Assembly (NCBI RefSeq): GCF_013402815.2
Contig: NZ_CP058601.1
Coordinates: 1,302,001-1,366,000 of the forward strand
Origin: Natrinema halophilum
GTDB taxonomy: Archaea > Halobacteriota > Halobacteria > Halobacteriales > Natrialbaceae
Direction: 5' to 3'
Length of the DNA: 64,000 bases
Positions 1-64,000 of this stretch are shown here, one piece after another. Positions within the stretch are counted from its first letter, which is position 1, and the number at the start of each line of letters is the position of its first letter. The notes beneath the pieces were generated by a model. The model was not told where the DNA came from. It ran no database searches and worked only from the letters and a program-made list of their open reading frames with translations. Made by a program: the position numbers and the translations under genes.

Positions 1-607
1 GCCGCTTTTGGGACAGTGGATCGATAAAATACGTATCGGTATCCCCATATTTTCGTTTTTCTCGCTTGTAGCGTGACCCAACGGTCCCGTCTTGGATGGC
101 ACGCTGCCACCACTGCTTCATTTCTTGCCAACTCGCTCTATTGAACGGTTCGAGGGCAAAGAAGTTGAAATACCACGAGTTGTGGGAATTGAACGCTACT
201 CGGCCGCCTGGTCGAAGCACACGCCGAATTTCTGCTAACGCCCTCAATCGTTGCTCTTCAGGCTGTAAATAATCGATTCCATTGAACGAAAACAACACAT
301 AATCAAACGAGCTGTCGGCAAAGGGGAGAGTCGCTGCGTCACCGAGTGCTAACGGAACATCCCTAAGATGCGCTCGGGCTCGATCGATCATCGGTTTGCT
401 AACGTCTATCCCGGTGACAGTGTAACCCATTTCTACCAGTTCGTGTGTCGTCCGACCGGCACCACAACCAATGTCGAGGAGATGCCCATCTTGCTGGAAG
501 TATTCGTCAATAACGGTACGTTCGTCTGCGAAAAGTCCGTCCTCGGCTAATTCTTCGTACGTGTTTACGGCATCTTCTGAAGAATACGTCTGAATATTAT
601 CTGACAT
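1..607 (-). CDS. class I SAM-dependent methyltransferase, C-terminus cut by window edge
   Basis: The reverse strand is open from an ATG at 607 (MSDNIQTYSS) to the left edge without a stop. The protein is therefore partial, with about 202 residues visible. A glycine-rich SAM-binding motif I (LLDIGCGAGRTTHELVEMGY) is followed by an acidic strand end (GIDVSKPMI), an ALGDAATLPFADSSFDYVLFS post-motif region and LRPGGRVAFNSHN. This is the Methyltransf_11/25 layout. The methyl acceptor cannot be told. Codon use is more AT-rich than in the housekeeping genes further right. It lies beyond decayed sequence on the far side of tRNA-Leu, which suggests accessory DNA. Confidence 0.85.
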   Translation of the reverse strand, partial: MSDNIQTYSSEDAVNTYEELAEDGLFADERTVIDEYFQQDGHLLDIGCGAGRTTHELVEMGYTVTGIDVSKPMIDRARAHLRDVPLALGDAATLPFADSSFDYVLFSFNGIDYLQPEEQRLRALAEIRRVLRPGGRVAFNSHNSWYFNFFALEPFNRASWQEMKQWWQRAIQDGTVGSRYKREKRKYGDTDTYFIDPLSQKR

Positions 608-1098
608 ACGCGTGCTATATTCCAATTTAGCGTGTATCTCAATACGATGCTCGATGATTTGTTGTTTGAGCAAACGTCTGAGAACGTTTAAATACGGGTT
701 CATCGTCGGATCGATCAAGGATCGAATCTCTGGTCCGGAACGTTACAGCCACCCTCTATCGACCCCGTTTAACGTATCCCCGAACTACCTCAGACTCTTT
801 TCAAATGCCTGGGACTGACCAGTCGGAGACACCAGTACCGACGCGAGAAAGGGGTCCATCACCGTCATCTCGCGTTGAATTCCGGCGGTATCCAAAAACT
901 AGTGTCTCATCAAACAACTGGTCGAACTCTTCGTAGTACTGCATACGAAGCGCCGACGAAATGGCTACCAGCTATCCTCAAGTCGACGCAACGGGTCGCG
1001 ATAGGCGGGATCGTCTGCTCCATCGATCCCGTCTCACAGATCGATCTTGCAGTGGTCGGCGTCGGATACGCCGGTTTACGGGTCTCGAGTATCCGCTT

Positions 1099-1521
1099 TC
1101 AAAACGCGAGTGTCGTCTGGAACATCCCGTTGCCGGCCGGGTAGATCAACGACTCGAACCCGCCGCCGGTGAATCGGGGGCCGTCGTCGGTCTCGAGACA
1201 CTCGATCCGTTCGTCGTCGAGATCGTCGATCGGCGTCTAATCTCGATCAGCGCTATCGAGCGGATCGTATTCAGCCCCGAGGACTGATTCAATACGTCTG
1301 CTATTCGGGTGATCGCTATCGAACCTCGGGTGAGAGGCTGCTTTCCCAAGCAGGTCCTCAGTCGTATTCTCGCAGCCCTCGATTATGTGCGCCGCGGTGA
1401 TGATCACGTCGGCAATGGTCGCGTTATCACGGAGGCTGGCTTCGAGTGTCTCAACCTCACCGCTTGGGCTACGCGGCCAGCGAACGCTCGCTGGCCGCGA
1501 ATTCGAGAGCGAGGTGTGCAA
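1099..1521 (-). pseudogene. decayed gene remnant, family not recognised
   Basis: The reverse strand reads a plausible haloarchaeal protein in two frames. The upstream frame (to about 1237) contains ATIADVIITAAHIIEGCE and HPNSRRIESVLGAEYDPLD. After a frame change, the downstream frame reads PIDDLDDERIECLETDDG followed by GGGFESLIYPAGNGMFQTTL and stops at 1099-1101. Both parts use GC-rich acidic codons like real genes here, but no single frame or credible start joins them. I infer a frameshifted, truncated gene. The function is unknown. Confidence 0.4.
1472..1499. repeat. 12-bp perfect inverted repeat with 4-nt loop
   Basis: CGCGGCCAGCGA (1472-1483) is followed by ACGC and then TCGCTGGCCGCG (1488-1499). 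It would form a very stable hairpin. No T-run follows it on either strand, and it lies inside the decayed gene remnant. It could be a transposon-end relic or a chance GC palindrome. Confidence 0.6.
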
Positions 1522-2013
1522 TGACGTTCAACGGCCATCATATTCGCGATGCCGGATGGCAGGTCTCGACAGTTGTTCGCCGCCGACGAATCGTAATGAA
1601 ACGCCAGCCTATGCGGTACCCGATACAAAGGTCGCCCCTGGCGAACCGCAGTTTCTCATGTCGCTCGAGCGTCGACGTGAAAGAGCCGTTCGGACTCAAG
1701 GCCGGTGAATGACGACGGCTAAGGCCGAAACAGCCGAGCGAACGTTCACTCAGCAGCCGCCTGGTTATCCAACCTGACTGCTAATTCCAACTATTATCTA
1801 TAAGTTTAATTACTTCCGTCGCTCCGCGTCGCTCCACGACGGCATTCGCGATTGGCGGTGGGAATCGCTCATCGGCGGACCTCGACGGGACAGCAACGCA
1901 CTCCGCGAAGCAGTCGCTCGTCAATCGTATCGTCGGAAAGAATTATGCGTGGGTGATGTCCGCGAAGGGAAATCACCTGCATCGGGTATGGTGGAGATCG
2001 TCCACCTGTGCGA

Positions 2014-2098
<85 letters not shown>

Positions 2099-2325
2099 TC
2101 GCGGTCTCTGTCTGCACTCAACCGTATCCAGCGTGATTATAAAAGCCCTTTCCTTTGGGTCGGTGACTGCGGTCGGATCGCAGACGGACTGGGTATCATG
2201 ATACACCGGACAGTCTACTCACGACGTTTTCGTCCGATTGACGTCTACTCCGGTTGTGCCAACACTCGATATCCCAAACCGGCAGAGACACAAAGGTTTC
2301 AACGTTCGAGCGAAATTCCCATCTG

Positions 2326-3102
2326 ATGCCGATATCTCCAGGGCGAATGCGCGCGCTCGCAGGCGCGATCGCGGTCATGGGGATAGTGGCTGCGGGTCTC
2401 TTCGTCTCGCCGTCGACGATGCTCGACATGGTCGATTCGATGGCAGCAGATCCGTTTACGTTTGGGCTCGTCGTCACGGGTCTCTATCTCGTGCGACCGC
2501 TGTTGGCCTGGCCGACGACGCCGCTTGCCGTCGTCGTCGGTTACGGCTTCGGCGTCGCCGTCGGTCTCCCGGTTGCACTCGCCGGCGTCGTCACGACCGT
2601 TCTACCGGTCTTTTTCGCCGTCCGCTGGCTCGCAGTGGACGATGGAACGAACGACGGCGGGCTCTTCGAACGGACCGGTGATACCGTATCGCGCTATTAC
2701 GACGCGACGGGACCGCTTCGCGGAGTCACCGCCTCCCGTTTGGCACCGATCCCGTCGGACGTCGCGACGTGTGCCGCAGCGGTGAGCGACGTCGAACCCC
2801 GTCACCTGCTGATCGGGACGGCTATCGGCGAATTACCGTGGACGACCGCGGCAGTCGTCGTCGGCGCATCGGCCGCGACGATTACCTCGAGCGGACTGGG
2901 TGAACTCGGCCTCGCGCTCTCGGTCGTCTGTGCCGTCGCCGCCGGACTCCTGCTCGCCGGCCCCCTGTACCGAGCGATTCGGACACAGAACCGTCGGCGA
3001 ACGAACCGAACGAAGCAAACAGGGATAACGGAACAAACGAGGCGAACGAGACAGCCCACGCAAACAGAGCGAACCGAGAAAACGGACGAGCCGAGTCACT
3101 GA
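2326..3102 (+). CDS. TVP38/TMEM64 (VTT-domain, DedA-like) membrane protein
   Basis: The protein is about 258 residues with an N-terminal membrane segment (ALAGAIAVMGIVAAGLF). A VTT/SNARE-associated core follows, with GLYLVRPLLAWPTTPLAVVVGYGFG, then RLAPIPSDVATCAAAVSDV (re-entrant region), and two more hydrophobic helices near the end. Such proteins are implicated in lipid scrambling or general membrane transport; the role here is inferred. The start at ATG 2326 was chosen because residues further upstream look untranslated. MRALAG at 2347 is an alternative. The C-terminal 40 residues form an odd Arg/Thr/Glu-rich hydrophilic tail with repeated QTER/KTD-like units. It converges on and overlaps the regulator at 3096 by 7 nt. 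Confidence 0.8.
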   Translation: MPISPGRMRALAGAIAVMGIVAAGLFVSPSTMLDMVDSMAADPFTFGLVVTGLYLVRPLLAWPTTPLAVVVGYGFGVAVGLPVALAGVVTTVLPVFFAVRWLAVDDGTNDGGLFERTGDTVSRYYDATGPLRGVTASRLAPIPSDVATCAAAVSDVEPRHLLIGTAIGELPWTTAAVVVGASAATITSSGLGELGLALSVVCAVAAGLLLAGPLYRAIRTQNRRRTNRTKQTGITEQTRRTRQPTQTERTEKTDEPSH

Positions 3103-3635
3103 CTCGGCAATTCTTCATCGTCGAGGTCTTGAACCAGCGAATCGCTCAACTCCTTTAGATCCGATTCGAGTTGCTGGTAGGCTTCGGTATCCGTCAGTTC
3201 GTCGACGGAATGTTCGTCTTCGAGAGTCTCCATCTTGTTCGAGATCGACTCGAGTTCCCGACGGCCGTCGTCGCCGTAGCGCGATTGAACCCGAAGATTT
3301 TCGATGATTCGGGTCAACTGCGCTTGCGTCACGGGTTTCGTCACGTAATCGTCGATATCCAGTTCGACGATGTCCAGCCCCGGGTCGACCGCAGTCACCA
3401 TGATCACCCAGCAGTCGTATCCCGCCGCGCGAATCTCCTCGAGAACCCGATCTCCGGTGATGTCGGGCATGTGCCTGTCGAGCAGGACCACATCGATCGA
3501 ATCGCTGACTTCCTCGAGCGCGGTGTGGCCGTCGTAGGCGGTCACTACCTCGTAATCTTCGCCGACCCACATCGCATAGAGATCAGCAAGTTGCCGTTCA
3601 TCATCGACGACGAGGATCGTCGGTTGCGCAGACAT
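3096..3635 (-). CDS. response regulator with HalX domain
   Basis: A cytoplasmic receiver domain (about residues 6-115) has the acidic pocket VVDDE, the phospho-acceptor D53 in VVLLDRHMPD, the switch threonine in MVTAVDP and the conserved lysine in DDYVTKPV. A short alpha-helical HalX output region fills residues about 120-179, with no DNA-binding domain. No histidine kinase lies nearby, so this is an orphan regulator. ATG 3635 fits the family's MSxxPTILVVDD beginning. A GTG at 3656 would add seven residues. Confidence 0.9.
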   Translation of the reverse strand: MSAQPTILVVDDERQLADLYAMWVGEDYEVVTAYDGHTALEEVSDSIDVVLLDRHMPDITGDRVLEEIRAAGYDCWVIMVTAVDPGLDIVELDIDDYVTKPVTQAQLTRIIENLRVQSRYGDDGRRELESISNKMETLEDEHSVDELTDTEAYQQLESDLKELSDSLVQDLDDEELPSQ

Positions 3636-3740
3636 AGAGATCTTATTCGAGACCACAGACCCCCGTTATGTAGGGGTTCCGGCCGACTCACTGCTCGAGT
3701 CGAACGCCGAATGGTCCTCCATCCCGGGAAAACAGCGATC

Positions 3741-3944
3741 TCAGCGGAATGGATCGCTGCAATCGATGATGACTCCGTGTTGCGGACAGACGTACTTGCA
3801 GTGACGTTTGAACATCGGCGCCTCGCAGTGGGGACAGCGTGGGCCGCCGACCGATCGGTCACTCGAACCGTCCACATCCGCACTACCACCGGAGCCGTCC
3901 ACATCCGTACTACCACCGGAGCCGTCCGCGTCGTCGGCAGTCAT
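3741..3944 (-). CDS. small zinc-finger protein with Gly/Asp/Ser-rich N-terminus
   Basis: This is a 67-residue protein. The first half repeats DVDGSGGS-like units and is probably disordered. The second half (CPHCEAPMFKRHCKYVCPQH) carries four Cys plus His, enough for one zinc site, ending in GVIIDCSDPFR. Similar small zinc proteins are common in Halobacteria. A weak TATA-like CACTTAGCAT lies about 27 nt before the ATG, so the message may be leaderless. No partner is evident, as it sits alone between the HalX regulator and the ribonucleotide reductase. Confidence 0.75.
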   Translation of the reverse strand: MTADDADGSGGSTDVDGSGGSADVDGSSDRSVGGPRCPHCEAPMFKRHCKYVCPQHGVIIDCSDPFR

Positions 3945-4047
3945 ACGAAATCGTTCTTTCCGACGTATGCTAAGTGTGGGGTTTCCACCGGTTCTGCGGA
4001 GCGGAATCGAGACGAGAAAACGCGACGAAGACGGGATCAGTCAGCGC

Positions 4048-7000
4048 TTAGCACTCGCTCCAACCGCAGGATTCGCAGGTCTTGCACCCTTCGGAGAAGT
4101 AAAGCGACATCGAGCCACAGTCGGGGCATTCCGGTGACTCGCCGGCGTCGATGAGATCCTGCGTCGTGTCGTCGGTAGCATCTGCAGACGTGCCGTCTTC
4201 TACGGCCGCGGCACCGCCGTCGGTCTCGTGGCCCTCGTACTCGGCGATGTCAGCGTCGGCGGATTCCTCGAGTGTCTGTTGTTTCGGGTACGGCTTGTCG
4301 ATTTCGTTCTCGAGGTACCGACGCATCGCAGTCCCAATCGCGTCGGGAATGGACTGAATCTGTTCGCCCTTGTCCCAGGCGACCTTTGGACTCCGCGTGC
4401 CACAGAGTTCGTCGACGATCTCCTCGGGGTCGACGCCGGAGCGAAGCGAGGTCGAGATGACCTTCGCGAGCGCCTCGGTAAAGGAGTTCGTGAAGCCACC
4501 GGAGTGGCCGATGTTCGCGAACAGTTCGAACGGCTGGCCGGTTTCTGGATCTTCGTTGATCGTCACGTAGATCTTCCCGTAGCCGGTGTCGATGCGCTGG
4601 CTGACGCCCTGGAGGGCGTCGGGCCGCTCGCGCTTCTCTGTAAAGTCGACCTGAGCGGGTTCGGCGTCGCCGAGCAGTGATCCGACGTCCTCCTCGAGGA
4701 CGTCCCGGACGGACTCGCTCTCGAGGAATCGCTCGAGTCCGCCGAAGATATCGTCGATCTGCTCGACCAGCGCCTGGGCGGCCTCGGTCTCGTCGGCGAA
4801 GTCGGCGTTGTCCGCACGCGTCGTCAGCACCTGCTTCGAGCGGGTGCCGTCGCGGTAGTAGGTGACGCCCTTCCCGCCCTGCTCGTAAACCCATTCGAAG
4901 ACTTCCTTGGCATCCTCGAGCGTGGAGTCGTTCGGCGCGTTGACGGTCTTCGAAATGGCCGAGTCGACGCCGTTCTGGCAGGCACACTGCACCGCGGCGT
5001 GCTGTTTCGCGGTGAGGTCGCTGGTGATGACGAACAGTTCGCCGATCGCGTTCGGTACGGTCGAGAGGCCTTCGACACCGTCGAACTGGTTCGTCGCCAT
5101 CTGCTCCTGGGCCTCCTCTTTGACGGCGTCGACGTCGATGTCGTTCGCCTCGAGGGTGCGCAGGAAGTAGTCGTCGAACTCGACTAGCATCTCGTCGCCC
5201 TGCACGTCGTCGGTGACGTTCTTGTAGTAGGCGACGTTGTAGATGGGCTCACAGCCGCCGGTCGTGTTGCCGACCATGGAGGTCGTACCGGTGGGTGCGA
5301 TGGTCGTGACGTTGTGGTTGCGAATCGGGAAGCCGCCTTCCCAGTCGTCGGCGTCCTCGCCGGTCTGTTTCTCGAACCACTCGCGGTACTCTGTCGGGGA
5401 CGCATACTTCGAGTCGTCCCAGTCGTTGAACGAGCCGCGCTCCGTGGCGAGTTCGTGGCTCGTGGCCTTTGCACCGTGGTTGATGTGGGTCAGCAGCTGG
5501 CGGGCGACTTCGTTTCCTTCGTCGCTGCCGTACTTGATGCCGAGTTGAACGTACAGCTGGGCCAGCCCCATGATGCCGAGGCCAATCTTGCGCATGTCCC
5601 GGACCTTTTCCTCGATCTCCGGGACGGGGAAGTCCGACATGGTGACGACGTTCTCGAGGAATCGCGTGCCGTACTCGATGCGCTCGTCGAACTCTTCGAA
5701 GTCGATCGCCTCCTCGAGGAAGGCCTCGACGGCCGCTTCCCGGGAGTCGTACTCGTCCCCGTGTTCATCGGCCCAGACGCGCCAATCGGGCGCATCGAGG
5801 TCCGCCAGTGTCGAGAGGTTGATGTGGCCGAGGTTACAGGCTTCGTACTCCTCGAGCGGTTGTTCGCCGCAGGGGTTAGTCGCCAGAATACGGTGGTCGT
5901 CTTGCTCCTCGACGTCGAACGAGTGTTCCTTGTTCACTCGCTCGAGGTAGATCACGCCGGGTTCGCCGTTCTCGTGGGCACCGTCGACGATGCGCTCCCA
6001 GACGAGTTCCGCGGGGATCGAGAGGGGTTCGCCGACCTCGACGTGCTCGCCGAGGTCGTAGCGGCTGTACATCTCCTTGGTTTCCTCGGTGGCAATGTGG
6101 GGCTCTTCCGTTCGGGGGTTGGTGAACGTGTAGTCCTCGCCGTTCTGGACGGCTTCCATGAAGCCGTCGGTAACGCCGACCGAGATGTTGAAATTCGAAA
6201 GGTGGCCTTCGACGGCGTTTCGCAGGTGCTTTGGCACGCGACCGTCCTCGTCGATCAGCTCGCGGGCTTCGTCGAGCGCTTCGCTAAAGGAGGTATAAGT
6301 GTAGTCGTCGGGGTCGTTGAGACGGAGACAGTGGGCCAGCGAGACGTCCTTGTTCTTGGCGTGGATGAATTCGATGACGTCGGGGTGGGAGATGCGCATG
6401 ATGCCCATCTGGGCACCGCGGCGGGTCCCGCCCTGCGCGATGGTTTCACAGAGCTGGTCGTAGGTCCGCATGAAGGTGATCGGTCCCGATGCGATGCCGC
6501 CTGTGGAGCCGACCGCGTCACCGTACGGTCGTAGTTGCCAGAAGCCGTATCCGACGCCGCCGCCGGACTGGAAGACCTCTGCGGCCTTTTTCGCAGTTTC
6601 GTGGATGTCCGAGAGGTCGTCGTCCGGGGACATGACGAAACAGGCCGAAAGCTGCTGGAGTTCGTTGCCAGCGTTCATCAGGGTCGGCGAATTGGGCATG
6701 AACGAGAGTGATTCCATGCCTTCGGTGAACGTCTCGGCGACGTCTTCGACGTGTTCTCGTACGTCGTCGGGGAGTTCGGGAACGATCGTTTCGTAGGAGA
6801 ACTTGTTGACGTTCCGTTCGGTCAGCGTCGTTTCCACGTCGTTGACGGCGTCGCCGTCTGCCAGAGGTGACTCTGCCCCCTCGCTGTCCTCGATGGTCGT
6901 TCCCTCACCGAAGACCTCCGCAGCGAGTTCGTCCCGACGAGGGTGATCGGGTTTTAGCTGATCGGGCCTGACAGAGATCTCGAGATCGAGTTTTTCGGCT

Positions 7001-7215
7001 TCGTACACCGCTTCGGCGAGGGCGATGTTCTTGCCGACGCGGTCGAAGAGGTCCTCCTGTTGCTCTATGAGATCGCCATCGGCGTTTTTCCGAAGATATC
7101 GTGCCGGGAGAATATTTTGGTAGGCATTGTCGGTCAATCGTTCCTCGAGCGTTTCTCCTTCGGTGCGCTTGATAGGAAGCGTAAGATCTTCCGCGGAGAG
7201 TTCGGCATCGCTCAT
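4048..7215 (-). CDS. nrdJ: adenosylcobalamin-dependent (class II) ribonucleoside-diphosphate reductase
   Basis: This 1055-residue enzyme reduces ribonucleotides to deoxyribonucleotides using a B12-derived thiyl radical. Visible motifs are the first redox Cys in LSACFVMSPDDD (about 192), the glycine-rich GGGVGYGFWQLR stretch, the radical Cys449 in TNPCGEQPLEEYEACNLGHINLS, and TIAPTGTTSMVGNTTGGCEPIYNV in the C-terminal half of the barrel. The tail is a zinc ribbon (CPDCGSMSLYF...CKTCESCGWSEC) typical of NrdJ. No intein interrupts the active-site motifs, although inteins are frequent in this gene. A GAGGTG lies 12 nt before the ATG. It is monocistronic. Confidence 0.97.
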   Translation of the reverse strand: MSDAELSAEDLTLPIKRTEGETLEERLTDNAYQNILPARYLRKNADGDLIEQQEDLFDRVGKNIALAEAVYEAEKLDLEISVRPDQLKPDHPRRDELAAEVFGEGTTIEDSEGAESPLADGDAVNDVETTLTERNVNKFSYETIVPELPDDVREHVEDVAETFTEGMESLSFMPNSPTLMNAGNELQQLSACFVMSPDDDLSDIHETAKKAAEVFQSGGGVGYGFWQLRPYGDAVGSTGGIASGPITFMRTYDQLCETIAQGGTRRGAQMGIMRISHPDVIEFIHAKNKDVSLAHCLRLNDPDDYTYTSFSEALDEARELIDEDGRVPKHLRNAVEGHLSNFNISVGVTDGFMEAVQNGEDYTFTNPRTEEPHIATEETKEMYSRYDLGEHVEVGEPLSIPAELVWERIVDGAHENGEPGVIYLERVNKEHSFDVEEQDDHRILATNPCGEQPLEEYEACNLGHINLSTLADLDAPDWRVWADEHGDEYDSREAAVEAFLEEAIDFEEFDERIEYGTRFLENVVTMSDFPVPEIEEKVRDMRKIGLGIMGLAQLYVQLGIKYGSDEGNEVARQLLTHINHGAKATSHELATERGSFNDWDDSKYASPTEYREWFEKQTGEDADDWEGGFPIRNHNVTTIAPTGTTSMVGNTTGGCEPIYNVAYYKNVTDDVQGDEMLVEFDDYFLRTLEANDIDVDAVKEEAQEQMATNQFDGVEGLSTVPNAIGELFVITSDLTAKQHAAVQCACQNGVDSAISKTVNAPNDSTLEDAKEVFEWVYEQGGKGVTYYRDGTRSKQVLTTRADNADFADETEAAQALVEQIDDIFGGLERFLESESVRDVLEEDVGSLLGDAEPAQVDFTEKRERPDALQGVSQRIDTGYGKIYVTINEDPETGQPFELFANIGHSGGFTNSFTEALAKVISTSLRSGVDPEEIVDELCGTRSPKVAWDKGEQIQSIPDAIGTAMRRYLENEIDKPYPKQQTLEESADADIAEYEGHETDGGAAAVEDGTSADATDDTTQDLIDAGESPECPDCGSMSLYFSEGCKTCESCGWSEC

Positions 7216-7649
7216 GCGCGAGTCACCTCGCCGATAACCCGCCGTAACCCATCGATTCTGGTGTATGTCCGGATCCGTTCTCTAATCATTCGTGACGAAG
7301 GTTCGGTATTCATGCATCCATCATAAAACGTGGTGTTGTTCTCCTACGTTGCTTGTAGTAATACAAATAAGCTTGCTGAGATGGTTCTATGACCTATCGT
7401 CTCTGTGTTTTCAGGGCCGCCGAAACGGCCGCCTGTGGCGTCACCGAAACATAGAGCGTCGACTACCTTAACGATTTACAGACCGTACTGAAAGTGACTG
7501 TAACCGACAGAGTCCTGTCGCCGGCACGCAGCTTTCACTTTCGGGAATACGTTCGCTCGACTGAACGATTGCCGGTTCGTGTCACTCGTCGCGCAGTGTC
7601 AGTCACGATTCCCGGAAAGATTACGTTCTTGCAGTACGGGTATTTGCGT
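7216..7649. other. intergenic region upstream of nrdJ
   Basis: About 430 bases lie between divergent genes. The reverse strand holds AT-rich stretches (CGTTTTATGATGG at about 7320-7332, and 7355-7375) that could serve nrdJ. A short GGCCG/CGGCC palindrome lies near 7412-7426. I see no gene and no recognisable riboswitch. Confidence 0.5.
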
Positions 7650-7841
7650 ATGATCGATGCACTGACATCGGCCCCACCGCTCCTGCTGGTGCTCGCTGCG
7701 CTCGCCGCTTTCGCCGTCGCCGTCGTCGCAATCAAGATCGCAATCAAGCTCGCAGTCCGTATCGGCATCGTCGCCGCTGTCGTCCTTGCAGGGCTCTATG
7801 CTGCCGGATTCACTGATCTGTCGTTTCTTCCGTTCTTCTAG
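7650..7841 (+). CDS. small membrane protein, unknown function
   Basis: This 63-residue protein begins MIDALTSAPPLLLVLAAL. It has two hydrophobic segments (about 10-27 and 30-52) joined by a short Lys/Arg-containing turn (AIKIAIKLAVRIG). It ends FTDLSFLPFF. The frame is open further upstream, but that part is hydrophilic and unlike a signal, so the inner ATG at 7650 was chosen. Halobacteria have many such orphan mini-membrane proteins. No function can be assigned. Confidence 0.6.
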   Translation: MIDALTSAPPLLLVLAALAAFAVAVVAIKIAIKLAVRIGIVAAVVLAGLYAAGFTDLSFLPFF

Positions 7842-7901
7842 AACGTCGAACTACTGTCCGTTCGGTCCTCGAACAGCCTTCGACACGTCGCGGTCCAGCC
7901 C

Positions 7902-8549
7902 TCAAACCGATTCGAGGAAATTTTCGATTACGTCGTGTCCGGTCGCCGTGAGAACGCTTTCCGGGTGGAATTGAACGCACTCGAGCGGATAGTCGCGGTG
8001 ACGGACGCCCATAACGAGCGTGTCGTTTCCGTGTTTTGCGGTCGCTGTCACCACGAAGCAGTCCGGAACCTCGGTCGCGATGAGCGAGTGATACCGACCG
8101 GCCTGGAACCTCTGATCGAGGCCCTCGAAGACGCCCTCGCCGTCGTGGTCGACAGCAGAGGCTTTCCCGTGGATCGGCTCCGGTGCCCGGCCGACGGTAC
8201 CACCGTACTCGAAGACCGCGGCCTCGAGACCGAGACAGACGCCGAGCGTCGGTACCTCCGGTGACACTTCGCGAAGTACGTCCATCGAGATACCGACGTC
8301 GCGGTCGTTCTTCGGATGGCCCGGTCCGGGACTGACGATGATCGCGTCTGGATCGACGGCGCGGACGTCCGCGAGCGAAGCGGTGTTTTTCAGGACCTCG
8401 GTATCGGTCCCATCCTGTTGGCTGACGTACTCGACGAGGTTGTACGTAAAGGAATCGTAGTTGTCGACGAACAGGACGGTAAGCGGGGTCGCGTCTCGGT
8501 CGTCGACGCTGTCGGTGGTGGTCTCCTCGAGGGCAGTCGACTCCGTCAT
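7902..8549 (-). CDS. trpG: anthranilate synthase component II (glutamine amidotransferase)
   Basis: This class I glutaminase supplies ammonia to TrpE for anthranilate synthesis. It has 215 residues: FVDNYDSFTYNLVEY at the start of the domain, an oxyanion loop VSPGPGHP, the nucleophile Cys105 in LGVCLGLEA, and the His195/Glu197 pair in QFHPES. The usual GHQ after the nucleophile is GLE here, which I believe is a haloarchaeal variant. The start overlaps the trpE stop by 4 nt. It is the last gene of trpDFEG. Confidence 0.96.
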   Translation of the reverse strand: MTESTALEETTTDSVDDRDATPLTVLFVDNYDSFTYNLVEYVSQQDGTDTEVLKNTASLADVRAVDPDAIIVSPGPGHPKNDRDVGISMDVLREVSPEVPTLGVCLGLEAAVFEYGGTVGRAPEPIHGKASAVDHDGEGVFEGLDQRFQAGRYHSLIATEVPDCFVVTATAKHGNDTLVMGVRHRDYPLECVQFHPESVLTATGHDVIENFLESV

Positions 8550-10327
8550 CGACTCACCTCCGGCGTCCGCTCGAACGCGTCGTCCGATTCCGTCTCCGAA
8601 TCTGCGGCCGACTGTTCGATCGCCTCGAGCGCCGTGAGGACGCCGTCCATCTTCTTTTCGGTCTCCCGGTATTCAGCCGCGGGGTCGCTATCCGCGACCA
8701 GTCCCGCGCCGGCCTGAACCGTGATTCGATCGCGTTTGCGCCCGTCTCGCGAGTCGTCTCTGCACGCTCGCTCTTCCGCGTCTCGTGGCACCGCGCCCGC
8801 TTCAACGGTCGCGGTCCGTATGACGATGGCGACGTCTGCGTCGCCGGTCCAGGAGTAGTAGCCGACGCCGCCCCCGTAGAGACCACGTGGTTTTGACTCT
8901 AGGTCGTCGATGATCTCCATCGCTCGGATTTTCGGTGCACCCGAGAGGGTCCCTGCGGGGAACGCCGCCCGCGTCGCATCGAACGCGTCTGCATCTTCAG
9001 CCAGTTTCCCGGTTACGGTCGACTCGATGTGCTGGACGTGGCTGTACTTCAGGACGTTCATGAACTCGTCGACGCGGACCGATCCCGGCTCCGAAACCCG
9101 TCGAACGTCGTTGCGCGCGAGGTCGACTAACATCGTGTGTTCGGAGCGTTCCTTTCCGTCGGCTAGCATCTCGCCGGCGAGCCGGCGATCCTCGACGGGA
9201 CTCGAACCCCGGTCGCAGGTGCCGGCGATCGGATTCGACATGACGTCTCGGCCCCGAACCGAGATCAGCGTCTCCGGACTGGCCCCGACGACGGTCAGAT
9301 CGTCGTGATCGAGCAGATACATGTACGGCGACGGATTCACCTCACGCATCGCCTCGTAGAAACCGAGCGGATCGACCTCACCGTACAACTCTCGAGTACG
9401 GGAGATAACGCCCTGATAGATATCGCCGTCGAGGACGTGCTCTTTCGCCCGCCGAACGCTTTCCTCGTACTCGTCACTGGGGCCTGCGATTTCGTCTTCC
9501 CGGACGAACCCGCCCGTTTCCGGCTCCGCGGCATCGCGCAGGGTCGCCGCGACCGCGGCGGCTTCGTCACCGAGCGCGTCGTACACCTCGCCGGGATCGT
9601 CGTCTGCTTCGAGAACCGGCGTGAAGATAAGCGAGACCGTCCCGTCGCGCTCGTCGAACGCCAGCGTCTTGGTCGTCAGGAGGAACTGGGCGTCCGGGAA
9701 CCGCGAGTTCGGGCGCTCCAGTCCCACCTCCTCGAGCCACAGGTCGTAGACGGCGTCGTAGGCCAGAAAGCCGACCAGCCCGCCCTCGAGGTGCTGGCGA
9801 TCGTGGTCGGGAACGTTCTCGAGGCGCACGTTCGGCATCGCCGCCCGGAGCGCGTCGACGGTGTCGCCATCGGCGTCCGTTCGCGGAGATCCGTCCGCGG
9901 ACGGGAGGTCCGCGCCCATCGCTTCCAGCGGCACGTCGTCGGTGAGCGATTCGATCGTCGCCTCGCCGGACTCGACCGTCACGACGGCTTCGGGATCGTA
10001 CCCCACGTAGGAGAACCGCGCGTGGCGCTCCGCGTCCGCAGCACTCGGCCGGAATGCTCCGTCGGGATCGCTCGAAGCGGTCTTCTCCGCGCTCTCGAGT
10101 AGAAAGGCGTAGGGGGATCGCTCGCCGTCGCCCGCGTCCGTCCGCCCGGTGAGCGCGGCGTACGCGGCAAGCGGCGTCGTATCGACCTCGAGCGTCGCGA
10201 CGGTGCGGACCACGGCCGGGCGGTCTCGCCGGTCCGCGCTCGTTCCCGCGTGGTCGCGGAACGTTTCCCGGTCGATATCGAACGCCGACGGCTGGAACGT
10301 AGCTGATTCGGGTGTTGATTCGGACAT
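8546..10327 (-). CDS. trpE: anthranilate synthase component I
   Basis: This chorismate-utilising enzyme has 593 residues and makes anthranilate together with TrpG. An N-terminal regulatory region (LEVDTTPLAAYAALTG, EGGLVGFLAYDAVYDLW) precedes the chorismate-binding domain. That domain includes DIYQGVISRTREL, GASPETLISV, PIAGTCDRGSSPVED, ERSEHTMLVDLARND, FPAGTLSGAPKIRAMEII and GLYGGGVGYYSW. A divergent Asp/Arg-rich insertion (about residues 520-545, around ERACRDDSRDGRKRDR) interrupts the C-terminal part and is unlike the core. It starts 12 nt after trpF. Confidence 0.97.
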   Translation of the reverse strand: MSESTPESATFQPSAFDIDRETFRDHAGTSADRRDRPAVVRTVATLEVDTTPLAAYAALTGRTDAGDGERSPYAFLLESAEKTASSDPDGAFRPSAADAERHARFSYVGYDPEAVVTVESGEATIESLTDDVPLEAMGADLPSADGSPRTDADGDTVDALRAAMPNVRLENVPDHDRQHLEGGLVGFLAYDAVYDLWLEEVGLERPNSRFPDAQFLLTTKTLAFDERDGTVSLIFTPVLEADDDPGEVYDALGDEAAAVAATLRDAAEPETGGFVREDEIAGPSDEYEESVRRAKEHVLDGDIYQGVISRTRELYGEVDPLGFYEAMREVNPSPYMYLLDHDDLTVVGASPETLISVRGRDVMSNPIAGTCDRGSSPVEDRRLAGEMLADGKERSEHTMLVDLARNDVRRVSEPGSVRVDEFMNVLKYSHVQHIESTVTGKLAEDADAFDATRAAFPAGTLSGAPKIRAMEIIDDLESKPRGLYGGGVGYYSWTGDADVAIVIRTATVEAGAVPRDAEERACRDDSRDGRKRDRITVQAGAGLVADSDPAAEYRETEKKMDGVLTALEAIEQSAADSETESDDAFERTPEVSR

Positions 10328-10339
10328 AGTGATCGCTAG

Positions 10340-10990
10340 TTACGGCTCCGCCGTTCGACGGACGTTCTTGGCTCGGTCGACGAACGATTGGACCGCGGTG
10401 GCGTCTTTGATGCCGCCGCGTTCTTCGACGCCGCTCGCCACGTCGACGGCGAACGGTCCGACGGTCCGAACGGCGTCACCGACGTTTTCAGGGGTGAGAC
10501 CCCCCGCGAGGATCACCGGCGACTCGAGATCCATAGCGGCCGTCCGGGTCCGATCCCAGTCGTGGGTTCGGCCGGTGCCACCGCCCCCGTCCTCGCTCAC
10601 AGTGTCGACGATGAGGCCGTCGACGAGGTCGTCGTAGGTCGTCGCTGTCGTCGCATCGTCGGCGTCGACAGCGAGCAGGATGTCGACGTCCAGTTTTGCA
10701 CGGAGATACGCGAGGTCTCCGGGTCGGATGCCACCGTGGATCTGGATCGCGTCGGGTTCGATTTCCTCGACTAGTTCGATCGCGTCCCCCGGACCGTCCG
10801 GCATCGTTACGAGTACGCTCGTCACGAACGGCGGCGCGGCCGTCGTGAGCGCCTTCGCCCGTTCGACCGATACCTCTCGCGGCGTGTCGACCGAGACGTC
10901 GCAGATAATACCGACTGCGTCCACGCCCGCGTCGACGGCCGCCTCGAGGTCGGCTTCCCTCGTCATCCCGCAGATCTTCACGCGAGTCAT
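10340..10990 (-). CDS. trpF: phosphoribosylanthranilate isomerase
   Basis: This 216-residue TIM-barrel enzyme catalyses the Amadori rearrangement of phosphoribosylanthranilate to CdRP. The catalytic Cys lies in the opening strand MTRVKICGMTREADL. The catalytic Asp/phosphate regions are visible in DGLIVDTVSEDGGGGTGRTHDW and the closing LAGGLTPENVGDAV with DVASGVEERGG. Its start overlaps the trpD stop by 4 nt, so the two are translationally coupled. Confidence 0.96.
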   Translation of the reverse strand: MTRVKICGMTREADLEAAVDAGVDAVGIICDVSVDTPREVSVERAKALTTAAPPFVTSVLVTMPDGPGDAIELVEEIEPDAIQIHGGIRPGDLAYLRAKLDVDILLAVDADDATTATTYDDLVDGLIVDTVSEDGGGGTGRTHDWDRTRTAAMDLESPVILAGGLTPENVGDAVRTVGPFAVDVASGVEERGGIKDATAVQSFVDRAKNVRRTAEP

Positions 10991-12009
10991 CGTCCCGTTC
11001 CGGCCGGTTTCGGCGTCGCGTCACAGAGTTGCTCGAGTTTCCGTGACGCCGCGCCGGTGTCGATGGCCTCGCGGGCCGCCTCGGCTCCCGCCTCGAGCGA
11101 GTTTGCTTCACCGGCGACGTAGATCGCCGCGCCGGCGTTTGCGAGAATGACGTCCCGTTTCGCACCGGTAACATCGCCGGCGACGATCCCCTGCATATCG
11201 GCCGCGTTCTCCTCGGGAGTACCCCCGGAGATAGCGTCGATATCGTGCTCGTCGAGGCCGATATCGGCCGGTTCGACCGTATACTCCTCGACAGCGGAAC
11301 CGTCGATTTCCGCGGCGACCGTTTCGCCGTGGACGGCGATCTCGTCGGTACCGGCCCCGTGGACGACCATCGCGCGGTCGACGTCCATTCGTGCCAGCGC
11401 ATCCGCGAGCACGGGGACGAGATCAGGATCGTAGACGCCGACGATCTGTGCGTCCGCACCGGCCGGGTTCGTCAGCGGTCCGAGCACGTTGAAGATGGTT
11501 CGCATCCCGAGTTCCTTTCGCGGACCGATGACGGCCTTCATCGCCGGGTGGAACACCGGTGCGAGCATGAACCCGATGCCGTCGTCCTCGATGGCGTCCT
11601 CGACGGCCGGCGGTTCGGCCTCGACGTTGACGCCGACCTCCTCGAGTACGTCCGCACTACCCGACGAGGAGGAGACTGAATAGTTCCCGTGCTTGGCGAT
11701 CGGGATACCGGCACCGGCTGCGACGATCGCGCTCGTCGTCGAAACGTTGATCGTATCGTAATCGTCACCGCCGGTTCCGCACGTATCGACCAGCGGTTCT
11801 CGATCGGGCGATATCGTGCGTGCTGCCGACCGCATGCCCTCCGCGAAGCCGGCGATCTCGGCTTCCGTCTCCCCTTTCGCGCGCAGCGCCGTCAGCAGTG
11901 CGCCGATCTGTGCTTCGGTTGCATCTTCGAAAACGGCCGTCGAAGCTGCTCGAGCGTCCGCTTGCGTGAGATCCGTTCCGTCCGTAACTCGTTCGACGTA
12001 CTCCTTCAT
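10987..12009 (-). CDS. trpD: anthranilate phosphoribosyltransferase
   Basis: This 340-residue enzyme transfers phosphoribose from PRPP to anthranilate. The motifs are the PRPP loop DTCGTGGDDYDTINVST, KHGNYSVSSSSGSADVLE, FMLAPVFHPAMKAVIGPRKELGMRTIFN and VHGAGTDEIA. The frame is open further upstream (to 12186), but ATG 12009 (MKEYVERVTDGTDL) matches the family's N-terminus. It also sits downstream of a TATA element and an inverted repeat. It is the first gene of trpDFEG; the usual companion operon trpCBA is not in this window. Confidence 0.96.
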   Translation of the reverse strand: MKEYVERVTDGTDLTQADARAASTAVFEDATEAQIGALLTALRAKGETEAEIAGFAEGMRSAARTISPDREPLVDTCGTGGDDYDTINVSTTSAIVAAGAGIPIAKHGNYSVSSSSGSADVLEEVGVNVEAEPPAVEDAIEDDGIGFMLAPVFHPAMKAVIGPRKELGMRTIFNVLGPLTNPAGADAQIVGVYDPDLVPVLADALARMDVDRAMVVHGAGTDEIAVHGETVAAEIDGSAVEEYTVEPADIGLDEHDIDAISGGTPEENAADMQGIVAGDVTGAKRDVILANAGAAIYVAGEANSLEAGAEAAREAIDTGAASRKLEQLCDATPKPAGTGR

Positions 12010-12020
12010 TGTGGTCACCA

Positions 12021-12068
12021 ATGTACGTAGTTGTCTTACAATGTCCAAATTCGTACATCCACTTAAGC
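12021..12068 (-). promoter_or_regulatory. trpDFEG promoter with TRP-box-like inverted repeat
   Basis: On the reverse strand a TATA-like CGCTTAAGTGG (centre about 12065) precedes trpD by about 56 nt. The perfect inverted repeat ATGTACG (12021-12027) / CGTACAT (12052-12058) flanks the predicted transcription start, at about -19 to +18. In the methanogen Methanothermobacter, the repressor TrpY binds TGTACA-type TRP boxes; each arm here carries TGTACG/CGTACA. That this is a tryptophan operator in a haloarchaeon is an inference. Confidence 0.5.
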
Positions 12069-12199
12069 GTATCGACCGGGCCCGTGGGGTCGACTCGCGT
12101 ACGGCGGTCGATTCGAAACCTTCAATTGTAGTGGCCGGCAACCAGTGAGTGGAGACAGCGTGGCGCGGGATGTCAGGCTGTGTCACCGCAAGAACGGAC

Positions 12200-12274
12200 G
12201 GGTTGGTGGTCTAGTCTGGTTATGACACCTCCTTGACATGGAGGAGGCCGGCAGTTCAAATCTGCCCCAACCCA
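12200..12274 (+). tRNA. tRNA-Val (anticodon GAC)
   Basis: The acceptor stem GGGTTGG pairs with CCAACCC and the discriminator is A. The anticodon stem CCTCC/GGAGG holds the loop TTGACAT with anticodon GAC. The T arm is GGCAG-TTCAAAT-CTGCC. No CCA is encoded. Degenerate copies of its T-arm region follow downstream. Confidence 0.96.
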
Positions 12275-12941
12275 CTAATTTTGCTGACACAACAACGAGA
12301 AGCGTAGCGACGAGTCCACGGTCGCAAAATGGTCGGCAGTTCGAACCAGGGGTGAAGCGACGTGGAACGGCCGTGGTTCAAATTTCCCTCACCGTCTCTC
12401 TTCCTCACCCATCTTCCGAACGTACTCCTCACTCCGGTCGTCGCGGCATTCAGAAGAAATGACGCGGAGAGTTACTGTCGATCGGAATCGTCACCACCAG
12501 ATTCGAATCGGACGGATCTTCGTTTGGAAAGCGATCAAAGCGAGCGAGAAAGCCCATCGCAGCGACTTCCAGCGGATCTCCGAGACAAGTACTCAAGGCT
12601 GATGACGGAGTTGCTGTCTCCGGTGGGGAAGCAAACGAAGGGGTCTACTCGAGGGGAGACGGCCGCGGTTCGGACCCGACGGCGACCAGGACCCATTCGA
12701 GAAGGGCGGAACGCGGATCGTTCGAGTCCTGCGCTCTCGTTCTCACACCCGATCAGACGAAACCGGACGTTCGGGACCCCACGAAACGAATCACTTGGGC
12801 CGTGCCACGTTCGACGGTGACGTTCGACCCAACTGGGTCGACCGGCCCCAACGCTGCGGACGGAAGATTCCGATCGATCCCGCGACCGACGTTTCCCAGA
12901 CGCGTACTGACTTTGTTGGATCGGAGCCAGCGTGATCGAAA
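12275..12941. other. gene-free region with tRNA-Val 3'-like fragments
   Basis: Directly after tRNA-Val there are two partial echoes of its T arm: GTCGGCAGTTCGAACC (12332-12347) and GGCCGTGGTTCAAATTTCCC (12369-12388). They resemble worn attachment-site or duplicated tRNA remnants. The rest, to the end of the Lrp gene, has only overlapping short frames without motifs. This marks the left edge of the catabolic island. Confidence 0.45.
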
Positions 12942-13427
12942 CTACTCCGTGAGCGTTTCGACGAGGGTTTCGATCTCGAAGTCGTTGAGCGGATTCGGTT
13001 CGTCTTTGACCGTCGTGATGACGAACTTCGAAGAGGTCCGCTCGATCTCGTCGATCGATTCGTAGTCCTCGACGAGCGATTCGACGCTCTCACGGTTGGC
13101 AACGTGCGCGATGACGACGAAGTCTGTGGCGCCCATCGTGAAGTACACCTGATTGACGCCCTCGACGTCGGCGAGTTTCTCACCGACGGTATCGTGGTAC
13201 CCTTCCCCGAACTCGGCCCAGACTTCCGAGATGAGCGTGATCGAGAGCCCGACCTTCTCGAGGTCGATGTCGTAGAGGTCGTTTTCGATGACGCCCGACT
13301 CCCGAAGCTGGTTGAGCCGGTAATGAACCGTCGACTTCGGGATCCCAATCGCCTCTTCGATTTTATCCGGGCTGGCTGTTCCCTCTCTAGCGATCGTAGC
13401 CAAAATCTGAATGTCTTTTTCGTCCAT
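12942..13427 (-). CDS. Lrp/AsnC family transcriptional regulator
   Basis: This protein is about 161 residues. An N-terminal winged helix-turn-helix (DIQILATIAREGTASPDKIEEAIGIPKSTVHYRLNQLRESGVI) is followed by an RAM-like effector domain with GVNQVYFTMGATDFVVIAHV. Such proteins bind amino acids or related metabolites and often control neighbouring transport or catabolic genes. It is the natural regulator candidate for the island to its right. ATG 13427 (MDEKDIQIL) is the usual family start. A GTG at 13451 is also possible, since a TATA-like AATATACAT (about 13476-13484) lies 28 nt before it. Confidence 0.88.
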   Translation of the reverse strand: MDEKDIQILATIAREGTASPDKIEEAIGIPKSTVHYRLNQLRESGVIENDLYDIDLEKVGLSITLISEVWAEFGEGYHDTVGEKLADVEGVNQVYFTMGATDFVVIAHVANRESVESLVEDYESIDEIERTSSKFVITTVKDEPNPLNDFEIETLVETLTE

Positions 13428-13451
13428 GAACGAAGTCTGAATATCATCCAC

Positions 13452-13836
13452 TGATAGCGGGCACCTACAAATGTATATTGGTCGAAGTCAGTCGGACACT
13501 GATTGAGGTCAACCGGTGAGACGATCGAAGATCGGAATCAGACCTGCAACCCGGACCTCGTGGTGCTCGGACGCGTCGCGATTGACGCACTTTCCGGCAG
13601 CGGCCTGTTCCCGTGTGTAGACGAGTGGTGGGATCGGGCTGCGGACGTCGCTTCGACGGCCGGCCGACCATATCGGAACGTCACACTCCAACGGTCTTTC
13701 TGGGGATGCGACTGTACTGCAGTTGGGGTTTCGGTGTCACTCGAGCAACCGTTACAACGTGGACCGAAGCCTTCAGAAGAGGAGAGTCCCCATACGGGCT
13801 GTTGTAATTCACCAGCCGTCGTGTTCACGAATGCGT
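13452..13836. other. intergenic region between regulator and SDR gene
   Basis: About 385 bases. It contains the probable promoter of the Lrp gene (AATATACAT on the reverse strand near 13480). Overlapping short frames on both strands show no recognisable motif, and I see no RNA gene. Confidence 0.5.
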
Positions 13837-14610
13837 TTACGTCGTCCACCCGCCATCTACGACGAGCGTTTCACCAGTGATGAATCCGGCAGCATCACTC
13901 GCTAAGAACAAAACGGCATTCGCAACGTCCACCTCGGTTCCGAGCCGGTCGAGTATCGTTTTCTGACGCTTGACTTCCGCTTTATCTGGATCCGAAAGTT
14001 CGTCCTTCCCCATCCCCGCTTCGATTATTCCCGGTGCGACCGCGTTAGCGCGGATGCCTTCCGAACCGTAGTCAACTGCGACCTGTTTCGTATGATTGAG
14101 GACGGTCGCTTTCGAGGGTGCGTAGGTCGCGTATTCTGCCGACCCTTTCATACCAGCAATACTAGCGACGTTGACGATACATCCTCCTGTTGTGCGAAGG
14201 CTATCGAGACTGAATTTGGTCATAAGCACTGCGCCTCGAGCGTTGACTGCCTGGACCGCATCCCAGTCTTCGACGGAGATCTCTTCGATGGAGCCCAGTC
14301 GATTGATGCCGGCGTTGTTTACGAGAACGTCTATCTCGCCAGATTCGTCCCGAATGTTGGATATCGTCCGTTCGATCTCGCCGGCATCCCGGAGGTCACA
14401 CTGGAAAAACTCGGCCTGGCCCCCCGCTTCCGTTATCCGTTCGTGAGTTGCTGATTCCTCGTCCCGTGGATTCTTCGATAGGTCCACTATCGATACGGCC
14501 GCGTTCAGAGCACCGAATTCGATCGCTATTTTTCGCCCAATACCCGCTGCTGCACCCGTTACAACGACGTGCGTATCCTCGAAATCAACGCCATTCCGTA
14601 GTACTGACAT
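13837..14610 (-). CDS. SDR family NAD(P)-dependent oxidoreductase (first)
   Basis: This 257-residue Rossmann-fold dehydrogenase has the classical SDR signatures. They are TGAAAGIGRKIA for nucleotide binding, DLRDAGEIE, NNAGINRLGSIEE, the catalytic Ser in NVASIAGMKG, Tyr/Lys in YAPSK, and the C-terminal FITGETLVVDGGW. Asp after the second strand (SIVDLSK) suggests NAD+ preference. It lies 58 nt after livF in the same direction, so it probably belongs to the transporter operon and oxidises or reduces the imported compound or a breakdown product. The substrate cannot be deduced. Confidence 0.92.
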   Translation of the reverse strand: MSVLRNGVDFEDTHVVVTGAAAGIGRKIAIEFGALNAAVSIVDLSKNPRDEESATHERITEAGGQAEFFQCDLRDAGEIERTISNIRDESGEIDVLVNNAGINRLGSIEEISVEDWDAVQAVNARGAVLMTKFSLDSLRTTGGCIVNVASIAGMKGSAEYATYAPSKATVLNHTKQVAVDYGSEGIRANAVAPGIIEAGMGKDELSDPDKAEVKRQKTILDRLGTEVDVANAVLFLASDAAGFITGETLVVDGGWTT

Positions 14611-14668
14611 GATGTATTACTGCTGTGGATTTATTGATATCGTTCTCGTCACGTTACTGTAGACGGTC

Positions 14669-15382
14669 TCATAACGTCCGTTCGCCGAGATACATCTCGA
14701 CCAGTTCGTCTTCGTCTTCAAGTTCGCTCGGACGACCGCTGAACTCCAGTTGTCCCTGCTCGAGGAGGAAGACGTGTTCTGCAATATTGAGAACTTCTCT
14801 TACGTTTTGTTCGACAATCACCATGTCTATCCCTTCCTCTTTGAGACGTTCGAGATGAGTGAATATTTCGGTAACCAAATTCGGCGCGAGACCGGCGCTT
14901 GGCTCGTCGAGGAGAAGAAAGTCCGGGTCAGCCATCAGAGCGCGGCCCATAGCTACCATCGCCTGTTCACCGCCGCTCATAGAACCAGCCTGCTGGGAGA
15001 GTCGCTCCTCGACCCGAGGAAAGGTGTCGAAAACGTACTCGTATCGTTCGTCGAGAACGTCGTCGTCATCCGTCAAATAAGCCCCCATTCGGAGGTTCTC
15101 TTTGACGGTCATCTCGGGAAAGACGCTACTTCCCTGTGGCACAGTTACAATCCCTCGCTTGACGATTTCCTGTGAGTCGCAGTCCTGAATTTCCGTGTCG
15201 TTGTGACGGATCGTTCCGCTCCAGCACGAGACCAGACCGTTGATCGTTTTCAGCGTCGTCGACTTTCCGCTGCCGTTCGGTCCGATTATACAATTCACTC
15301 GACCGTCCTCGAACGTGAGGGAGAGGTCGTTCAATACCTGGTTTTCGTCGTAGCCACTGTTGACGTCTTCGAGTTCGATCAT
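14669..15382 (-). CDS. livF: ABC transporter ATP-binding protein, LivF type
   Basis: This 237-residue cytoplasmic ATPase belongs to a branched-chain amino acid (HAAT) family importer. It shows Walker A IIGPNGSGKSTTLK, Q-loop VPQGSSVFPEMTVKENL, the signature SMSGGEQAMVAMGRAL, Walker B FLLLDEPSAGLAPNLV and the switch His region replaced by IVEQNV. That IVEQNV pattern is characteristic of LivF. The length is typical. It overlaps livG by 4 nt (ATGA). Confidence 0.95.
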   Translation of the reverse strand: MIELEDVNSGYDENQVLNDLSLTFEDGRVNCIIGPNGSGKSTTLKTINGLVSCWSGTIRHNDTEIQDCDSQEIVKRGIVTVPQGSSVFPEMTVKENLRMGAYLTDDDDVLDERYEYVFDTFPRVEERLSQQAGSMSGGEQAMVAMGRALMADPDFLLLDEPSAGLAPNLVTEIFTHLERLKEEGIDMVIVEQNVREVLNIAEHVFLLEQGQLEFSGRPSELEDEDELVEMYLGERTL

Positions 15383-16089
15383 TGTCCACCTAAGTACGCG
15401 CTCCGCACCTGTTCGTTATCACGGACCTCTTCGAACGGCCCATCGGCGATTTTTTGCCCGTTGTGCATGACGACAACGCGATCGCAGAGGTCGGCTATGA
15501 TCGACATGTCGTGTTCGATGAGCAAAAACGTATGACCGTCGTCGTGGAGGTCGCGAATATAATCCATGATGTCGTCCATCAATGCCGGGTTCACACCAGC
15601 AGCAGGCTCATCCAGCAAAATGATTTCGGGATCGAGCATCAGTGCACGACCAATCTCGAGCAATTTCTTTTGCCCGCCACTCAGATCTTTCCCGCGGCTG
15701 TCAGCTTCGTGATCGAGTTCGATATCGTCGAGAATCCGTTCCGCACGTGACTCCTTTTCGACCCGTGAGAGATCAGGAGTATTTGCAACCATCATATTTT
15801 CTCTCACGGTCATGGTTCCGAACGGTTTTGGTCTCTGGAACGTTCGAACGATGCCGTGAGATGCTCGCTTTGCAGTGCCAAAGGACGTGATATCGGAGCC
15901 GGTCAACCGAACGGTCCCTCCGTCAATCGAATAGAACCCCGTTACGAGATTGAACGTGGTAGTCTTTCCACTCCCGTTGGGGCCGATCAATCCGACTATT
16001 TCGTTTTCTTCAACCGTCAAATCGAGGTGATCGACGGCGGTCAATCCACCGAACGATTTCGTTAAATCAGTTGTTTCTAGAACAGTCAT
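15379..16089 (-). CDS. livG: ABC transporter ATP-binding protein, LivG type
   Basis: This 236-residue second ATPase of the same importer has Walker A LIGPNGSGKTTTFN, then RTFQRPKPFGTMTVRENM, the signature DLSGGQKKLLEIGRAL, Walker B IILLDEPAAGVNPALM and switch His in LLIEHDMSII. The VTGFY..GTVRLTGSDI stretch after the P-loop is LivG-like. Its start overlaps the livM stop by 4 nt. Confidence 0.95.
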   Translation of the reverse strand: MTVLETTDLTKSFGGLTAVDHLDLTVEENEIVGLIGPNGSGKTTTFNLVTGFYSIDGGTVRLTGSDITSFGTAKRASHGIVRTFQRPKPFGTMTVRENMMVANTPDLSRVEKESRAERILDDIELDHEADSRGKDLSGGQKKLLEIGRALMLDPEIILLDEPAAGVNPALMDDIMDYIRDLHDDGHTFLLIEHDMSIIADLCDRVVVMHNGQKIADGPFEEVRDNEQVRSAYLGGQ

Positions 16090-17126
16090 TGTTCTTTTGA
16101 GGAATGTTCGTCTTGAGCCGATTGGCTTCCGAACGCGGACCGTAGCTTACCGGCTTGATCACGGAGAAGGTCCTGTTGTACAGAACTCCCGGCGAGCCCG
16201 CCAGGGAAAAACATGATAGTAAACATCAACAGGAGCCCCCAAAGCAGCAGGCGTATTTCACCGAAGGACCGGAAGAATTCGGAGAATCCGAGGACTGCGA
16301 TGACACCGACGACCGGACCGAGGCTCGTCCCGATACCGCCGATGACGGCCATCGCCATGAACTCGATCATCATTTCTATCGCCATCATCGATGGCGAGAA
16401 AATCCGAATGTTGAATGCGTGTATTCCTCCCGCCGTCCCAGCCATCGCGGAACTAAGAACGAACGCGTACACTTTATACCGATCTGTGTTGTTTCCGAGC
16501 ATCTTCGCTGCATCTTCCTCTTCTCTGATCGCCCGACCGATCAATCCGAACCGCGACCGAAGTAACACATAGAGAACGGCCAGATTAAGCAAAACGATGG
16601 CGAGAGCGAAATAATAGAGCGGGATCATGTTCCCATCGAAGAGTGCGGGGTGTTCGATGTACCCCATGGCACCGCCGGTTATGTCGTCGAGGACGTACAC
16701 TAACAGGTAGAGGATTTCTGCGTACGCTAACGTGGCCATCGCCACGTACGAGCCGCCGAGGCGCAGTATCATCGGTGCGATGATGAGACTTGCGATGGCC
16801 GCGCCACCGCCTCCGATAACGATCGTGGCGACCGGATGAATACCGTAGGTCCCTGCCAAGATGGCCGCTATATAGCCGCCGACGCCGAATAATGCAGCGT
16901 GAGCGAAGCTAAAGACGCCGAAGTAGCCGGCGATTAGATTCCAACTTGCAACTACGAGAACGAATACGACCATCTGGAGGACGATTTCGAACAGGTATCC
17001 GCCGAAAATCGCCGGGGCGAGCAGGGCAATCGCTAATACGCTGAGGGCGACGTATCCTTTTGGTGTCTTGGCATCCTCGACGATTTTCTGTCGGATCGAA
17101 TTGATCGAGTGTGAAAGAGTCATCAT
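16086..17126 (-). CDS. livM: ABC transporter permease, LivM type
   Basis: This is a 346-residue inner-membrane permease with about ten hydrophobic segments. The LivM hallmark is present: NLIAGYFGVFSFAHAALFGVGGYIAA, followed by GGSYVAMATLAYAEI and the coupling region RAIREEEDAAKMLGNNTDRYKVYAFVLS with AGTAGGIHA. The hydrophilic C-terminus (SQSAQDEHSSKEQ) is typical. It overlaps livH by 4 nt. Codon use here is clearly more AT-rich than in the trp region, consistent with transferred DNA. Confidence 0.94.
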   Translation of the reverse strand: MMTLSHSINSIRQKIVEDAKTPKGYVALSVLAIALLAPAIFGGYLFEIVLQMVVFVLVVASWNLIAGYFGVFSFAHAALFGVGGYIAAILAGTYGIHPVATIVIGGGGAAIASLIIAPMILRLGGSYVAMATLAYAEILYLLVYVLDDITGGAMGYIEHPALFDGNMIPLYYFALAIVLLNLAVLYVLLRSRFGLIGRAIREEEDAAKMLGNNTDRYKVYAFVLSSAMAGTAGGIHAFNIRIFSPSMMAIEMMIEFMAMAVIGGIGTSLGPVVGVIAVLGFSEFFRSFGEIRLLLWGLLLMFTIMFFPGGLAGSSVQQDLLRDQAGKLRSAFGSQSAQDEHSSKEQ

Positions 17127-17995
17127 TCGATCACCTCTGCGAACCCATTTGGTAAGAATATCAATACGAAAATCATCGCACCGAACATAAAGATCAGCGT
17201 CGCCTGGCTAGAGAACCACGTAAGCGACAAACTTCGGAAGACACCGGTCGCGAGTGCGGCAAGTAGCGTCCCGCGAACGCTTCCGAGTCCACCGATGATT
17301 ACGACAATAAATGCGAGGAGGAATGGCTGCCAGCCGACAGCCGGATACACGTTATAGACTGGTGCAATGAGCATTCCGGAGAGACCGGCCAGGGCGGCAC
17401 CCAATCCAAAGGTAATCGAGTAGATTCTATCCGTATTGACTCCCATCAGTTTCGCCGTGTTCGCGTCTTGAGATACGGCTCGAATGGCGAATCCGATTTT
17501 CGTGAACCGAATGAGGGTGAACAACAACAGGATAGTGATTAGAGCCACTACGAACAGGTAAACACGGGTCTTTCCGAGCGTAATCGACCCGATTTCCCAG
17601 ACCCCTTCGAATAGGGATGGGAAGGCCAGCTGTGAACTCCCGAGAAGAACACTCACACCATGTTCCAGGGTTATTGCAAGGCCAAACGTGCCGAGGATGA
17701 GCGTTATTTCTGCATCCTCGCGTTCTTTCAGTCGCTGAATGAGGACTTGATCTGTAATAACTCCCAGAACGAAAACGCCAACTGTCGCCAAAATTGCTGC
17801 CAGAATGAGACTCTCAGTGGCTTGGATCGTGTAGAGACCGATATACCCCCCAATCATCAACATCGACCCGTGAGCAAAGTTCAACACGTCCATTACACCC
17901 CAGATCAACGTCAAACCGACTGCAATCAATGCTATCTGACCCCCAAATAGGATTCCGTTTGCAAGTTGCTGTAATATTAAATCCAAACTTACCAT
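17123..17995 (-). CDS. livH: ABC transporter permease, LivH type
   Basis: This is a 290-residue membrane permease. LivH features are IALIAVGLTLIWGVMDVLNFAHGSMLMIGGY near the N-terminus and the coupling helix FAIRAVSQDANTAKLMGVNTDRIYSITFGLG followed by GLSGMLIAPVYNV. The GGLGSVRGTLLAALATGV loop is also LivH-like. It is the first gene of the operon livH-M-G-F-SDR. The periplasmic-type binding protein is not adjacent; it lies 6 kb away at 23574. Confidence 0.94.
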   Translation of the reverse strand: MVSLDLILQQLANGILFGGQIALIAVGLTLIWGVMDVLNFAHGSMLMIGGYIGLYTIQATESLILAAILATVGVFVLGVITDQVLIQRLKEREDAEITLILGTFGLAITLEHGVSVLLGSSQLAFPSLFEGVWEIGSITLGKTRVYLFVVALITILLLFTLIRFTKIGFAIRAVSQDANTAKLMGVNTDRIYSITFGLGAALAGLSGMLIAPVYNVYPAVGWQPFLLAFIVVIIGGLGSVRGTLLAALATGVFRSLSLTWFSSQATLIFMFGAMIFVLIFLPNGFAEVIE

Positions 17996-18297
17996 CGTAT
18001 CCTCTACCCTGTCCCAACTGCTCTTAACATTTTTGATCGTCTATCAACAATCCACACCCTTATTGGGTAGAAATCCAAAATATAAAAATGCTTTACACTG
18101 GTCGTGAGCTGGGCGTTGCACGAAGTGACCGCGTATCGGCCGTACGCTTAGCCACTGGGAGAACCCATCCTGATGGTTGGTTCTTCTCGACGGTAAAACC
18201 AACTCCGATCCCGAAACCAGTATACGAGTCGCCTGGCGCGTATTCTATTCCGGGTTGGGAACGTTTCATTCAGCGGTGGACGATTCGAACGTCTGTC
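17996..18297. other. AT-rich intergenic region
   Basis: About 300 bases between livH and the 3' end of the deacetylase gene. It holds the livH promoter and no convincing gene. Confidence 0.5.
18022..18030 (-). promoter_or_regulatory. TATA element of the livHMGF operon
   Basis: ATGTTAAGA on the reverse strand is centred 31 nt before the livH ATG, giving a predicted leader of only a few nucleotides. An AT-rich stretch at 18078-18092 (reverse TTTTTATATTTT) could be a second, more distal element. Confidence 0.5.
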
Positions 18298-19209
18298 TCA
18301 CCCGTGACGTTCATACCAGTGCGTTGCGAGGTCTTCTCCCGTCGTCACCCAGGTATCACCGGTCTGTAACACTCGCTGAAGCAGTTCCTCGAGCGCATCC
18401 ATTCGGCCAGCACGGCCGATGAGCTGGGGATGCATCGTTAACATGAAACACCGACCTCGTTTGTGAAGGGCATCGAATTCCCGTTCCCAGGAATCGAACA
18501 CGGGGCCCGTCGAACTGATACCACTTTGGTAGGACAACTGTGGATACATGTGGAATCCGAAGAACGGCCAGTCGTCGAGCGACCATTCGAATGGGATCTC
18601 GAGGAGTCGGTCGTCGCCGAGATCGTGAAAGTACGGAACGTCATTGTCGAGAAAGCTCGATTCGTATTGGACTCCCTGCTCGGCGAGGATTTCGAGCGTG
18701 TTGTTGCTGAGATCGGCCGCTGGACTGCGGTAACCGACCGGTGTCGTCCCTACGAGGTCGTCGAAGATGTCGAGTGACCGCTTTACGTCCGCCTCTTCTT
18801 CTTCGCGAGTCGAATTTGCAGGATTGACGTGGCGATATCCGTGGAGGCCGATCTCGTGGCCCGCATCGTGGATCTTTTGGACCGTTTCCGGCCAGTCTTC
18901 GGCGACCTTACCCGGGATAAAGAACGTACAGTTGAGATCGTACCTATCAAATAATTCGATTATTCGAGGTACCGCGACGTTTGGCCCAAAATTACCGCGC
19001 GTCTTCACAGGGGGTTTATCCCATTCCTCGTCCCCTTCGATCCGGAGATTCCAGATCTCATCTGCGTCGAGGTCGAACGTAAACACGGCAGCCGATTGGT
19101 AGTCCGCTGGCCACATGGAACTATCTGGCATATCTCGCCGTGGAGTTGCCACGATATTATTAGTTGTCATCTGTTCCAAAGACGCGCCTTTCAGTTGTAT
19201 CAGGTTCAT
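18298..19209 (-). CDS. polysaccharide deacetylase (NodB/CE4) family hydrolase
   Basis: This 303-residue protein has a NodB fold: the metal-site start VFTFDLDADEIW, FFIPGKVAEDWPETVQKIHDAGHEIGLHGYRHVN (the His-x3-His metal pair), the RSPAADLSNNTLEIL motif and C-terminal MLTMHPQLIGRAGRM with the catalytic His. There is no signal peptide, so it acts in the cytoplasm. That fits the PuuE-like branch acting on small ring amides or N-acyl compounds better than cell-wall chitin deacetylases (inference). The start at 19209 is supported by a TATA element 29 nt upstream; MTTNNI at 19170 is the alternative. Confidence 0.85.
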   Translation of the reverse strand: MNLIQLKGASLEQMTTNNIVATPRRDMPDSSMWPADYQSAAVFTFDLDADEIWNLRIEGDEEWDKPPVKTRGNFGPNVAVPRIIELFDRYDLNCTFFIPGKVAEDWPETVQKIHDAGHEIGLHGYRHVNPANSTREEEEADVKRSLDIFDDLVGTTPVGYRSPAADLSNNTLEILAEQGVQYESSFLDNDVPYFHDLGDDRLLEIPFEWSLDDWPFFGFHMYPQLSYQSGISSTGPVFDSWEREFDALHKRGRCFMLTMHPQLIGRAGRMDALEELLQRVLQTGDTWVTTGEDLATHWYERHG

Positions 19210-19591
19210 ACAAAGTATCGAACTTCAGATGATGTATTATATGAGGGGTGTGAGAGACGCGGCGATCCTTCCAGGGAGCAATGTGAACGGCGTCCATCGC
19301 ACGGACTGACCCAGTAGCCGGCATTGGTGTGGGATGAGAGCGCTGACCAGTCACTGACTCGCGCGGAACCAGGATCGATTTCCTATTTCTCGCAGGCTGG
19401 GTCCAGTACAGCAGGTGTGGAAACCGATTTACTTCACCACGCGGGGCGCTCGCGTCCGGATCGATGGAACGTCTGGAATATTGAACTAAGTTCGATTAGA
19501 GTCCGATCCTAACGAATGCCAGGTATCTTTATCGCCGGCAAATTTGAACACGAAACAACTATTTTGTGGGGACTCAATAACGTTCTGATGT
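19210..19591. other. divergent promoter region of the catabolic island
   Basis: About 380 bases separate the divergent deacetylase and M20 genes. It carries the deacetylase TATA near 19238 and, on the + strand, ACTATTTTGTGG (19558-19569), centred about 29 nt before the M20 start. No gene is apparent between them. Any shared operator for the island would be expected here. Confidence 0.5.
19232..19243 (-). promoter_or_regulatory. TATA element of the deacetylase gene
   Basis: CATATAATACAT on the reverse strand is centred 29 nt before ATG 19209. It predicts a leaderless message and supports that start over the inner ATG at 19170. Confidence 0.6.
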
Positions 19592-20914
19592 ATGAGTACC
19601 ACCTCTCGACAAGATATCTGTACCCACATCGAACAGAACCAGGATCGAATGCTCGACTTTCTCTCTGAACTAATTTCAGCTCAGTCGCTACCAGGAGAAG
19701 AGCAACCAGCACAGGAGGTACTGAAGGACAAGTTGAGCGAGTTCGGCGGGTCTATCGACGTCTGGGAACCCGACGCTGACGACCTTCGAGACCATCCGGG
19801 CTTCTTCGAAACGACGCCGTATCAGGAGCACGGCTACGAGGGACGAGAAAACGTGGCAACTACGATAGACGGTAACGGAGATGGTCCGTCTCTCGCGATG
19901 AGTGGTCACGTCGACGTCGTAAATCCCGATCCGATCGATGCCTGGGAACACGATCCGTGGAATCCGGACATAGACGACGGGCGCATGTACGGGCGCGGAA
20001 CCATGGACATGAAGGGGGGAATTGCTGCGTTCATCCATGCGTACGAAACGTTACGCGAGTTAGATATCGAATTGGCTGGCGATCTGACCCTCCAAACGAC
20101 GATCGAAGAGGAAGCGGGGGGAGTTGGCGGAGTTCTATCAGCCCTCGAGCGGGGGTATCAGCCCGATGCAGCGATTATTCCCGAACCGTCCGGCGTTCCG
20201 AAAGTCGGGGTCGCGAGTGCCGGCGTCTTGTACTTCCGCGTGACCGTTCCGGGGAAACCGGCCCACGCCGCCTACAAATTCCTCGGCGTCGATGCAGTCG
20301 ATAAAGCGTTTCAAATCCACCAGGCACTCGAGAACTACAACGACGAACTCAACGAACGGATCGGAGACTATCAGCCAGCGGTCAACCAGTATGCCGAAGC
20401 AGAAGGGAGTAGTGCGAATCTGACGATTACCGATATCGAGGTGCCTGGTTCGTGGACGTCCACTGTCCCAGGGAAAGCCATCATGGAGTTCCGGATGGGG
20501 TGGCCGCCGAGTGCGGGAATGAATCGAAACGACGTCCGGGAAGAAATCACTGGAGTGATCGACTCAGTGGTGAGAGAAGACGACTGGCTCGTCGACAATC
20601 AACCGGAGATCGAATGGTTTGGGTGGAGCACGGACCCACACGAAATCGACTTCCGGAGCGACTTCTACGAGTTAGTCTGTGAAAACACGACGGCTGTTAC
20701 TGGCGGCGACATCCAGAGACGCGGCGGGTTAGGTGGGAACGACGAGCGATTTTACAATCGCTATTACGATATCCCCTGCCCGAGCGTCGGACCAAACGGC
20801 GGCAATGGTCACGGGGCCGACGAGTACGTCGAAATCGACTCCTTGATCGAAACAGCTCAAATTCATGCCCTTACCATGGTCAACTGGTGTGGAACCGTCG
20901 GGGAACTAGAATAA
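19592..20914 (+). CDS. M20 family metallo-amidohydrolase/peptidase
   Basis: This is a 440-residue di-zinc hydrolase of the ArgE/DapE/CPG2 family. Metal and catalytic motifs in order are SGHVDVVN, YGRGTMDMKGG (bridging Asp), the Glu pair in TTIEEEAGGVGG, AIIPEPSG, the dimerisation-domain His in GKPAHAAYKFLGV, and the last metal His in GNGHGADEYVE. There is no signal peptide. Members remove N-acyl, N-carbamoyl or C-terminal amino acid groups. The position beside an amino-acid-type importer and a deacetylase suggests it hydrolyses the imported amide or its product. Codons are more AT-rich than in flanking housekeeping genes. Confidence 0.9.
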   Translation: MSTTSRQDICTHIEQNQDRMLDFLSELISAQSLPGEEQPAQEVLKDKLSEFGGSIDVWEPDADDLRDHPGFFETTPYQEHGYEGRENVATTIDGNGDGPSLAMSGHVDVVNPDPIDAWEHDPWNPDIDDGRMYGRGTMDMKGGIAAFIHAYETLRELDIELAGDLTLQTTIEEEAGGVGGVLSALERGYQPDAAIIPEPSGVPKVGVASAGVLYFRVTVPGKPAHAAYKFLGVDAVDKAFQIHQALENYNDELNERIGDYQPAVNQYAEAEGSSANLTITDIEVPGSWTSTVPGKAIMEFRMGWPPSAGMNRNDVREEITGVIDSVVREDDWLVDNQPEIEWFGWSTDPHEIDFRSDFYELVCENTTAVTGGDIQRRGGLGGNDERFYNRYYDIPCPSVGPNGGNGHGADEYVEIDSLIETAQIHALTMVNWCGTVGELE

Positions 20915-21157
20915 CTGCCAGTAACCGACGGTCGTTGGGAAACGATTTTTTCAGAGGGGAGATCCAACGCTGCTGATGGGTCGATAACGATCACCGACAG
21001 CGCCGAAGGCAACCTGTTGCTATGATACTGGTTCGTTCAGAACCGAGTTGGGAATCGGAAATAAAATAACCCATATCGTGACTCAGACGAAGTGAGATAA
21101 AATGCACCATTATCGACCTAATTCGAATTGAATCCGAATAGTTTTTCCTATAGGGAA
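20915..21157. other. short AT-rich spacer
   Basis: About 240 bases between the M20 and GNAT genes. Several A/T-rich strings (21058-21070, 21094-21103) could promote the GNAT gene. I see no gene. Confidence 0.4.
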
Positions 21158-21619
21158 ATGAATGCAGATATTATGGATGCAATTGATATCGAAGAACTGA
21201 CTACGGAACCCGAATGGCGCAACGTGTTTCCTCTCATTAACCAGCTTCGTGACCATTTGACTGAAGAAACATATCTCGCGTATTTAGACGACATGCGCGA
21301 GGAAGGGTATCGACTGTTTGGGTTGTTCGAAGACGGGGAAGCCCTCGCAGTAGCCGGGGTAGCGATTCGAACGAATTTCTACAACGGGACCCACTTGTTC
21401 GTATACGACCTCGTGACGCGAGCCGATCGGCGGTCGGAAGGTCACGGCACTACCTTGATGGAGTTTCTGGAGGACTGGGCGCGTGATAACGATTGTGAGA
21501 GTATCACGCTGGAGTCGGGCCTCTGGCGCGAGAATGCTCACCGCTTTTACGAAGACGGCCTCGACATGGACCGCTACTGTTATACGTTCAAGAAGGAGCT
21601 GGATTCGAAAGCTGACTGA
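21158..21619 (+). CDS. GNAT family N-acetyltransferase
   Basis: This protein is about 153 residues. The acetyl-CoA pyrophosphate loop is visible as VTRADRRSEGHGTTLMEFLEDWARDND, preceded by the strand HLFVYDLV and followed by ITLESGLWRENAHRFYEDGLDMDRYCYTFKKEL, a standard GNAT C-terminus. ATG 21158 (MNADIMD) was preferred over the TTG at 21128; MDAIDIEEL at 21173 is also possible. It lies alone on the + strand after the M20 gene. It might acylate a toxic amine released by that hydrolase, but this is conjecture. Confidence 0.88.
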   Translation: MNADIMDAIDIEELTTEPEWRNVFPLINQLRDHLTEETYLAYLDDMREEGYRLFGLFEDGEALAVAGVAIRTNFYNGTHLFVYDLVTRADRRSEGHGTTLMEFLEDWARDNDCESITLESGLWRENAHRFYEDGLDMDRYCYTFKKELDSKAD

Positions 21620-21726
21620 CTGTATTCGGTTTTGTACGGCCACCAATCGAAGGATCGTGAAAAAGTGTCGTCAGCCGTCGGGAACCCCTTCTTCGGGCTT
21701 TGCACTCCCGACAAGAGAGGGCATCG

Positions 21727-22710
21727 CTATCTCAGTTCGGGGATGATCTCGTCGCCAAACAATTCGACTGCGTTCTCGATCTTCGCTGCGGAAAGACCAG
21801 GTAGCGTCATCCGTGCCACGAATCGATAGTCTTCGCCGAGTCGGTCCCGGCGTCGGTGTAGTCGGTCCGTGACCTCGGAGACGGAACCGACGAGACATTC
21901 GTCTCGCAGGTCGTCTTCCTGTTCTTCGGGAAGTTCGTACGGTTGGGGTTCACCGGTCGCCCATTCGATATACTGGCGCTTGATGTACCAGATGTTCTGT
22001 TTTACGTCGTCCCACGGATCTTCGTCTTCCGCGACGAACGTATATCTCCACTCGGCTAACTCGGTCGGATCAGTCTCGGTCTCTGCGAGCAATTCCTGGC
22101 GACGCTCGAGTTCGTCGAGCGGCGTCGGAGTCGCGAAGTATCCGTCGGCCATCGTCGCTGCACGTTTTACCGCTGCATCGACAGTGCCTCCGATCCAGAT
22201 TGGAATCCGTGAATCGGGTTTTGGATACACGCTGACGTCGCTGTAGTCGTATAACCGCCCGTCGTGCGAGAACGTGTCCTGATTCCACGCCTTTCGAGCG
22301 ATTTCGATTCTGTCTTTGGTATGAGCAACGCGCTTTCGTTTGTCTATATCGAACGCTTCGAATTCTTCGTCGGTCCAACCGATCGCCAGGCCGAGTTCGT
22401 ACCGTCCCGCGGTGAGTCGATCGATTACTGCACTGCTCTCGGCGAGTCGAATCGGATCGTAGAACGGTGCAAGTGCAATACCGGTTCCGATCGTCATCGA
22501 CGACGTCCGCGCACCGAGGGCCGACGCGAACGATTGTACTGCAGGGATATAACTATCGTCCAGGAAGTGATGTTCGCTCACCCAGGCTTTCTCGAACCCT
22601 GCCTGGTCTGCTACTTCGCCCAACTCTACCATCGCCTGGTATCGTTCGGTTGGGGATGTATCCGACTCCGGGGGAACTTGACCCGTAAAGAGGCCGATAT
22701 CAATGTTCAT
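21727..22710 (-). CDS. LLM class (luciferase-like) oxidoreductase, probably F420-dependent
   Basis: This 327-residue TIM-barrel oxidoreductase opens MNIDIGLFTGQVPP and continues with GFEKAWVSEHHFLDD, typical of luciferase-like proteins. It has MTIGTGIALAPFYDPIRLAESSAVIDRLTAGRYELGLAIGW, then PIWIGGTVDAAVKRAATMADGYF and a substrate-gate tail with DECLVGSVSEVTDRL. Archaeal members usually use coenzyme F420, though bacterial relatives are FMN monooxygenases that open heterocycles. It starts 21 nt after the second SDR, so binding protein, SDR and LLM form one operon. Confidence 0.9.
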   Translation of the reverse strand: MNIDIGLFTGQVPPESDTSPTERYQAMVELGEVADQAGFEKAWVSEHHFLDDSYIPAVQSFASALGARTSSMTIGTGIALAPFYDPIRLAESSAVIDRLTAGRYELGLAIGWTDEEFEAFDIDKRKRVAHTKDRIEIARKAWNQDTFSHDGRLYDYSDVSVYPKPDSRIPIWIGGTVDAAVKRAATMADGYFATPTPLDELERRQELLAETETDPTELAEWRYTFVAEDEDPWDDVKQNIWYIKRQYIEWATGEPQPYELPEEQEDDLRDECLVGSVSEVTDRLHRRRDRLGEDYRFVARMTLPGLSAAKIENAVELFGDEIIPELR

Positions 22711-22731
22711 TGGTTTCTCCTTGATTGTCTG

Positions 22732-23511
22732 TTACCACGACGACCAACCGCCATCTACCGAAATTACCTGCCCTGTTATAAACGAACTCGCATCGCTGGC
22801 GAGGAATACGATTAGCCGAGCCACGTCTTCGGGTTCACCTAGACGCGGTATCAGGGTTTTTGTGGTAGCCGTATCGTGGTTGTTCCAACGGCCTGTATCC
22901 TCGTCGTCACGCCAGACGCTTGCGTTCATCTCGGTTTTGATAAACCCTGGAGCAACAGCGTTGATCTGGACGTTATCGGGAGAGTAGTCCACGGCCATTT
23001 CTCGAGTGAGTGATGCTATCGCTCCTTTTGCCGCACTGTAGTCTGCCGCCGAACCGAACCCACGTATGCCCGCAATCGAACTGACGTTGACGATACTGCC
23101 ACCGTTGGCTTCGGCCATAGACGGAAGGAGCGACCGACACACGTTGTAGGTTCCTTCGACGTGCACCTCGAACGACCGGCGCCACGTATCGGCGTCGATT
23201 TCGTCGATTCGGCCGTTACCAGCGATGCCGGCGTTGTTGACGACGATCGACGGGCGACCATACGACTCCGCAGTGTCGATTGCAGCAGCTACGTCTTCCG
23301 GATCGCTCACGTCGCCGATTACCAGTTCGCCATCGGTTACGAGGTCGTCGAACTGGTCGTCGTCGGTCGATTCGTCAGTGATGTCGAGTCCAATTACGGT
23401 CACCCCGTTGTCGGAGAGCGTCGATGCAACCGTGCGGCCGATTCCGGCGTTCGCTCCCGTGACAAATGCAATTCTTCCGTCGAGATCTGGATATGTCGGA
23501 GATGTCGTCAT
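22732..23511 (-). CDS. SDR family NAD(P)-dependent oxidoreductase (second)
   Basis: This 259-residue Rossmann dehydrogenase has TGANAGIGRTVAS, GLDITDESTD (acidic residue after strand 2, NAD-type), GDVSDPEDVAA, NNAGIAGNGRIDEI, NVSSIAGIRG, the catalytic YSAAK, PGFIKTEMN and FITGQVISVDGGW. It is about one-third identical by eye to the SDR at 13837, so the island carries two related dehydrogenases at its two ends. It lies between the binding protein (62 nt spacing) and the LLM gene. Confidence 0.92.
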   Translation of the reverse strand: MTTSPTYPDLDGRIAFVTGANAGIGRTVASTLSDNGVTVIGLDITDESTDDDQFDDLVTDGELVIGDVSDPEDVAAAIDTAESYGRPSIVVNNAGIAGNGRIDEIDADTWRRSFEVHVEGTYNVCRSLLPSMAEANGGSIVNVSSIAGIRGFGSAADYSAAKGAIASLTREMAVDYSPDNVQINAVAPGFIKTEMNASVWRDDEDTGRWNNHDTATTKTLIPRLGEPEDVARLIVFLASDASSFITGQVISVDGGWSSW

Positions 23512-23573
23512 TGTTTCACGTGTTATCTGGGATAGCCAACCGGGAGTGAACCGGCGGCAATTACCCTACCCGC

Positions 23574-24851
23574 TCAGTATAGTCCTTCGTCGATCTCTGC
23601 TTCAGCATGCTCGTCCGGCCATACGAGGTGATTGGACATGTCACGGACCTGGTTTCCGAGAGGAGGAATGCCGCTATCAGGACCCCATTCACTCTGGTGG
23701 TTTTCTTCCTGGAATCGGAACGTCCCTGCGGTCCCCTCGTATTCGAGATTCAAGACGGTTTCTTCCCAGGTGCTGACGTCGAGGTCTTCGACTCCACCGA
23801 TCTCTTTGAGCGCTTTCGCGACGATCAGGAGATTATCGTACGCGAGGGATGCGTTGGTACCGGGGAACGAACTGTCGTACGCATCGTTCCAGGCCGACCG
23901 CAACGTTTCAGACTGTGATGGGAGGACACCGATATTCGTAAGCCAGAGCACGCCGTTGGAAGTCGACCCACCGGTTTCGAGAGTGGTTGGGTTCGACGGC
24001 GTCCAGGTCATCAGGAGATGCGTATCTTCGAATCCAACGTCACCGAAGTCGGAGATAAAGTTGCCCGCGGCCGACGGGTTCGATTGGGCACACAAAATAA
24101 TATCAGGGTCGTTGCTTTCGATTCGTGTAAGCAGGGACTGGAAGTCCGTTTCGTTGTATTCGTGGGAATCTTTCGATAGTACGTCCCAGTTTCCGTCCGA
24201 CTCTTGAAGATTGGATTCCACGGAGTCTACGATCGGATTGCCGTACGAGGTGTTCTCGCCGACCAGCGCGATTTGTGGGGAATCGAACGGGAAGTATCCG
24301 ACCTCATTTTCTTGAAGATACTGCAGCCAGGCCGCCCACCCAACACCATATGCCTCGTGAGGTGGAGCCATCTTAAAGGAATGCTTATAATTATTCTCCT
24401 TGACCCGCGTATTAATGGTCCCACCTACCGAGTTCGAAATCATCTGCGGGACTTCCTCTTGTGCGGCTAACTCCATGACGGCAACGGAGACGTCCGTATG
24501 GAACCCGCCGGTGAGGACATCGATACTTTCGGTCTGTAGCAGCGAACTAACCGCATTTCGACCGGCCGCTGGCTCGGACTCGGTGTCAGCGATGTGAAGG
24601 TTTACGTCCTGGCCGTCGATTCCACCGTCGCTGTTAATCTTTTCTTTCGCGAGCTCGGCGCCGCGTTTCATTTCTTCGCCGACGGATGCAGACGGGCCGC
24701 TCATCGGACCGGAAAAAGCGAAATCGATCGATCCATCGCTGCTACCGCCTCCACCTATGTTAAGACAGCCAGCCAGGGAAAGAGCCGTGACGCTCCCACC
24801 GACTCCCTGCAACACGTTACGCCGTCGAATTCTGGAGTTATCTAATGTCAC
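23574..24851 (-). CDS. ABC transporter substrate-binding lipoprotein (LivK/HAAT type)
   Basis: This 425-residue extracellular binding protein has a Tat-like leader (RIRRRNVLQGVGGSVTALSLAGC) ending in an archaeal lipobox at the Cys. The mature type I periplasmic-binding fold starts IDFAFSGPMSGPSASVGEEMKRGAELAKE, as in LivK/AmiC-type receptors. YGNPIVDSVE and DPDIILCAQSNPSAAGNFISDF lie in the domain cores. GTG 24851 is taken as start because a TATA element sits 28 nt upstream. It is probably the receptor for LivHMGF, although it is transcribed from a separate operon. Ligand unknown. Confidence 0.92.
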   Translation of the reverse strand: MTLDNSRIRRRNVLQGVGGSVTALSLAGCLNIGGGGSSDGSIDFAFSGPMSGPSASVGEEMKRGAELAKEKINSDGGIDGQDVNLHIADTESEPAAGRNAVSSLLQTESIDVLTGGFHTDVSVAVMELAAQEEVPQMISNSVGGTINTRVKENNYKHSFKMAPPHEAYGVGWAAWLQYLQENEVGYFPFDSPQIALVGENTSYGNPIVDSVESNLQESDGNWDVLSKDSHEYNETDFQSLLTRIESNDPDIILCAQSNPSAAGNFISDFGDVGFEDTHLLMTWTPSNPTTLETGGSTSNGVLWLTNIGVLPSQSETLRSAWNDAYDSSFPGTNASLAYDNLLIVAKALKEIGGVEDLDVSTWEETVLNLEYEGTAGTFRFQEENHQSEWGPDSGIPPLGNQVRDMSNHLVWPDEHAEAEIDEGLY

Positions 24852-25510
24852 ACCTCATGAGGGGCGACCCCACTACTTTAAGATTTTGGGTTTATATTGA
24901 TCTGTGTTCAGGTAGCACTGCAATTTAGGAATTTTAATCAGTAGGTCAGGTATATTTCGGATAGGTGCCAATAGTTTCCCTGTCAAAATTTCGACCTCTC
25001 ACCCGCAATTTCAACAGTATATCACGAGAGTAGCCGATGACGGTCATTTTCGAGTTGCGAAATGGGTTCGAAGTCGATCCCTGTCGTAACTTCGTTTGCT
25101 TCAAAAAAGCGGTTTCGAATCCGAACTCCGTGCCAGTTTCTCTCAGTAAAGCCGAATGTTTCGGAAGGTAACCCAGATCCGGATCACTGCTCGAGTTATC
25201 ACACCCTGACAGCAACCTGACGTCGTTCGCGGAGTAATCGGAACCCGTCCTTATGGTGGAGGCCGAGGCGTCCCGATTCTCGATCGACACGAGTGCCGGG
25301 ATACCGAGGACAGCTAAAATCTATTTGTAGCCAATAGGCTCCACGGACAAACCGTCCGTCCGACGAGACCGAACGGTCTATTCCGGCTCACCGGAGCAAT
25401 CTCGGGAGTGTTACCCCCGAAGAAAACGATCGACCGTCGCGTGATGGCGTCCGGAACCGTTCCTATTCCAGGTCTTTCGAAACAGCGTTTATTCCGGTCC
25501 CCTTCCGGAA
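24852..25510. other. gene-free right edge of the catabolic island
   Basis: About 660 bases between the binding protein start and an IS right-end relic. A reverse-strand frame of 114 codons (24946-25290) exists, but its composition is not acidic and no motif is seen, so I do not call it. The region may be decayed mobile-element DNA preceding the relic at 25511. Confidence 0.45.
24875..24884 (-). promoter_or_regulatory. TATA element of binding protein-SDR-LLM operon
   Basis: ATCTTAAAGT-like sequence on the reverse strand is centred about 28 nt before GTG 24851, predicting a leaderless message. A second AT-rich string (reverse AATATAAACC, about 24890-24899) lies 15 nt further upstream. Confidence 0.6.
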
Positions 25511-25554
25511 GTGCGAGGAGAAAGCCCCGCCCTTTCGGGCGGAGTGGATGTCAA
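25511..25554 (+). mobile_element. isolated right-end relic of an IS1341/IS605-type element
   Basis: GTGCGAGGAGAAAGCCCCGC, then the hairpin CCGCCC-TTTC-GGGCGG (25527-25542), then a GGATGTCAA-type terminus look like the right end of haloarchaeal tnpB-only elements. No tnpB remains to the left. The terminal TCAA overlaps the stop codon (TCA, 25551-25553) of the convergent SWIM gene, as if the element supplied or abutted that stop. Confidence 0.55.
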
Positions 25555-25952
25555 AGTAATTCGCGCACGTCTGAATACCACATATCGTGATAGTCGACGT
25601 GTCCGATTCGGCGAGCGATGGCGACAGCCAGCGAATGCCAGCAGCGATCGGTCGGGTCGTCGGCATCGAGATTGTATTCGCTGTCTTTGCAGGTACAACC
25701 GCCGTCCTCAACGATGTATTCGTCGTCGTAGCCGACGACGATCGTGAAATCTCGATAGGCCTTGACGCGATTTTCAGCCACCGCCTCGATAGCCTGAACC
25801 CCGCGGTCGCCGTGAATCTTCGATATGTCATCAACGATCGCTGGCGTCAGCTCGCCAGCTTCCTCGAGGGCGGCTTGCCATCGTTCGACGGGGTTGGCCT
25901 CCGACACGACCGGAACTGTGTACCGAACTGTAAAATCGGTTTGGTTGTCCAT
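25551..25952 (-). CDS. SWIM zinc-finger protein
   Basis: This 133-residue acidic protein has a SWIM-type zinc motif (GCTCKDSEYNLDADDPTDRC followed by WHSLAVAIARR), that is Cys-x-Cys followed by Cys-x-His. SWIM domains mediate DNA or protein binding; the role here is unknown. ATG 25952 (MDNQTDFTVRYTVPVV) was chosen over a GTG at 25973. Its stop codon coincides with the end of an IS right-end relic, so the native C-terminus could have been altered. Confidence 0.8.
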   Translation of the reverse strand: MDNQTDFTVRYTVPVVSEANPVERWQAALEEAGELTPAIVDDISKIHGDRGVQAIEAVAENRVKAYRDFTIVVGYDDEYIVEDGGCTCKDSEYNLDADDPTDRCWHSLAVAIARRIGHVDYHDMWYSDVRELL

Positions 25953-26138
25953 CGGAACCTGGATTCCGGTCACGTCTCACGCGGCTGTGCCCCTCGAACG
26001 AACAGACTCCGCTGGTTCGAAGCAACTGCGTCTGGCAGTCGGCTGTTGCGACGATGACTGGGGACCGCGGAAACGGGTCACACCCGTTTCCCTTCGTGAG
26101 ACCACATCGCTTTTCGCCCGGTACCGACGAGACCAGAT

Positions 26139-27254
26139 ATGCGCGTCACCGAGGGCGGGGTCGAACTCGAGGTCCCCGGCGAACAAACGGAGGGGATCGA
26201 AGAAGCGGTGTTCTACAATCCGCGACAGGAACTGAACCGAGATCTGACGATCGCGACGCTGCGAGCGTATCGACGGCGCGAGGAGCGTGCAACATCGTAT
26301 CTCGATGCGATGTCGGCAAGCGGCGTCCGCGGCGTCCGGGCCGCCGCCGACGACTGGGAGGTCACCTGCTGTGACATCGACGAGGAGGCCATTTCACTCG
26401 CGCGGGAGAACGTGAGACGAAACGGCTGCGAGGCGACGTTCGAACATCGGAACGTAAACGCCCTGATGCACGAGTCTACGTTCGACGTGATCGACCTCGA
26501 TCCCTATGGGACGCCGATGCCGTTCGCAGACGCTGCATTCGCCAACTGTCGGGACCTCGTCTGCGTGACCGCGACCGACACAGCACCCCTATGCGGTGCA
26601 CACTTCAACAGCGGCGTTCGCTCGTATTCTGCAGTTCCTCGAAATACGGATTACCACGCCGAGATGGGGGTTCGTGTCCTCATCTCCGCGCTCGCACGCA
26701 GCGCCGCCCGTTTCGACGTCGGCGTCGAACCAATCCTCACGCACGCGACCAGTCACTACGTCCGGACGTATCTCGAACTCGAGCACAAGGCCACGGCAGC
26801 AGACGCCGCGATCGACGAATTAGGCCACGTCTACCACTGTGAAGACTGCCTCTACCGGGAGAACGACCGAGGCCTGATCGCCGATCCGCTCGAAACGTGT
26901 CCCCACTGTGGCGGCGCGCGACTCCTCACTGCCGGCCCGGTCTGGCTCGGACCGATACAGGACCCGACGTTCGTCGCTGCCGTCCGCGAGGCGATTCCCG
27001 ACGCGTTCGGGACTGCAGAAAAAGCCCGGAATCTCTGTGACACGCTCGAATCGGAACTCGACGAGCCGACCCACTACGACCAGCACAAACTTTGCCGAAA
27101 CTGGGGGCTGCCTGCGAACGCGATGGATGACTTTCTGGCCGACCTGCGTACAGCAGGCCACTCGGCTTCGCGAGCGCACTACGGGGGAACGACGTTCAAG
27201 ACGGACGCGAACCTCGGCGAGATCCGCGAGGCGACCGAAGGAAACCTGAACTAA
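26139..27254 (+). CDS. trm1: tRNA (guanine(26)-N(2))-dimethyltransferase Trm1
   Basis: This 371-residue SAM-dependent enzyme makes m2,2G26 in tRNA. Visible are the N-terminal [24 protein letters not shown] motif [15 protein letters not shown], the acidic strand CDIDEEAI, the catalytic DLDPYGTP (the DPxG/P signature), [10 protein letters not shown] and the C-terminal zinc-binding [11 protein letters not shown] / [10 protein letters not shown] pair. [21 protein letters not shown] is a typical C-domain segment. Length is normal for archaeal Trm1. The downstream zinc-ribbon gene converges 5 nt away. Confidence 0.97.
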
Positions 27255-27259
27255 CCGCG

Positions 27260-27460
27260 TTACTCGATATCGGCGTACAGGCGGACGAGCCCACACTCCG
27301 GACAGCAAACGCCCCGTAATTTCGTCGTGTTTCGGAGGCCGATCTTCCCCAGGAGCCCTTCGCGTTTTCCGGTCGCGATCGACGGTTTCATTCCTTCGCC
27401 GTCGCGGACGGAGACTGATTCCATCGAGACGCTGCAGTCGGGACATCGTCGTTGGGCCAT
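27260..27460 (-). CDS. small zinc-ribbon protein
   Basis: This 66-residue protein has two CPxC knuckles, CPDC near the start and CCPECGLVRLY near the end, forming one predicted zinc ribbon. The linker KPSIATGKREGLLGKIGLRN resembles haloarchaeal proteins of this small class. ATG 27460 (MAQRRCPDC) is taken as start; the longer open frame upstream is GC-biased read-through. Function unknown. Confidence 0.8.
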   Translation of the reverse strand: MAQRRCPDCSVSMESVSVRDGEGMKPSIATGKREGLLGKIGLRNTTKLRGVCCPECGLVRLYADIE

Positions 27461-27710
27461 GTTGTCTGGTTCGAACGGTGACAAATAAAGAGACGCGGAT
27501 TCGGTCCACGGGGCCTCTGTCTCGAGGGACAGACACCCCGGCCGCTGGTCGGTGCCGAGGACGGAGTCGACGCTCGAGCCTGCTCCGGCCTGGATGAGTA
27601 CCACCGAAGTCGGACGAACGACGAGCGTTTCCGCGGCCGTCTGAGGGTGCAACGATCGAACCGGACACCGCCGCCACAGCTCTCGAGAAACCGAATGCGT
27701 GCGTACCGTT

Positions 27711-27989
27711 TTGGCCCCTCCCACGGCTGAAGCCGTGTGATTACCCGAAGGAGAGTTCAAGATTGCGCGATTCTCGGCCCCCACTGACGCTTTCGCATGG
27801 GGCGTTCGACGGTCGCCGACCGGTTACGGCCCCGGACGCGCTTTCCAGCGGGTAGAGCCCGGTCAAACGGGTCTTCCCACCCACACGCGGTGGGCGCCTC
27901 CACGGGACGGAACTCCCGACAAGCCACCGCACGGTGGTATGTACCCCAGCGTGTCGGTCCATCCGACGGCTAAAGCCGTGGGCTTTCGC
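27711..27989 (-). mobile_element. MITE derived from an IS1341/IS605-type element
   Basis: About 279 bp read on the reverse strand. The left end is TCGAGGCGAAAGCCC plus the hairpin ACGGCTTTAGCCGT (27966-27979). The right end is the hairpin CACGGCTTCAGCCGTG (27722-27737) followed by GGAGGGGCCAA. The left end closely matches that of the tnpB element at 52180 (TCAAGGCGAATACCC). The interior reads a tnpB-like C-terminal tail ending NLELSFG but no RuvC motifs, so it is non-autonomous. It stops 37 bp before the YihY gene start. Confidence 0.65.
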
Positions 27990-28026
27990 CTCGAGCAACT
28001 GTAACGGGTCGTTGCGGTGCCGTTCC

Positions 28027-29364
28027 ATGCAATTACATATTGCAGTTCGTCTCGAAGACGAATGCGTGACAGATTATAGTCGGGGACTCGAGCTATCGGG
28101 ACGAGCCATCCGGCTCGCGAAGGACGAGCAGTTGACGTTACTTGCAGCAGGCGTCGCCTTCTACGGATTTATATCCCTCGTACCACTGATGTTGCTGGCG
28201 CTGGGTATCGCTGCGTCGATCGGCGGTGAGGCGCTCGCCGCGCGGCTCACGGCAGCGGCTGCTGACGTTCTCACGCCGACGGCTCGGGAACTGCTCGCCG
28301 AGACGATCCTCGACGAGACCAGCCGTCAAGGAGCGACCGTCGTCGGTATCCTCGGCCTGTTGTGGGGATCGAGTCGCGTTCTACGGGGGCTCGACCGGGC
28401 GTTTTCCGAGGTTTACGGGACCGCCGGGACGAAGTCGCTGCTCGATAGCATCTGGGACGCGACGGTCGCCTCCATCGTCATCTCGTTCGGGCTCGCGTTC
28501 GTCGGCGTCCTGGAATTTTTGTTACGATTCGTGCCTGGCTTCGAGATGATAGTCGTCGGGCAGTTGTTCATCGTTGTCGGTCTGATCGCGACGTTCCTGC
28601 CGCTGTACGTGGTCTTTCCCGACGCGGACGTCGGAATCCGGGAAGCGATGCCAGGTGCAGTCGTCGCCGCAGTCGGCTGGTTCGTGCTCAGTCACACGTT
28701 TTCGGTGTATACCGATCTAGTCACCGGCTACACGCTCTACGGTGCGCTCGGGGCAGTCTTCCTCGTCCTCATCTGGCTGTACGTCGGCGCGATCATCCTC
28801 ATCTTCGCAGCGGTCCTCAATGCAGTCATCGCCGATCGTGAAGTGGATCGGCAGCTACAAAGTCCCGGCCGACGACAGGTTTCGACAGAAGCGATGACCG
28901 ACGACGCCACGGGTGCCGACGAGGGGGCCACGGATGACCGCGAAAGCGACCGCGCACCGACGAGTCGTGCGAGCGCCCGGACGCACGACCGGGCGGACGA
29001 TCCCGAAGTGCTGCGCGAAGAGATAGAACGGTTGCGTGACCGCGTCGACGGCTTCGAGACCGACGTCGAGGAGCGCACGGTCAGGAAGGAATCCCTCGAG
29101 AGCGAACTCAAACGCTACGTTCGAAAACGCGTTCGGCGGGGCCATGCGCGCGATTGGGGACCGTATCTGGTTTTGCTGTACGGAACCGCCATGTCGATCG
29201 GCGCATTTTACTTCCTCGAGGGCGCCTGGGCGATCCTCGCGATGTTCGTCGTCTGGACGTCGACGCTCGGACTGTACGTCCTGATGGTCCTGTTCGGGTT
29301 CGGCATCTCGCTACTCGACGTTCCCGGCCGCCTGCGCGATTTGATCGGCAATCGGCGCTCCTGA
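28027..29364 (+). CDS. YihY/BrkB family membrane protein
   Basis: This protein is about 445 residues. Six core helices of the UPF0761/YihY family include LLAAGVAFYGFISLVPLMLLALG, WGSSRVLRGLDRAFSEVYG, ATFLPLYVVFPDADVG and LYGALGAVFLVLIWLYVGAIILIFAAVLNA. A hydrophilic, coiled-coil-like acidic linker (about 285-385, EEIERLRDRVDGFETDVEER) is followed by two extra C-terminal helices, an arrangement longer than the bacterial family. Its function (once misassigned RNase BN) is unresolved. ATG 28027 is taken as start; a GTG at 28066 is a strong alternative. A MITE occupies the expected promoter position. Confidence 0.88.
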   Translation: MQLHIAVRLEDECVTDYSRGLELSGRAIRLAKDEQLTLLAAGVAFYGFISLVPLMLLALGIAASIGGEALAARLTAAAADVLTPTARELLAETILDETSRQGATVVGILGLLWGSSRVLRGLDRAFSEVYGTAGTKSLLDSIWDATVASIVISFGLAFVGVLEFLLRFVPGFEMIVVGQLFIVVGLIATFLPLYVVFPDADVGIREAMPGAVVAAVGWFVLSHTFSVYTDLVTGYTLYGALGAVFLVLIWLYVGAIILIFAAVLNAVIADREVDRQLQSPGRRQVSTEAMTDDATGADEGATDDRESDRAPTSRASARTHDRADDPEVLREEIERLRDRVDGFETDVEERTVRKESLESELKRYVRKRVRRGHARDWGPYLVLLYGTAMSIGAFYFLEGAWAILAMFVVWTSTLGLYVLMVLFGFGISLLDVPGRLRDLIGNRRS

Positions 29365-29484
29365 CTCGTTTCGTGCGCTTCTCCGTGGGCGTTTTGCGGT
29401 CCCACGCTGGGCAGACCAGTTCGCCCTCGAGTGGTATTCTGTGGCGACTGATGGCATCCGACGGCGACCGACGACTACCCGGAC

Positions 29485-30282
29485 TCATCGTCCGGGGCGG
29501 ACGGTCCGACGGACGAACCGTCGAACGCGGTCCGTGTACGTCTCTGGTCGGTGGAGATTACAGATATGGCCGGCGCCCGCGAGAACCTCGACGCGGCCGT
29601 TCCGTGCTGCAGCGGCGTGAGCCTGCTCACTGCGGCGCATGATCCTGTCGGTTTCGCCGTTGATAAAGAGCGTCGGGCCGGGATACGTCGAGAGTTTCGC
29701 CCTGAAATCCGCTCCCGAGATCTCCCGTCCGGCCTCGCCGAACTGTTTCGGATAAAACCCAGCCTCGATAATTTCTCGCTCGATATCCGGCGAGAGTTCC
29801 CGATTTCGGACCCAACGCCCGGCGAGCACCTCGACGCCGCGGGCCCCGGTGTCGGGCCGGGTCAGCAGCCGCGCCAACCCGCCCACGAGTCGCGTCCCGA
29901 TCTCGAGTTTGCCGACCGGGTTCGCGCTACTCCCCGACAGTACCAGCGCGTCGACCGCGTCAGGGTGTCGATAAGCGTACTCCGTCGCGACGAAACCGCC
30001 CAGCGAGAGCCCGACGAGAACCGCGTTTCCGTCGGTCTGCGACTCGAAGACGTCCTCGAGGATGTCGATCGCCGGTTCCATTCGGAACGGCTCGTCGGCG
30101 CGCGCGCCGTGTCCGGGGAGATCCGGCGCGGCGGTGTGGAAATCATCCGCGAGCGCGCGCTGCTGGGGTAACCACATCTTTCGCGTGAGTATCGCACCGT
30201 GGACGAACACGATCGATTGCGCGTCCGACGGGCCGGTGACGTCGATTCCTTCGGCACTCCCCCGATCATCTCTTCGAGCCAT
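29485..30282 (-). CDS. alpha/beta hydrolase
   Basis: This 265-residue cytoplasmic hydrolase has the classical fold signals: SIVFVHGAILTRKMWLPQ (oxyanion HG), the nucleophile elbow GLSLGG, the acid in LFINGETDRIM and the catalytic His in GAGHICNLHRPE. DFRAKLSTYPGPT precedes the acid strand, as in esterase or lactonase-like members. Substrate unknown. ATG 30282 (MARRDDRG) was preferred to a GTG at 30300. Confidence 0.9.
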   Translation of the reverse strand: MARRDDRGSAEGIDVTGPSDAQSIVFVHGAILTRKMWLPQQRALADDFHTAAPDLPGHGARADEPFRMEPAIDILEDVFESQTDGNAVLVGLSLGGFVATEYAYRHPDAVDALVLSGSSANPVGKLEIGTRLVGGLARLLTRPDTGARGVEVLAGRWVRNRELSPDIEREIIEAGFYPKQFGEAGREISGADFRAKLSTYPGPTLFINGETDRIMRRSEQAHAAAARNGRVEVLAGAGHICNLHRPETYTDRVRRFVRRTVRPGR

Positions 30283-30402
30283 CGGTGTTCGTGCTACCAC
30301 GAGGTACGCCTTAGTGTGCCGCCTGGAAACAGACGGCGAAAGTCGGTGGTCGATCCACGGCGAGAAGATCCCACGGCGGTCTATCGCGAACGCAACCCAC
30401 TA

Positions 30403-31200
30403 TTACCCGTCGCCGTCGGCGTTGTCCTCGGTTTCGGCGTCCGTAAGTCGCTTTTCTTCGGGGCTGCCCTCGACGCCGCGAGCACCGTCTTCGGTCGTCG
30501 GCCCCCGATCGGTCGCCTCTGACTCGCGAATCGAACTCGGTTCGACGGCGGCGTCGGTTCGATTGGCGGTTTCGTCCGGTTCGACGGCGGCGTCGGTTCG
30601 ATTGGCGGTTTCGTCCGGTTCGACGGCAGCGTCGGTTCGATTGGCGGTTTCGTCCGGTTCGACGGCAGCGTCGGTTCGATTGGCGGTTTCGTCCGGTTCG
30701 ACGGCGGCGTCGGTTCGCTGATCGTCCTCGTTGGACCGGGTGGAAAGCCCCGGATCTCGATCCGACAACTCGGTCGGGTCGACTTCCACACCGCGGCCCC
30801 GCTCTTCGATGGCGTCCAGGTCGTCGGCCGGAGCCCGCTGTTCGTCGCTCGCCATCGCATCGGAAACTCCGGTCTCGTCGATTCCGCTCGTTCGGCTGGC
30901 CCGGTCCGTTTCCGGGTCGCGGTCGGCCTCGTACCCGGCGTCGGGTTCCTCGTTGACCAGCAGTTCTCCGTCGAGCCGAACGACGTCGGCGGTGATCTCT
31001 CGAACCGACGCTCGATCGAGCGTGACGGGATGTTCAGCGACCTTCTCCCAGCCCAGCGACGATTTGATCGAATCGACGGCCGATGGATTGGGTCTGACGC
31101 GGGCGACGTCTTCCGCTACCGCCGCGATGACCCCGACCTCCTCGCCGGCTTCGTTCTCGACGGGCTTGTCGACGTCGTCGTCTGAAAAGGTGGCACACAT
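30403..31200 (-). CDS. acidic haloarchaeal protein with PRC-like N-terminus and 13-residue tandem repeats
   Basis: This protein is about 265 residues. The N-terminal 80 residues (FSDDDVDKPVENEAGEEVGVI, then VARVRPNPSAVDSI, VTLDRASVREITADVVRLDG) resemble a PRC-barrel-like module. The rest is disordered and acidic. RTDAAVEPDETAN is repeated four times exactly plus a partial fifth, encoded by a 39-bp tandem repeat. ATG 31200 (MCATFSDDD) was preferred over a TTG at 31227. Function unknown; repeat number probably varies between strains. Confidence 0.75.
   Translation of the reverse strand: MCATFSDDDVDKPVENEAGEEVGVIAAVAEDVARVRPNPSAVDSIKSSLGWEKVAEHPVTLDRASVREITADVVRLDGELLVNEEPDAGYEADRDPETDRASRTSGIDETGVSDAMASDEQRAPADDLDAIEERGRGVEVDPTELSDRDPGLSTRSNEDDQRTDAAVEPDETANRTDAAVEPDETANRTDAAVEPDETANRTDAAVEPDETANRTDAAVEPSSIRESEATDRGPTTEDGARGVEGSPEEKRLTDAETEDNADGDG
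30541..30718. repeat. 39-bp tandem repeat, 4.6 copies
   Basis: Four full copies start at 30541, 30580, 30619 and 30658, with a 22-bp partial copy to 30718. Copies differ only at one G/A position (GGCGGCG versus GGCAGCG). The unit is a multiple of three, so copy-number change keeps the acidic protein in frame. Confidence 0.95.
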
Positions 31201-31494
31201 GCCGTCGGGTACCGCAACTCGAGACAAGCCGATGGTGCCTGCAGTAGCCGGTCGTGGACGAGGACGTCACGATCCGCCGATGCGGTAGAAAGCCGATCGA
31301 GTCGCTCGTGGAGTTCGTAGGTGGCACGAGACATGGATGTCACGTTGCGGTCGCCGCACCGTCAACGGGTGACTGGGTCGGCGGGCGTTCGGCCGGTCCC
31401 GATCGATTCGGAACCGAGTCGCCGACGCTGTGACCCAGCGAGGCGGCTAGAGTCGTCTACGCGAGACCCGAGGGTGAAACCACTGCCGGCGTGC
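31201..31494. other. spacer between acidic repeat protein and dcd
   Basis: About 290 bases. The reverse strand has a short frame from ATG 31334 (MSRATYELHERLDRLST...) that runs into the neighbouring gene in another frame. It may be a gene fragment, but there is not enough to call it. Confidence 0.35.
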
Positions 31495-32097
31495 TCATCC
31501 CTCGCGCTCGAGTTGGTCGCCGCCGAACTCGTCGTCGCTCTGAATGCGCGAAGCTTGCGGTCCGTCCTGATCCTGGTATTTCGAACCCCGATCGCTCCCG
31601 TAGGGCCGGTCAGCCTCCGTTTTGAGTTCCGTAAACGTGAGCTGTGAAATCCGCATGCCGGGCGTAAGCGCAACCGGTGCCGTTCCGAGGTTCGATAGCT
31701 CCAGCGTGATCTGACCTCGGTAACCGGGGTCGCACAGGCCCGCCGTGGCGTGTACGACCACAGCGAGGCGTCCCAGCGAGGACCGACCTTCGACGTGGGC
31801 GATAAGGTCTGCCGGAATCTCGACGCGTTCGTACGTCGTTCCGAGTACGAAATCGCCGGGATGAAGGATGAAGTCGTCGCCGTTTTCGACTAGCGTTTCG
31901 GTGACGTACTCGTCGACTTCCTGTTCGGAATTCGGGTGAATACAGGGGATGTTCGTCCGCTGAAACTCGAGGAACTCCCGTCCCAGGCGGAGGTCGATAC
32001 TCGCAGGCTGTATCTGTAGCTCCGGGTCGTCCAGCGGATCGACGACCAGGTCGCCGGCCTCGAGGCGCTCGAGGATGTCCGCATCCGAGAGGATCAT
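31495..32097 (-). CDS. dcd: dCTP deaminase
   Basis: This 200-residue trimeric enzyme deaminates dCTP to dUTP. The motifs are [39 protein letters not shown], the active site [34 protein letters not shown] and [11 protein letters not shown]. The conserved Glu in the GQITLELSN strand is the catalytic base. Some archaeal members also hydrolyse dUTP; this cannot be decided by eye. The acidic tail after residue 165 is haloarchaeal style. Together with NrdJ it feeds the dNTP pool, though the genes are 24 kb apart. Confidence 0.96.
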
Positions 32098-32394
32098 ATC
32101 GAGTAGGAGCGAGTACGGGGTCCTAAAGCCCTCGGTCCGACGTCGGCTTTCGCCACCCCGCTACGCCGACTCGTACTTAAACCCAGGGGGCGGCCTCGAC
32201 GGCCGACTCGTGCGTCTCGAACTGCCGTCGCGGTTGTGGTCGCGTTTCTCGTCCGAAGCGGGGGTCGAGCGGACGGTATCCGATCGAATCGAGACGAGCG
32301 CCCCTTCGACGAATCGTCTCTTACGGCCGAAAGATGTCAATTTTACACTATTTGGCCTAATCGATTATCAGATAGTACCACTAACGGGTGCCCA
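32098..32394. other. divergent spacer upstream of dcd
   Basis: About 300 bases. The + strand carries an AT-rich run AATTTTACACTATTTGG (about 32338-32354) that may promote the following gene. Nothing else was recognised. Confidence 0.4.
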
Positions 32395-33210
32395 ATGAAG
32401 GGGAAGCAGGACCGATTCAACGGGGACTCGAAGGTTCTGCACCGACGAGCAGTTAGAACACCACTTTTGGGCGAAGAGGCCGAACGAGGCTTTCACGAGG
32501 CGATGATGGCCATGGCGGACGCTCGAGAACGAAAGGCGGATTTGCTCGCCGATCCGGACGTCACGTTGCTAGACGCTTACGAAGCGGAGTTCGATCAGTT
32601 CGTCGAGAGCGTCGAGCGACGCTTTCGACATATATCGGGTGAGGACTTCAAGGAAGCCGCGATGGCGTACAACCGCGGCGAGCGCAACGACCAAACTGGA
32701 GCGCTCGCTACGTACTACTCCGAAGGGTTATGGCGGATACAACAGCGGACGACCATTACGGATATGCTGTTTGCCCCGCTTATCCTCCGCTATCCCGATA
32801 GCTTCACGGTGAATATTCGGTTTGCAAACGGGTACACGACGCAGAAATCGATCCACTACGAGTCGCCGGAACATTCGTCCGAAAATCTGACCGAGGAACA
32901 CGCTGAGACGTACTACGAAGAAAGCCTCTACTCACAGCGGCGAGCGGCGAGGTACCTCAGGGAGACGGCACAGATCATACGAGACGAATTTCCGGACCCC
33001 GACGAAACCTCTTTCGAGGAGCGGAAATACGGCGGTATCGTCGCAGCAGGTGGACGTCGAGGATCGGTTTTCTCGACGATGCTAGAGCGTGTCGATCCGG
33101 CCCCTGACCGGTTTTCGGAACCGGTCACTGAGTCGACCCTCGTCCAGGAGGGCCCGGAGGCCAGACGGACGGAACGGGAACTCCTTTTCGACGGTGAATT
33201 CGTCTACTGA
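32395..33210 (+). CDS. conserved-looking hypothetical protein
   Basis: This protein is about 271 residues, acidic and soluble, without signal or membrane segments. Notable stretches are EEAERGFHEAMMAMADARERK (helical), FKEAAMAYNRGERNDQTGALATYYSEGLWRIQQ and YGGIVAAGGRRGSVFSTMLERVDP. I recognise no family. ATG 32395 (MKGKQDRFNGDSK) is chosen because the upstream extension is unlike protein. The codon bias supports a genuine gene. It stands alone between dcd (divergent) and a small zinc-finger gene. Confidence 0.7.
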   Translation: MKGKQDRFNGDSKVLHRRAVRTPLLGEEAERGFHEAMMAMADARERKADLLADPDVTLLDAYEAEFDQFVESVERRFRHISGEDFKEAAMAYNRGERNDQTGALATYYSEGLWRIQQRTTITDMLFAPLILRYPDSFTVNIRFANGYTTQKSIHYESPEHSSENLTEEHAETYYEESLYSQRRAARYLRETAQIIRDEFPDPDETSFEERKYGGIVAAGGRRGSVFSTMLERVDPAPDRFSEPVTESTLVQEGPEARRTERELLFDGEFVY

Positions 33211-33688
33211 ACCGGACACACGCCCCCGACGATTCTGTGTTCGATCGTCACACCGTATATCTCGGACCCGCTCGCTATCCTCGTATACGTCTTCGAAGAA
33301 CTGTTCCGCAACGAAGGCCGCAGTCGCAGACGCCGTCCGTTTCGCTCAGGCCACTCGGACGGATTCCCGTCCGCTTTCCCGTTCTCTGACGGTTCTCTCG
33401 AACTCGTCCGTCCGGTGTCGATTCATCTCCGCTCGAACGGCCTGTGCGTGGCACCGACGATGGCACGGAGACGGAACTCTCGCCGACCAGCCGATCGGTT
33501 CGGAGGGGCTACTCGGCTTCCATCGACGTGATATCCGTTTTCGAAGTCACCGCCGAATGCAGTTGATCATTTGCGTCTGAAAGAATGCTCGGCCGGGTGA
33601 CTGTTTTAGAGAAACACCTGTCTGCGTACCGAAACAGTGTTCGGAACCGGCGCAAACAGCTATGGTGTGGTATAACATAGCATGATAT
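33211..33688. other. gene-poor spacer, possible decayed frame
   Basis: About 480 bases. The reverse strand around 33235-33435 reads an acidic, gene-like sequence (MNRHRTDEFERTVRERESG, then after an in-frame TGA, TASATAAFVAEQFFEDVYED). It is broken by the stop and has no recognised family. I treat it as non-functional or untranslated. Confidence 0.35.
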
Positions 33689-33850
33689 ATGAGGGTCAAA
33701 TGTACGCTGTGTCGGCACCCGATTCCCGATCGAGACCTGCAGCGGTGGTGTTCGTGCGGATGGTGCATGGACCCCAGCTGCGAGCGGAACCATCGATCGT
33801 ACTGCCCAGCACACGGTACCGACAGTTGGATCGGTGCGGTCGAGCTCTGA
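33689..33850 (+). CDS. tiny zinc-finger protein (53 aa)
   Basis: A short frame beginning MRVKCTLCRHPI has Cys/His pairs CTLC, CSCGWC, CERNH and CPAHG, enough for two zinc sites. The tail is TDSWIGAVEL. Density of Cys/His in a 53-residue frame is very unlikely by chance. A TATA-like GGTATAACA lies about 20 nt upstream. No function known; it belongs to the large haloarchaeal pool of micro zinc-finger proteins. Confidence 0.7.
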   Translation: MRVKCTLCRHPIPDRDLQRWCSCGWCMDPSCERNHRSYCPAHGTDSWIGAVEL

Positions 33851-34077
33851 GTTTTGTTTATTCAGCGGCGACGAAGCGTTCGGATACCAGCGGAGACGCG
33901 TCCCCGAACGAACGCTGTGACGGCACGGCTGGCAATCGACCGCTCGGTCCCGAACTGGGGCCGATCCGCTGTACGTTCACCCCTGACGGATCGTCGGTCA
34001 CGACGGGACCCTGCGCGCACTACCATCCGAGTACCGACTAACGACCCGGTTGGCGGTGTCGCCACCGGGATAGGTAC

Positions 34078-34086
34078 GTCTAAACG
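34078..34086 (+). promoter_or_regulatory. TATA element of pth2
   Basis: GTCTAAACG is centred 27 nt before ATG 34109, which predicts a leaderless pth2 message and fixes the start. Confidence 0.5.
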
Positions 34087-34108
34087 TGTCCACGTATTCG
34101 ATTTGGCC

Positions 34109-34447
34109 ATGAAACAGGCCATCGTCGCTCGCACGGACATCGGAATGGGACGTGGAAAGCTCGCCGCACAGGTCGCTCACGCGTCGCTGTCGGCTTTCGA
34201 AAAGTCCGACTCCCAGTTGCAAACCCAGTGGAAGCAAAACGGACAGAAGAAAGTCGTCCTGAAAGGCGAAAGCGAGCGCCAGCTCCACGAACTCGCCGAG
34301 ATAGCCGAGCACGGTGGAATTCCCCACGCCATCGTCCGTGACGCCGGACACACCCAACTCGAGCCCGGTACAGTCACGGCGCTGGCCGTCGGTCCGGCCG
34401 CAGATGACCGCGTGGACAGCGTGACGGGCGAGCTTTCACTGTTTTAA
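34109..34447 (+). CDS. pth2: peptidyl-tRNA hydrolase, archaeal/eukaryotic type (Pth2)
   Basis: This 112-residue enzyme recycles tRNA from stalled peptidyl-tRNAs. Family motifs are [29 protein letters not shown] (catalytic Lys/His region), [36 protein letters not shown] and [20 protein letters not shown]. Length and start match Pth2 exactly. The frame is open upstream but that extension is not conserved protein. Confidence 0.97.
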
Positions 34448-34499
34448 TCATCTTCGAGTGCGTCGACCACGGCGATACTGGTCTCCTACGGAGTGACGT

Positions 34500-35480
34500 T
34501 CAGTCCGACCGGTAGCCTCGCGGCTCGTCTCTGACCGGGGAGTCCTCGTCGACTATGGGCGCCCGCCTGCGGACTCGTGCAACGAACGAGCCGATATCGA
34601 TCGACTTGCTACCGAGGACGACGAAGCCGGCGAAGATCAGCAGAAAACCCGCGATCGCCAGCGCCTCGATCGTCTCACCGAGCAGCGCCCAGCCGCCGAG
34701 CGTCGAAACGACGGGGACGACGTAGAAAATCAGGTTCGCACGGATCGCGCCCGCGGTATCGATAAGTCCGAAGTAGGCGATGTAGGCGAATACCCCCGCA
34801 AAGATGCTCACGTAGCCCAGGGCCAGAACCGCTTCCGGGGTCCATTCGATCGCCGCCGGCGACTCACCGCCGAGCCGTGCCAGAAGGTGAGAGAGGGCGG
34901 CCGCGAAAGGCAGCCCCCAGGCGACGCGAACCGTACTCGAGAGATCGCTTTCGGCCCGTCGGATGAGAACGCTGCCAAGCGCAGCACTGACCGCGCCAAC
35001 GAACAGGATTCCTTTGCCGACGGCTCCGCCGAGCAGGTTCGCCGGATCGGGACTGACGACGAGACCAACCCCGAGCAGGCCCAGAGTCATGCCGACCGCT
35101 CCACGCGGCGAGAGACGTTCGTCCGACAGGAGCGCCGCCGCGAATACCGGCGTCATGATCGGGTTGAGACTGTAGACGATCGACGCGACGGCGCTAGTGA
35201 CGTACTGCTGGCCGACGAACAGGAGGGCGTTCGTCAGGCCGATCGCGAGCACGCCGGTTGCGAGAATGCCGACGACGTCACCGCAGGTTCGCGGGAGCAG
35301 TTCCGCACGCGTTGAAGTCCAGCCGACGTACGCCAGCATAACGACCGCAGCGACGTCGAATCGCAGGGCCACGAACAACAACGGCGGGAAGTACGCCAGG
35401 CCAGCCTTCGCTGCGACGAATGTGCCGCCGAAAAACAGACTCGAGAAGACGAAGAAAGCGAGGCTGCGTCGGGAGATCAC
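34500..35480 (-). CDS. EamA/DMT family transporter
   Basis: This 326-residue membrane protein has ten predicted helices in two EamA repeats. The first starts LAFFVFSSLFFGGTFVAAKAGLAYFPP and the second covers GKGILFVGAVSAALGSVLIRRAES onward, with AGAIRANLIFYVVPVVSTLGGWALLGETIE. DMT proteins export or import amino acids, nucleotide sugars and other small metabolites; the substrate is unknown. The start is a GTG at 35480 because the preceding in-phase codons meet a stop. The C-terminal 30 residues are hydrophilic. Confidence 0.9.
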   Translation of the reverse strand: MISRRSLAFFVFSSLFFGGTFVAAKAGLAYFPPLLFVALRFDVAAVVMLAYVGWTSTRAELLPRTCGDVVGILATGVLAIGLTNALLFVGQQYVTSAVASIVYSLNPIMTPVFAAALLSDERLSPRGAVGMTLGLLGVGLVVSPDPANLLGGAVGKGILFVGAVSAALGSVLIRRAESDLSSTVRVAWGLPFAAALSHLLARLGGESPAAIEWTPEAVLALGYVSIFAGVFAYIAYFGLIDTAGAIRANLIFYVVPVVSTLGGWALLGETIEALAIAGFLLIFAGFVVLGSKSIDIGSFVARVRRRAPIVDEDSPVRDEPRGYRSD

Positions 35481-35716
35481 GGTTACTCCCTCACCTCCGG
35501 ACAGACCGTCTGCGTCGACCCGGTGACGGCCGATGCGGTGAAAGCGGAAATCATCGTAGTATACCGTACGAGAGCAGGGTTTATAGATTGATTCAGAAAA
35601 AATTTCAGAGCAAGAAATGAGTGACAGGCCGGGAACGGACGCCAGTACTTCGACAGCTTCTCACAGCGTGAAACGTTTTCATAGTGCGAAAGCGGTTTCC
35701 TGTTGCGGGAACGAGG

Positions 35717-36517
35717 ATGGGTATGGAATCCGCGCTCGAGGAAATCGAGTTCCTCGCGCTTTCGTCGAATCGCGTGGAAGTGCTCGGATTGCTATCTGAG
35801 GGACGATACGCGCGCAACGAATTAGCGGCCGAGACCGGTGCCTCACAGGCGACGCTGGGTCGAATTCTCGGGGACTTTCAGGATCGATCGTGGATCAGAC
35901 GTGACGACGACGGGTATATCGCAACGGCAACCGGTCGACTGGTCGCGTCGGGATTCATCGACTTGCAGGACATCATAGAGACCGAACGGAAACTACGAGA
36001 GATCGTGGACTATCTGCCAACCCATGCGATGGACGTCGACCTCCGTCGGCTCGCGGACGCGACGATCACCGTTCCCACTGCGACGCGGCCGAACGCACCG
36101 CTGAGACGGTTGCTCGACCTCCTTCGTGAGGCCGACGAAGTCAGGGCCTTTTCCCATACGTTCAACGAACAGACGCTGACGGTGGTCCGAGACCGGGTGA
36201 CAGGTGGAAACCAGCGATTCCGCGGCGTCTTCGGCCGCAGCGCGATCGACGCACTTTCGGACGATCCCGACCTCAACAACCGACTCGAGTCGTTACTCGA
36301 GGCCGACACGGCCGAATTCAGGGTTCGTGAGGAAGGCGTTCCACTCGCGGTAATGATCGCCGACGAAATCGTCTTCCTGCTTCTGCGCGACGAGGATGGC
36401 GTCCTGCGTGCATCAGTCGACACCGACGACGACGCCGTCCGATCGTGGGCGGAGGACTCTCTAGATCACTACTGGCGAACAGCCACGCCGCTCGAATCTG
36501 ACGCACTGTCCGACTGA
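35717..36517 (+). CDS. winged-helix transcriptional regulator with FilR1-like domain
   Basis: This protein is about 266 residues. An N-terminal ArsR-like winged helix (EEIEFLALSSNRVEVLGLLSEGRYARNELAAETGASQATLGRILGDFQDRSWI) has a wing DDDGYIATATGR. A C-terminal domain includes FRGVFGRSAIDALSDDPDLNNRLESLLEADTAEFRV and VPLAVMIADEIVFLLLRDEDG, matching the FilR1 middle-domain style of haloarchaeal regulators. The target is unknown; the neighbours are a transporter (divergent) and a spermidine-synthase-like gene (convergent). ATG 35717 or 35723 are equivalent choices. Confidence 0.82.
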   Translation: MGMESALEEIEFLALSSNRVEVLGLLSEGRYARNELAAETGASQATLGRILGDFQDRSWIRRDDDGYIATATGRLVASGFIDLQDIIETERKLREIVDYLPTHAMDVDLRRLADATITVPTATRPNAPLRRLLDLLREADEVRAFSHTFNEQTLTVVRDRVTGGNQRFRGVFGRSAIDALSDDPDLNNRLESLLEADTAEFRVREEGVPLAVMIADEIVFLLLRDEDGVLRASVDTDDDAVRSWAEDSLDHYWRTATPLESDALSD

Positions 36518-36542
36518 TCGTCACTCGGGGGGCCAATCGCGT

Positions 36543-38204
36543 CTACGGGAGGGTCGAATTGAGTCCCGGCGAGCCGGGTATCTCGAACGTCGGTGCGGTG
36601 CGAGCAAGCGTGGCCGGGTACGGGCTCGCCGCGACCGACGACGCGGGTTCTGCTTTCTGCTCGCCCTCGGTCTGCTCGATGACGTACTTCTGGCCGACCG
36701 TCGACGCCTGAAGGCTGTCGACGGGCGCGTGATCCTCCGTCAACACCGGGACGTCATCGGTCGCGGGCTCGTCCATGTAGGCATCGACCTCGTCGTTCAG
36801 ATCGATTCCGAGGTCGCGGCGCTCGTTTCGCTCCGCGAGTTCGGCCTCGGTGAAATTCGTCTCGTCTTTCGTCGCGACCACCTCGATATTCTGGACCGAA
36901 TCCCAGTTCGACGTTCGGAAACTGTAGGTCGACCCGAACGCCTCGTCGATAGTCTTGTACTGCGCCCGGTAGAATTCGGAGCCGGTGCCGCTCGGGGCGG
37001 CGATGACGTTGGCGAGGAAGACACCGTCTTGAGTCAGGTGATTCTCGGCCAGCTCCATGAACCCGAGCTGGGTCAAGTGGATCGGCACCTGATCCTTCTG
37101 ATATGCGTCGAGGACGATCAGGTCGTATTTCTCGTCCGTATTTTGGAGAAACACCCGTCCGTCTTCAGTCTGCGTGGTCAGGTTTTTGCTCTCTTCGAGC
37201 CGGAAGTACTCCTTTGCGGCCCGGGTCACCGCGGGATCGAGTTCGACGACGTCGACGGAGGCGTTGTACTTCCGTTCGAAATCCTTCGGCCCCGTGTAGC
37301 CGCCCCCGCCGATGAACAGCACGTTCTCGACCTCCTCGGGATCGTCGACCATCAGCATCGGAATGTGGAAGTATCGCGTATACTCGAAGACGTGCCGGTC
37401 GGGATCATCGAGGTCCATCGCGCTGTGACGTGCGCCGTCTAGGTACAGCGTCCGAACGTCGCCGTTGTCGATCACCTCGAGTTCCTGGTAGGCTGTCTGC
37501 GTCTGGTAGACGACGTCTCCACGATGGTCGAACGTCACAGGGCCGACGCCGGCCGCGACGACGAGCAAGAGGGCGATGACGACGCTCGCCACCGCCGGAC
37601 GCGGTGACAGCGTGGGGAGCGTGAGCGCGAACGCGGTAGCGACGAGAACGAGACCGAACAGGAGACCGATCATGTCGATGCCGAGCGTGGGGATGAGGAG
37701 GTACGTCGTCACGCCCGCGCCGACGATACTGCCGATGGTGCCCAGCGCGTACACGTGGCCCGAGGCTTCGCCGATACCGGTTTTCTGCGAGAGTTCGGCC
37801 GAGTAGGGGCTGATAAAGCCGAGCAGATAGGTCGGCGGTCCGAAGAGGATGAGGACCGCCGGCAGCGAGGCGTACCGGGTCGGCAGCGGCATCATTGATG
37901 CTGAGAGCAGTAGTTGATCGCTCCCGTAGACGACGATGCCGACGTACGCCGCCGTTCCCAGCAGGATCCAGGTCATCCGACGGTTCGAGGCCGTTTCCGC
38001 CTGTCTGCCGCCCTGCCAGTAACCCAGACTCAACGCAGCGAGAAAGACGGTGATGATGCTCCCCCAGGTGTAAATGCTGCTTCCGAACTGAGGCGCGATG
38101 ATCCGACCTGCGAGAATCTCCAATCCCATGCTGGTAACGCCGGAGACGAACACCGCAACTTCGGGTTTCGTCGGTCGGTACTTGGAGGGTTGCCCCAGAC
38201 TCAT
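36543..38204 (-). CDS. membrane-fused spermidine synthase-like protein
   Basis: This protein is about 553 residues. The N-terminal half has about seven membrane helices (GVTSMGLEILAGRIIAPQFG, TWGSIITVFLAALSLGYWQGG, SGHVYALGTIGSIVGAG). The C-terminal half (about 220-500) is a Rossmann methyltransferase-like spermidine synthase domain with VLFIGGGGYTGPKDF, VDVVELDPAVTRAAKEYF, TEDGRVFLQNTDEKYDLIVLDAYQ and TEDHAPVDSLQA. The usual DAFD acidic site is VLDAYQ, so true polyamine synthesis is uncertain. A Ser/Pro/Ala-rich tail follows. Many haloarchaea carry such fused proteins of unknown role. Confidence 0.88.
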   Translation of the reverse strand: MSLGQPSKYRPTKPEVAVFVSGVTSMGLEILAGRIIAPQFGSSIYTWGSIITVFLAALSLGYWQGGRQAETASNRRMTWILLGTAAYVGIVVYGSDQLLLSASMMPLPTRYASLPAVLILFGPPTYLLGFISPYSAELSQKTGIGEASGHVYALGTIGSIVGAGVTTYLLIPTLGIDMIGLLFGLVLVATAFALTLPTLSPRPAVASVVIALLLVVAAGVGPVTFDHRGDVVYQTQTAYQELEVIDNGDVRTLYLDGARHSAMDLDDPDRHVFEYTRYFHIPMLMVDDPEEVENVLFIGGGGYTGPKDFERKYNASVDVVELDPAVTRAAKEYFRLEESKNLTTQTEDGRVFLQNTDEKYDLIVLDAYQKDQVPIHLTQLGFMELAENHLTQDGVFLANVIAAPSGTGSEFYRAQYKTIDEAFGSTYSFRTSNWDSVQNIEVVATKDETNFTEAELAERNERRDLGIDLNDEVDAYMDEPATDDVPVLTEDHAPVDSLQASTVGQKYVIEQTEGEQKAEPASSVAASPYPATLARTAPTFEIPGSPGLNSTLP

Positions 38205-38289
38205 TATCGGCACAAAGCGGGCCTGCGATGAGAAGTTGTCGCCTCACCGACGCTGTCGCGGTGATCGGGTGCCGACGGGTGGACGGCAA

Positions 38290-39489
38290 TCAGTTCGTCG
38301 TCACGACTTCGATCACGTCCCGCGATTGGACCTCGTACCCTTTGCCCAGTTGTCGATTCGTCCGGCAGTCGATAGCGTGCAGGAAGCCGTCCCCGATGTC
38401 GGAGTGAAGACTGTACGCGAAGTCTTCCGCGGTCGAGTTGGGCGAGATCAAGTAACAATCCGGAAGTACCTCGCCGCGTTCGTTCCCAAGCCCGTTCGCG
38501 CCGCCGGGAAACACCGGCGTCACGCCGAGGACGTCGAACAGCGCCGCCTCGAGAGCCGCCTGAACGCCCGTCGCGCCGTAGTCAGCGAGGAAGTCACGGA
38601 TCTGTTCGAGTCCCGCTTCCTGTTCGCTCGAGATGTCGCCGGTAATTTCGAAGTCTGCGTCTCCCGGTCGGTAGTCGACGACACCCGCCTTGTCGGCCGA
38701 CTTCAGCGCCTTCTCGGCGTGAGCGCTACAGGGGACGATCGTCAGGTGGTCATAGTCGGAATCGTTCGTGATCTCCTCGTAGTTCTCCTGGGCTTCGGGT
38801 GTGTCCATCTTGTTCGCCGCGATGACCATCGGCTTGGTCTCTTTGCGGATTTCGCGGGCCAACTCGAGTTCGGCATCCGCGTCCCACTCGTCGGGGTCGA
38901 AACCGATATCGACGCGCCGAATCAGACGTTTGATTTCGTCCTCGCTCGTCTTGAACGCGCTCATCTGCTCGGCGAGTTCTTCCTCGATGGCGTCGTCTTC
39001 GGTCGTGTACCCCGACTCGTAACGCTCGATCCCCTTCTGTAAGATCCCCAGGTACCACTGGTCGAGTTCCGCCTCGAGAAAGGCGATGTCTTCTCGAGGA
39101 TCGTGGTCCTCGGTCGGTTCGCCTTCGGCGTCGGTCATCCCGGAGAAGTCGACGACGTGGACGAGTACGTCCGTTTCGTTGAGATCGGAGAGAAATTGAT
39201 TACCCAGCCCGTTTCCCTCATGCGCTCCCGGGATCAGCCCGGCTACGTCGACGAGTTTCGTCGGAACGAACCTGGTTCCGTGGTCGCAGTAGCCCACGTT
39301 AGGGGTGCAGGCTTCATCGAACTCCGGTGCCGCGCAATCGACGCGGACGTACGCCTCGCCAACGCTGGGATCGATAGTCGTGAACGGATAGGCTCCCTCG
39401 GGAACGTCGTTCATCGTCGCAGCGTTGAAGAAAGAGGACTTGCCGACGGACGGTTTGCCGACCAGTCCGATCCGGTAACTCGTACTCAT
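38290..39489 (-). CDS. ychF: YchF-family redox-regulated ATPase/GTPase
   Basis: This 399-residue Obg-related NTPase has the G1 P-loop LVGKPSVGKSSFFNA, GAYPFTTIDPSVG (G2), DVAGLIPGAHEGNGLGNQFL (G3) and VIAANKMDTPEA (G4). A TGS-like C-terminal domain has NGLGNERGEVLPDCYLISPNSTAEDFAYSLHSDIGDGFLHAIDCR. It belongs to the archaeal/eukaryotic Ygr210-like branch that binds ribosomes. A TATA element (reverse CCGTTTAGTC, 39511-39520) sits 26 nt before the ATG, supporting this start. Confidence 0.95.
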   Translation of the reverse strand: MSTSYRIGLVGKPSVGKSSFFNAATMNDVPEGAYPFTTIDPSVGEAYVRVDCAAPEFDEACTPNVGYCDHGTRFVPTKLVDVAGLIPGAHEGNGLGNQFLSDLNETDVLVHVVDFSGMTDAEGEPTEDHDPREDIAFLEAELDQWYLGILQKGIERYESGYTTEDDAIEEELAEQMSAFKTSEDEIKRLIRRVDIGFDPDEWDADAELELAREIRKETKPMVIAANKMDTPEAQENYEEITNDSDYDHLTIVPCSAHAEKALKSADKAGVVDYRPGDADFEITGDISSEQEAGLEQIRDFLADYGATGVQAALEAALFDVLGVTPVFPGGANGLGNERGEVLPDCYLISPNSTAEDFAYSLHSDIGDGFLHAIDCRTNRQLGKGYEVQSRDVIEVVTTN

Positions 39490-39510
39490 TACCCGTTCTG
39501 GTCGAGGAGT

Positions 39511-39520
39511 GACTAAACGG
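39511..39520 (-). promoter_or_regulatory. TATA element of the ychF-like gene
   Basis: CCGTTTAGTC on the reverse strand is centred 26 nt before the ATG at 39489 and predicts a leaderless message. Confidence 0.5.
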
Positions 39521-39723
39521 GTTTCTGTCTACCGGCAGTGTGATATGAGTGTACTTAGCATGAATAAACGTGCTTCGACCGGTTACGCTCGAGGCCTGCG
39601 TGGGCTGGTCAGGTGCGGGACCCACGACCGGATTCGATCGAGTCCCGGAGCACGCAGCCAGTCCCGAAACCGATTCTCACGATCCTCGAGGGATCGCTAT
39701 CGGACCGGGTGACCACGATGGGC

Positions 39724-40698
39724 CTAGACGTGAGTCGGCGGTTCGACGGCCGTTTCGATGTCGAGTTCGTCGGCCACGTCGTCGAGCAGGTCGCCTTTGA
39801 TTTCCGAACTTCGCCAGCCGATTTCGGCTACCAGCGGCGGCTCGAAATCGGTTCGAATCGTCTCGAGGCGTTCTCGTTCCGTCTCGACGCGCTGGCGGAG
39901 GTACCGCGCGCCGCGGCCGTTTTCGTTGTCATCGGGCGACGGCGTGAGTTTGTTCGCGACGAGTCCGCGGACGTCGAGGCCCTTTTCTGTGAGGTCGTCG
40001 ATTGCACGTTCGGTCTCGTTCAGCGACAGCTCGTCCGGATTGAGCACGAGGAAAAAGGCGGCATCGTCGTCGAGCGCCGACCCGGCGAACTCGAAAAACT
40101 CCTTGCGCTGCTGGAGTCGTTCGAGAACGGGGTCGCCGTGCATCACGCGCCGCGGTTCGTTGGTGCCCACGGCGGCCTTTTCGAAAAGATCGATACTCGT
40201 CCGACGCTTGTGCATCAGCCGGTCGATCCACCCCTCGAGCAGTTCCGGCAGCCCGAGGAGTCGGAGCGTCCCGCCCGTGGGTGACGTGTCAAAAACGACG
40301 CGCTCGTACGGTTCGGCGTTGCGCATCACGTCGACGAACCGGTCGAACAGCGCCGATTCGTAGGCACCGGGAGTTCCGTGTGCCATCTCCAGTTGGCGGT
40401 TGATTTCGTTGACCATCGCCGCCGACACCTGTTCCGAGAGGTTTTGCCGAATCTCGTCCAGATGTCGCGTTACCTCGTCTTCGGGGTCGATCTGCACCGC
40501 ATCGAGGCCCTCGATACCTGCGACCGGTTGCGGGGAGTCGTCGAACGGCTGGTCGAATACGTCGGTGACCGAGTGGGCTGGGTCGGTCGAGACCACCAGG
40601 GTTCGGTGTCCATCGCGCGCACAGCGCTGCGCGTACGCACAGGAGACGGTCGTCTTCCCGACACCTCCCTTGCCACCGAAGAAGACGAACGGTTCCAT
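39724..40698 (-). CDS. ArsA/Get3-type ATPase
   Basis: This 324-residue SIMIBI ATPase has the deviant P-loop FFGGKGGVGKTTVSCAYA, switch I VVSTDPAHSVTDVFDQPF, the switch II strand VVFDTSPTGGTLRLLGLPELLEGW and the adenine-contact LVANKLTPSPDD. It lacks the CxxC of eukaryotic Get3 and the duplicated half of arsenical pump ArsA, as in many archaeal homologues. It probably targets membrane proteins or delivers a cofactor; this cannot be resolved. ATG 40698 (MEPFVFFGGKGG) shares its A with the TGA of the preceding gene, so the two are coupled. Confidence 0.92.
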   Translation of the reverse strand: MEPFVFFGGKGGVGKTTVSCAYAQRCARDGHRTLVVSTDPAHSVTDVFDQPFDDSPQPVAGIEGLDAVQIDPEDEVTRHLDEIRQNLSEQVSAAMVNEINRQLEMAHGTPGAYESALFDRFVDVMRNAEPYERVVFDTSPTGGTLRLLGLPELLEGWIDRLMHKRRTSIDLFEKAAVGTNEPRRVMHGDPVLERLQQRKEFFEFAGSALDDDAAFFLVLNPDELSLNETERAIDDLTEKGLDVRGLVANKLTPSPDDNENGRGARYLRQRVETERERLETIRTDFEPPLVAEIGWRSSEIKGDLLDDVADELDIETAVEPPTHV

Positions 40699-40994
40699 CA
40701 GAAGTGGTACTGCTGTCCCTTGCGTTCGATGTACGAATCGCGATCCCACAACCGTCGTTCCCACGATTCGAACTCGTCTTCTATGTACGGCAACAGTTCC
40801 GATGTGTAGTACGAGACCGGCGAGGGAATGCCGAACGCGTCCGGGAAACACGCCAACATGAACGCGTCCTCGGCGTCTTCCGCTTCCTTCTCGATCTTTT
40901 CGTAGGCCGGATGCGATATCATTCCGTGATAGAGGCCTCGCAACCACTCCTCGATCGTCTTGCGAAACCGTTCGATCCGGTCTGCCAGTTCCAT
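40698..40994 (-). CDS. small conserved-looking partner protein upstream of the ArsA-type ATPase
   Basis: This 98-residue soluble acidic protein has an N-terminal amphipathic helix (LADRIERFRKTIEEWLRGLYHGM), an aromatic middle (FPDAFGIPSPVSYYTSELLPYIEDEFESWERRLWDRD) and the end YIERKGQQYHF. I do not recognise the family. A one-base stop/start overlap (TGATG) with the ATPase gene implies a shared message and probably a shared job. Confidence 0.75.
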   Translation of the reverse strand: MELADRIERFRKTIEEWLRGLYHGMISHPAYEKIEKEAEDAEDAFMLACFPDAFGIPSPVSYYTSELLPYIEDEFESWERRLWDRDSYIERKGQQYHF

Positions 40995-41073
40995 GTTTCT
41001 CTATCCGGTCTGAACGGTGAAAACCCTCGTGGACGGATTCATAGCGCTGGGACTCCTCTGGTCCGATACGGCA

Positions 41074-42306
41074 ATGGAACCGAACCAGAAAACCCCAGTT
41101 TCGATCCTTTCGGGGAGTCTGGGAGCGGGAAAGACGACGCTGCTCAATCATCTGCTGGCGACTGCTGGCGACCGAACGCTTGCAACCCTCGTCAACGACG
41201 TGGGCGAAGTCAACGTCGACGCCGAACTCGTCGCCGAGGGTTCGGAACTCGAACTCGAGGGCGGCGTCGCGGAGCTCTCGAACGGCTGCATCTGCTGTGA
41301 ACTGCAGGACGACCTCGAGACCGCCGTCGTCAGGCTGGCCCGCGATCGGTCGTTCGATCACCTCGTCGTCGAATCCTCCGGAATCTCGGAACCGGCTCCC
41401 GTCGCGCGGCTGTTCACGACCGAATCCCGGGTCGCCGCACGGTACACCGTCGATACGCTCGTCACCGTCGTCGATACGCCGGCTTTCCTCGAGTCCTTCG
41501 GCGGCGAAGAAACGCCGCGACGCCTGGGCAGCGAGGACGACCGTCCGCTTTCGGATCTCCTCGTCGAACAGGTCGAGGTGTCGAACGTCGTGCTTCTCAA
41601 CAAGGCCGACCTGTGCACCGAGTCCGAACTCGCGGCGGCTGCGGAACTCGTCGGTGCGCTCCAGCCGGACGCCGAGACGATACCCACCGAATTCTCGGCT
41701 GTCGATCCTGACCGGCTGCTCGGCGCGGGGCTGTTCGATCCGAAGCGGGTGAACGACCTGCCGGGCTGGAAACGGGCGCTCGCCGCCGCTGCCGGCGATC
41801 ACGGACACGGCGACGGCGCGATAGGTGAGGAACGCGACGATCACGGCGGCCACCACCATCCAGACGAGGTCTACGGGGTCTCGTCGTTCGTCTACCGGAG
41901 CCGGCAGCCGTTCCATCCCGGACGGTTCGCCGCGTTCCTCGAGGGGCTCCCGCCGTCAGTCGTCCGCGCGAAGGGGACCGCCTGGATCGCCGACAACGAG
42001 ATGCGAGTGTCGATCGCTCAAGCCGGGCCATCGGTCAGAGCCACCGCACGAGGTCCCTGGATCGCGAGCCTCCCCCCGGTCGAGCGCGACATGTATCGGT
42101 CGAACCGGCCGAACCTCGAGTGGCACGACGAACACGGGGACCGACAGACGGAACTCGTCTTCATCGGTACGGACTACGACGAATCGGCGCTTCGAGCAGG
42201 CCTCGAGGACGCGCTCGTCAACGACCACGAGTGGAGCGATGACGTCGATCTCGAGGGGCGTTTCCCCGACGAAAAGGGTGTGGAAGTCGTCGTGCGCGAA
42301 CCCTGA
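41074..42306 (+). CDS. CobW/ZNG1-type GTPase metallochaperone
   Basis: This 410-residue G3E GTPase has the P-loop LSGSLGAGKTTLLNHLL, the metal-binding CxCC motif NGCICCELQDDL, VVESSGISEPAPVARL, VVDTPAFLES and NKADL (G4). A His-rich loop (GDHGHGDG, DDHGGHHHPDE) precedes the CobW C-terminal domain with PFHPGRFAAFLEGLP and VVRAKGTAWIAD. Such proteins insert zinc, cobalt or other metals into client enzymes. ATG 41074 (MEPNQKTPVSI) gives the normal length. It diverges from the ArsA-type operon and converges on a small zinc-ribbon gene. Confidence 0.93.
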   Translation: MEPNQKTPVSILSGSLGAGKTTLLNHLLATAGDRTLATLVNDVGEVNVDAELVAEGSELELEGGVAELSNGCICCELQDDLETAVVRLARDRSFDHLVVESSGISEPAPVARLFTTESRVAARYTVDTLVTVVDTPAFLESFGGEETPRRLGSEDDRPLSDLLVEQVEVSNVVLLNKADLCTESELAAAAELVGALQPDAETIPTEFSAVDPDRLLGAGLFDPKRVNDLPGWKRALAAAAGDHGHGDGAIGEERDDHGGHHHPDEVYGVSSFVYRSRQPFHPGRFAAFLEGLPPSVVRAKGTAWIADNEMRVSIAQAGPSVRATARGPWIASLPPVERDMYRSNRPNLEWHDEHGDRQTELVFIGTDYDESALRAGLEDALVNDHEWSDDVDLEGRFPDEKGVEVVVREP

Positions 42307-42307
42307 G

Positions 42308-42511
42308 TCAGCACGCGCAGTGACGGCCCGTGGCGCGCTCGAACCGCATCTCCGTTCCGCACTCCGGACAGACCGGGTTTCCCTCGAGATCGACGTCCCT
42401 GATCCTGACTTCGCAATCGTCACACCAGAACGCGCCCTGCGAGCCGTCGTCGGGGCGCTCCGTCGGCGCCGGCGAGGCGAGTGCCGCTTTCATCGAGTCG
42501 ATTAATCCCAT
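42308..42511 (-). CDS. small zinc-ribbon protein
   Basis: This 67-residue protein has CDDC in the middle and CPECG downstream, forming a zinc ribbon, and ends in RHCAC. Helical N-terminus MGLIDSMKAALASP. It ends 1 nt after the stop of the CobW-type gene, convergent with it. It may be a metal-handling client or unrelated; function unknown. Confidence 0.75.
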   Translation of the reverse strand: MGLIDSMKAALASPAPTERPDDGSQGAFWCDDCEVRIRDVDLEGNPVCPECGTEMRFERATGRHCAC

Positions 42512-42611
42512 GGTCGATCGTTCGCCGAGAACGCGAATAAGTGTGTGGGAACGAATAACACTGACGTAGGCCCACGGTGCATTCGAATCCGGTTTCCCGG
42601 GCAGGTTCCGA

Positions 42612-42932
42612 CTAGCCGATAACTAACGGGATCGCGAGGGCGACGATGAGCGCGGCAAGGAGCGGTATGAGGTGAAATAGCCGTTCGGCGCGCACCGCGG
42701 CCGGGACGATACCGATCGTCTCCGGATGGAACGTCCATACCTGTCGATAGAACGCAGCGACGGCGACGAAGGCGAAAAGAGCCGCGGAAATGGCGATCGC
42801 TGACTCGAGTGAGAGGCCGAGTGCCTGCCCGTACAGCGGACCGAACGACAGCAGGATCATGAACGAGAGCCCGACGACCACGACGAACGGGACCGGATCG
42901 ATGGTCGAGCCGTGGCGATTTCGGAGGGGCAT
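42612..42932 (-). CDS. small membrane protein with three or four helices
   Basis: This protein is about 106 residues. Hydrophobic segments are VPFVVVVGLSFMILLSFGPLYG, AIAISAALFAFVAVAAFY and LFHLIPLLAALIVALAIPLVIG. The N-terminus MPLRNRHGSTID is basic and short, which fits cytoplasmic orientation. Family not recognised. ATG 42932 was chosen because the longer frame upstream has no protein character. Confidence 0.65.
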   Translation of the reverse strand: MPLRNRHGSTIDPVPFVVVVGLSFMILLSFGPLYGQALGLSLESAIAISAALFAFVAVAAFYRQVWTFHPETIGIVPAAVRAERLFHLIPLLAALIVALAIPLVIG

Positions 42933-43025
42933 ACGAATCGTACTCCCTCGAGAGGCAAAGAAGTATGCCGAGCATCGGTAGCCGACAACCGAATTCGCCC
43001 CACTGGGAGCGTGGAGACGCCGAAC

Positions 43026-43034
43026 AGTTAAGTG
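43026..43034 (+). promoter_or_regulatory. TATA element of the small membrane protein gene
   Basis: AGTTAAGTG is centred 27 nt before ATG 43056, giving a leaderless message and supporting that short gene. Confidence 0.5.
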
Positions 43035-43055
43035 ACGGTACAAAGGCCACCCACT

Positions 43056-43280
43056 ATGAGCGATGAGGATTCGGACCGGGAAGGATTCGAGGCCGGCGTT
43101 TCGACCTCGAAGGGCGATCCGCGCGTTTTGCTCGCGATGAACGCCGTCTTGTCGACGCTGTTCGCGTGGACGATCGTCTGGGGGCTGTCGTTTCTGGACG
43201 TCGTCGAATTCGGGATCGTCAACGTCGCCACGGCCGCAATACTACTGTTTGCGATGACGTATCTCGTGACGAATCTGTAG
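43056..43280 (+). CDS. small membrane protein, unknown function
   Basis: This 74-residue protein has an acidic N-terminus MSDEDSDREGFEAGVSTSKGDP and two hydrophobic segments (LLAMNAVLSTLFAWTIVWGL, FGIVNVATAAILLFAMTYLV). The start is supported by the TATA element 27 nt upstream. Its arrangement resembles many haloarchaeal two-helix membrane proteins, with no assigned role. Confidence 0.75.
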   Translation: MSDEDSDREGFEAGVSTSKGDPRVLLAMNAVLSTLFAWTIVWGLSFLDVVEFGIVNVATAAILLFAMTYLVTNL

Positions 43281-43296
43281 CGGAGCGCTCGCCCGA

Positions 43297-43542
43297 CTAC
43301 CGGCCGTAAATCAGCCGGCGGCCGATATCGTCGACTCGGTCGGTCACACGACCGGCCCACGCCGCCGGCGAAACGCGTCGGAGGGTCTCGTCGTCGACTT
43401 CGATGGCAGCCTCGCCGAACGGGTCTCGGCCCCCTTGCTCGTCGCCACCGTCGGCATCGTCACCGCCCTCGCCGGACGACGCGACGTCGACGACCGCCGA
43501 CATCGAACACCGGCCGCACGCTTCGGTTTCCTTGCCACCCAT
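43297..43542 (-). CDS. small acidic protein with a CxxC motif
   Basis: This 81-residue protein starts MGGKETEACGRCSMSAVVDV, has an acidic Gly-rich linker (SSGEGGDDADGGDEQGG) and a C-terminal helix pair (LRRVSPAAWAGRVTDRVDDIGRRLIYGR). One CGRC could be a redox or half zinc site. Family not recognised. It ends 16 nt from the converging membrane protein gene. Confidence 0.55.
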   Translation of the reverse strand: MGGKETEACGRCSMSAVVDVASSGEGGDDADGGDEQGGRDPFGEAAIEVDDETLRRVSPAAWAGRVTDRVDDIGRRLIYGR

Positions 43543-43759
43543 GCGAACCACTTGGACACTAGTCCGTCTCCGTCAGCTAAAATCCACCGGTCGAATCGGT
43601 ATCGGCGACGAACGCGAAAGCGGTATTCAAACCGGTCCACCGACGATTACTTGCGCTTCCGACGGCAATCTGTGGTATGGGTGTACAGGTCACGGATCCG
43701 ATCGAATCCGAACCGACGGCGGGTCGGAGCCAGGTTTCGGCTGGCCCCGTCCGCGAACG

Positions 43760-44368
43760 ATGAGCGAGCGAGCGACGCCGGAGGAACTACCGGCGGAGAT
43801 CCGCGAGGCGGTCCCTGATTGGGACGACGACTACCTCGACCGGGTCTCCGACCGATTGATGTACAACTACGACCTCGAGAAGGATCACAGCGTGGGCGGC
43901 GAGCGATGGGATCTCTACGGGGAGATGCGCGTTCGCAGTCAGAAGCAATTCTTCCATCCGGCGCTTTCGTACGCCGATCACGAGGCCGCGGAGTATCTCT
44001 TCGCCCGTCGGGACGCTCGGCCGACGGTAGCGGAACTCGAGCGCCTCGTCGACCTCGGTCACGATCTCGCAGACGAGCGCGTCGTCCCCGACGAGGAACA
44101 CTTCGGGACCGATTTCACCTTCGTCCTTATCGCGGACGAACTGTCGGCTGCCGTCCGCGATCACGTCTCCGTGTTCCGCGATCGAACGCTGCTGAAGTTC
44201 GGCTATCACGGTCACTACGAGATCAATCTGGTGGTGGTGGCTCCAGATGCCGACGACCTCGTCGCCAGCGAGGCCGCAGACGCGGCGGAAGCTTTCACGC
44301 TATGGGACGACGTCAGTACGCCCGCAGAGGGGGTTCTCTCGCGGTTTGCGAGACGATTCTGGGGGTAA
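43760..44368 (+). CDS. hypothetical haloarchaeal protein
   Basis: This protein is about 202 residues, soluble and acidic. It starts MSERATPEELPAEIREAVPDWDDDYLDRVSDRL. Other features are FFHPALSYADHEAAEYLFARRDARPTVAELERLVDLGHDLAD, HFGTDFTFVLIADELSAAVRDHVSVFRDRTLLKFGYHGHYEINLVVV and a C-terminal FARRFWG. The second half looks like an alpha/beta domain of unknown class. Codon bias and length support a real gene. No context clue. Confidence 0.75.
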   Translation: MSERATPEELPAEIREAVPDWDDDYLDRVSDRLMYNYDLEKDHSVGGERWDLYGEMRVRSQKQFFHPALSYADHEAAEYLFARRDARPTVAELERLVDLGHDLADERVVPDEEHFGTDFTFVLIADELSAAVRDHVSVFRDRTLLKFGYHGHYEINLVVVAPDADDLVASEAADAAEAFTLWDDVSTPAEGVLSRFARRFWG

Positions 44369-44474
44369 CTGTGGGGAGACACAGGACGCGACGAAACGTG
44401 TGTGACGTACGGACGCGACGAAAATGGTGCGACGCACGAACCCGACGATACGGAGTCGACCGCAATCGAATCCG

Positions 44475-46313
44475 TCAGTCGTCGCCCGGCTCGGCCGCTG
44501 CCGTACCGGGTTCGCGACGGACGTGACTGATGTTCCTGTAGCCGAGCCTGACGAGCGCAAGCGCGAGGGTGATGAGCACCAGGCCGAGAACCATTTGCAC
44601 GCCCGCTGAAAGCATCCCCTCGAGGGATTCCGCCCCGCCCTGAAGCAGGTTCAGGTAGAGGTTTTCGTAGAAGACGAGGATCAACAGTCCGAGGACGGTG
44701 ATCGTGACCATGATCGCCATCGGAACGCCGGTCGAGACGAGCTGTTTGTTGTCGTCCCAGTTGGCGAGCCAGACGGTCGCGGTCAGCAACGCGAGCGCCG
44801 CAAGTAGCTGGTTGGCACCGCCGAACAACTGCCAGAGAACGACCCATTGTCCGGAGACGACGAGCAGATACGCAGGGATGACCTGGACGATCGGATTCGT
44901 GTAGCGGCCGCGTGCGAACGAGCGTGGATTCGCGTTCAGCCCGGTATCGGTCCGCCCCGCTGGCGTTCCGATGATCTCTTCCATCATGTAGCGACCGAGA
45001 CGGACGGCCGTGTCGGTCGACGTAAGCAGGAAACTACACAGGACTAGGGCCATGAACACGGCACCGACCGTCTGGGGGACGCCCAGACTCGTGAAGATCA
45101 GCCCGCCGCCGGATGCGAAGTTCGGCAGCGCGGCACCGATCCCACCGGCCGGGTCAGCAAAGCCCCAGACCGCGAGCGTGGAAAGAGCGACGGCTGCGAG
45201 CAGCCCCTCGCCAAGCATGCCGCCGTAGCCGATCAGGCGGGCGTCGGTCTCGTTGTCGAGTTGTTTGGCCGTCGTGCCCGAAGATACCAGTGAGTGGAAT
45301 CCGCTGATCGTCCCGCAGGCGATCGTGATGAAAAGTAACGGAAACAGCGGCGCGTAGCCGGCCGCATCGACGCCCCAGAACCCTTCGAACGCGCCGATGG
45401 AGCTGTCGATGACGAGCGGTTCGGACGACGTTCCGAGGAACGTTCCGACGACGATCGCCACGATCGCTCCGCCGACGCCAGTGTACAGCAGGAACGACGA
45501 GAGGTAATCTCGCGGCTGGAGCAACACCCACACCGGCAATGCGCTCGCGACCGCGGCGTAGACCATGACGAGCGGAATCCATCCTGCGGTGTTTCCGCCG
45601 AGTGAACCCGCACCCGGCACCCAACTCCCGTCACCGCCGAGCAACACGATAGTCCCGGCCGGGTAGTCGCCGGCGAACAGCGCCAGCGGGTACTGGAGCC
45701 CGACCCAGACGGCGGCGAACACGCCCGCGACGAAAAGAATCGTTCCGGGAACGAACGGGCCGTTGAACTGGTATAAATACACACCGAACACCAGCGCGAG
45801 GAGGATGTATACGAACGACGCCGTGACGACCTGCGGATACGCGTTGAAAACGATCCCGACAACCAGTGCGAACACCGCAACGACCAGTACGATCGTCAGG
45901 AACGCAAACCACAGCAGCATGTTTTTCCCGCTCTCGCCCACGTACTCGCCGATCATGTAGCCGATCGACTTCCCCTCGTGGCGGAGACTACCCGACAGCG
46001 AGACGAAATCGTGAACGGCGCCCATCAACGGATTTCCGATAGCGATCCACAGTAGCGCTGGCACCCATCCCCAGATAGCACCCGCCGTGATCGGCCCCAC
46101 GATTGGCGCCCCACCCGCGATACTCGAGTAGTGGTGGCCTAATAGGACCGGTTTTTTCGACGGGACGTACTCCTGGCCGTCCTCGTATTTGTGTGCGGGC
46201 GTTTCAGCCTCCTCGTCGAGTTCGACGAATCGAGTCAGGTACCTCGAGTACCCCACGTATCCAGCCGTAAACGTCACGAGCACCGCCGCGATGATCCAGA
46301 TTACCTGTGTCAT
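44475..46313 (-). CDS. cstA: carbon starvation protein CstA family transporter
   Basis: This protein is about 612 residues with roughly 16-18 membrane helices. CstA hallmarks are VPSKKPVLLGHHYSSIAGGAPIVGPITAGAIWGWVPALLWIAIGNPLMGAVHDF, FITIACGTISGFHSLVSSGTTAKQLDNETDARLIGYGGMLGEG, and FLLTSTDTAVRLGRYMMEE with LFGGANQLLAALALLTATVWL. The family imports pyruvate or peptides in bacteria. The C-terminus is short and hydrophilic. ATG 46313 (MTQVIWIIAAV) was preferred over 46325. A long AT-rich region lies upstream, so it is probably strongly regulated. Confidence 0.94.
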   Translation of the reverse strand: MTQVIWIIAAVLVTFTAGYVGYSRYLTRFVELDEEAETPAHKYEDGQEYVPSKKPVLLGHHYSSIAGGAPIVGPITAGAIWGWVPALLWIAIGNPLMGAVHDFVSLSGSLRHEGKSIGYMIGEYVGESGKNMLLWFAFLTIVLVVAVFALVVGIVFNAYPQVVTASFVYILLALVFGVYLYQFNGPFVPGTILFVAGVFAAVWVGLQYPLALFAGDYPAGTIVLLGGDGSWVPGAGSLGGNTAGWIPLVMVYAAVASALPVWVLLQPRDYLSSFLLYTGVGGAIVAIVVGTFLGTSSEPLVIDSSIGAFEGFWGVDAAGYAPLFPLLFITIACGTISGFHSLVSSGTTAKQLDNETDARLIGYGGMLGEGLLAAVALSTLAVWGFADPAGGIGAALPNFASGGGLIFTSLGVPQTVGAVFMALVLCSFLLTSTDTAVRLGRYMMEEIIGTPAGRTDTGLNANPRSFARGRYTNPIVQVIPAYLLVVSGQWVVLWQLFGGANQLLAALALLTATVWLANWDDNKQLVSTGVPMAIMVTITVLGLLILVFYENLYLNLLQGGAESLEGMLSAGVQMVLGLVLITLALALVRLGYRNISHVRREPGTAAAEPGDD

Positions 46314-46339
46314 GAGGTCCCACACACATCAAGGGGAGG

Positions 46340-46420
46340 GAAGAAACTTAATAATTTTTTATTATAGTGTTGTATGTACCACTTTCGTTGTGGAACAATA
46401 ATAATATTTTATAATCCGTG
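46340..46420 (-). promoter_or_regulatory. AT-rich promoter region of cstA
   Basis: Reverse-strand AATTATTAAGTTT (about 46344-46356) is a good TATA candidate about 35 nt before the cstA ATG. Further upstream are TTTTATTATA and AATAATAATATTTTATAA runs. A small CCAC/GTGG palindrome around TTTCGTT (46379-46394) lies between them. The AT content is extreme for this genome. Confidence 0.55.
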
Positions 46421-46920
46421 CCGAAAGCAGAAACGGCGACCATCGCGATACCGGGCGTTGAGCAGTGGACCGCCTCGAGGGTCGCTTCGAGTGACTTGGC
46501 AGTGATACGTTGTGTCGTGTTCGTCAGGAGGTCGGCTTCGAGTGACTTGGCAGTGATACGTTGTGTCGCGTTCGTCAGGAGGTCGGCTTCGAGTGACTTG
46601 GCAGTGATACGTTGTGTCGCGTTCGTCAGGAGGTCGGCTTCGAGGGGGAGAAATGCCATCCAGATCCACACAGTCTTTGGCAGACGATGGGTTCGTTGGA
46701 CACCCATCGGGCTGCAAGGATGGCGCTTGTAGCAGACTATCGTTGTCACTCTGGGTGTCGAGTTGGTAGTCCGGCGTTTTCACGGGAGTCGGCTCATCGA
46801 CTGACATTCACTGTCTTGGTCAGTGGGTTCTGCGGTCCGGGCAACTTTCACGTCGATATAGATCGTCGTCGTCCAAGGGGAGACCGCTGTTCCGGGTGGT
46901 GACTTCCGAAAGCGACGGTT
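46421..46920. other. intergenic region with tandem repeats
   Basis: About 500 bases between the cstA promoter region and the aminotransferase stop. It contains the 51-bp tandem repeat. Open frames cross it on both strands but depend on the repeat and show no motif. Confidence 0.5.
46481..46644. repeat. 51-bp tandem repeat, about 3.2 copies
   Basis: A 50-bp first copy (46481-46530) lacks one G. Two 51-bp copies follow (46531-46581, 46582-46632), then a 12-bp partial copy. Copies 1 and 2/3 differ by one T/C. The unit is a multiple of three; the reverse strand reads LEADLLTNATQRITAKS repeated. No gene call is made here because the frame has no recognisable flanks. Confidence 0.9.
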
Positions 46921-47997
46921 TCACCGGTCGAGTTGCCCGAGAACCGCCCCGAGCGCGTCCATCGTCCGCTCGACGCGGTCGAGACGCGCGTTGTGGCCCA
47001 TGTGACCGACCCGGAGAACGTCTTCGGCGAGGTCGCCGAGTCCGGTCGCGAGGACGATGTCGTGGTCGTCCGCCAGCCGCCGCTGGATCGCCTCCGCCCG
47101 GCCGGGAACCTCGAGTGCGGTTACGGTCGGTGACGGCTGTGCGGCGTCGGGGTACAACGACAGCCCGAGGTCGTCGGCCCGCTCGCGACACCGGATCGCG
47201 GCCGTCTCGTGGCGCTCGAAGACGCTGTCGAGGCCCTCTTCGAGGATGAGGTCGATCGCCGTATCGAGTCCGTAGAGGTTCGACGACAGGTGGGTGTACG
47301 GAAACCACTCCTCGGTGGCAGCGTCGCGCCACGGCTCGAGATCGGTGTACAGACTCTTCGTGTCGAAGGACTCGATTTTCGCCCAGGCGCGGTCGCTGAC
47401 CGAGCAGACGGTCAGTCCCGGCGGCGCGCTGAAGCACTTCTGGGAGGCCCCGAGGCAAACGTCTATTCGGTCGGTGGGAACGGCCGTTCCCCCGAGCGAG
47501 GAGACCGCGTCCACGACGGTGATGACCTCGTGGTCGGCACATAGCTCGAGGACCGGCTCGAGGTGGTTCAGTACGCCGGTCGGGGTTTCGCAGTGGACCA
47601 TCGTCGCCACGTCGAACGCACCGTCTTCGAGTCGAGACTCGATCGCATCGAGATCGAACGGCTCGCGCCACGGCGCGTCGCAGACGTCCGCCTCGCCGCC
47701 GGACATCTCGACGAAATCGGCGAACCCCTCGCCGTAGAGACCGTTCGAAATACAGAGCACCCGGTCACCCGACTCGACCAGCGATGCGATAGCGGCCTCG
47801 AGGCCGAGGATGCCCTCGCCCCCGAGGATAACGACGTCGTCCCCGTAGACCGTCTCGAGTTTTCCAGTCAGATCGCGGTAGAATTCGAAGAATTCGGCCT
47901 CGACGTCGGGATTCGGCGTCCGCTCGGCCATCCGCTCGCGGACGGTGGCCGGAACCTCTGTCGGCCCGGGGGTCATGCGAAGTCGATCGTCGGTCAT
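46921..47997 (-). CDS. class V aminotransferase (alanine-glyoxylate/serine-pyruvate type)
   Basis: This 358-residue PLP enzyme starts MTDDRLRMTPGPTEVPATVRERM, the AGXT/SPT opening. It shows GGEGILGLEAAIASLVESGDRVLCISNGLYGEGF, VHCETPTGVLNHLEPV, VVDAVSSLGG (the Asp that pairs with the PLP ring) and the PLP Lys in DVCLGASQKCFSAPPGL. The C-domain ends LRVGHMGHNARLDRVERTMDALG. It probably interconverts alanine, serine and glyoxylate. A TATA element 28 nt upstream supports this start rather than the longer open frame. Confidence 0.93.
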   Translation of the reverse strand: MTDDRLRMTPGPTEVPATVRERMAERTPNPDVEAEFFEFYRDLTGKLETVYGDDVVILGGEGILGLEAAIASLVESGDRVLCISNGLYGEGFADFVEMSGGEADVCDAPWREPFDLDAIESRLEDGAFDVATMVHCETPTGVLNHLEPVLELCADHEVITVVDAVSSLGGTAVPTDRIDVCLGASQKCFSAPPGLTVCSVSDRAWAKIESFDTKSLYTDLEPWRDAATEEWFPYTHLSSNLYGLDTAIDLILEEGLDSVFERHETAAIRCRERADDLGLSLYPDAAQPSPTVTALEVPGRAEAIQRRLADDHDIVLATGLGDLAEDVLRVGHMGHNARLDRVERTMDALGAVLGQLDR

Positions 47998-48020
47998 ACT
48001 GGAGACACCGGGTCGTTCGG

Positions 48021-48030
48021 CCATAAAACC
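48021..48030 (-). promoter_or_regulatory. TATA element of the aminotransferase gene
   Basis: GGTTTTATGG on the reverse strand is centred 28 nt before ATG 47997. Confidence 0.5.
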
Positions 48031-48146
48031 ACGTTTGGTGGGTGTTCGGTACCCGGTGTTCGTCGCGTGATCAACGAACCGAAATATCGAGTCGGCCGGG
48101 AAAACGAGTATCAGCCCGGCAACCGTCAGTGAAAGCAAGTAGTACA

Positions 48147-48806
48147 ATGGCAGATCACGATGCAGGATGCGCTGTGTGTGCCACCACACCCGAACACCCC
48201 GTGTTCGCCGCGCTGTACGACCGGATGCCTGATCGCTTTCTGTTCGGTCCCCACCGCGAGTATCTCGCGGCCGACCTCTCGGGGCGCGTCCTCGATCTGG
48301 GCGCGGGAAACGGCGCGATGTTTCCCTACGTGGCCGACGCCGCGGACGACGACCTCGAGTACCACGCGATCGAACCGGATCCGCACATGCGACGCCGTGC
48401 CGTTCGAAACGCGAACCGATCAGGTCTCGAGGTCGAGATCCGCGACGGGCGGGGCGAATCGATCCCCTACGGGGACGACAGCTTCGACGTCGTCATCTCG
48501 GGGCTGGTGTTCTGTACGATCGCCGACCCGGACGCGGCCATGGACGAAGTCGCCCGCGTCCTTCGTCCGGGCGGCGAACTACGATTCCTCGAGCACGTCC
48601 GAAACGACGGGTGGCGCGCGCGGGCTCAGGACCGTCTCAACCCGCTCTGGGAGCGTGCGGCCGCCGGCTGCCAGTTGAACCGCGAGACGATCGAACGGTT
48701 CGTCGGCCACGACGCGTTCGACGCTCTCGAGATCGAACGCCTCGAGATCGGCCTGTTTCCAGCGACGCCGATCGTCCGCGGTCGACTCCGACGGCGGTCC
48801 GAGTGA
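48147..48806 (+). CDS. class I SAM-dependent methyltransferase
   Basis: This 219-residue cytoplasmic methyltransferase has motif I VLDLGAGNGAMFPYV, the acidic strand YHAIEPDPHMRRRA, IRDGRGESIPYGDDSFDVVISGLVFCTI, RVLRPGGELRFLEHVRN and a helical C-terminus with NRETIERFVGHDAFDALEIERLEIG. It resembles the METTL7/UbiE-like Methyltransf_11 group. The N-terminus has a CAVC pair of unknown importance. ATG 48147 gives the normal length. Diverges from the aminotransferase. Confidence 0.92.
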   Translation: MADHDAGCAVCATTPEHPVFAALYDRMPDRFLFGPHREYLAADLSGRVLDLGAGNGAMFPYVADAADDDLEYHAIEPDPHMRRRAVRNANRSGLEVEIRDGRGESIPYGDDSFDVVISGLVFCTIADPDAAMDEVARVLRPGGELRFLEHVRNDGWRARAQDRLNPLWERAAAGCQLNRETIERFVGHDAFDALEIERLEIGLFPATPIVRGRLRRRSE

Positions 48807-48870
48807 CTTCGAATCGGGCTGTCATCTCTCTGTCGTGATTCGATCCCGATAATTCGGAGGCGTCGCGGTA

Positions 48871-48881
48871 TATTCGTTAAG
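48871..48881 (+). promoter_or_regulatory. TATA element of the UspA gene
   Basis: TATTCGTTAAG is centred about 29 nt before ATG 48906 and supports that start over an upstream GTG at 48891. Confidence 0.5.
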
Positions 48882-48905
48882 AGCCCCGGTGTGGTAGCGT
48901 ACGAC

Positions 48906-49346
48906 ATGGTAAGGAAAACTGTCGTTGCCGTTGACGGGTCTCCGCAGGCGTCGGCCGCGCTCGCATACGCGCTCGAGGAGTTTCCGGAATCGTCGATCAC
49001 GGCGCTGCACGTCGTTCGGCTTCCGGAGGGGTACTGGACGTCGTTCACCGATTCGGAGACGGAGTTGCCGGGGTACGAGAACGCACAGGAATCCGCCAGG
49101 GAACTCCTGGAATCGGCCGAACAGACGGCCGCGGAGAGCGACCGGGAACTCGAGACGGTCGTCGAAACGGGGAAGCCTGCTCGAGAGATCGTTGATTACG
49201 CCGTCGAAAACGGGTTCGACCAGATCGTTATCGGAAGTCACGGTCGGACGGGGGTCGACCGAGTTCTGCTCGGGAGCGTATCCGAACAGGTCGTTCGTCG
49301 CGCACCGATGACTGTGGCAGTTGTTCACGAACAAGCCGACCGATAG
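48906..49346 (+). CDS. universal stress protein (UspA domain)
   Basis: This 146-residue single-domain protein starts MVRKTVVAVDGSPQASAALAYALEEF (Asp of the nucleotide site). The ATP-binding signature is IVIGSHGRTGVDRVLLGSVSEQVVRRAPMTVAVVH, that is the G-2x-G-9x-G(S) pattern. It is expected to bind ATP as a dimer and act in stress adaptation. The neighbours give no specific clue. Confidence 0.95.
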   Translation: MVRKTVVAVDGSPQASAALAYALEEFPESSITALHVVRLPEGYWTSFTDSETELPGYENAQESARELLESAEQTAAESDRELETVVETGKPAREIVDYAVENGFDQIVIGSHGRTGVDRVLLGSVSEQVVRRAPMTVAVVHEQADR

Positions 49347-49604
49347 CGGGGACGGAGGGCGTCATAGACCAGCTCGCATCGCCTCATCGGCTATTCGACG
49401 AGCGGTGGGTACGGGGGAAACCGGCCGCTCAGTACTGAGAGATAAGTAAACATAGTAGTATGTATGAATCAAACTAGACTATAATAATCCTATTTACTAC
49501 CAGATATATTAACCGAAATCGGACAATTGTGTGATAATCACCTATAATAGTGTGCTCTGTCTCGGGTTCACATGAATGCCATTAACTGGCAGGCAAGGAG
49601 CGAT
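49347..49604. other. AT-rich spacer
   Basis: About 260 bases. 49440-49560 is strikingly AT-rich, with many TATA-like strings (ATAATAATCC, TATATTAACC). It probably carries the promoter of the following HTH gene. No other gene is seen. Confidence 0.5.
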
Positions 49605-50360
49605 ATGAGCGAGTCACCACAGCCATCGCAAGCCGAGGGAGAGAATCGATCATCGAGGTTTCCACGGGCGATCGTTCACAAAAAGATCCTCGATATCGCA
49701 GAAGACGAGCCTGACGCGTCTATCGAAGAGCTGGCAGGGTTGGTAAACGGCGTATCGGTAGATATGGTAGAACAAGTCCTCGAGGAGTACGGCGATCCAG
49801 TAGCTGATTCTCCAACGGAAGTGGAAGAGGGGGCAAATTCCCACACAATGAACGAAGTGATAGAAACTAATTCGTCAGTTCCGGAGGGGGAATCGCACCT
49901 AGAAAATGAAATTGACCTCGAGAAGATAACTGAAAAGCAACACGAAACGCTTCGCGCTATTTACAAGAATCCCGAAGCAACGCAAAAGGAACTCGCAGAG
50001 AACTTCGACGTGAGCAGCGCAACAATATGTCATCGTGTGAATAATATTGACGCATTTGAGTGGGACACACGTCAGGAGTTCGTTGAGCGAGTATTTGAGG
50101 ACAAAGAACCATCAAAGGGGACGAAGATGTCAAGTGAAAAGGCAAGTTTGGATCTCACCGACGAAATCGATGAACTCGATCAGCGTATCCAGAGCATAGA
50201 ACGAAACCTGAAAGAACGGTCTCGGCCGCGTACCGCCTTCGATGATCCGGATCTCGTTCACAAGGTTGTTCACGCTTGTATGGACTCCGATCAGATATCC
50301 GAAGAAGAAGAACTTCGAATCCTGAAAGAGTTGGTTGGAGGTGAAACGAATACTGGGTGA
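49605..50360 (+). CDS. HTH protein of low GC, probably horizontally acquired
   Basis: This protein is about 251 residues. Residues about 110-160 form a winged helix-turn-helix (EKQHETLRAIYKNPEATQKELAENFDVSSATICHRVNNI). The N-terminus has another small helical unit (HKKILDIAEDEPDASIEELAGLVNGVSVDMVEQVLEEYG). The C-terminus has a coiled-coil-like stretch (DEIDELDQRIQSIERNLKERS). ATG 49605 is chosen because AAGGAG (49595-49600) sits four bases before it; ATG 49572 would lack that. Codon use is much more AT-rich than flanking genes. Target unknown. Confidence 0.78.
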   Translation: MSESPQPSQAEGENRSSRFPRAIVHKKILDIAEDEPDASIEELAGLVNGVSVDMVEQVLEEYGDPVADSPTEVEEGANSHTMNEVIETNSSVPEGESHLENEIDLEKITEKQHETLRAIYKNPEATQKELAENFDVSSATICHRVNNIDAFEWDTRQEFVERVFEDKEPSKGTKMSSEKASLDLTDEIDELDQRIQSIERNLKERSRPRTAFDDPDLVHKVVHACMDSDQISEEEELRILKELVGGETNTG

Positions 50361-50614
50361 GTGACCGTCGGAAAAATCCGTGCTCGGTACGCGGGCCGAC
50401 TTAGCGATTGCTCCTCCAGACCTCTGCTGAAATCATATCGTGACGATCGTTCCGTGACACCCTCGCTCGAGAACGGTCGCTCACTCGATCGGTAGCTATT
50501 CGGGGGGAAGGTACCGTTCGAATCAAATCCGACGGAACGCCAGTTCGATTTCATCTGAGCGAGACGACGAGTTCGATTACATCCGAACGTGACGATGAAG
50601 TTGATTCGACGCTG
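50361..50614. other. short spacer with imperfect repeat
   Basis: About 250 bases. CAGTTCGATTTCATCTGAGC and GAGTTCGATTACATCCGAAC (about 50541-50590) form an imperfect direct repeat. No gene is seen. Confidence 0.45.
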
Positions 50615-51391
50615 TCACTGGATCGTACTCGGAATCCGTTCGATGACGTCCGTGGCGACGATGCCCGGTCCGTACTCGGCAGTCGCGAGTTCGCCGGCTT
50701 TGCCGAGTATCCACGCACCGAGTTCGGCTGCCTCGCGACGGTCCATCCCCTGACCGAGTAGCGACGTGACGATTCCGGCCATCGTATCCCCGGTTCCGGC
50801 GACGGTCATAGCTGAGGTGCCAGTTTCGTTCCGGATCAGGTCGTCGCCGGTGACGATCTCGTCGACGGTACCGGTCCGCGCAACGACTGCGCCCGTCTCC
50901 GCCGAAAAGTCCTCGAGCGAGCCGTAGGCCTCGTAGATAGGATCGTCCTCGGAGCCGCTCGGCGTCAAAATCGCGTTCGAGAGATCGGACTCGAGTGCGG
51001 GTTCGATAGCCAGTGCATCGACGACGACGGGGATGTCGAGGCTATCGACCGTGTCGCACACCGCTGCGGGATCGGCGTCGACGAGTCCGGGGCCGATTAC
51101 GAACGCGTCGGCCCACTCGCTCACCTCGATACTTCGTTCGACCGCCACGTCGTCGAACCGTTTCCCTTCATATCGATCCACGAGCAGATTCGGTGAGTGA
51201 CCCGCGACAATTTCGTACGTCGGTTCTGGAACCAGCGCACGCACGTGGTCGGAGCCGGTACGAAGCGCCGCTCGTCCGACGATCGCGGGCTGGTTCGGAT
51301 GCTCGACGCTTCCACCGACGATGCCGATGCAACCGTTGTCGCGTCCCGACTCCTCACCGACGTTCGAGAGCGTTCGTTGGAGTCGCCCCAT
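50615..51391 (-). CDS. NAD(P)H-hydrate dehydratase-like carbohydrate kinase (YjeF C-domain)
   Basis: This 258-residue ribokinase-like protein starts MGRLQRTLSNVGEESGRDNGCIGIVGGSVEHPNQPAIVGRAALRTGSD, the YjeF_C opening. It has DAFVIGPGLVDADP, VVDALAIEP, LTPSGSE and the anion-hole/catalytic TVAGTGDTMAGIVTSLLGQGMD. The expected role is ADP- or ATP-dependent repair of hydrated NAD(P)H. The usual N-terminal epimerase domain (YjeF_N) is absent, and some contact regions diverge, so it could be a related kinase. It diverges from the phosphoribosyltransferase. Confidence 0.85.
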   Translation of the reverse strand: MGRLQRTLSNVGEESGRDNGCIGIVGGSVEHPNQPAIVGRAALRTGSDHVRALVPEPTYEIVAGHSPNLLVDRYEGKRFDDVAVERSIEVSEWADAFVIGPGLVDADPAAVCDTVDSLDIPVVVDALAIEPALESDLSNAILTPSGSEDDPIYEAYGSLEDFSAETGAVVARTGTVDEIVTGDDLIRNETGTSAMTVAGTGDTMAGIVTSLLGQGMDRREAAELGAWILGKAGELATAEYGPGIVATDVIERIPSTIQ

Positions 51392-51553
51392 AGTTCTCCT
51401 CTCAAGCGGGCGAAGGTAGCCGTTCGGCAGGCGTATCCCGGTTCGACGGTCGCGGCTGATCGAACGGACTAATTCGATCCGGCAACCGGGAGTCGGCTTG
51501 GCGTGTGCGACGCAAATGCATAGTACGCTGCCATCGTAGTCACACTTCGAACC

Positions 51554-52183
51554 ATGTTCGACGACAGAACCGACGCCGGCGAACGACTCGCAGCGGAACT
51601 CGAGCGCCGCGGCCTCGATGCGGACGTCGTCCTCGGCATTCCGCGCGGCGCGCTGCCGGTCGCCCGGCCGGTTGCGGACGCGCTCGGGGCGGCGCTCGAC
51701 GTCGTCGTCGCGCGCAAGATGGGCGCGCCACAGAACCCGGAACTCGCGATTGGCGCGGTTGCGAGCGACGGCAGCGTCTGGTACAACGACGACATGATCG
51801 ATCGAATGCGCATCTCCGAGGATTACCTCGAAGACGTTCGCGCCGAGGAAGCCGAAAACGCACGCCAGAAAGCCGACCGCTACCGAGAAACGGAGGGATT
51901 GCCGGATCTGCAGGGAAAGCGAGTCGTCGTCGTCGACGACGGAGTGGCTACGGGCGCGACCGCGACGGCCTGTCTTCGGCAAGTGCAAGACACTGGAGCG
52001 GAGCGAGTCACGCTGGCCGTTCCCGTCGGCTCCCCCCGGTCCGTCGACGACCTCGAACGGGAGGCAGACGAGGTGATCGCCGTCGAAACGCCTGCAGACT
52101 TCCGCGCGGTGGGGCAGTACTACCGGAACTTTGGTCAAGTCACCGACGACGAGGCGGTTCAGTACCTCGACAGCGGGCCGTGA
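51554..52183 (+). CDS. phosphoribosyltransferase family protein
   Basis: This protein has 209 residues and a type I PRTase fold. It starts FDDRTDAGERLAAELERRG and has VVLGIPRGALPVARPVADALGAALDVVVARKMGAP. The PRPP-binding loop is GKRVVVVDDGVATGATATACLRQV. The hood ends ETPADFRAVGQYYRNFGQVTDDE, typical of stand-alone PRTases often found with erythromycin-esterase or dienelactone genes in bacteria. Its base is unknown. The stop codon TGA (52181-52183) coincides with the outer end of the adjacent IS1341-type element, so the last residues may have been changed by insertion. Confidence 0.9.
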   Translation: MFDDRTDAGERLAAELERRGLDADVVLGIPRGALPVARPVADALGAALDVVVARKMGAPQNPELAIGAVASDGSVWYNDDMIDRMRISEDYLEDVRAEEAENARQKADRYRETEGLPDLQGKRVVVVDDGVATGATATACLRQVQDTGAERVTLAVPVGSPRSVDDLEREADEVIAVETPADFRAVGQYYRNFGQVTDDEAVQYLDSGP

Positions 52184-53520
52184 ATCGCCTCGGGGTCAAG
52201 CCCCGAGGTTTCCCGTTTCTACGACGCGCTTTGCAGACACCGAATGGGTGTCCGTAGGGAGCGCAGTCTCCACGGGCGTTGATTCGGGCCATCCCAGCCC
52301 TAACTCAGAAAAGCCGCGTTGCAGGACGTTCATCGCCGCGTTCGCGTCCCTGTCCGTTTCAAAGCCACACGCTGGACAGGAGTGTTCCCGTACCCAGATG
52401 GGTTTTGCCGTCTCTACACCGCACGATGCACACTCCTTGGTAGTACCTCGTGCTTCAACCTGCACAACGTGCGTGCCGTGCATATCGCCCTTGTATTCGA
52501 GGAGCGTGATGAACTGTCGCCACGCCGCATCCTGCTTGTTCCGAGCGTTCCCGTCATCTTGGAGCATACTCTGAACGTTCAGGTCTTCCACGAACACAGC
52601 ATCGTACTCCTTGACGAGCCACGTCGTGAGTTTGTGCTGGTAGTCCAGCACCTTCCGCTTGATTTGACGCTTGACCTTGGCAACCTGCTTGCGTTGTTTC
52701 TCGTAGTTGTTCGACCCCTTCTCTTTCCGTGAGAGTTTCTGTTGTTCTCGCCGGAGTCGGTCGTATTCGTCTTCGAGACTGAGCCAGTCAACGGTCTTGC
52801 CATTCGATGTGTGGATGTAGTTGAGGATGCCGAGGTCGATCCCAACGCTGTTGCTCGTGTCGAGCGAATCCACGACGGGTTTTTCGGGTAGATCGGCGTC
52901 GGCGGTTTCGAGTCCGAAGGAGACGAACCACTCGCCGGTTCGTTCATTCTTGAACGTGACTTCTTTGATGGTGGCGTGGTCTGGAATTGGGCGGTGGTAG
53001 CGGATTTTCACCCAGCCAATCTTGCTGATGCGGACGTAAGCGAACCTGTCGTGGCCCCTCTTTTCATCGAGGTCGAAACCAGACTGGTTGTACGTCACGC
53101 TCCGGTACTCGCTGGGTGCTTGCCGCTTGAGACGACCAACGTTGTATCCCTTCTCTTTGAGTTCGCTCAGAACGGTGAGATTGTGGTGGAAGCGAGCGAC
53201 GGTGGCTTGTGCAGCCTTCGAGTGCAGTTCGCTGAACACCGACCACCGCTGTTTCCATTCGGGGAGTTTGTTGTTTTGGTCGTACTCACTCGGTTTGTCG
53301 TCTTCTGGGCTGTCTTCGTAGTCCCAGCGGACGTGGTTGTAGAGTTGGCGATGAACGTCGAGATGGTGTTCCAGTCGCTCCGCTACCTCTTGTGTCGGGT
53401 ATGCGTGGTAGCGGTGACTGTAATCCAACGCTGTCTCTTGATTAGCGATATGTTCACTTAATGGTTTGTATCCCTGCGTGTCGGCTTCATCCCCGAGGTC
53501 AAGCCTCGGGGTATTCGCCT
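52181..53520 (-). mobile_element. IS1341-type element with intact tnpB
   Basis: Reads right to left. The left end (53491-53520) is TCAAGG, then GCGAATA, then the 8-bp hairpin CCCCGAGG/CCTCGGGG with loop CTTGA. The right end (52188-52208) is the mirror hairpin with the tnpB stop codon inside its loop, then GCGATTCA. No tnpA transposase is present, so it moves, if at all, with help in trans. The right end coincides with the stop codon of the convergent phosphoribosyltransferase. The left end follows the decayed gdh gene by about 115 bp. Confidence 0.8.
52196..53428 (-). CDS. tnpB: TnpB, RNA-guided nuclease of an IS1341-type element
   Basis: This 410-residue protein belongs to the TnpB family ancestral to Cas12. 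The N-terminal WED/REC-like part (HRYHAYPTQEVAERLEHHLDVHRQLYNHV) is followed by the RuvC nuclease. The RuvC-I Asp198 lies in VGIDLGILNY, RuvC-II Glu281 in VFVEDLNVQS, the zinc ribbon at Cys333/336/351/354, and RuvC-III Asp361 in TDRDANAAMNV. All catalytic residues are present, so it is predicted active. The start codon is TTG at 53428 where relatives usually have ATG. The stop lies in the right-end hairpin loop, so omega-RNA overlaps the gene end. Confidence 0.93.
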   Translation of the reverse strand: MDYSHRYHAYPTQEVAERLEHHLDVHRQLYNHVRWDYEDSPEDDKPSEYDQNNKLPEWKQRWSVFSELHSKAAQATVARFHHNLTVLSELKEKGYNVGRLKRQAPSEYRSVTYNQSGFDLDEKRGHDRFAYVRISKIGWVKIRYHRPIPDHATIKEVTFKNERTGEWFVSFGLETADADLPEKPVVDSLDTSNSVGIDLGILNYIHTSNGKTVDWLSLEDEYDRLRREQQKLSRKEKGSNNYEKQRKQVAKVKRQIKRKVLDYQHKLTTWLVKEYDAVFVEDLNVQSMLQDDGNARNKQDAAWRQFITLLEYKGDMHGTHVVQVEARGTTKECASCGVETAKPIWVREHSCPACGFETDRDANAAMNVLQRGFSELGLGWPESTPVETALPTDTHSVSAKRVVETGNLGA

Positions 53521-53635
53521 TGACCGCTGATAAAAGAGGGACAAATCACCCGAAGGCGCCAGCGGGGACGGCACCGGCCGGGACGATCGGATGCGTGATC
53601 GAGATCAGCCGCTCCAGACACGTCCGCTCGCGTTT

Positions 53636-53939
53636 TCAGGGCCAGAGGCCGGGCATCTCGTGTGCTTCGGCGATTCGTTCGAGAGCGATCACGTAGGCGG
53701 CGTCGCGCCAGGAGACGTCTCGCTGCTCGACCTCGTCTTTCAACGCGGTCCAGGCCGTCACCATCTCGGACTCGAGTTCCTCGATGACGCTTCAGGCTCT
53801 CGAGGACGGCGGAATCGAGTTCGAGTCGAGTGGCAACGCGGTCGAGCCGTCGGCGTGCTGTCTCGAGGGGGGTTTCCAGGCCGGACGATTCAGCAGTCGC
53901 TTCGACGCTGGTGGACGAAGAACGCAGATGAGACGGCAT
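53636..53939 (-). pseudogene. gdh: glutamate dehydrogenase remnant with large internal deletion
   Basis: The reverse strand keeps an N-terminal piece (PLETARRRLDRVATRLELDS, then AVLESLKR). It is followed immediately, one frame off, by the C-terminal piece ([48 protein letters not shown], stop). These match the first and last parts of haloarchaeal glutamate dehydrogenases of about 420-435 residues. About 340 codons, including the whole active site and NAD domain, are missing. ATG 53939 is 2 nt after the upstream small zinc-finger stop, preserving the native operon. Confidence 0.85.
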
Positions 53940-53941
53940 CC

Positions 53942-54082
53942 TCACTCGATCGGCGTGTGACGGTTGCGCATCTCCGCGCCGCAGTCAGGGCACGCGTTTG
54001 GCGCGGATGCGCGGACGACAGTTCCGCAATTAAAGCACTCGTAGGTCGATTCCGTCTCAGGATCGAGTTCGATATCTTTCAT
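53942..54082 (-). CDS. rubrerythrin-like mini zinc-finger protein (46 aa)
   Basis: This small frame, MKDIELDPETESTYECFNCG followed by TVVRASAPNACPDCGAEMRN and ending RHTPIE, has two CxxC knuckles in the rubredoxin/rubrerythrin-like pattern common in Halobacteria. It lies just before the glutamate dehydrogenase remnant, 2 nt apart, so the two were once one operon. Role unknown; it is intact although its partner is broken. Confidence 0.85.
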   Translation of the reverse strand: MKDIELDPETESTYECFNCGTVVRASAPNACPDCGAEMRNRHTPIE

Positions 54083-54196
54083 GTTGGATGCGACGATCGG
54101 AATTGCATCACGACGGTCGTCGCATCTAGGAATAATAGGGATATTAGGATGAACGTGTTTGTCAGATAGCTAGCGGCAAGCGGGAGAGGAGGTTCA

Positions 54197-57196
54197 CTAT
54201 TCAACCCGGTGTGACGTATTTGCCGGAAGGCCGATCTCGTCGAAGACGACCGCGAAGAGTTTCCGCTGGACTGTCCTGACGTGTCGGTAGAATGCAGCCG
54301 GAGAAATATCGAGCGTTTCGGCGACATCCTCTCCGGACTGTTCTCGCGGCGATTCGAAGTAACCGCCGTAGTACGCGAGGCGAACGACCTCGAGTTGGCG
54401 CTCGGTGAGGCGTTCGCGCAGTTCCGAGCGAACGTCCCGCGGCCACGTCCGTTCGACGGTCTGTTTCGATCGCAGTTCGACGCTCGAAAACACGTTTGAG
54501 ACGACGTCGGCGCTCCCGCTCGCGTCGACAGACCTGGGAACGTCGACGACCACTCGCGTGCTCAGGGGTGTCGCTTCGACGCGATGGACCACTACGCCGT
54601 GGTCGGCGAGTTGCAGAGCGAACACGGGCCGTGAGAGATGGACGACGACCACTCCCCCGACACCGCCTTCCGACTCGCTGTTACCGTCACGCGTGGCACC
54701 ATCGTCGCCACTGCGCCTGTCGGTGCTAATGACGGTCGCGTCTTCGACGGAGACGAGTTCCGTAGCGGCGGCGACGACCGCGTGGGGGGACGTTCCGTCG
54801 ACCGTGACGATCACCGACGCACCGTCAGCGCGCTGGCGGATGCCGCCGGTGAACGAGAGAGTACAGTCGGCCTGCCGTGCAAGTCGGGTGAAGACGAACG
54901 CGTCGTCTGCCACCTCGAACTCGAGTCGCGTGCTCGCATCAGACAGGAGCGCGTGTTTGCGCTCGACCGCGGCGATCGCGGAGGCGATCGTCTCGCCGAG
55001 TTCCGCGAGCACGGCCCGGATCATGTCGTCGAATGCCTCTGGCTGGTCTGCGTATACCGTCAGAACGCCGTACGTTAACTCATCGTAGGACAGCGGGACG
55101 CTCACGACGGACTGGTACTCGCGGGTGAGAGCCGACGACCGCCACGGTTCGTCGCGCAGTCCGTCGGCGACGTTCGACACGACGGTTTCTTCGCGATCGA
55201 CCGCCGTCCTGACAGCGGGTTCGCTCGCGTCCGCGAGCGAGAGCGACACGCTATCGAGGTACTCCCGGCCCTCGCTGGCTCCGCCGTACGTGCGCGAAAC
55301 GAGGCGATCGCCATCGCCGCTTGCGTCAACGGTACCGATCCAGGCGAATGAAAACCGGTCAGCGGTGGTCAGCCGATCGCAAACGGCCCGTTCGATCTCG
55401 TCGCGGGTCTCCGCCCTGACCAGCGCCTGATCGAGCTCCCTGATTATCTCGTTGACCCCGTTGAGGCGGGTGAGCTGACGGTTCCGCCGCTCGAGTTCGC
55501 GGTCCCGTTCGCGAAGCGTTTGCTCCCGTTCGACCCGATCGAGAGCCGCTTCCGCGGTCGCGGCCAGTAGATCGGTCAGTTCACGCGAAACCTCGTCGAA
55601 CGCGTCCGACTCCGACGATCCCGCGACGAAAACGCCGTGGTCACCGAGCGGGACGTACGCCGCACTGCGCAAGTCGGACCCGGGATTCGAAAGCGACGGT
55701 GAATCGTGGACGTCCGAAAAGAACCGACTCTGGCCGTCGACGAAGACGCGACCTGGAATGCTGTCGTCTGTCGCCCGATGGTCGCGGACGGGCCCATGTA
55801 ACTGCTCCATTCCCGGCGACGATGCGACCGGTTGCAACACGTTTTCATCCGTATTGAAGAGGTAAGCGGCGCTGGCTGTCAGATTCAGCACGTCCGTCGC
55901 ATCCTCGACGACGACGTCCGCAATTTCACGACCGGTCTCTGCGTACAGAAGTTCGCGTGCGGTTCGGTGGAGCGCTGTCAACGCCTCCTCGCGGCGTTTT
56001 CGCTTCGTGATGTCGCGACAGCTGTACAGAGTCGTCCCGCCCTGAATTGAGACTTCGCGGGCGTTGACCAGCAGCGTGTGTTCGCGGCCCGCCTTGTCGG
56101 TCGCGCTGCACTCGATGTTCGTCAGCACGCCAGCCGACTCGAGCTCCGCTCGGTCGAACAGGTCCGGCCCGAGCAATTCGTCGATCGACCCCATGTCGTG
56201 GATTTCGTCGTCCGAGTAGCCGAAGATGAAGTGGACGTTCGGACAGACGTAGGTGAACTCGCCGTCATCGTCGGTGATGAGGACGGTGTCCGTCATGTTG
56301 TTGAGCGTCACCCGATGGAGTTCCTCCGATTCCCGGAGGTCTCGCTCGAGGCGAACGCGCTCGGTGACGTCGGTCGCCTGCGCCAGGAGCGATTCAACAG
56401 TTCCGGTCCCGTCTCGAACTGAGCGGACCGTCAGTTCGAGCGTGCGAACCGCGTCCGATCGCTCGGTCTCGCTCCAGCTCGAATCGGTCGCGTCGGTCCC
56501 GTCACTACCGTCGACGCGAACCTGCGTCAGTTCCCGGTGGGCGACATCGCCGGTCGTCGCCTGTTCGATCGTCTCCGCTATCCCGTCGGGGCCGTCGACG
56601 GTACGCTGCCACAAGGGAAGGTCTCGAAAGGGACGCCCTCGAACGTCGTTCGCGGTCGCGTCGATCGCTGCGAGTGCAGGCTCGTTCGCCCGCCGAACGG
56701 TTCCATCCGGGTCGAGGATCCACGAATGCGTTTCCGGATCCTCGAAGACGGCATCGAACTGTCGAGCGCGGGCTCGTCGGTCCCGTCGCGCTCGGCCCGT
56801 CGACAGCGCCCGTTCGATTGCCCTTCGACAGTCCTCGACCGATTCGCTGGCGGTGCCGTCACGGGGGACGTACGCGGAGACGCCTGCGGCGATCGATTCA
56901 CTGGCCAGCGATTCGTCGCCATCGGCCGGCGCGAGGACGACCGGAAGGTCGGGATCGATCCCGTGGACCGCCTCGAGCAGATCGAGGCCAGTCATCTCTT
57001 CATCCGGGAACGACTGTGCGGTCAGCAGACAGTCGACGGAGTGGGATCCGAGGGTCTCGAGCGCCGCGTCAGCAGTCGCGACCGCGATCACGTCGAGCGC
57101 GTCGTCCTCGAGTGCACTCGAGACCCTCTCAGACCTCTTCTCGTGTGGTTCTACGACGAGGAGCCGAGCGTCGTCGAACGTCCGTTCGAATGGCAT
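54197..57196 (-). CDS. multidomain Bat-type sensor/regulator (pseudo-receiver, PAS, GAF, HTH_10)
   Basis: This cytoplasmic protein has 999 residues. An N-terminal receiver-like domain (about 10-135) lacks the phospho-Asp: the position is Thr59 in VDCLLTAQS, and the acidic pair is EP. PAS domains follow at about 150-270 and 290-400 (LRESEELHRVTLNNMTDTVLITDDDGEFTYV). GAF-like domains come next at about 420-560 (ALTALHRTARELLYAETGREIADVVVEDATDVLN) and about 590-770. The bacterio-opsin-activator HTH_10 closes it: LTERQLEVVRLAYYGGYFESPREQSGEDVAETLDISPAAFYRHVRTVQRKL. A 16-residue tail follows HTH_10. It probably senses redox, oxygen or light signals. Confidence 0.92.
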   Translation of the reverse strand: MPFERTFDDARLLVVEPHEKRSERVSSALEDDALDVIAVATADAALETLGSHSVDCLLTAQSFPDEEMTGLDLLEAVHGIDPDLPVVLAPADGDESLASESIAAGVSAYVPRDGTASESVEDCRRAIERALSTGRARRDRRARARQFDAVFEDPETHSWILDPDGTVRRANEPALAAIDATANDVRGRPFRDLPLWQRTVDGPDGIAETIEQATTGDVAHRELTQVRVDGSDGTDATDSSWSETERSDAVRTLELTVRSVRDGTGTVESLLAQATDVTERVRLERDLRESEELHRVTLNNMTDTVLITDDDGEFTYVCPNVHFIFGYSDDEIHDMGSIDELLGPDLFDRAELESAGVLTNIECSATDKAGREHTLLVNAREVSIQGGTTLYSCRDITKRKRREEALTALHRTARELLYAETGREIADVVVEDATDVLNLTASAAYLFNTDENVLQPVASSPGMEQLHGPVRDHRATDDSIPGRVFVDGQSRFFSDVHDSPSLSNPGSDLRSAAYVPLGDHGVFVAGSSESDAFDEVSRELTDLLAATAEAALDRVEREQTLRERDRELERRNRQLTRLNGVNEIIRELDQALVRAETRDEIERAVCDRLTTADRFSFAWIGTVDASGDGDRLVSRTYGGASEGREYLDSVSLSLADASEPAVRTAVDREETVVSNVADGLRDEPWRSSALTREYQSVVSVPLSYDELTYGVLTVYADQPEAFDDMIRAVLAELGETIASAIAAVERKHALLSDASTRLEFEVADDAFVFTRLARQADCTLSFTGGIRQRADGASVIVTVDGTSPHAVVAAATELVSVEDATVISTDRRSGDDGATRDGNSESEGGVGGVVVVHLSRPVFALQLADHGVVVHRVEATPLSTRVVVDVPRSVDASGSADVVSNVFSSVELRSKQTVERTWPRDVRSELRERLTERQLEVVRLAYYGGYFESPREQSGEDVAETLDISPAAFYRHVRTVQRKLFAVVFDEIGLPANTSHRVE

Positions 57197-57460
57197 TCGT
57201 CCCCCCTACGATCCGCTCCCGATAGAAAGCATCGTTCCGTTCCCCGACCAGAATCTATTCGCCGTCGAGCGTCCGCCAACTCCCCTGTCCGGTATCCGTC
57301 TGGAAGCGGGACGGATCGGTCGATCCCGACGGCTCGATCGAATCGACGTGAACGAACCGACTCGAGCGGAGAGGATCGAGGGGGCACTTCGAGACGGCAT
57401 CACCGGATAGAGTGCGATCGGTGGAGTATCGTCGCTCGATACGCGGTCACCCGGTGTGGA
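57197..57460. other. spacer upstream of the Bat-type gene
   Basis: About 260 bases between the regulator start and the next reverse-strand gene. It must contain the regulator promoter, but I see no clear TATA box. No gene is recognised. Confidence 0.4.
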
Positions 57461-57634
57461 TCAGCGGTATTCGTTCAGCGCCACAGTTCCTGGCGTCGAC
57501 ATCGCGATCCAGGCGTCGTCGCGAGCGATATCGGCGATCACGAGGTGTGACCGTCCGTCGATCTCGTCGATCGCGGCCACCACGTCGCTCGACGCCTCCA
57601 GCGGTCGTCCTGCCGACTTCGCTTCGGGTGCCAT
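57461..57634 (-). CDS. small haloarchaeal protein of unknown function (DUF7556-like)
   Basis: This 57-residue protein is MAPEAKSAGRPLEASSDVVA followed by AIDEIDGRSHLVIADIARDD and ending AWIAMSTPGTVALNEYR. The core VVAAIDEIDGRSHLVIADIARDDAWIAM is what I remember of a small protein family restricted to Halobacteria; the DUF number is from memory. ATG 57634 is preferred to a GTG at 57649. Confidence 0.65.
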   Translation of the reverse strand: MAPEAKSAGRPLEASSDVVAAIDEIDGRSHLVIADIARDDAWIAMSTPGTVALNEYR

Positions 57635-57778
57635 ATCCGACCATTTCACGACAGTTACTATGAATGTATCGGAATATGCGCGATTATCACTCGAATATCA
57701 GACAAAACCCCTTCCGACAGACCCGTTTCGAATTGATTCTGGATATAATTTGAAAATTCGAACAGACCTGATCAGACG

Positions 57779-57985
57779 TTATCGGTCGGAAACGACTGAC
57801 TGGACGTGTCCGACGACGCCGCTTTTCAGTTCGACCTGTGCTCCTTCCGGTTCGTCGCCGTAGATCGTCGCGACCTCACCGATGATGGGCTCTGCCTCTT
57901 CCGACTCGACGTCCTGATCGCCCTGAACGATCTCGACGGTGATTCCCTGGCGTAGTTCGTCGGCTGTCGGTCGATCGATGGACAT
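57779..57985 (-). CDS. YwbE-family (DUF2196-like) small protein
   Basis: This 68-residue protein starts MSIDRPTADELRQGITVEIVQ and ends in GAQVELKSGVVGHVQSVVSD. The pattern 'R..I..G..V.IV...' then 'G.V..I' then 'G..V.L..G.VG.VQ' is that of the YwbE family of small beta-barrel proteins. Function unknown. Confidence 0.75.
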   Translation of the reverse strand: MSIDRPTADELRQGITVEIVQGDQDVESEEAEPIIGEVATIYGDEPEGAQVELKSGVVGHVQSVVSDR

Positions 57986-58159
57986 GGCTTGTGGTCGGAT
58001 GAGTATCTCGAAAAGTCCATGGCCTGCACGTGCTAGTTCGATCCGTGTCGTCCCTCGAATGGTGATGGATACCTCACTCCGTGTACGTGCCGGTCCAATG
58101 CTGGTGGTGTCCCGCCGACGGTTCGTCGTCGGGTTCCGGATCAGGATCGCCGACGTCGA

Positions 58160-58561
58160 CTATTCGTCGTCGAACCCGAGGGCGACGGAGTTGATGCAGT
58201 ATCGCTTGCCCGTCGGATCGGGGCCGTCATCGAAGACGTGGCCGAGGTGGCCGCCACAGTTCGCACACAGGACCTCGGTGCGGCGCATACCGTGGCTGGT
58301 GTCGGGTTGGGTCTCAACCCGGTCATCATCGACGTCGTAGAAACTCGGCCAGCCGCACCCGGATTCGAACTTCGTCTCGGAATCGAACAGTTCGGCCCCA
58401 CAGCCCGCACAGACGTACGTTCCGTCGTCCTTGTGTTCGACGAATTCGCCGCTAAACGGCGGTTCGGTACCGGCTTCGCGGAGAATCCGATACTCCTCGT
58501 CGCTTAATTCCTCGTGCCACTCGTCGTCACTCGTTGGAACGCGATCAGCCTCGTTGCTCAT
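58160..58561 (-). CDS. msrB: peptide-methionine (R)-S-oxide reductase
   Basis: This 133-residue repair enzyme reduces methionine-R-sulfoxide. The motifs are [41 protein letters not shown] (zinc CxxC), [47 protein letters not shown] (second CxxC and the catalytic Cys in RYCINSV). ATG 58561 ([15 protein letters not shown]) was chosen; the upstream frame is not family-like. It fits an oxidative-stress neighbourhood with the Bat-type regulator but is monocistronic. Confidence 0.96.
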
Positions 58562-58678
58562 CGTCCTTACTTGGAGCGTAAGCCCCAAGAATCTGTCTGC
58601 CACCCCGTCGTCGGATCGGTTCCAGCGGAGGATCGATCCGTCCGGAGACTCGAGTGTCTGTGCGTTTCGATTCGGTAG

Positions 58679-58822
58679 TTATCGGCTCGTAATTACGTCC
58701 GTGCTTTCACACGACGGACATTGAGTCATCCGGCCCAGTTTCGGTACTGTAATCCGTCGCCATTCGTCGTCCCCGCCGGGTGCTTCGAACCCACAATTTC
58801 GACACCGTGAGTGTTCGTGCAT
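58679..58822 (-). CDS. tiny zinc-finger protein (47 aa)
   Basis: The short frame MHEHSRCRNCGFEAPGGDDE followed by WRRITVPKLGRMTQCPSCES and TDVITSR has two CxxC pairs, one zinc ribbon. It starts with ATG at 58822 and ends with TAA at 58679-58681. The Cys spacing and acidic/basic make-up are like other haloarchaeal micro zinc-finger proteins. Role unknown. Confidence 0.75.
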   Translation of the reverse strand: MHEHSRCRNCGFEAPGGDDEWRRITVPKLGRMTQCPSCESTDVITSR

Positions 58823-59269
58823 GGAATGGGAACTTGCCATACCCGTCGTTATGCCATCGACTCACATAGTCATTTGTACAGCGCACGCTGAGTGTCACCG
58901 TTTCCGACGGATCGTGCAGCCGATCGCCGAGTGCGATCGGCCGTACTCAACCGCGTATGACAGGGGTGAGCGTGGACAACGCGTTCGTCCGGTGCGATCC
59001 GCGAGGCGAGCAGTCGTCGGGACGCACCGTCCGTTCGCGTGGATCTCGAACGGAGATCTCCTCGTCAGCGAAGCCACCATCTTCATGTGCCTGTCCCGGG
59101 GCAGAATATGGAAACGATATTCCGCCTATCCGGCACTGTGATCGTCGTCGAACGGGAGTTCCATCCCAGCACGTCTGATCTCCGTGGAAGCCGTCCACGA
59201 ATGGCTATAAAAGGGTTACTGAAAATGTAAATTTTAATATGTTATGATGGAGTTCTCGGGCTTCAAAGC
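58823..59269. other. intergenic region
   Basis: About 450 bases. Short frames on both strands have no motif. The right part (59220-59245) has an A/T-rich run (AAATGTAAATTTTAATATG) that may mark the termination zone of the PGF-CTERM gene. Confidence 0.45.
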
Positions 59270-60505
59270 CTATCGCTGATGGAAAGCGAGTTTACCAACG
59301 AGTAATGCAACTATGACGAGCGCAGCCGGCGCGCCGAATCCGGGGACGCTGTCATCGGAGGTCAGCGTTTCGGAACTGTTGTCGGTGTTCTCTCTTGCAG
59401 TATCGTCGTCCTCGTCCTCATCCTCGTCCGCGTTTGGATCTATACCTTCCACGACAACCGCGTTCGAAACCGTTCCGTCGATAGCGGCCGTAACCTCGAG
59501 CGAACCCGCCGTCTCGATCGGAACCGTCGCCGAACCGTCTGCGTCGGTCGTGGCGACTTTCGAACCGCCGATACGAACGGCGACCTCGTCGACGGGTTCG
59601 CCGTATTCGTCGGTGACGGTGACGCCAACGGTTTCGCCGAGAATGATGCGTTCGTTCGCGGCCTCGAGGGTCAGCGATGGGGATCGCTCTATCTGGTATC
59701 TGCGATTCGTGTCGGTTTCGCCGACCGTCAGTTTTCGTTCATGTTCGCCGTAGCCTTCGCCGTCGATACGAACGGTATATTCCGTATTGACGGCCAGGTC
59801 GATGCTGCGCTGGCCGTTCTCGTTCGTCGAGACGGTCGAGTCACGCTCGCCGTCGTTCAAAACGGTGACGTCGACCTCGAGTGGCTGCTCGAGATGGCCA
59901 TCGGAGACCGTAAACGTAACCTCCGCCATCCCCGATTCAACTTCGACTGTCGTTCCGTTAACGGCGTTGAGATCGACCGTGGTCGTTTCCTCGTAGTACC
60001 CGGGCTTTCGAACGGTAACGTCGTAGTCGCCCGTCTCGAGGTCGGTAGTCGCGAAGATGCCGTTGGCGTCGGTTGTTCCTTCTGCCGCAGCGCGGTCGTC
60101 CCCGCGTTTGGTGAGCGTAACCGTCGCGGTCTCGATCGGGTTACCGTTTTCCGTGACCGCGATTTCTCCATCCGTCGGCGGACAAACCGTGACCGTTTCG
60201 GTCGTGTGATCGGTTACCGTCCCGATCTGGACGGGATTATTCTGGACGTAATCGTCGTGGTCGACGGCGATCGAAACGCTCGCGTCTGTCGGAACGTCGA
60301 TGAGCGTCTGACCGTTCGAAGCCGTCTGACCGGTACGTTCCCCACCCTCCCACGAGGCAGTGACCGACGCGCCACCGACGTCGTTTCCGACGTCGTCGAC
60401 AACGTGGACCGTAACCGTTTTCTCCTCGTTCGACTGGGCGGCTCCGACACCGACGAGTGCTGCCAGACAAAGCCCCACTGCGACGAGAAGTACGAGGCGA
60501 TTCAT
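59270..60505 (-). CDS. secreted surface protein with beta-sandwich repeats and PGF-CTERM anchor
   Basis: This protein has 411 residues. The N-terminal Sec signal MNRLVLLVAVGLCLAALVGVGAAQS is followed by several carboxypeptidase-regulatory or Ig-like beta modules (VHVVDDVGNDVGGASVTASW; GEIAVTENGNPIETATVTL; LEVDVTVLNDGERDSTVST; VTVTDEYGEPVDEVAVRIGG). An acidic stalk (DPNADEDEDEDDDTARENTD) leads to the C-terminal VPGFGAPAALVIVALLVGKLAFHQR, a PGF-CTERM signal. Such signals are cut and lipid-anchored by the archaeosortase ArtA. It is therefore a cell-surface glycoprotein candidate. The start is fixed by a TATA element 29 nt upstream. Confidence 0.9.
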   Translation of the reverse strand: MNRLVLLVAVGLCLAALVGVGAAQSNEEKTVTVHVVDDVGNDVGGASVTASWEGGERTGQTASNGQTLIDVPTDASVSIAVDHDDYVQNNPVQIGTVTDHTTETVTVCPPTDGEIAVTENGNPIETATVTLTKRGDDRAAAEGTTDANGIFATTDLETGDYDVTVRKPGYYEETTTVDLNAVNGTTVEVESGMAEVTFTVSDGHLEQPLEVDVTVLNDGERDSTVSTNENGQRSIDLAVNTEYTVRIDGEGYGEHERKLTVGETDTNRRYQIERSPSLTLEAANERIILGETVGVTVTDEYGEPVDEVAVRIGGSKVATTDADGSATVPIETAGSLEVTAAIDGTVSNAVVVEGIDPNADEDEDEDDDTARENTDNSSETLTSDDSVPGFGAPAALVIVALLVGKLAFHQR

Positions 60506-60527
60506 AGCACCCGGTCGATACCCCATT

Positions 60528-60538
60528 CACTTAAATTT
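60528..60538 (-). promoter_or_regulatory. TATA element of the PGF-CTERM protein gene
   Basis: AAATTTAAGTG on the reverse strand is centred 29 nt before ATG 60505 and predicts a leaderless message. Confidence 0.6.
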
Positions 60539-60756
60539 CTCCCCATGAATGACGCTGTTTCTGTCATGTTCGACGCGGTCGACCAGAGAGCAATCGAGTA
60601 GCGGGATTCGCTACGCGAACCATCGACCCTCGCGCCCGAGATCTGCAATATCGACACGTGTCGACCCTTCCGGGTCGAGACCGAACTCGACCAGCCGACC
60701 AGAGCCGCGTGTACCGCCCGTCGCCTCGGGATAGTCGAGTCCATTATGGGGCTGAA

Positions 60757-62373
60757 ATGCAAACCGCCAACACGATGGAGTCTCGCCACGACCTCGCCAC
60801 ATCGGCTCTCGAGACGCTTCCAATCACCGTGGCAATCATCGACGACGACGGCGAAATTCTGCTGACGAATCGGTCATGGCGCGAGTTCGGACCCGGCGAG
60901 CAGTCCGACGACCACGTCGGCGTCGACTACCTCGCGACGACCGCGACCGGTGACGATGAATACGCCCGAGAGGCCCTGACAGGTATCGAAGCCGTTCTCG
61001 CAGGCGAACGGAAGGCGTTTTCGATGGAGTATCCGTGTCACTCGCCCGACGAAAAGCGGTGGTTCCTGATGCGCGTCAATCGATTTCACCGCGGCGACGA
61101 ACGGCTGGCATCGCTCGTTCACCTCGAGATCACCGAACGAAAACTGGCGGAAATCGCAGCCGCGGAAAACGCTCGCGAGTTGCGCGACGAGCGTCGCGCG
61201 CTCGAACACGTCCTGGAACGCGTCGACGGCCTCGTCCGGAACGTCACCGACGCTGCTGTCAGTGCGGGGACGAGAGCGGAGATCGAGCGTGACGTCTGTC
61301 GTCGGCTCGTCGAGACGGACCCCTACGTACTCGCCTGGATCGGGCGCGTTGACGTTACGAATCGACGGCTATCGCCTCGCGAGTGGGCCAGTAATGAGAA
61401 CGTTCCCCTCGAAGACGACGAGATCGTCCTCGACGCAGACGACACACACCCCGCCGTTAGAGCGCTTTCTGAGGGCGGAACGCAGATAATTCAGAACGTT
61501 GCATCGTTCGACGGCGCCGGTCGATTGTGGCCAACGGGAGCCGGAGAGCAGTTCCAATCGGTCGCTGCACTGCCCCTAACGTACGGCGACGTCACCTACG
61601 GCGTTCTCGTCGTGTTTGCCGGCGAACCCGACGTGTTCGACGAGCGAGAACTGCTCGTCCTCGAGTCGCTTTCCGGGACGGTCGCGACCGCGATGAACGC
61701 ACTCGAAACCAGACGGATGCTCACGTCCGAGACCATCGTTGCAGTAGAGGTAACCATCGAGGATCCGTCACTGTTCGTCACGAACCTGTCGAACGAATTC
61801 AACGCTGCGATCGACTACCGCGGGCAAACGCACGCCCGCGACGGTTCCCCGCTCGTCTTTCTTATCGTCGATCGCGAACTCACGGACGACGAGACGGACG
61901 CGATCGAACACGACCGCGAAATAGCGGTCCTCTCTGATACCGAAGACAGCACTGTTCTCGAGGTTTCCGATCCCGACGGACTGATCACTACCCTGAGTGA
62001 ACACGGCGGGATAATCCGAGAGTGTACGGTTTCCGACGGAATCGCCGATCTCGCTATCGAACTGCCGGACGGACGATCTGCGCGTTCGGTTTACGACCTA
62101 TTGGACCAGCGCTACGATCGTGTGGAACTGGTGAGCTACCACGAACGAGAGGAACCGGCACAGACGCCTCGAGGTATGACCACGCGACTCGAGTCGTCCC
62201 TGACTGACCGTCAGCTCACGGCGCTCCGAACGGCCTACTACGCCAACTACTTCGAATGGCCTCGCGACGTTACGGGTGAGGAAGTAGCCGCATCGATGGA
62301 CATCACCCGGTCGACGTTCCATCAGCACTTACGAACCGCTCAGCGAAAACTGCTCGACGAACTATTCGAGTAA
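60757..62373 (+). CDS. Bat-type regulator (PAS, GAF, HTH_10)
   Basis: This protein is about 538 residues. A PAS domain (about 10-130: ALETLPITVAIIDDDGEILLTNRSWREFG ... SLVHLEITERKLAE) is followed by a GAF-like domain (about 160-315: DAAVSAGTRAEIERDVCRRLVETDPYVLAWIGRVD and QSVAALPLTYGDVTYGVLVVFAGEP). A linker domain precedes the C-terminal HTH_10 (SLTDRQLTALRTAYYANYFEWPRDVTGEEVAASMDITRSTFHQHLRTAQRKLLDELFE). It is paralogous to the C-terminal two-thirds of the 999-residue regulator at 54197. ATG 60757 (MQTANTMESRHD) or 60775 are both possible. Its stop codon directly abuts the second tnpB element. Confidence 0.9.
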   Translation: MQTANTMESRHDLATSALETLPITVAIIDDDGEILLTNRSWREFGPGEQSDDHVGVDYLATTATGDDEYAREALTGIEAVLAGERKAFSMEYPCHSPDEKRWFLMRVNRFHRGDERLASLVHLEITERKLAEIAAAENARELRDERRALEHVLERVDGLVRNVTDAAVSAGTRAEIERDVCRRLVETDPYVLAWIGRVDVTNRRLSPREWASNENVPLEDDEIVLDADDTHPAVRALSEGGTQIIQNVASFDGAGRLWPTGAGEQFQSVAALPLTYGDVTYGVLVVFAGEPDVFDERELLVLESLSGTVATAMNALETRRMLTSETIVAVEVTIEDPSLFVTNLSNEFNAAIDYRGQTHARDGSPLVFLIVDRELTDDETDAIEHDREIAVLSDTEDSTVLEVSDPDGLITTLSEHGGIIRECTVSDGIADLAIELPDGRSARSVYDLLDQRYDRVELVSYHEREEPAQTPRGMTTRLESSLTDRQLTALRTAYYANYFEWPRDVTGEEVAASMDITRSTFHQHLRTAQRKLLDELFE

Positions 62374-63845
62374 ACTACCCCACCCTACTTCGCTCACCGC
62401 ATACGAGGCTCGCTCGTTGAGGGTGGGGCTTTGATGTGGACTCCTGACAATCAGTCCCCAGCGATACGCTGGTAACTCTCGCCGTTCAACGTCCCACCAT
62501 TCACTCGCACGTCTACTGGTGCGTCTCCGCTCCCCGACGTGGGCGAGGAACGGAGTCCGTGTTGCCGTTTTCGAGCGTCTCGTAGCCCGATGTTTTTCGC
62601 TGCATTGTAGTCCGCGTTAACTTCGTAGCCGCATTTTTGGCAGCAGAACTGTTCGCCGTCACGGTTGCGTGAGTGCGTGAACCCACAATCTGTTCGAGAA
62701 CACCGTTGAGACGTGTGATTCGGCACAACCAGTTTGACCGCGGTGCCGCGTTCCGGAGCCTTGTATTCGACGTATTCGAGCAGGCGACGGAACGCCCAGA
62801 TATGGTGCCACTTCGCGTTCGGAATTTCGTCTCGAATGTCCGTCAACTCTTCAAACACGATTACGTCACAACCGTGTTCAACGGCTTCCGTGACGATCTC
62901 AGTAGCGATAGTGTGGATATACTGTTTGCGCCATGCTTCTTCGCGCTTACCGAGCCGAAGGAGCGCGTTGTGCGCGGCTTGCGTCCCGCGCTGGTGCATC
63001 TCTCCCCGTCGCTTCTCGAACTCGCGGCACCAATGATCGTACTCGTCGCCCTGCCAGAACGTACCGGTCGAAGCTACTGCGAGGCTGTTGACGCCGAGGT
63101 CGATACCGAGGACTGTTTGGTGCTCGGCATCTTCCGAAACCTCGGATTCCTCATCGGAATCGCTGTCGTGCTTTCGGGTTGTGATGTGGAAGTAGAACTC
63201 GTCGTCCACTGCGTCGTACTGGAGCGTACTCGCCCGGAACTCGTACTCCTCAGAAAGGACATACTGTTCGTAGGGCGTCGGACTATCCACCGGGAGTTCG
63301 AAGTCACTGTTGACTCGTCCGTGACGGTCGAGAGCGACACACGGTCGCGGTGGAAGGTTGCGCTCCGCTTGTCGTAGACCATGCTCCATGACGTGAACTC
63401 CCGTTGACTCACCCGCTTGCCCTGCTTCCACCGTTCGACGCATCCTTTCGTCGCTTGAACAGCGCGTCGAATGGCCTCTTGGACGAGGTTGGCGGTGAGG
63501 ACGGTTTCCTCTCGCAGTTCCGTGTAGAGTGCGTCTCGCGCGGTCGAGTTCGCCGTAATGCAGTTCGTGTAGGAGTTGTCGTCCCAACAGAACTCGGCGG
63601 CACGGTTCGTACAGTGGAGGAACTGCTGGGCGGATTCGTGGAGGTCGTCGCGACGCCCATCGGGAACGGTAAGTTTAACCGGTGCGGTTCGACGCACCTC
63701 CATGTTTCAGATCACGACTCTACGGTAGTTATACATACGGGAGTCGAGTGGCTGCTATCGTGCGGTTGCGTCGTCCTTCGTCGATTTCCTCTCCGACCTC
63801 AAGGAACGAGTGAAGCGAGTGAGTAGGTCGGAGACTCCACCTTGA
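62374..63845 (-). mobile_element. IS1341-type element with frameshifted tnpB
   Basis: Reads right to left. The left end (63791-63845) is TCAAGG, then TGGAGT, then the hairpin CTCCGACCT/AGGTCGGAG. The right-end hairpin is CCCCACCCT/AGGGTGGGG (62378-62428), downstream of tnpB, where omega-RNA would be expected. The TCAAGG at the left end matches the first element. No tnpA is present. The right end starts at the base after the TAA of the Bat-type gene. Confidence 0.75.
62451..63703 (-). pseudogene. tnpB: tnpB of IS1341-type element, single frameshift
   Basis: The N-terminal part is in one frame (MEVRRTAPVKLTVPDGRRDDLHESAQQFLHCTNRAAEFCW ... RDRVSLSTV). The rest is in another (GRVNSDFELPVDSPTPYEQYVLSEEYEFRASTLQYD onward). 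The shift lies at about 63319-63326, equivalent to loss of one base. Downstream, all RuvC residues remain (LGIDLGVNSLA, VIVFEELTDIRDE, zinc ribbon CSRTDCG/CCQKCG, VNADYNAAKNIG). Total length when repaired would be about 416 residues. Recent decay, a sequencing error or recoding are all possible. Confidence 0.85.
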
Positions 63846-63917
63846 ACTATGCTGAAACGGTCCAGAACAGCGACAGCGATCGTCGTGAAAATAGTCAGCG
63901 CTGGAGACGGTATACAT
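63729..63917 (-). other. possible small gene interrupted by the second tnpB element
   Basis: A reverse-strand frame from ATG 63917 (MYTVSSADYFHDDRCRCSGP) runs into the left end of the element and stops at 63729. A strong TATA-like ATATAAAGTA lies about 20 nt upstream. The first 25 residues may be the start of a gene broken by the insertion. Family unknown. Confidence 0.35.
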
Positions 63918-64000
63918 AGTGAGGGAGTGATACTTTATATGCATCTGTCGTAGCATCTCCATCCGATAGCCGTCGGGCAGAGTCAACGAGGCAGCGGATG
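63918..64000. other. right-edge sequence
   Basis: The last 83 bases hold the TATA-like ATATAAAG on the reverse strand (about 63932-63941) and nothing else that I recognise. Confidence 0.3.

Follow-up and report, generated by a model that had tools for sequence, protein, structure and literature searches.

A recurrent import-and-catabolism island in Natrinema halophilum with a candidate cyclic-imide hydrolase

The window, a stretch of 64,000 nucleotides from Natrinema halophilum (NZ_CP058601.1, positions 1,302,001 to 1,366,000), contains an island in which two minus-strand operons of a complete HAAT/Liv-type ABC importer enclose a NodB-fold hydrolase, an M20 amidohydrolase and a GNAT acetyltransferase. 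Comparison with other genomes supports the reading of this island as a self-contained, horizontally moved haloarchaeal unit for the import and catabolism of an amide or nitrogen-ring compound. The best explanation, whose chances we consider about even, is that the island imports a cyclic imide, or a lactam that is oxidised to one, which the NodB-fold enzyme would open before the M20 enzyme cleaves the half-amide.

Gene content and genomic setting

The permease/ATPase operon (LivH-LivM-LivG-LivF-SDR1, 17995 to 13837) and the binding-protein operon (LivJ-SDR2-LLM, 24851 to 21727) lie at the two ends of the island (Table 1). All ten genes named in the preliminary description, and the Lrp gene, were found as described, with families confirmed by Pfam or NCBIfam; the co-directional placing of the importer operons, with the NodB, M20 and GNAT genes between them, was also confirmed. 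Alignment of orthologues suggests that the true start of NodB is near 19131 rather than 19209.

Table 1. Features of the island and the adjacent regulator gene (window coordinates)
Feature	Coordinates	Strand	Basis
Lrp/AsnC-type regulator	12942..13451	-	Pfam HTH_24 + AsnC_trans_reg
SDR1, NAD(H)-type short-chain dehydrogenase, final gene of permease operon	13837..14610	-	Pfam adh_short_C2
LivF-type ATPase	14669..15382	-	Pfam ABC_tran; related-island homologues 61-69%
LivG-type ATPase	15379..16089	-	ORF + homology; related-island homologues 59-64%
LivM-type permease	16086..17126	-	Pfam BPD_transp_2
LivH-type permease	17123..17995	-	Pfam BPD_transp_2
NodB-fold cytoplasmic hydrolase	18298..19209	-	Polysacc_deac_1; metal motifs FDxD, HGYxH
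M20 amidohydrolase, ArgE/DapE type, divergent from NodB	19592..20914	+	TIGR01910
GNAT acetyltransferase	21128..21619	+	Acetyltransf_1
Luciferase-like (LLM) flavin oxidoreductase	21727..22710	-	Bac_luciferase
SDR2, NAD(H)-type short-chain dehydrogenase	22732..23511	-	NCBIfam SDR models
LivJ-type solute-binding Tat lipoprotein	23574..24851	-	Peripla_BP_6; related-island homologues 42-44%

The importer possesses the full HAAT-family subunit set of the branched-chain amino-acid importer LivJHMGF, with a binding protein, two permeases and two ATPases. Unlike LivJHMGF, however, it is co-directional with catabolic genes and scored under the NCBIfam cut-offs for LivH (139.7 vs 379), LivM (107 vs 366) and LivJ (51.6 vs 477). 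It also fell under the NCBIfam cut-offs for urea transporters. The N-terminus of LivJ carries a twin-arginine (RR) signal and a lipobox, and the protein differs from amino-acid binders at residues aligned with their ligand-binding loops, in an alignment with solved relatives that was too weak to name the ligand.

Base composition was compared with the rest of the window and with other stretches of the same genome. The GC content of the island was 0.538 (53.8%) versus 0.609 (60.9%) in the remaining window, and GC3 was 0.56-0.65 versus 0.72-0.79 for flanking genes, bearing out the earlier remark that codon use is more AT-rich here than in the flanks. The two loci flanking the island are separated by tens of kilobases or more in the congeners checked. 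A simple insertion between genes that would otherwise be adjacent was ruled out, since congeners have trpD and trm1 at a great distance from each other or unlinked. No repeated tRNA-Val fragment that could mark an attachment site was found at the right edge when the window was searched.

The preliminary description placed the Lrp gene at the left edge of the island; the gene is present, but it lies outside the island itself (13837-24851). A homologue with 80% identity occupies the same tRNA-Val locus in the congener G392 and thus the gene is part of the chromosomal tRNA-Val/trpD locus, being an ancestral neighbour of tRNA-Val and trpD. Related islands in other genera nevertheless have homologues of this gene alongside: in six other genomes, proteins with 54-74% identity adjoin Liv islands. 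The Lrp protein probably regulates the island.

Recurrence of the gene set

The co-occurrence check proposed earlier for other Halobacteria was carried out, and most or all of the genes were found re-clustered in distant genera. Homologues of nearly the whole set are clustered on Natronosalvus and Haladaptatus plasmids. The importer, LivJ, SDR1, M20 and NodB occur together in Natronosalvus (G278), Haladaptatus and two further genomes, G125 and G070, and LLM and SDR2 join the importer, NodB and M20 in Natronosalvus and Haladaptatus. SDR2 and LLM were absent from the G125 and G070 islands, indicating that they are not strictly required. The island copy of SDR1 was the top match in G125, G070 and G278 (52-55%); for SDR2, the island copy of G278 was the top match, at 61% versus 39% for the runner-up. 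LLM homologues at 60-61% were present in the Natronosalvus and Haladaptatus islands only, and GNAT homologues (49-56%) in the Natronosalvus island and five related Liv islands. Gene order was rearranged across genera.

The divergent NodB-M20 pair was present in all eight sampled genomes whose NodB was at least 69% identical, and in Halorubrum the two genes stand alone, with no importer. Given that the set recurs in clusters and that this pair was found in 8/8 genomes, the island is a mobile catabolic module and not a group of chance neighbours. The wider record includes thorarchaeotal contigs that carry M20, NodB and SDR genes, head to tail on L067, and three actinobacterial MAGs with Liv genes, NodB, two SDRs and LLM. 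Next to the bacterial NodB relatives lie SDRs and importers, along with an amidase of one or another unrelated type. These results support the earlier proposal of a self-contained uptake and catabolism unit for an amide or nitrogen-ring compound. That part of the original scheme was supported; its PuuE, N-carbamoyl and RutA chemistry was not.

Enzyme families and the proposed imide route

The NodB protein has the fold of the HpPgdA subgroup together with FDxD and HxxxH metal residues. Its structural neighbours were 3rxz (Z 36.3), HpPgdA (3qbu, Z 33.0 over 260 residues), PuuE (Z 31.4) and ArnD (Z 21.0), the closest of which, 3rxz, is an uncharacterised protein. F21, D22, D24, H99 and H103 were invariant in an alignment of 17 relatives. 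The preliminary description had likened this protein to the allantoinase PuuE, and the two do share a cytoplasmic NodB fold, with a small nitrogen-ring substrate in the case of PuuE. However, the window NodB keeps the second metal histidine (HGYRH versus HGYRW in PuuE), sits on a separate branch with 100/100 support, and scored 107.0 bits against the PuuE model TIGR03212, below its cut-off of 424.6, so the analogy is not supported.

SDRs made up 14 of about 114 genes neighbouring NodB relatives, whereas control stretches had 2 among 129 (p 0.001). In 15 of 19 records, NodB relatives stood beside amide hydrolases, which belong to unrelated families; the hydrolase comparison was counted by hand and is weaker (p 0.013) than the SDR one. 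A sister haloarchaeal clade of NodB sits within iuc (schizokinen) siderophore clusters, and an imide form of schizokinen is known (cited in PMC7407949). Counting against an imide role, the accessible part of the HpPgdA report describes that enzyme as inactive on all compounds tested, including allantoin, N-acetyl polyamines and N-acetyl dipeptides; no simple cyclic imide is named there among the compounds. We propose that NodB is a candidate cyclic-imide hydrolase of the HpPgdA/HxnM kind.

The M20 enzyme scored 269.6 bits against the ArgE/DapE deacylase model TIGR01910, above the cut-off of 217.6, and among its best 25 model matches, all ArgE/DapE-related or other M20, none was of the HyuC type (TIGR01879). 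The N-carbamoyl route once suggested for it is thus not supported, a HyuC-type gene being present in related islands yet absent from this one. For LLM, the F420-dependent model TIGR03619 gave 145.7 bits, below its cut-off of 166.9. The closest structures to the LLM model were luciferases, RslO1 and a monooxygenase from Agrobacterium, with the F420 enzyme Mer lower. The model resembles FMN monooxygenases in general, and LLM is proposed to be an FMN-type monooxygenase. A RutA identity was rejected as a weak match outranked by many other LLM families, leaving RutA-type ring opening, also suggested earlier, without specific support.

The order of steps proposed for the island is also that of the fungal hxn core of nicotinate breakdown, in which a flavin enzyme, an SDR, an HpPgdA-like NodB-fold imidase and an amide hydrolase (HxnT-HxnW-HxnM-HxnN) act in series on a piperidine-dione ring; many fungi have the hxnM and hxnN genes in a cluster (PMC9304392, PMC8478523). 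HxnM is classed as CE4_HpPgdA_like and has HpPgdA as its closest structure. A Pseudomonas putida cyclic imide hydrolase, AAY98498 (EC 3.5.2.16), is a relative of HxnM (cited in PMC8478523) and represents the reaction class proposed for the window NodB; the kinship of that protein with either enzyme is indirect. The systems also differ. The fungal pathway uses an old-yellow enzyme (HxnT) and an AS amidase (HxnN), where the island has LLM and M20; the island has an ABC importer, and no nicotinate hydroxylase was seen in it. A literature search on imidase with half-amide or polysaccharide deacetylase gave no direct match.

In the proposed route, LivJ and LivHMGF would take up a ring compound that is small, polar and amide-like. 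Before NodB acts, the FMN-type LLM and the two NAD-type SDRs may hydroxylate this lactam or heterocycle, or reduce it, and oxidise the hydroxylactam to the imide, as HxnT/HxnW do in the fungal pathway. NodB, as a metal-dependent enzyme, would then open the imide, a ring of five or six members, to give a half-amide, and the ArgE/DapE-type M20 would hydrolyse this to a dicarboxylate and ammonia or an amine. The Lrp regulator would control the island. Points against this route are that the HyuA/HyuB pair and the aminotransferase of the fullest related islands are missing from the window, that G125 and G070 do without SDR2 and LLM, and that Halorubrum has NodB and M20 but no importer.

Alternative explanations and wider meaning

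Related islands add a caprolactamase-like HyuA/HyuB pair, a Zn hydrolase of the HyuC type and an aminotransferase of class III, and these counterparts of the hydantoin/caprolactam systems raise the prospect that a hydantoin or lactam ring is opened by NodB or another enzyme, with M20 releasing an N-carbamoyl group or amino acid before transamination and oxidation. We consider this extended form of the earlier scheme unlikely. None of these genes is present in the window island, a search of its own genome for hidden partners returned only HyuA (44%) and aminotransferase (65%) homologues, both unlinked, the window M20 is of the ArgE/DapE type, and NodB is set apart from PuuE by motif and tree. 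The NodB fold is classically that of a de-N-acetylase and ArgE/DapE-type M20 enzymes are deacylases, so NodB and M20 might alternatively serve as deacetylases or deformylases in N-acyl or peptide scavenging, with GNAT taking the amine and the SDRs and LLM degrading the side chain. GNAT is kept in six other islands, and importers near bacterial relatives are of oligopeptide/polyamine type, as judged partly from gene layout. However, NodB falls in the small-cavity subgroup near HpPgdA and PuuE (Z 31-36, versus at most 21 for CE4 deacetylases), and HpPgdA left N-acetyl polyamines and N-acetyl dipeptides uncleaved; scavenging of this kind also appears unlikely.

A third possibility is that a branched-chain amino-acid importer and unrelated passenger genes came together fortuitously where a rearrangement occurred beside a tRNA gene; in its favour, HAAT importers are common and the flanking loci are widely separated in the congeners checked. 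The clustering of the same genes in other genera, with their order rearranged, largely refutes this, and the clustered SDR copies are the top matches in those genomes; we regard it as very improbable.

The cyclic-imide route may have a wider counterpart. It is possible, although we hold this only tentatively, that Haloarchaea, Asgard archaea and bacteria share a prokaryotic equivalent of that half of fungal nicotinate breakdown which forms and opens the imide. In this equivalent, a mobile NodB-imidase and SDR core would be combined with varied importers, flavin enzymes and unrelated half-amidases for each nitrogen ring. The authors of the fungal work stated that several steps of the pathway have no prokaryotic equivalent. 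If the imide reading is true, archaea and bacteria would widely possess equivalents of the SDR, imidase and amidase steps, and many genes annotated as polysaccharide deacetylases would in fact encode small-molecule imidases. Moreover, the haloarchaeal schizokinen clusters would gain a candidate enzyme for reopening the imide form of the siderophore.

Composition of the island

LivJ, the binding protein of the Liv-type ABC importer, carried a twin-arginine signal and a lipobox. By eye, no signal peptide was seen in the NodB-fold hydrolase (NodB), whose true start is probably near 19131, the position where its orthologues begin. Both short-chain dehydrogenases (SDR1 and SDR2) showed TGxxxGIG and Y-x-x-x-K motifs in their sequence and an Asp ending the second strand, a feature that generally favours NAD(H). 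The AT-rich codon use claimed in the preliminary description was borne out, as GC was 53.8% in the island versus 60.9% in the remainder of the window and GC3 was lower in the island as well. A further GC dip (0.544) lies outside the island, at about 49000-51000 of the window.

Features of the island, its flanks and a related locus
Feature	Position	Strand	Basis or context
LivH-LivM-LivG-LivF-SDR1 operon	17995 to 13837	minus	ORFs and family scans
LivJ-SDR2-LLM operon	24851 to 21727	minus	ORFs and family scans
NodB	18298-19209	minus	between the operons; family scans agree
M20	19592-20914	plus	between the operons; family scans agree
GNAT	21128-21619	plus	between the operons; family scans agree
trpD	10987-12186		left flank
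Small SWIM-type zinc-finger protein	25551-25973		right edge, beside trm1; family assigned by eye
trm1	26139-27254		right flank
Sister-clade NodB, iuc cluster	L085:9917-10813		also loci L041, L042, L043, L045, L046

Recurrence and arrival

A survey of 391 Halobacteria genomes found close NodB orthologues (identity of at least 69%) in eight, the window genome included, and in 8/8 the M20 amidohydrolase gene adjoined NodB divergently. The co-occurrence in other Halobacteria that the preliminary description proposed as a check was found for most or all of the genes. The Natronosalvus rutilus plasmid contains LivHMGF, LivJ, SDR1, SDR2, M20, NodB, the luciferase-like oxidoreductase (LLM) and GNAT, together with HyuA/HyuB, a HyuC-type hydrolase, an aminotransferase and a nitrilase; a Haladaptatus halobius plasmid has nearly the same set. 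Partial versions in G125 and G070 comprise Lrp, LivHMGF, a DAO-type FAD enzyme, HyuA/HyuB, SDR1, LivJ, M20, NodB and an aminotransferase, and neither SDR2 nor LLM was present in the NodB-island neighbourhoods retrieved from them. Four Halorubrum-group genomes have the NodB-M20 pair only. Gene order is shuffled from one island to another, so the islands did not arise by recent copying of a single block. SDR copies inside islands were the best matches within their own genomes, and LLM, at the threshold used, had a homologue in only one other sampled genome, inside its island.

A LivJ search revealed five genomes (G323, G312, G162, G061, G017) whose islands carry all or part of LivJHMGF along with GNAT, an AS amidase and a class III aminotransferase, most with M20, Lrp or a HyuC-type gene as well; NodB was absent from these five islands. 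G356 and G257 have looser versions. The importer, M20 and GNAT thus form a common chassis, and the ring-opening enzymes differ among islands. Seven loci (L108, L109, L110, L111, L112, L113, L114) form this second haloarchaeal family, in which the Liv importer is common, GNAT and M20 are mostly present, and AS amidase and HyuC-type genes stand where the window island has NodB and SDRs.

Horizontal transfer of the island is indicated by its patchy distribution, its low GC and the plasmid-borne copies seen in other genera; the mechanism of transfer was not found. At the tRNA-Val locus of congener G392, the Lrp gene (80%) is present and the place of the island is taken by a class III aminotransferase gene (L133:2859-4807). 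In G028 and G397 the trpD-tRNA-Val junction lacks Lrp. The window genome encodes a homologue (65%) of the island-type aminotransferase at another site (G000:C1:2043082-2044449). Adjacency of the SWIM-domain gene and trm1 is kept in congeners. On contigs that contain both genes, trpD and trm1 are separated by about 30-200 kb in most congeners and by 1.6 Mb in one, versus 14 kb here, indicating that a rearrangement accompanied the island.

NodB and its relatives

The NodB structure model (mean pLDDT 85.6) matched 3rxz (Z 36.3), HpPgdA (Z 33.0) and PuuE (Z 31.4), with ArnD (Z 21.0) and classical deacetylases (below 21) far under these. NodB retains both metal motifs, FDxD and HGYxH, whereas PuuE has HGYRW in place of the latter. 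In the tree, PuuE was separate (support 100/100) and the window NodB fell within a haloarchaeal clade of 14 (99/97). The HpPgdA paper argues for a small-molecule substrate and reports that neither N-acetyl compounds nor allantoin were acted upon. Aspergillus HxnM is CE4_HpPgdA_like (PMC8478523), and its substrate was assigned from mutant metabolites as 3-hydroxypiperidine-2,6-dione, a cyclic imide (PMC9304392, PMC8478523).

A sister clade (48-53% identity) lies within or directly after haloarchaeal schizokinen-type iuc siderophore clusters, 55 bases after IucC in Halomicrobium. Since an imide derivative of schizokinen, their predicted product, has been described (as cited in PMC7407949), the sister-clade NodB may be an imide-opening enzyme of the siderophore cycle. 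Together, the structure, HxnM and the siderophore clade point to an imide as the candidate substrate class of the window NodB.

Thorarchaeotal contigs have M20, NodB and SDR together, head to tail as M20-NodB-SDR in one. Three actinobacterial MAGs carry NodB, two SDRs, LLM (30-41% identity for NodB, SDR and LLM), a Liv importer (LivJ only 22-25%) and HyuA/HyuB. Plasmid NodB relatives have SDRs or importers alongside, plus an amide hydrolase drawn from various unrelated families: AS amidase in Paracoccus, Variovorax, Rhizobium and Agrobacterium, isoaspartyl peptidase/asparaginase in Alloyangia and Sagittula, gamma-glutamyltransferase in Acuticoccus, Agrobacterium and Microvirga, and M20 in Antarctobacter. 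An old-yellow-type enzyme is additionally near NodB in Sulfitobacter and Nocardia. Tallied by eye within three genes of NodB and against a small control set, SDRs made up 14 of about 114 genes versus 2/129 control genes (p 0.001), and 15/19 records contained a hydrolase of amide or peptide bonds (p 0.013 by gene).

Predicted pathway

The EHHF motif, which occurs in luciferases, is present in LLM. With modest model confidence, the LLM model was nearest to FMN monooxygenases (RslO1, an Agrobacterium enzyme, luciferases), and F420 enzymes ranked lower; no flavin reductase was found among the island genes. In the fungal nicotinate pathway, HxnT and HxnW act in ring reduction and then oxidation of the hydroxylactam to the imide (PMC9304392, PMC8478523). 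By analogy, the Liv proteins would bring the substrate into the cell, LLM and the SDRs would oxidise it to an imide, NodB would open the ring, and M20, like the fungal amidase HxnN, would hydrolyse the resulting half-amide. We give action on an imide roughly an even chance; a role in amide or nitrogen-ring catabolism in general is predicted with fair confidence.
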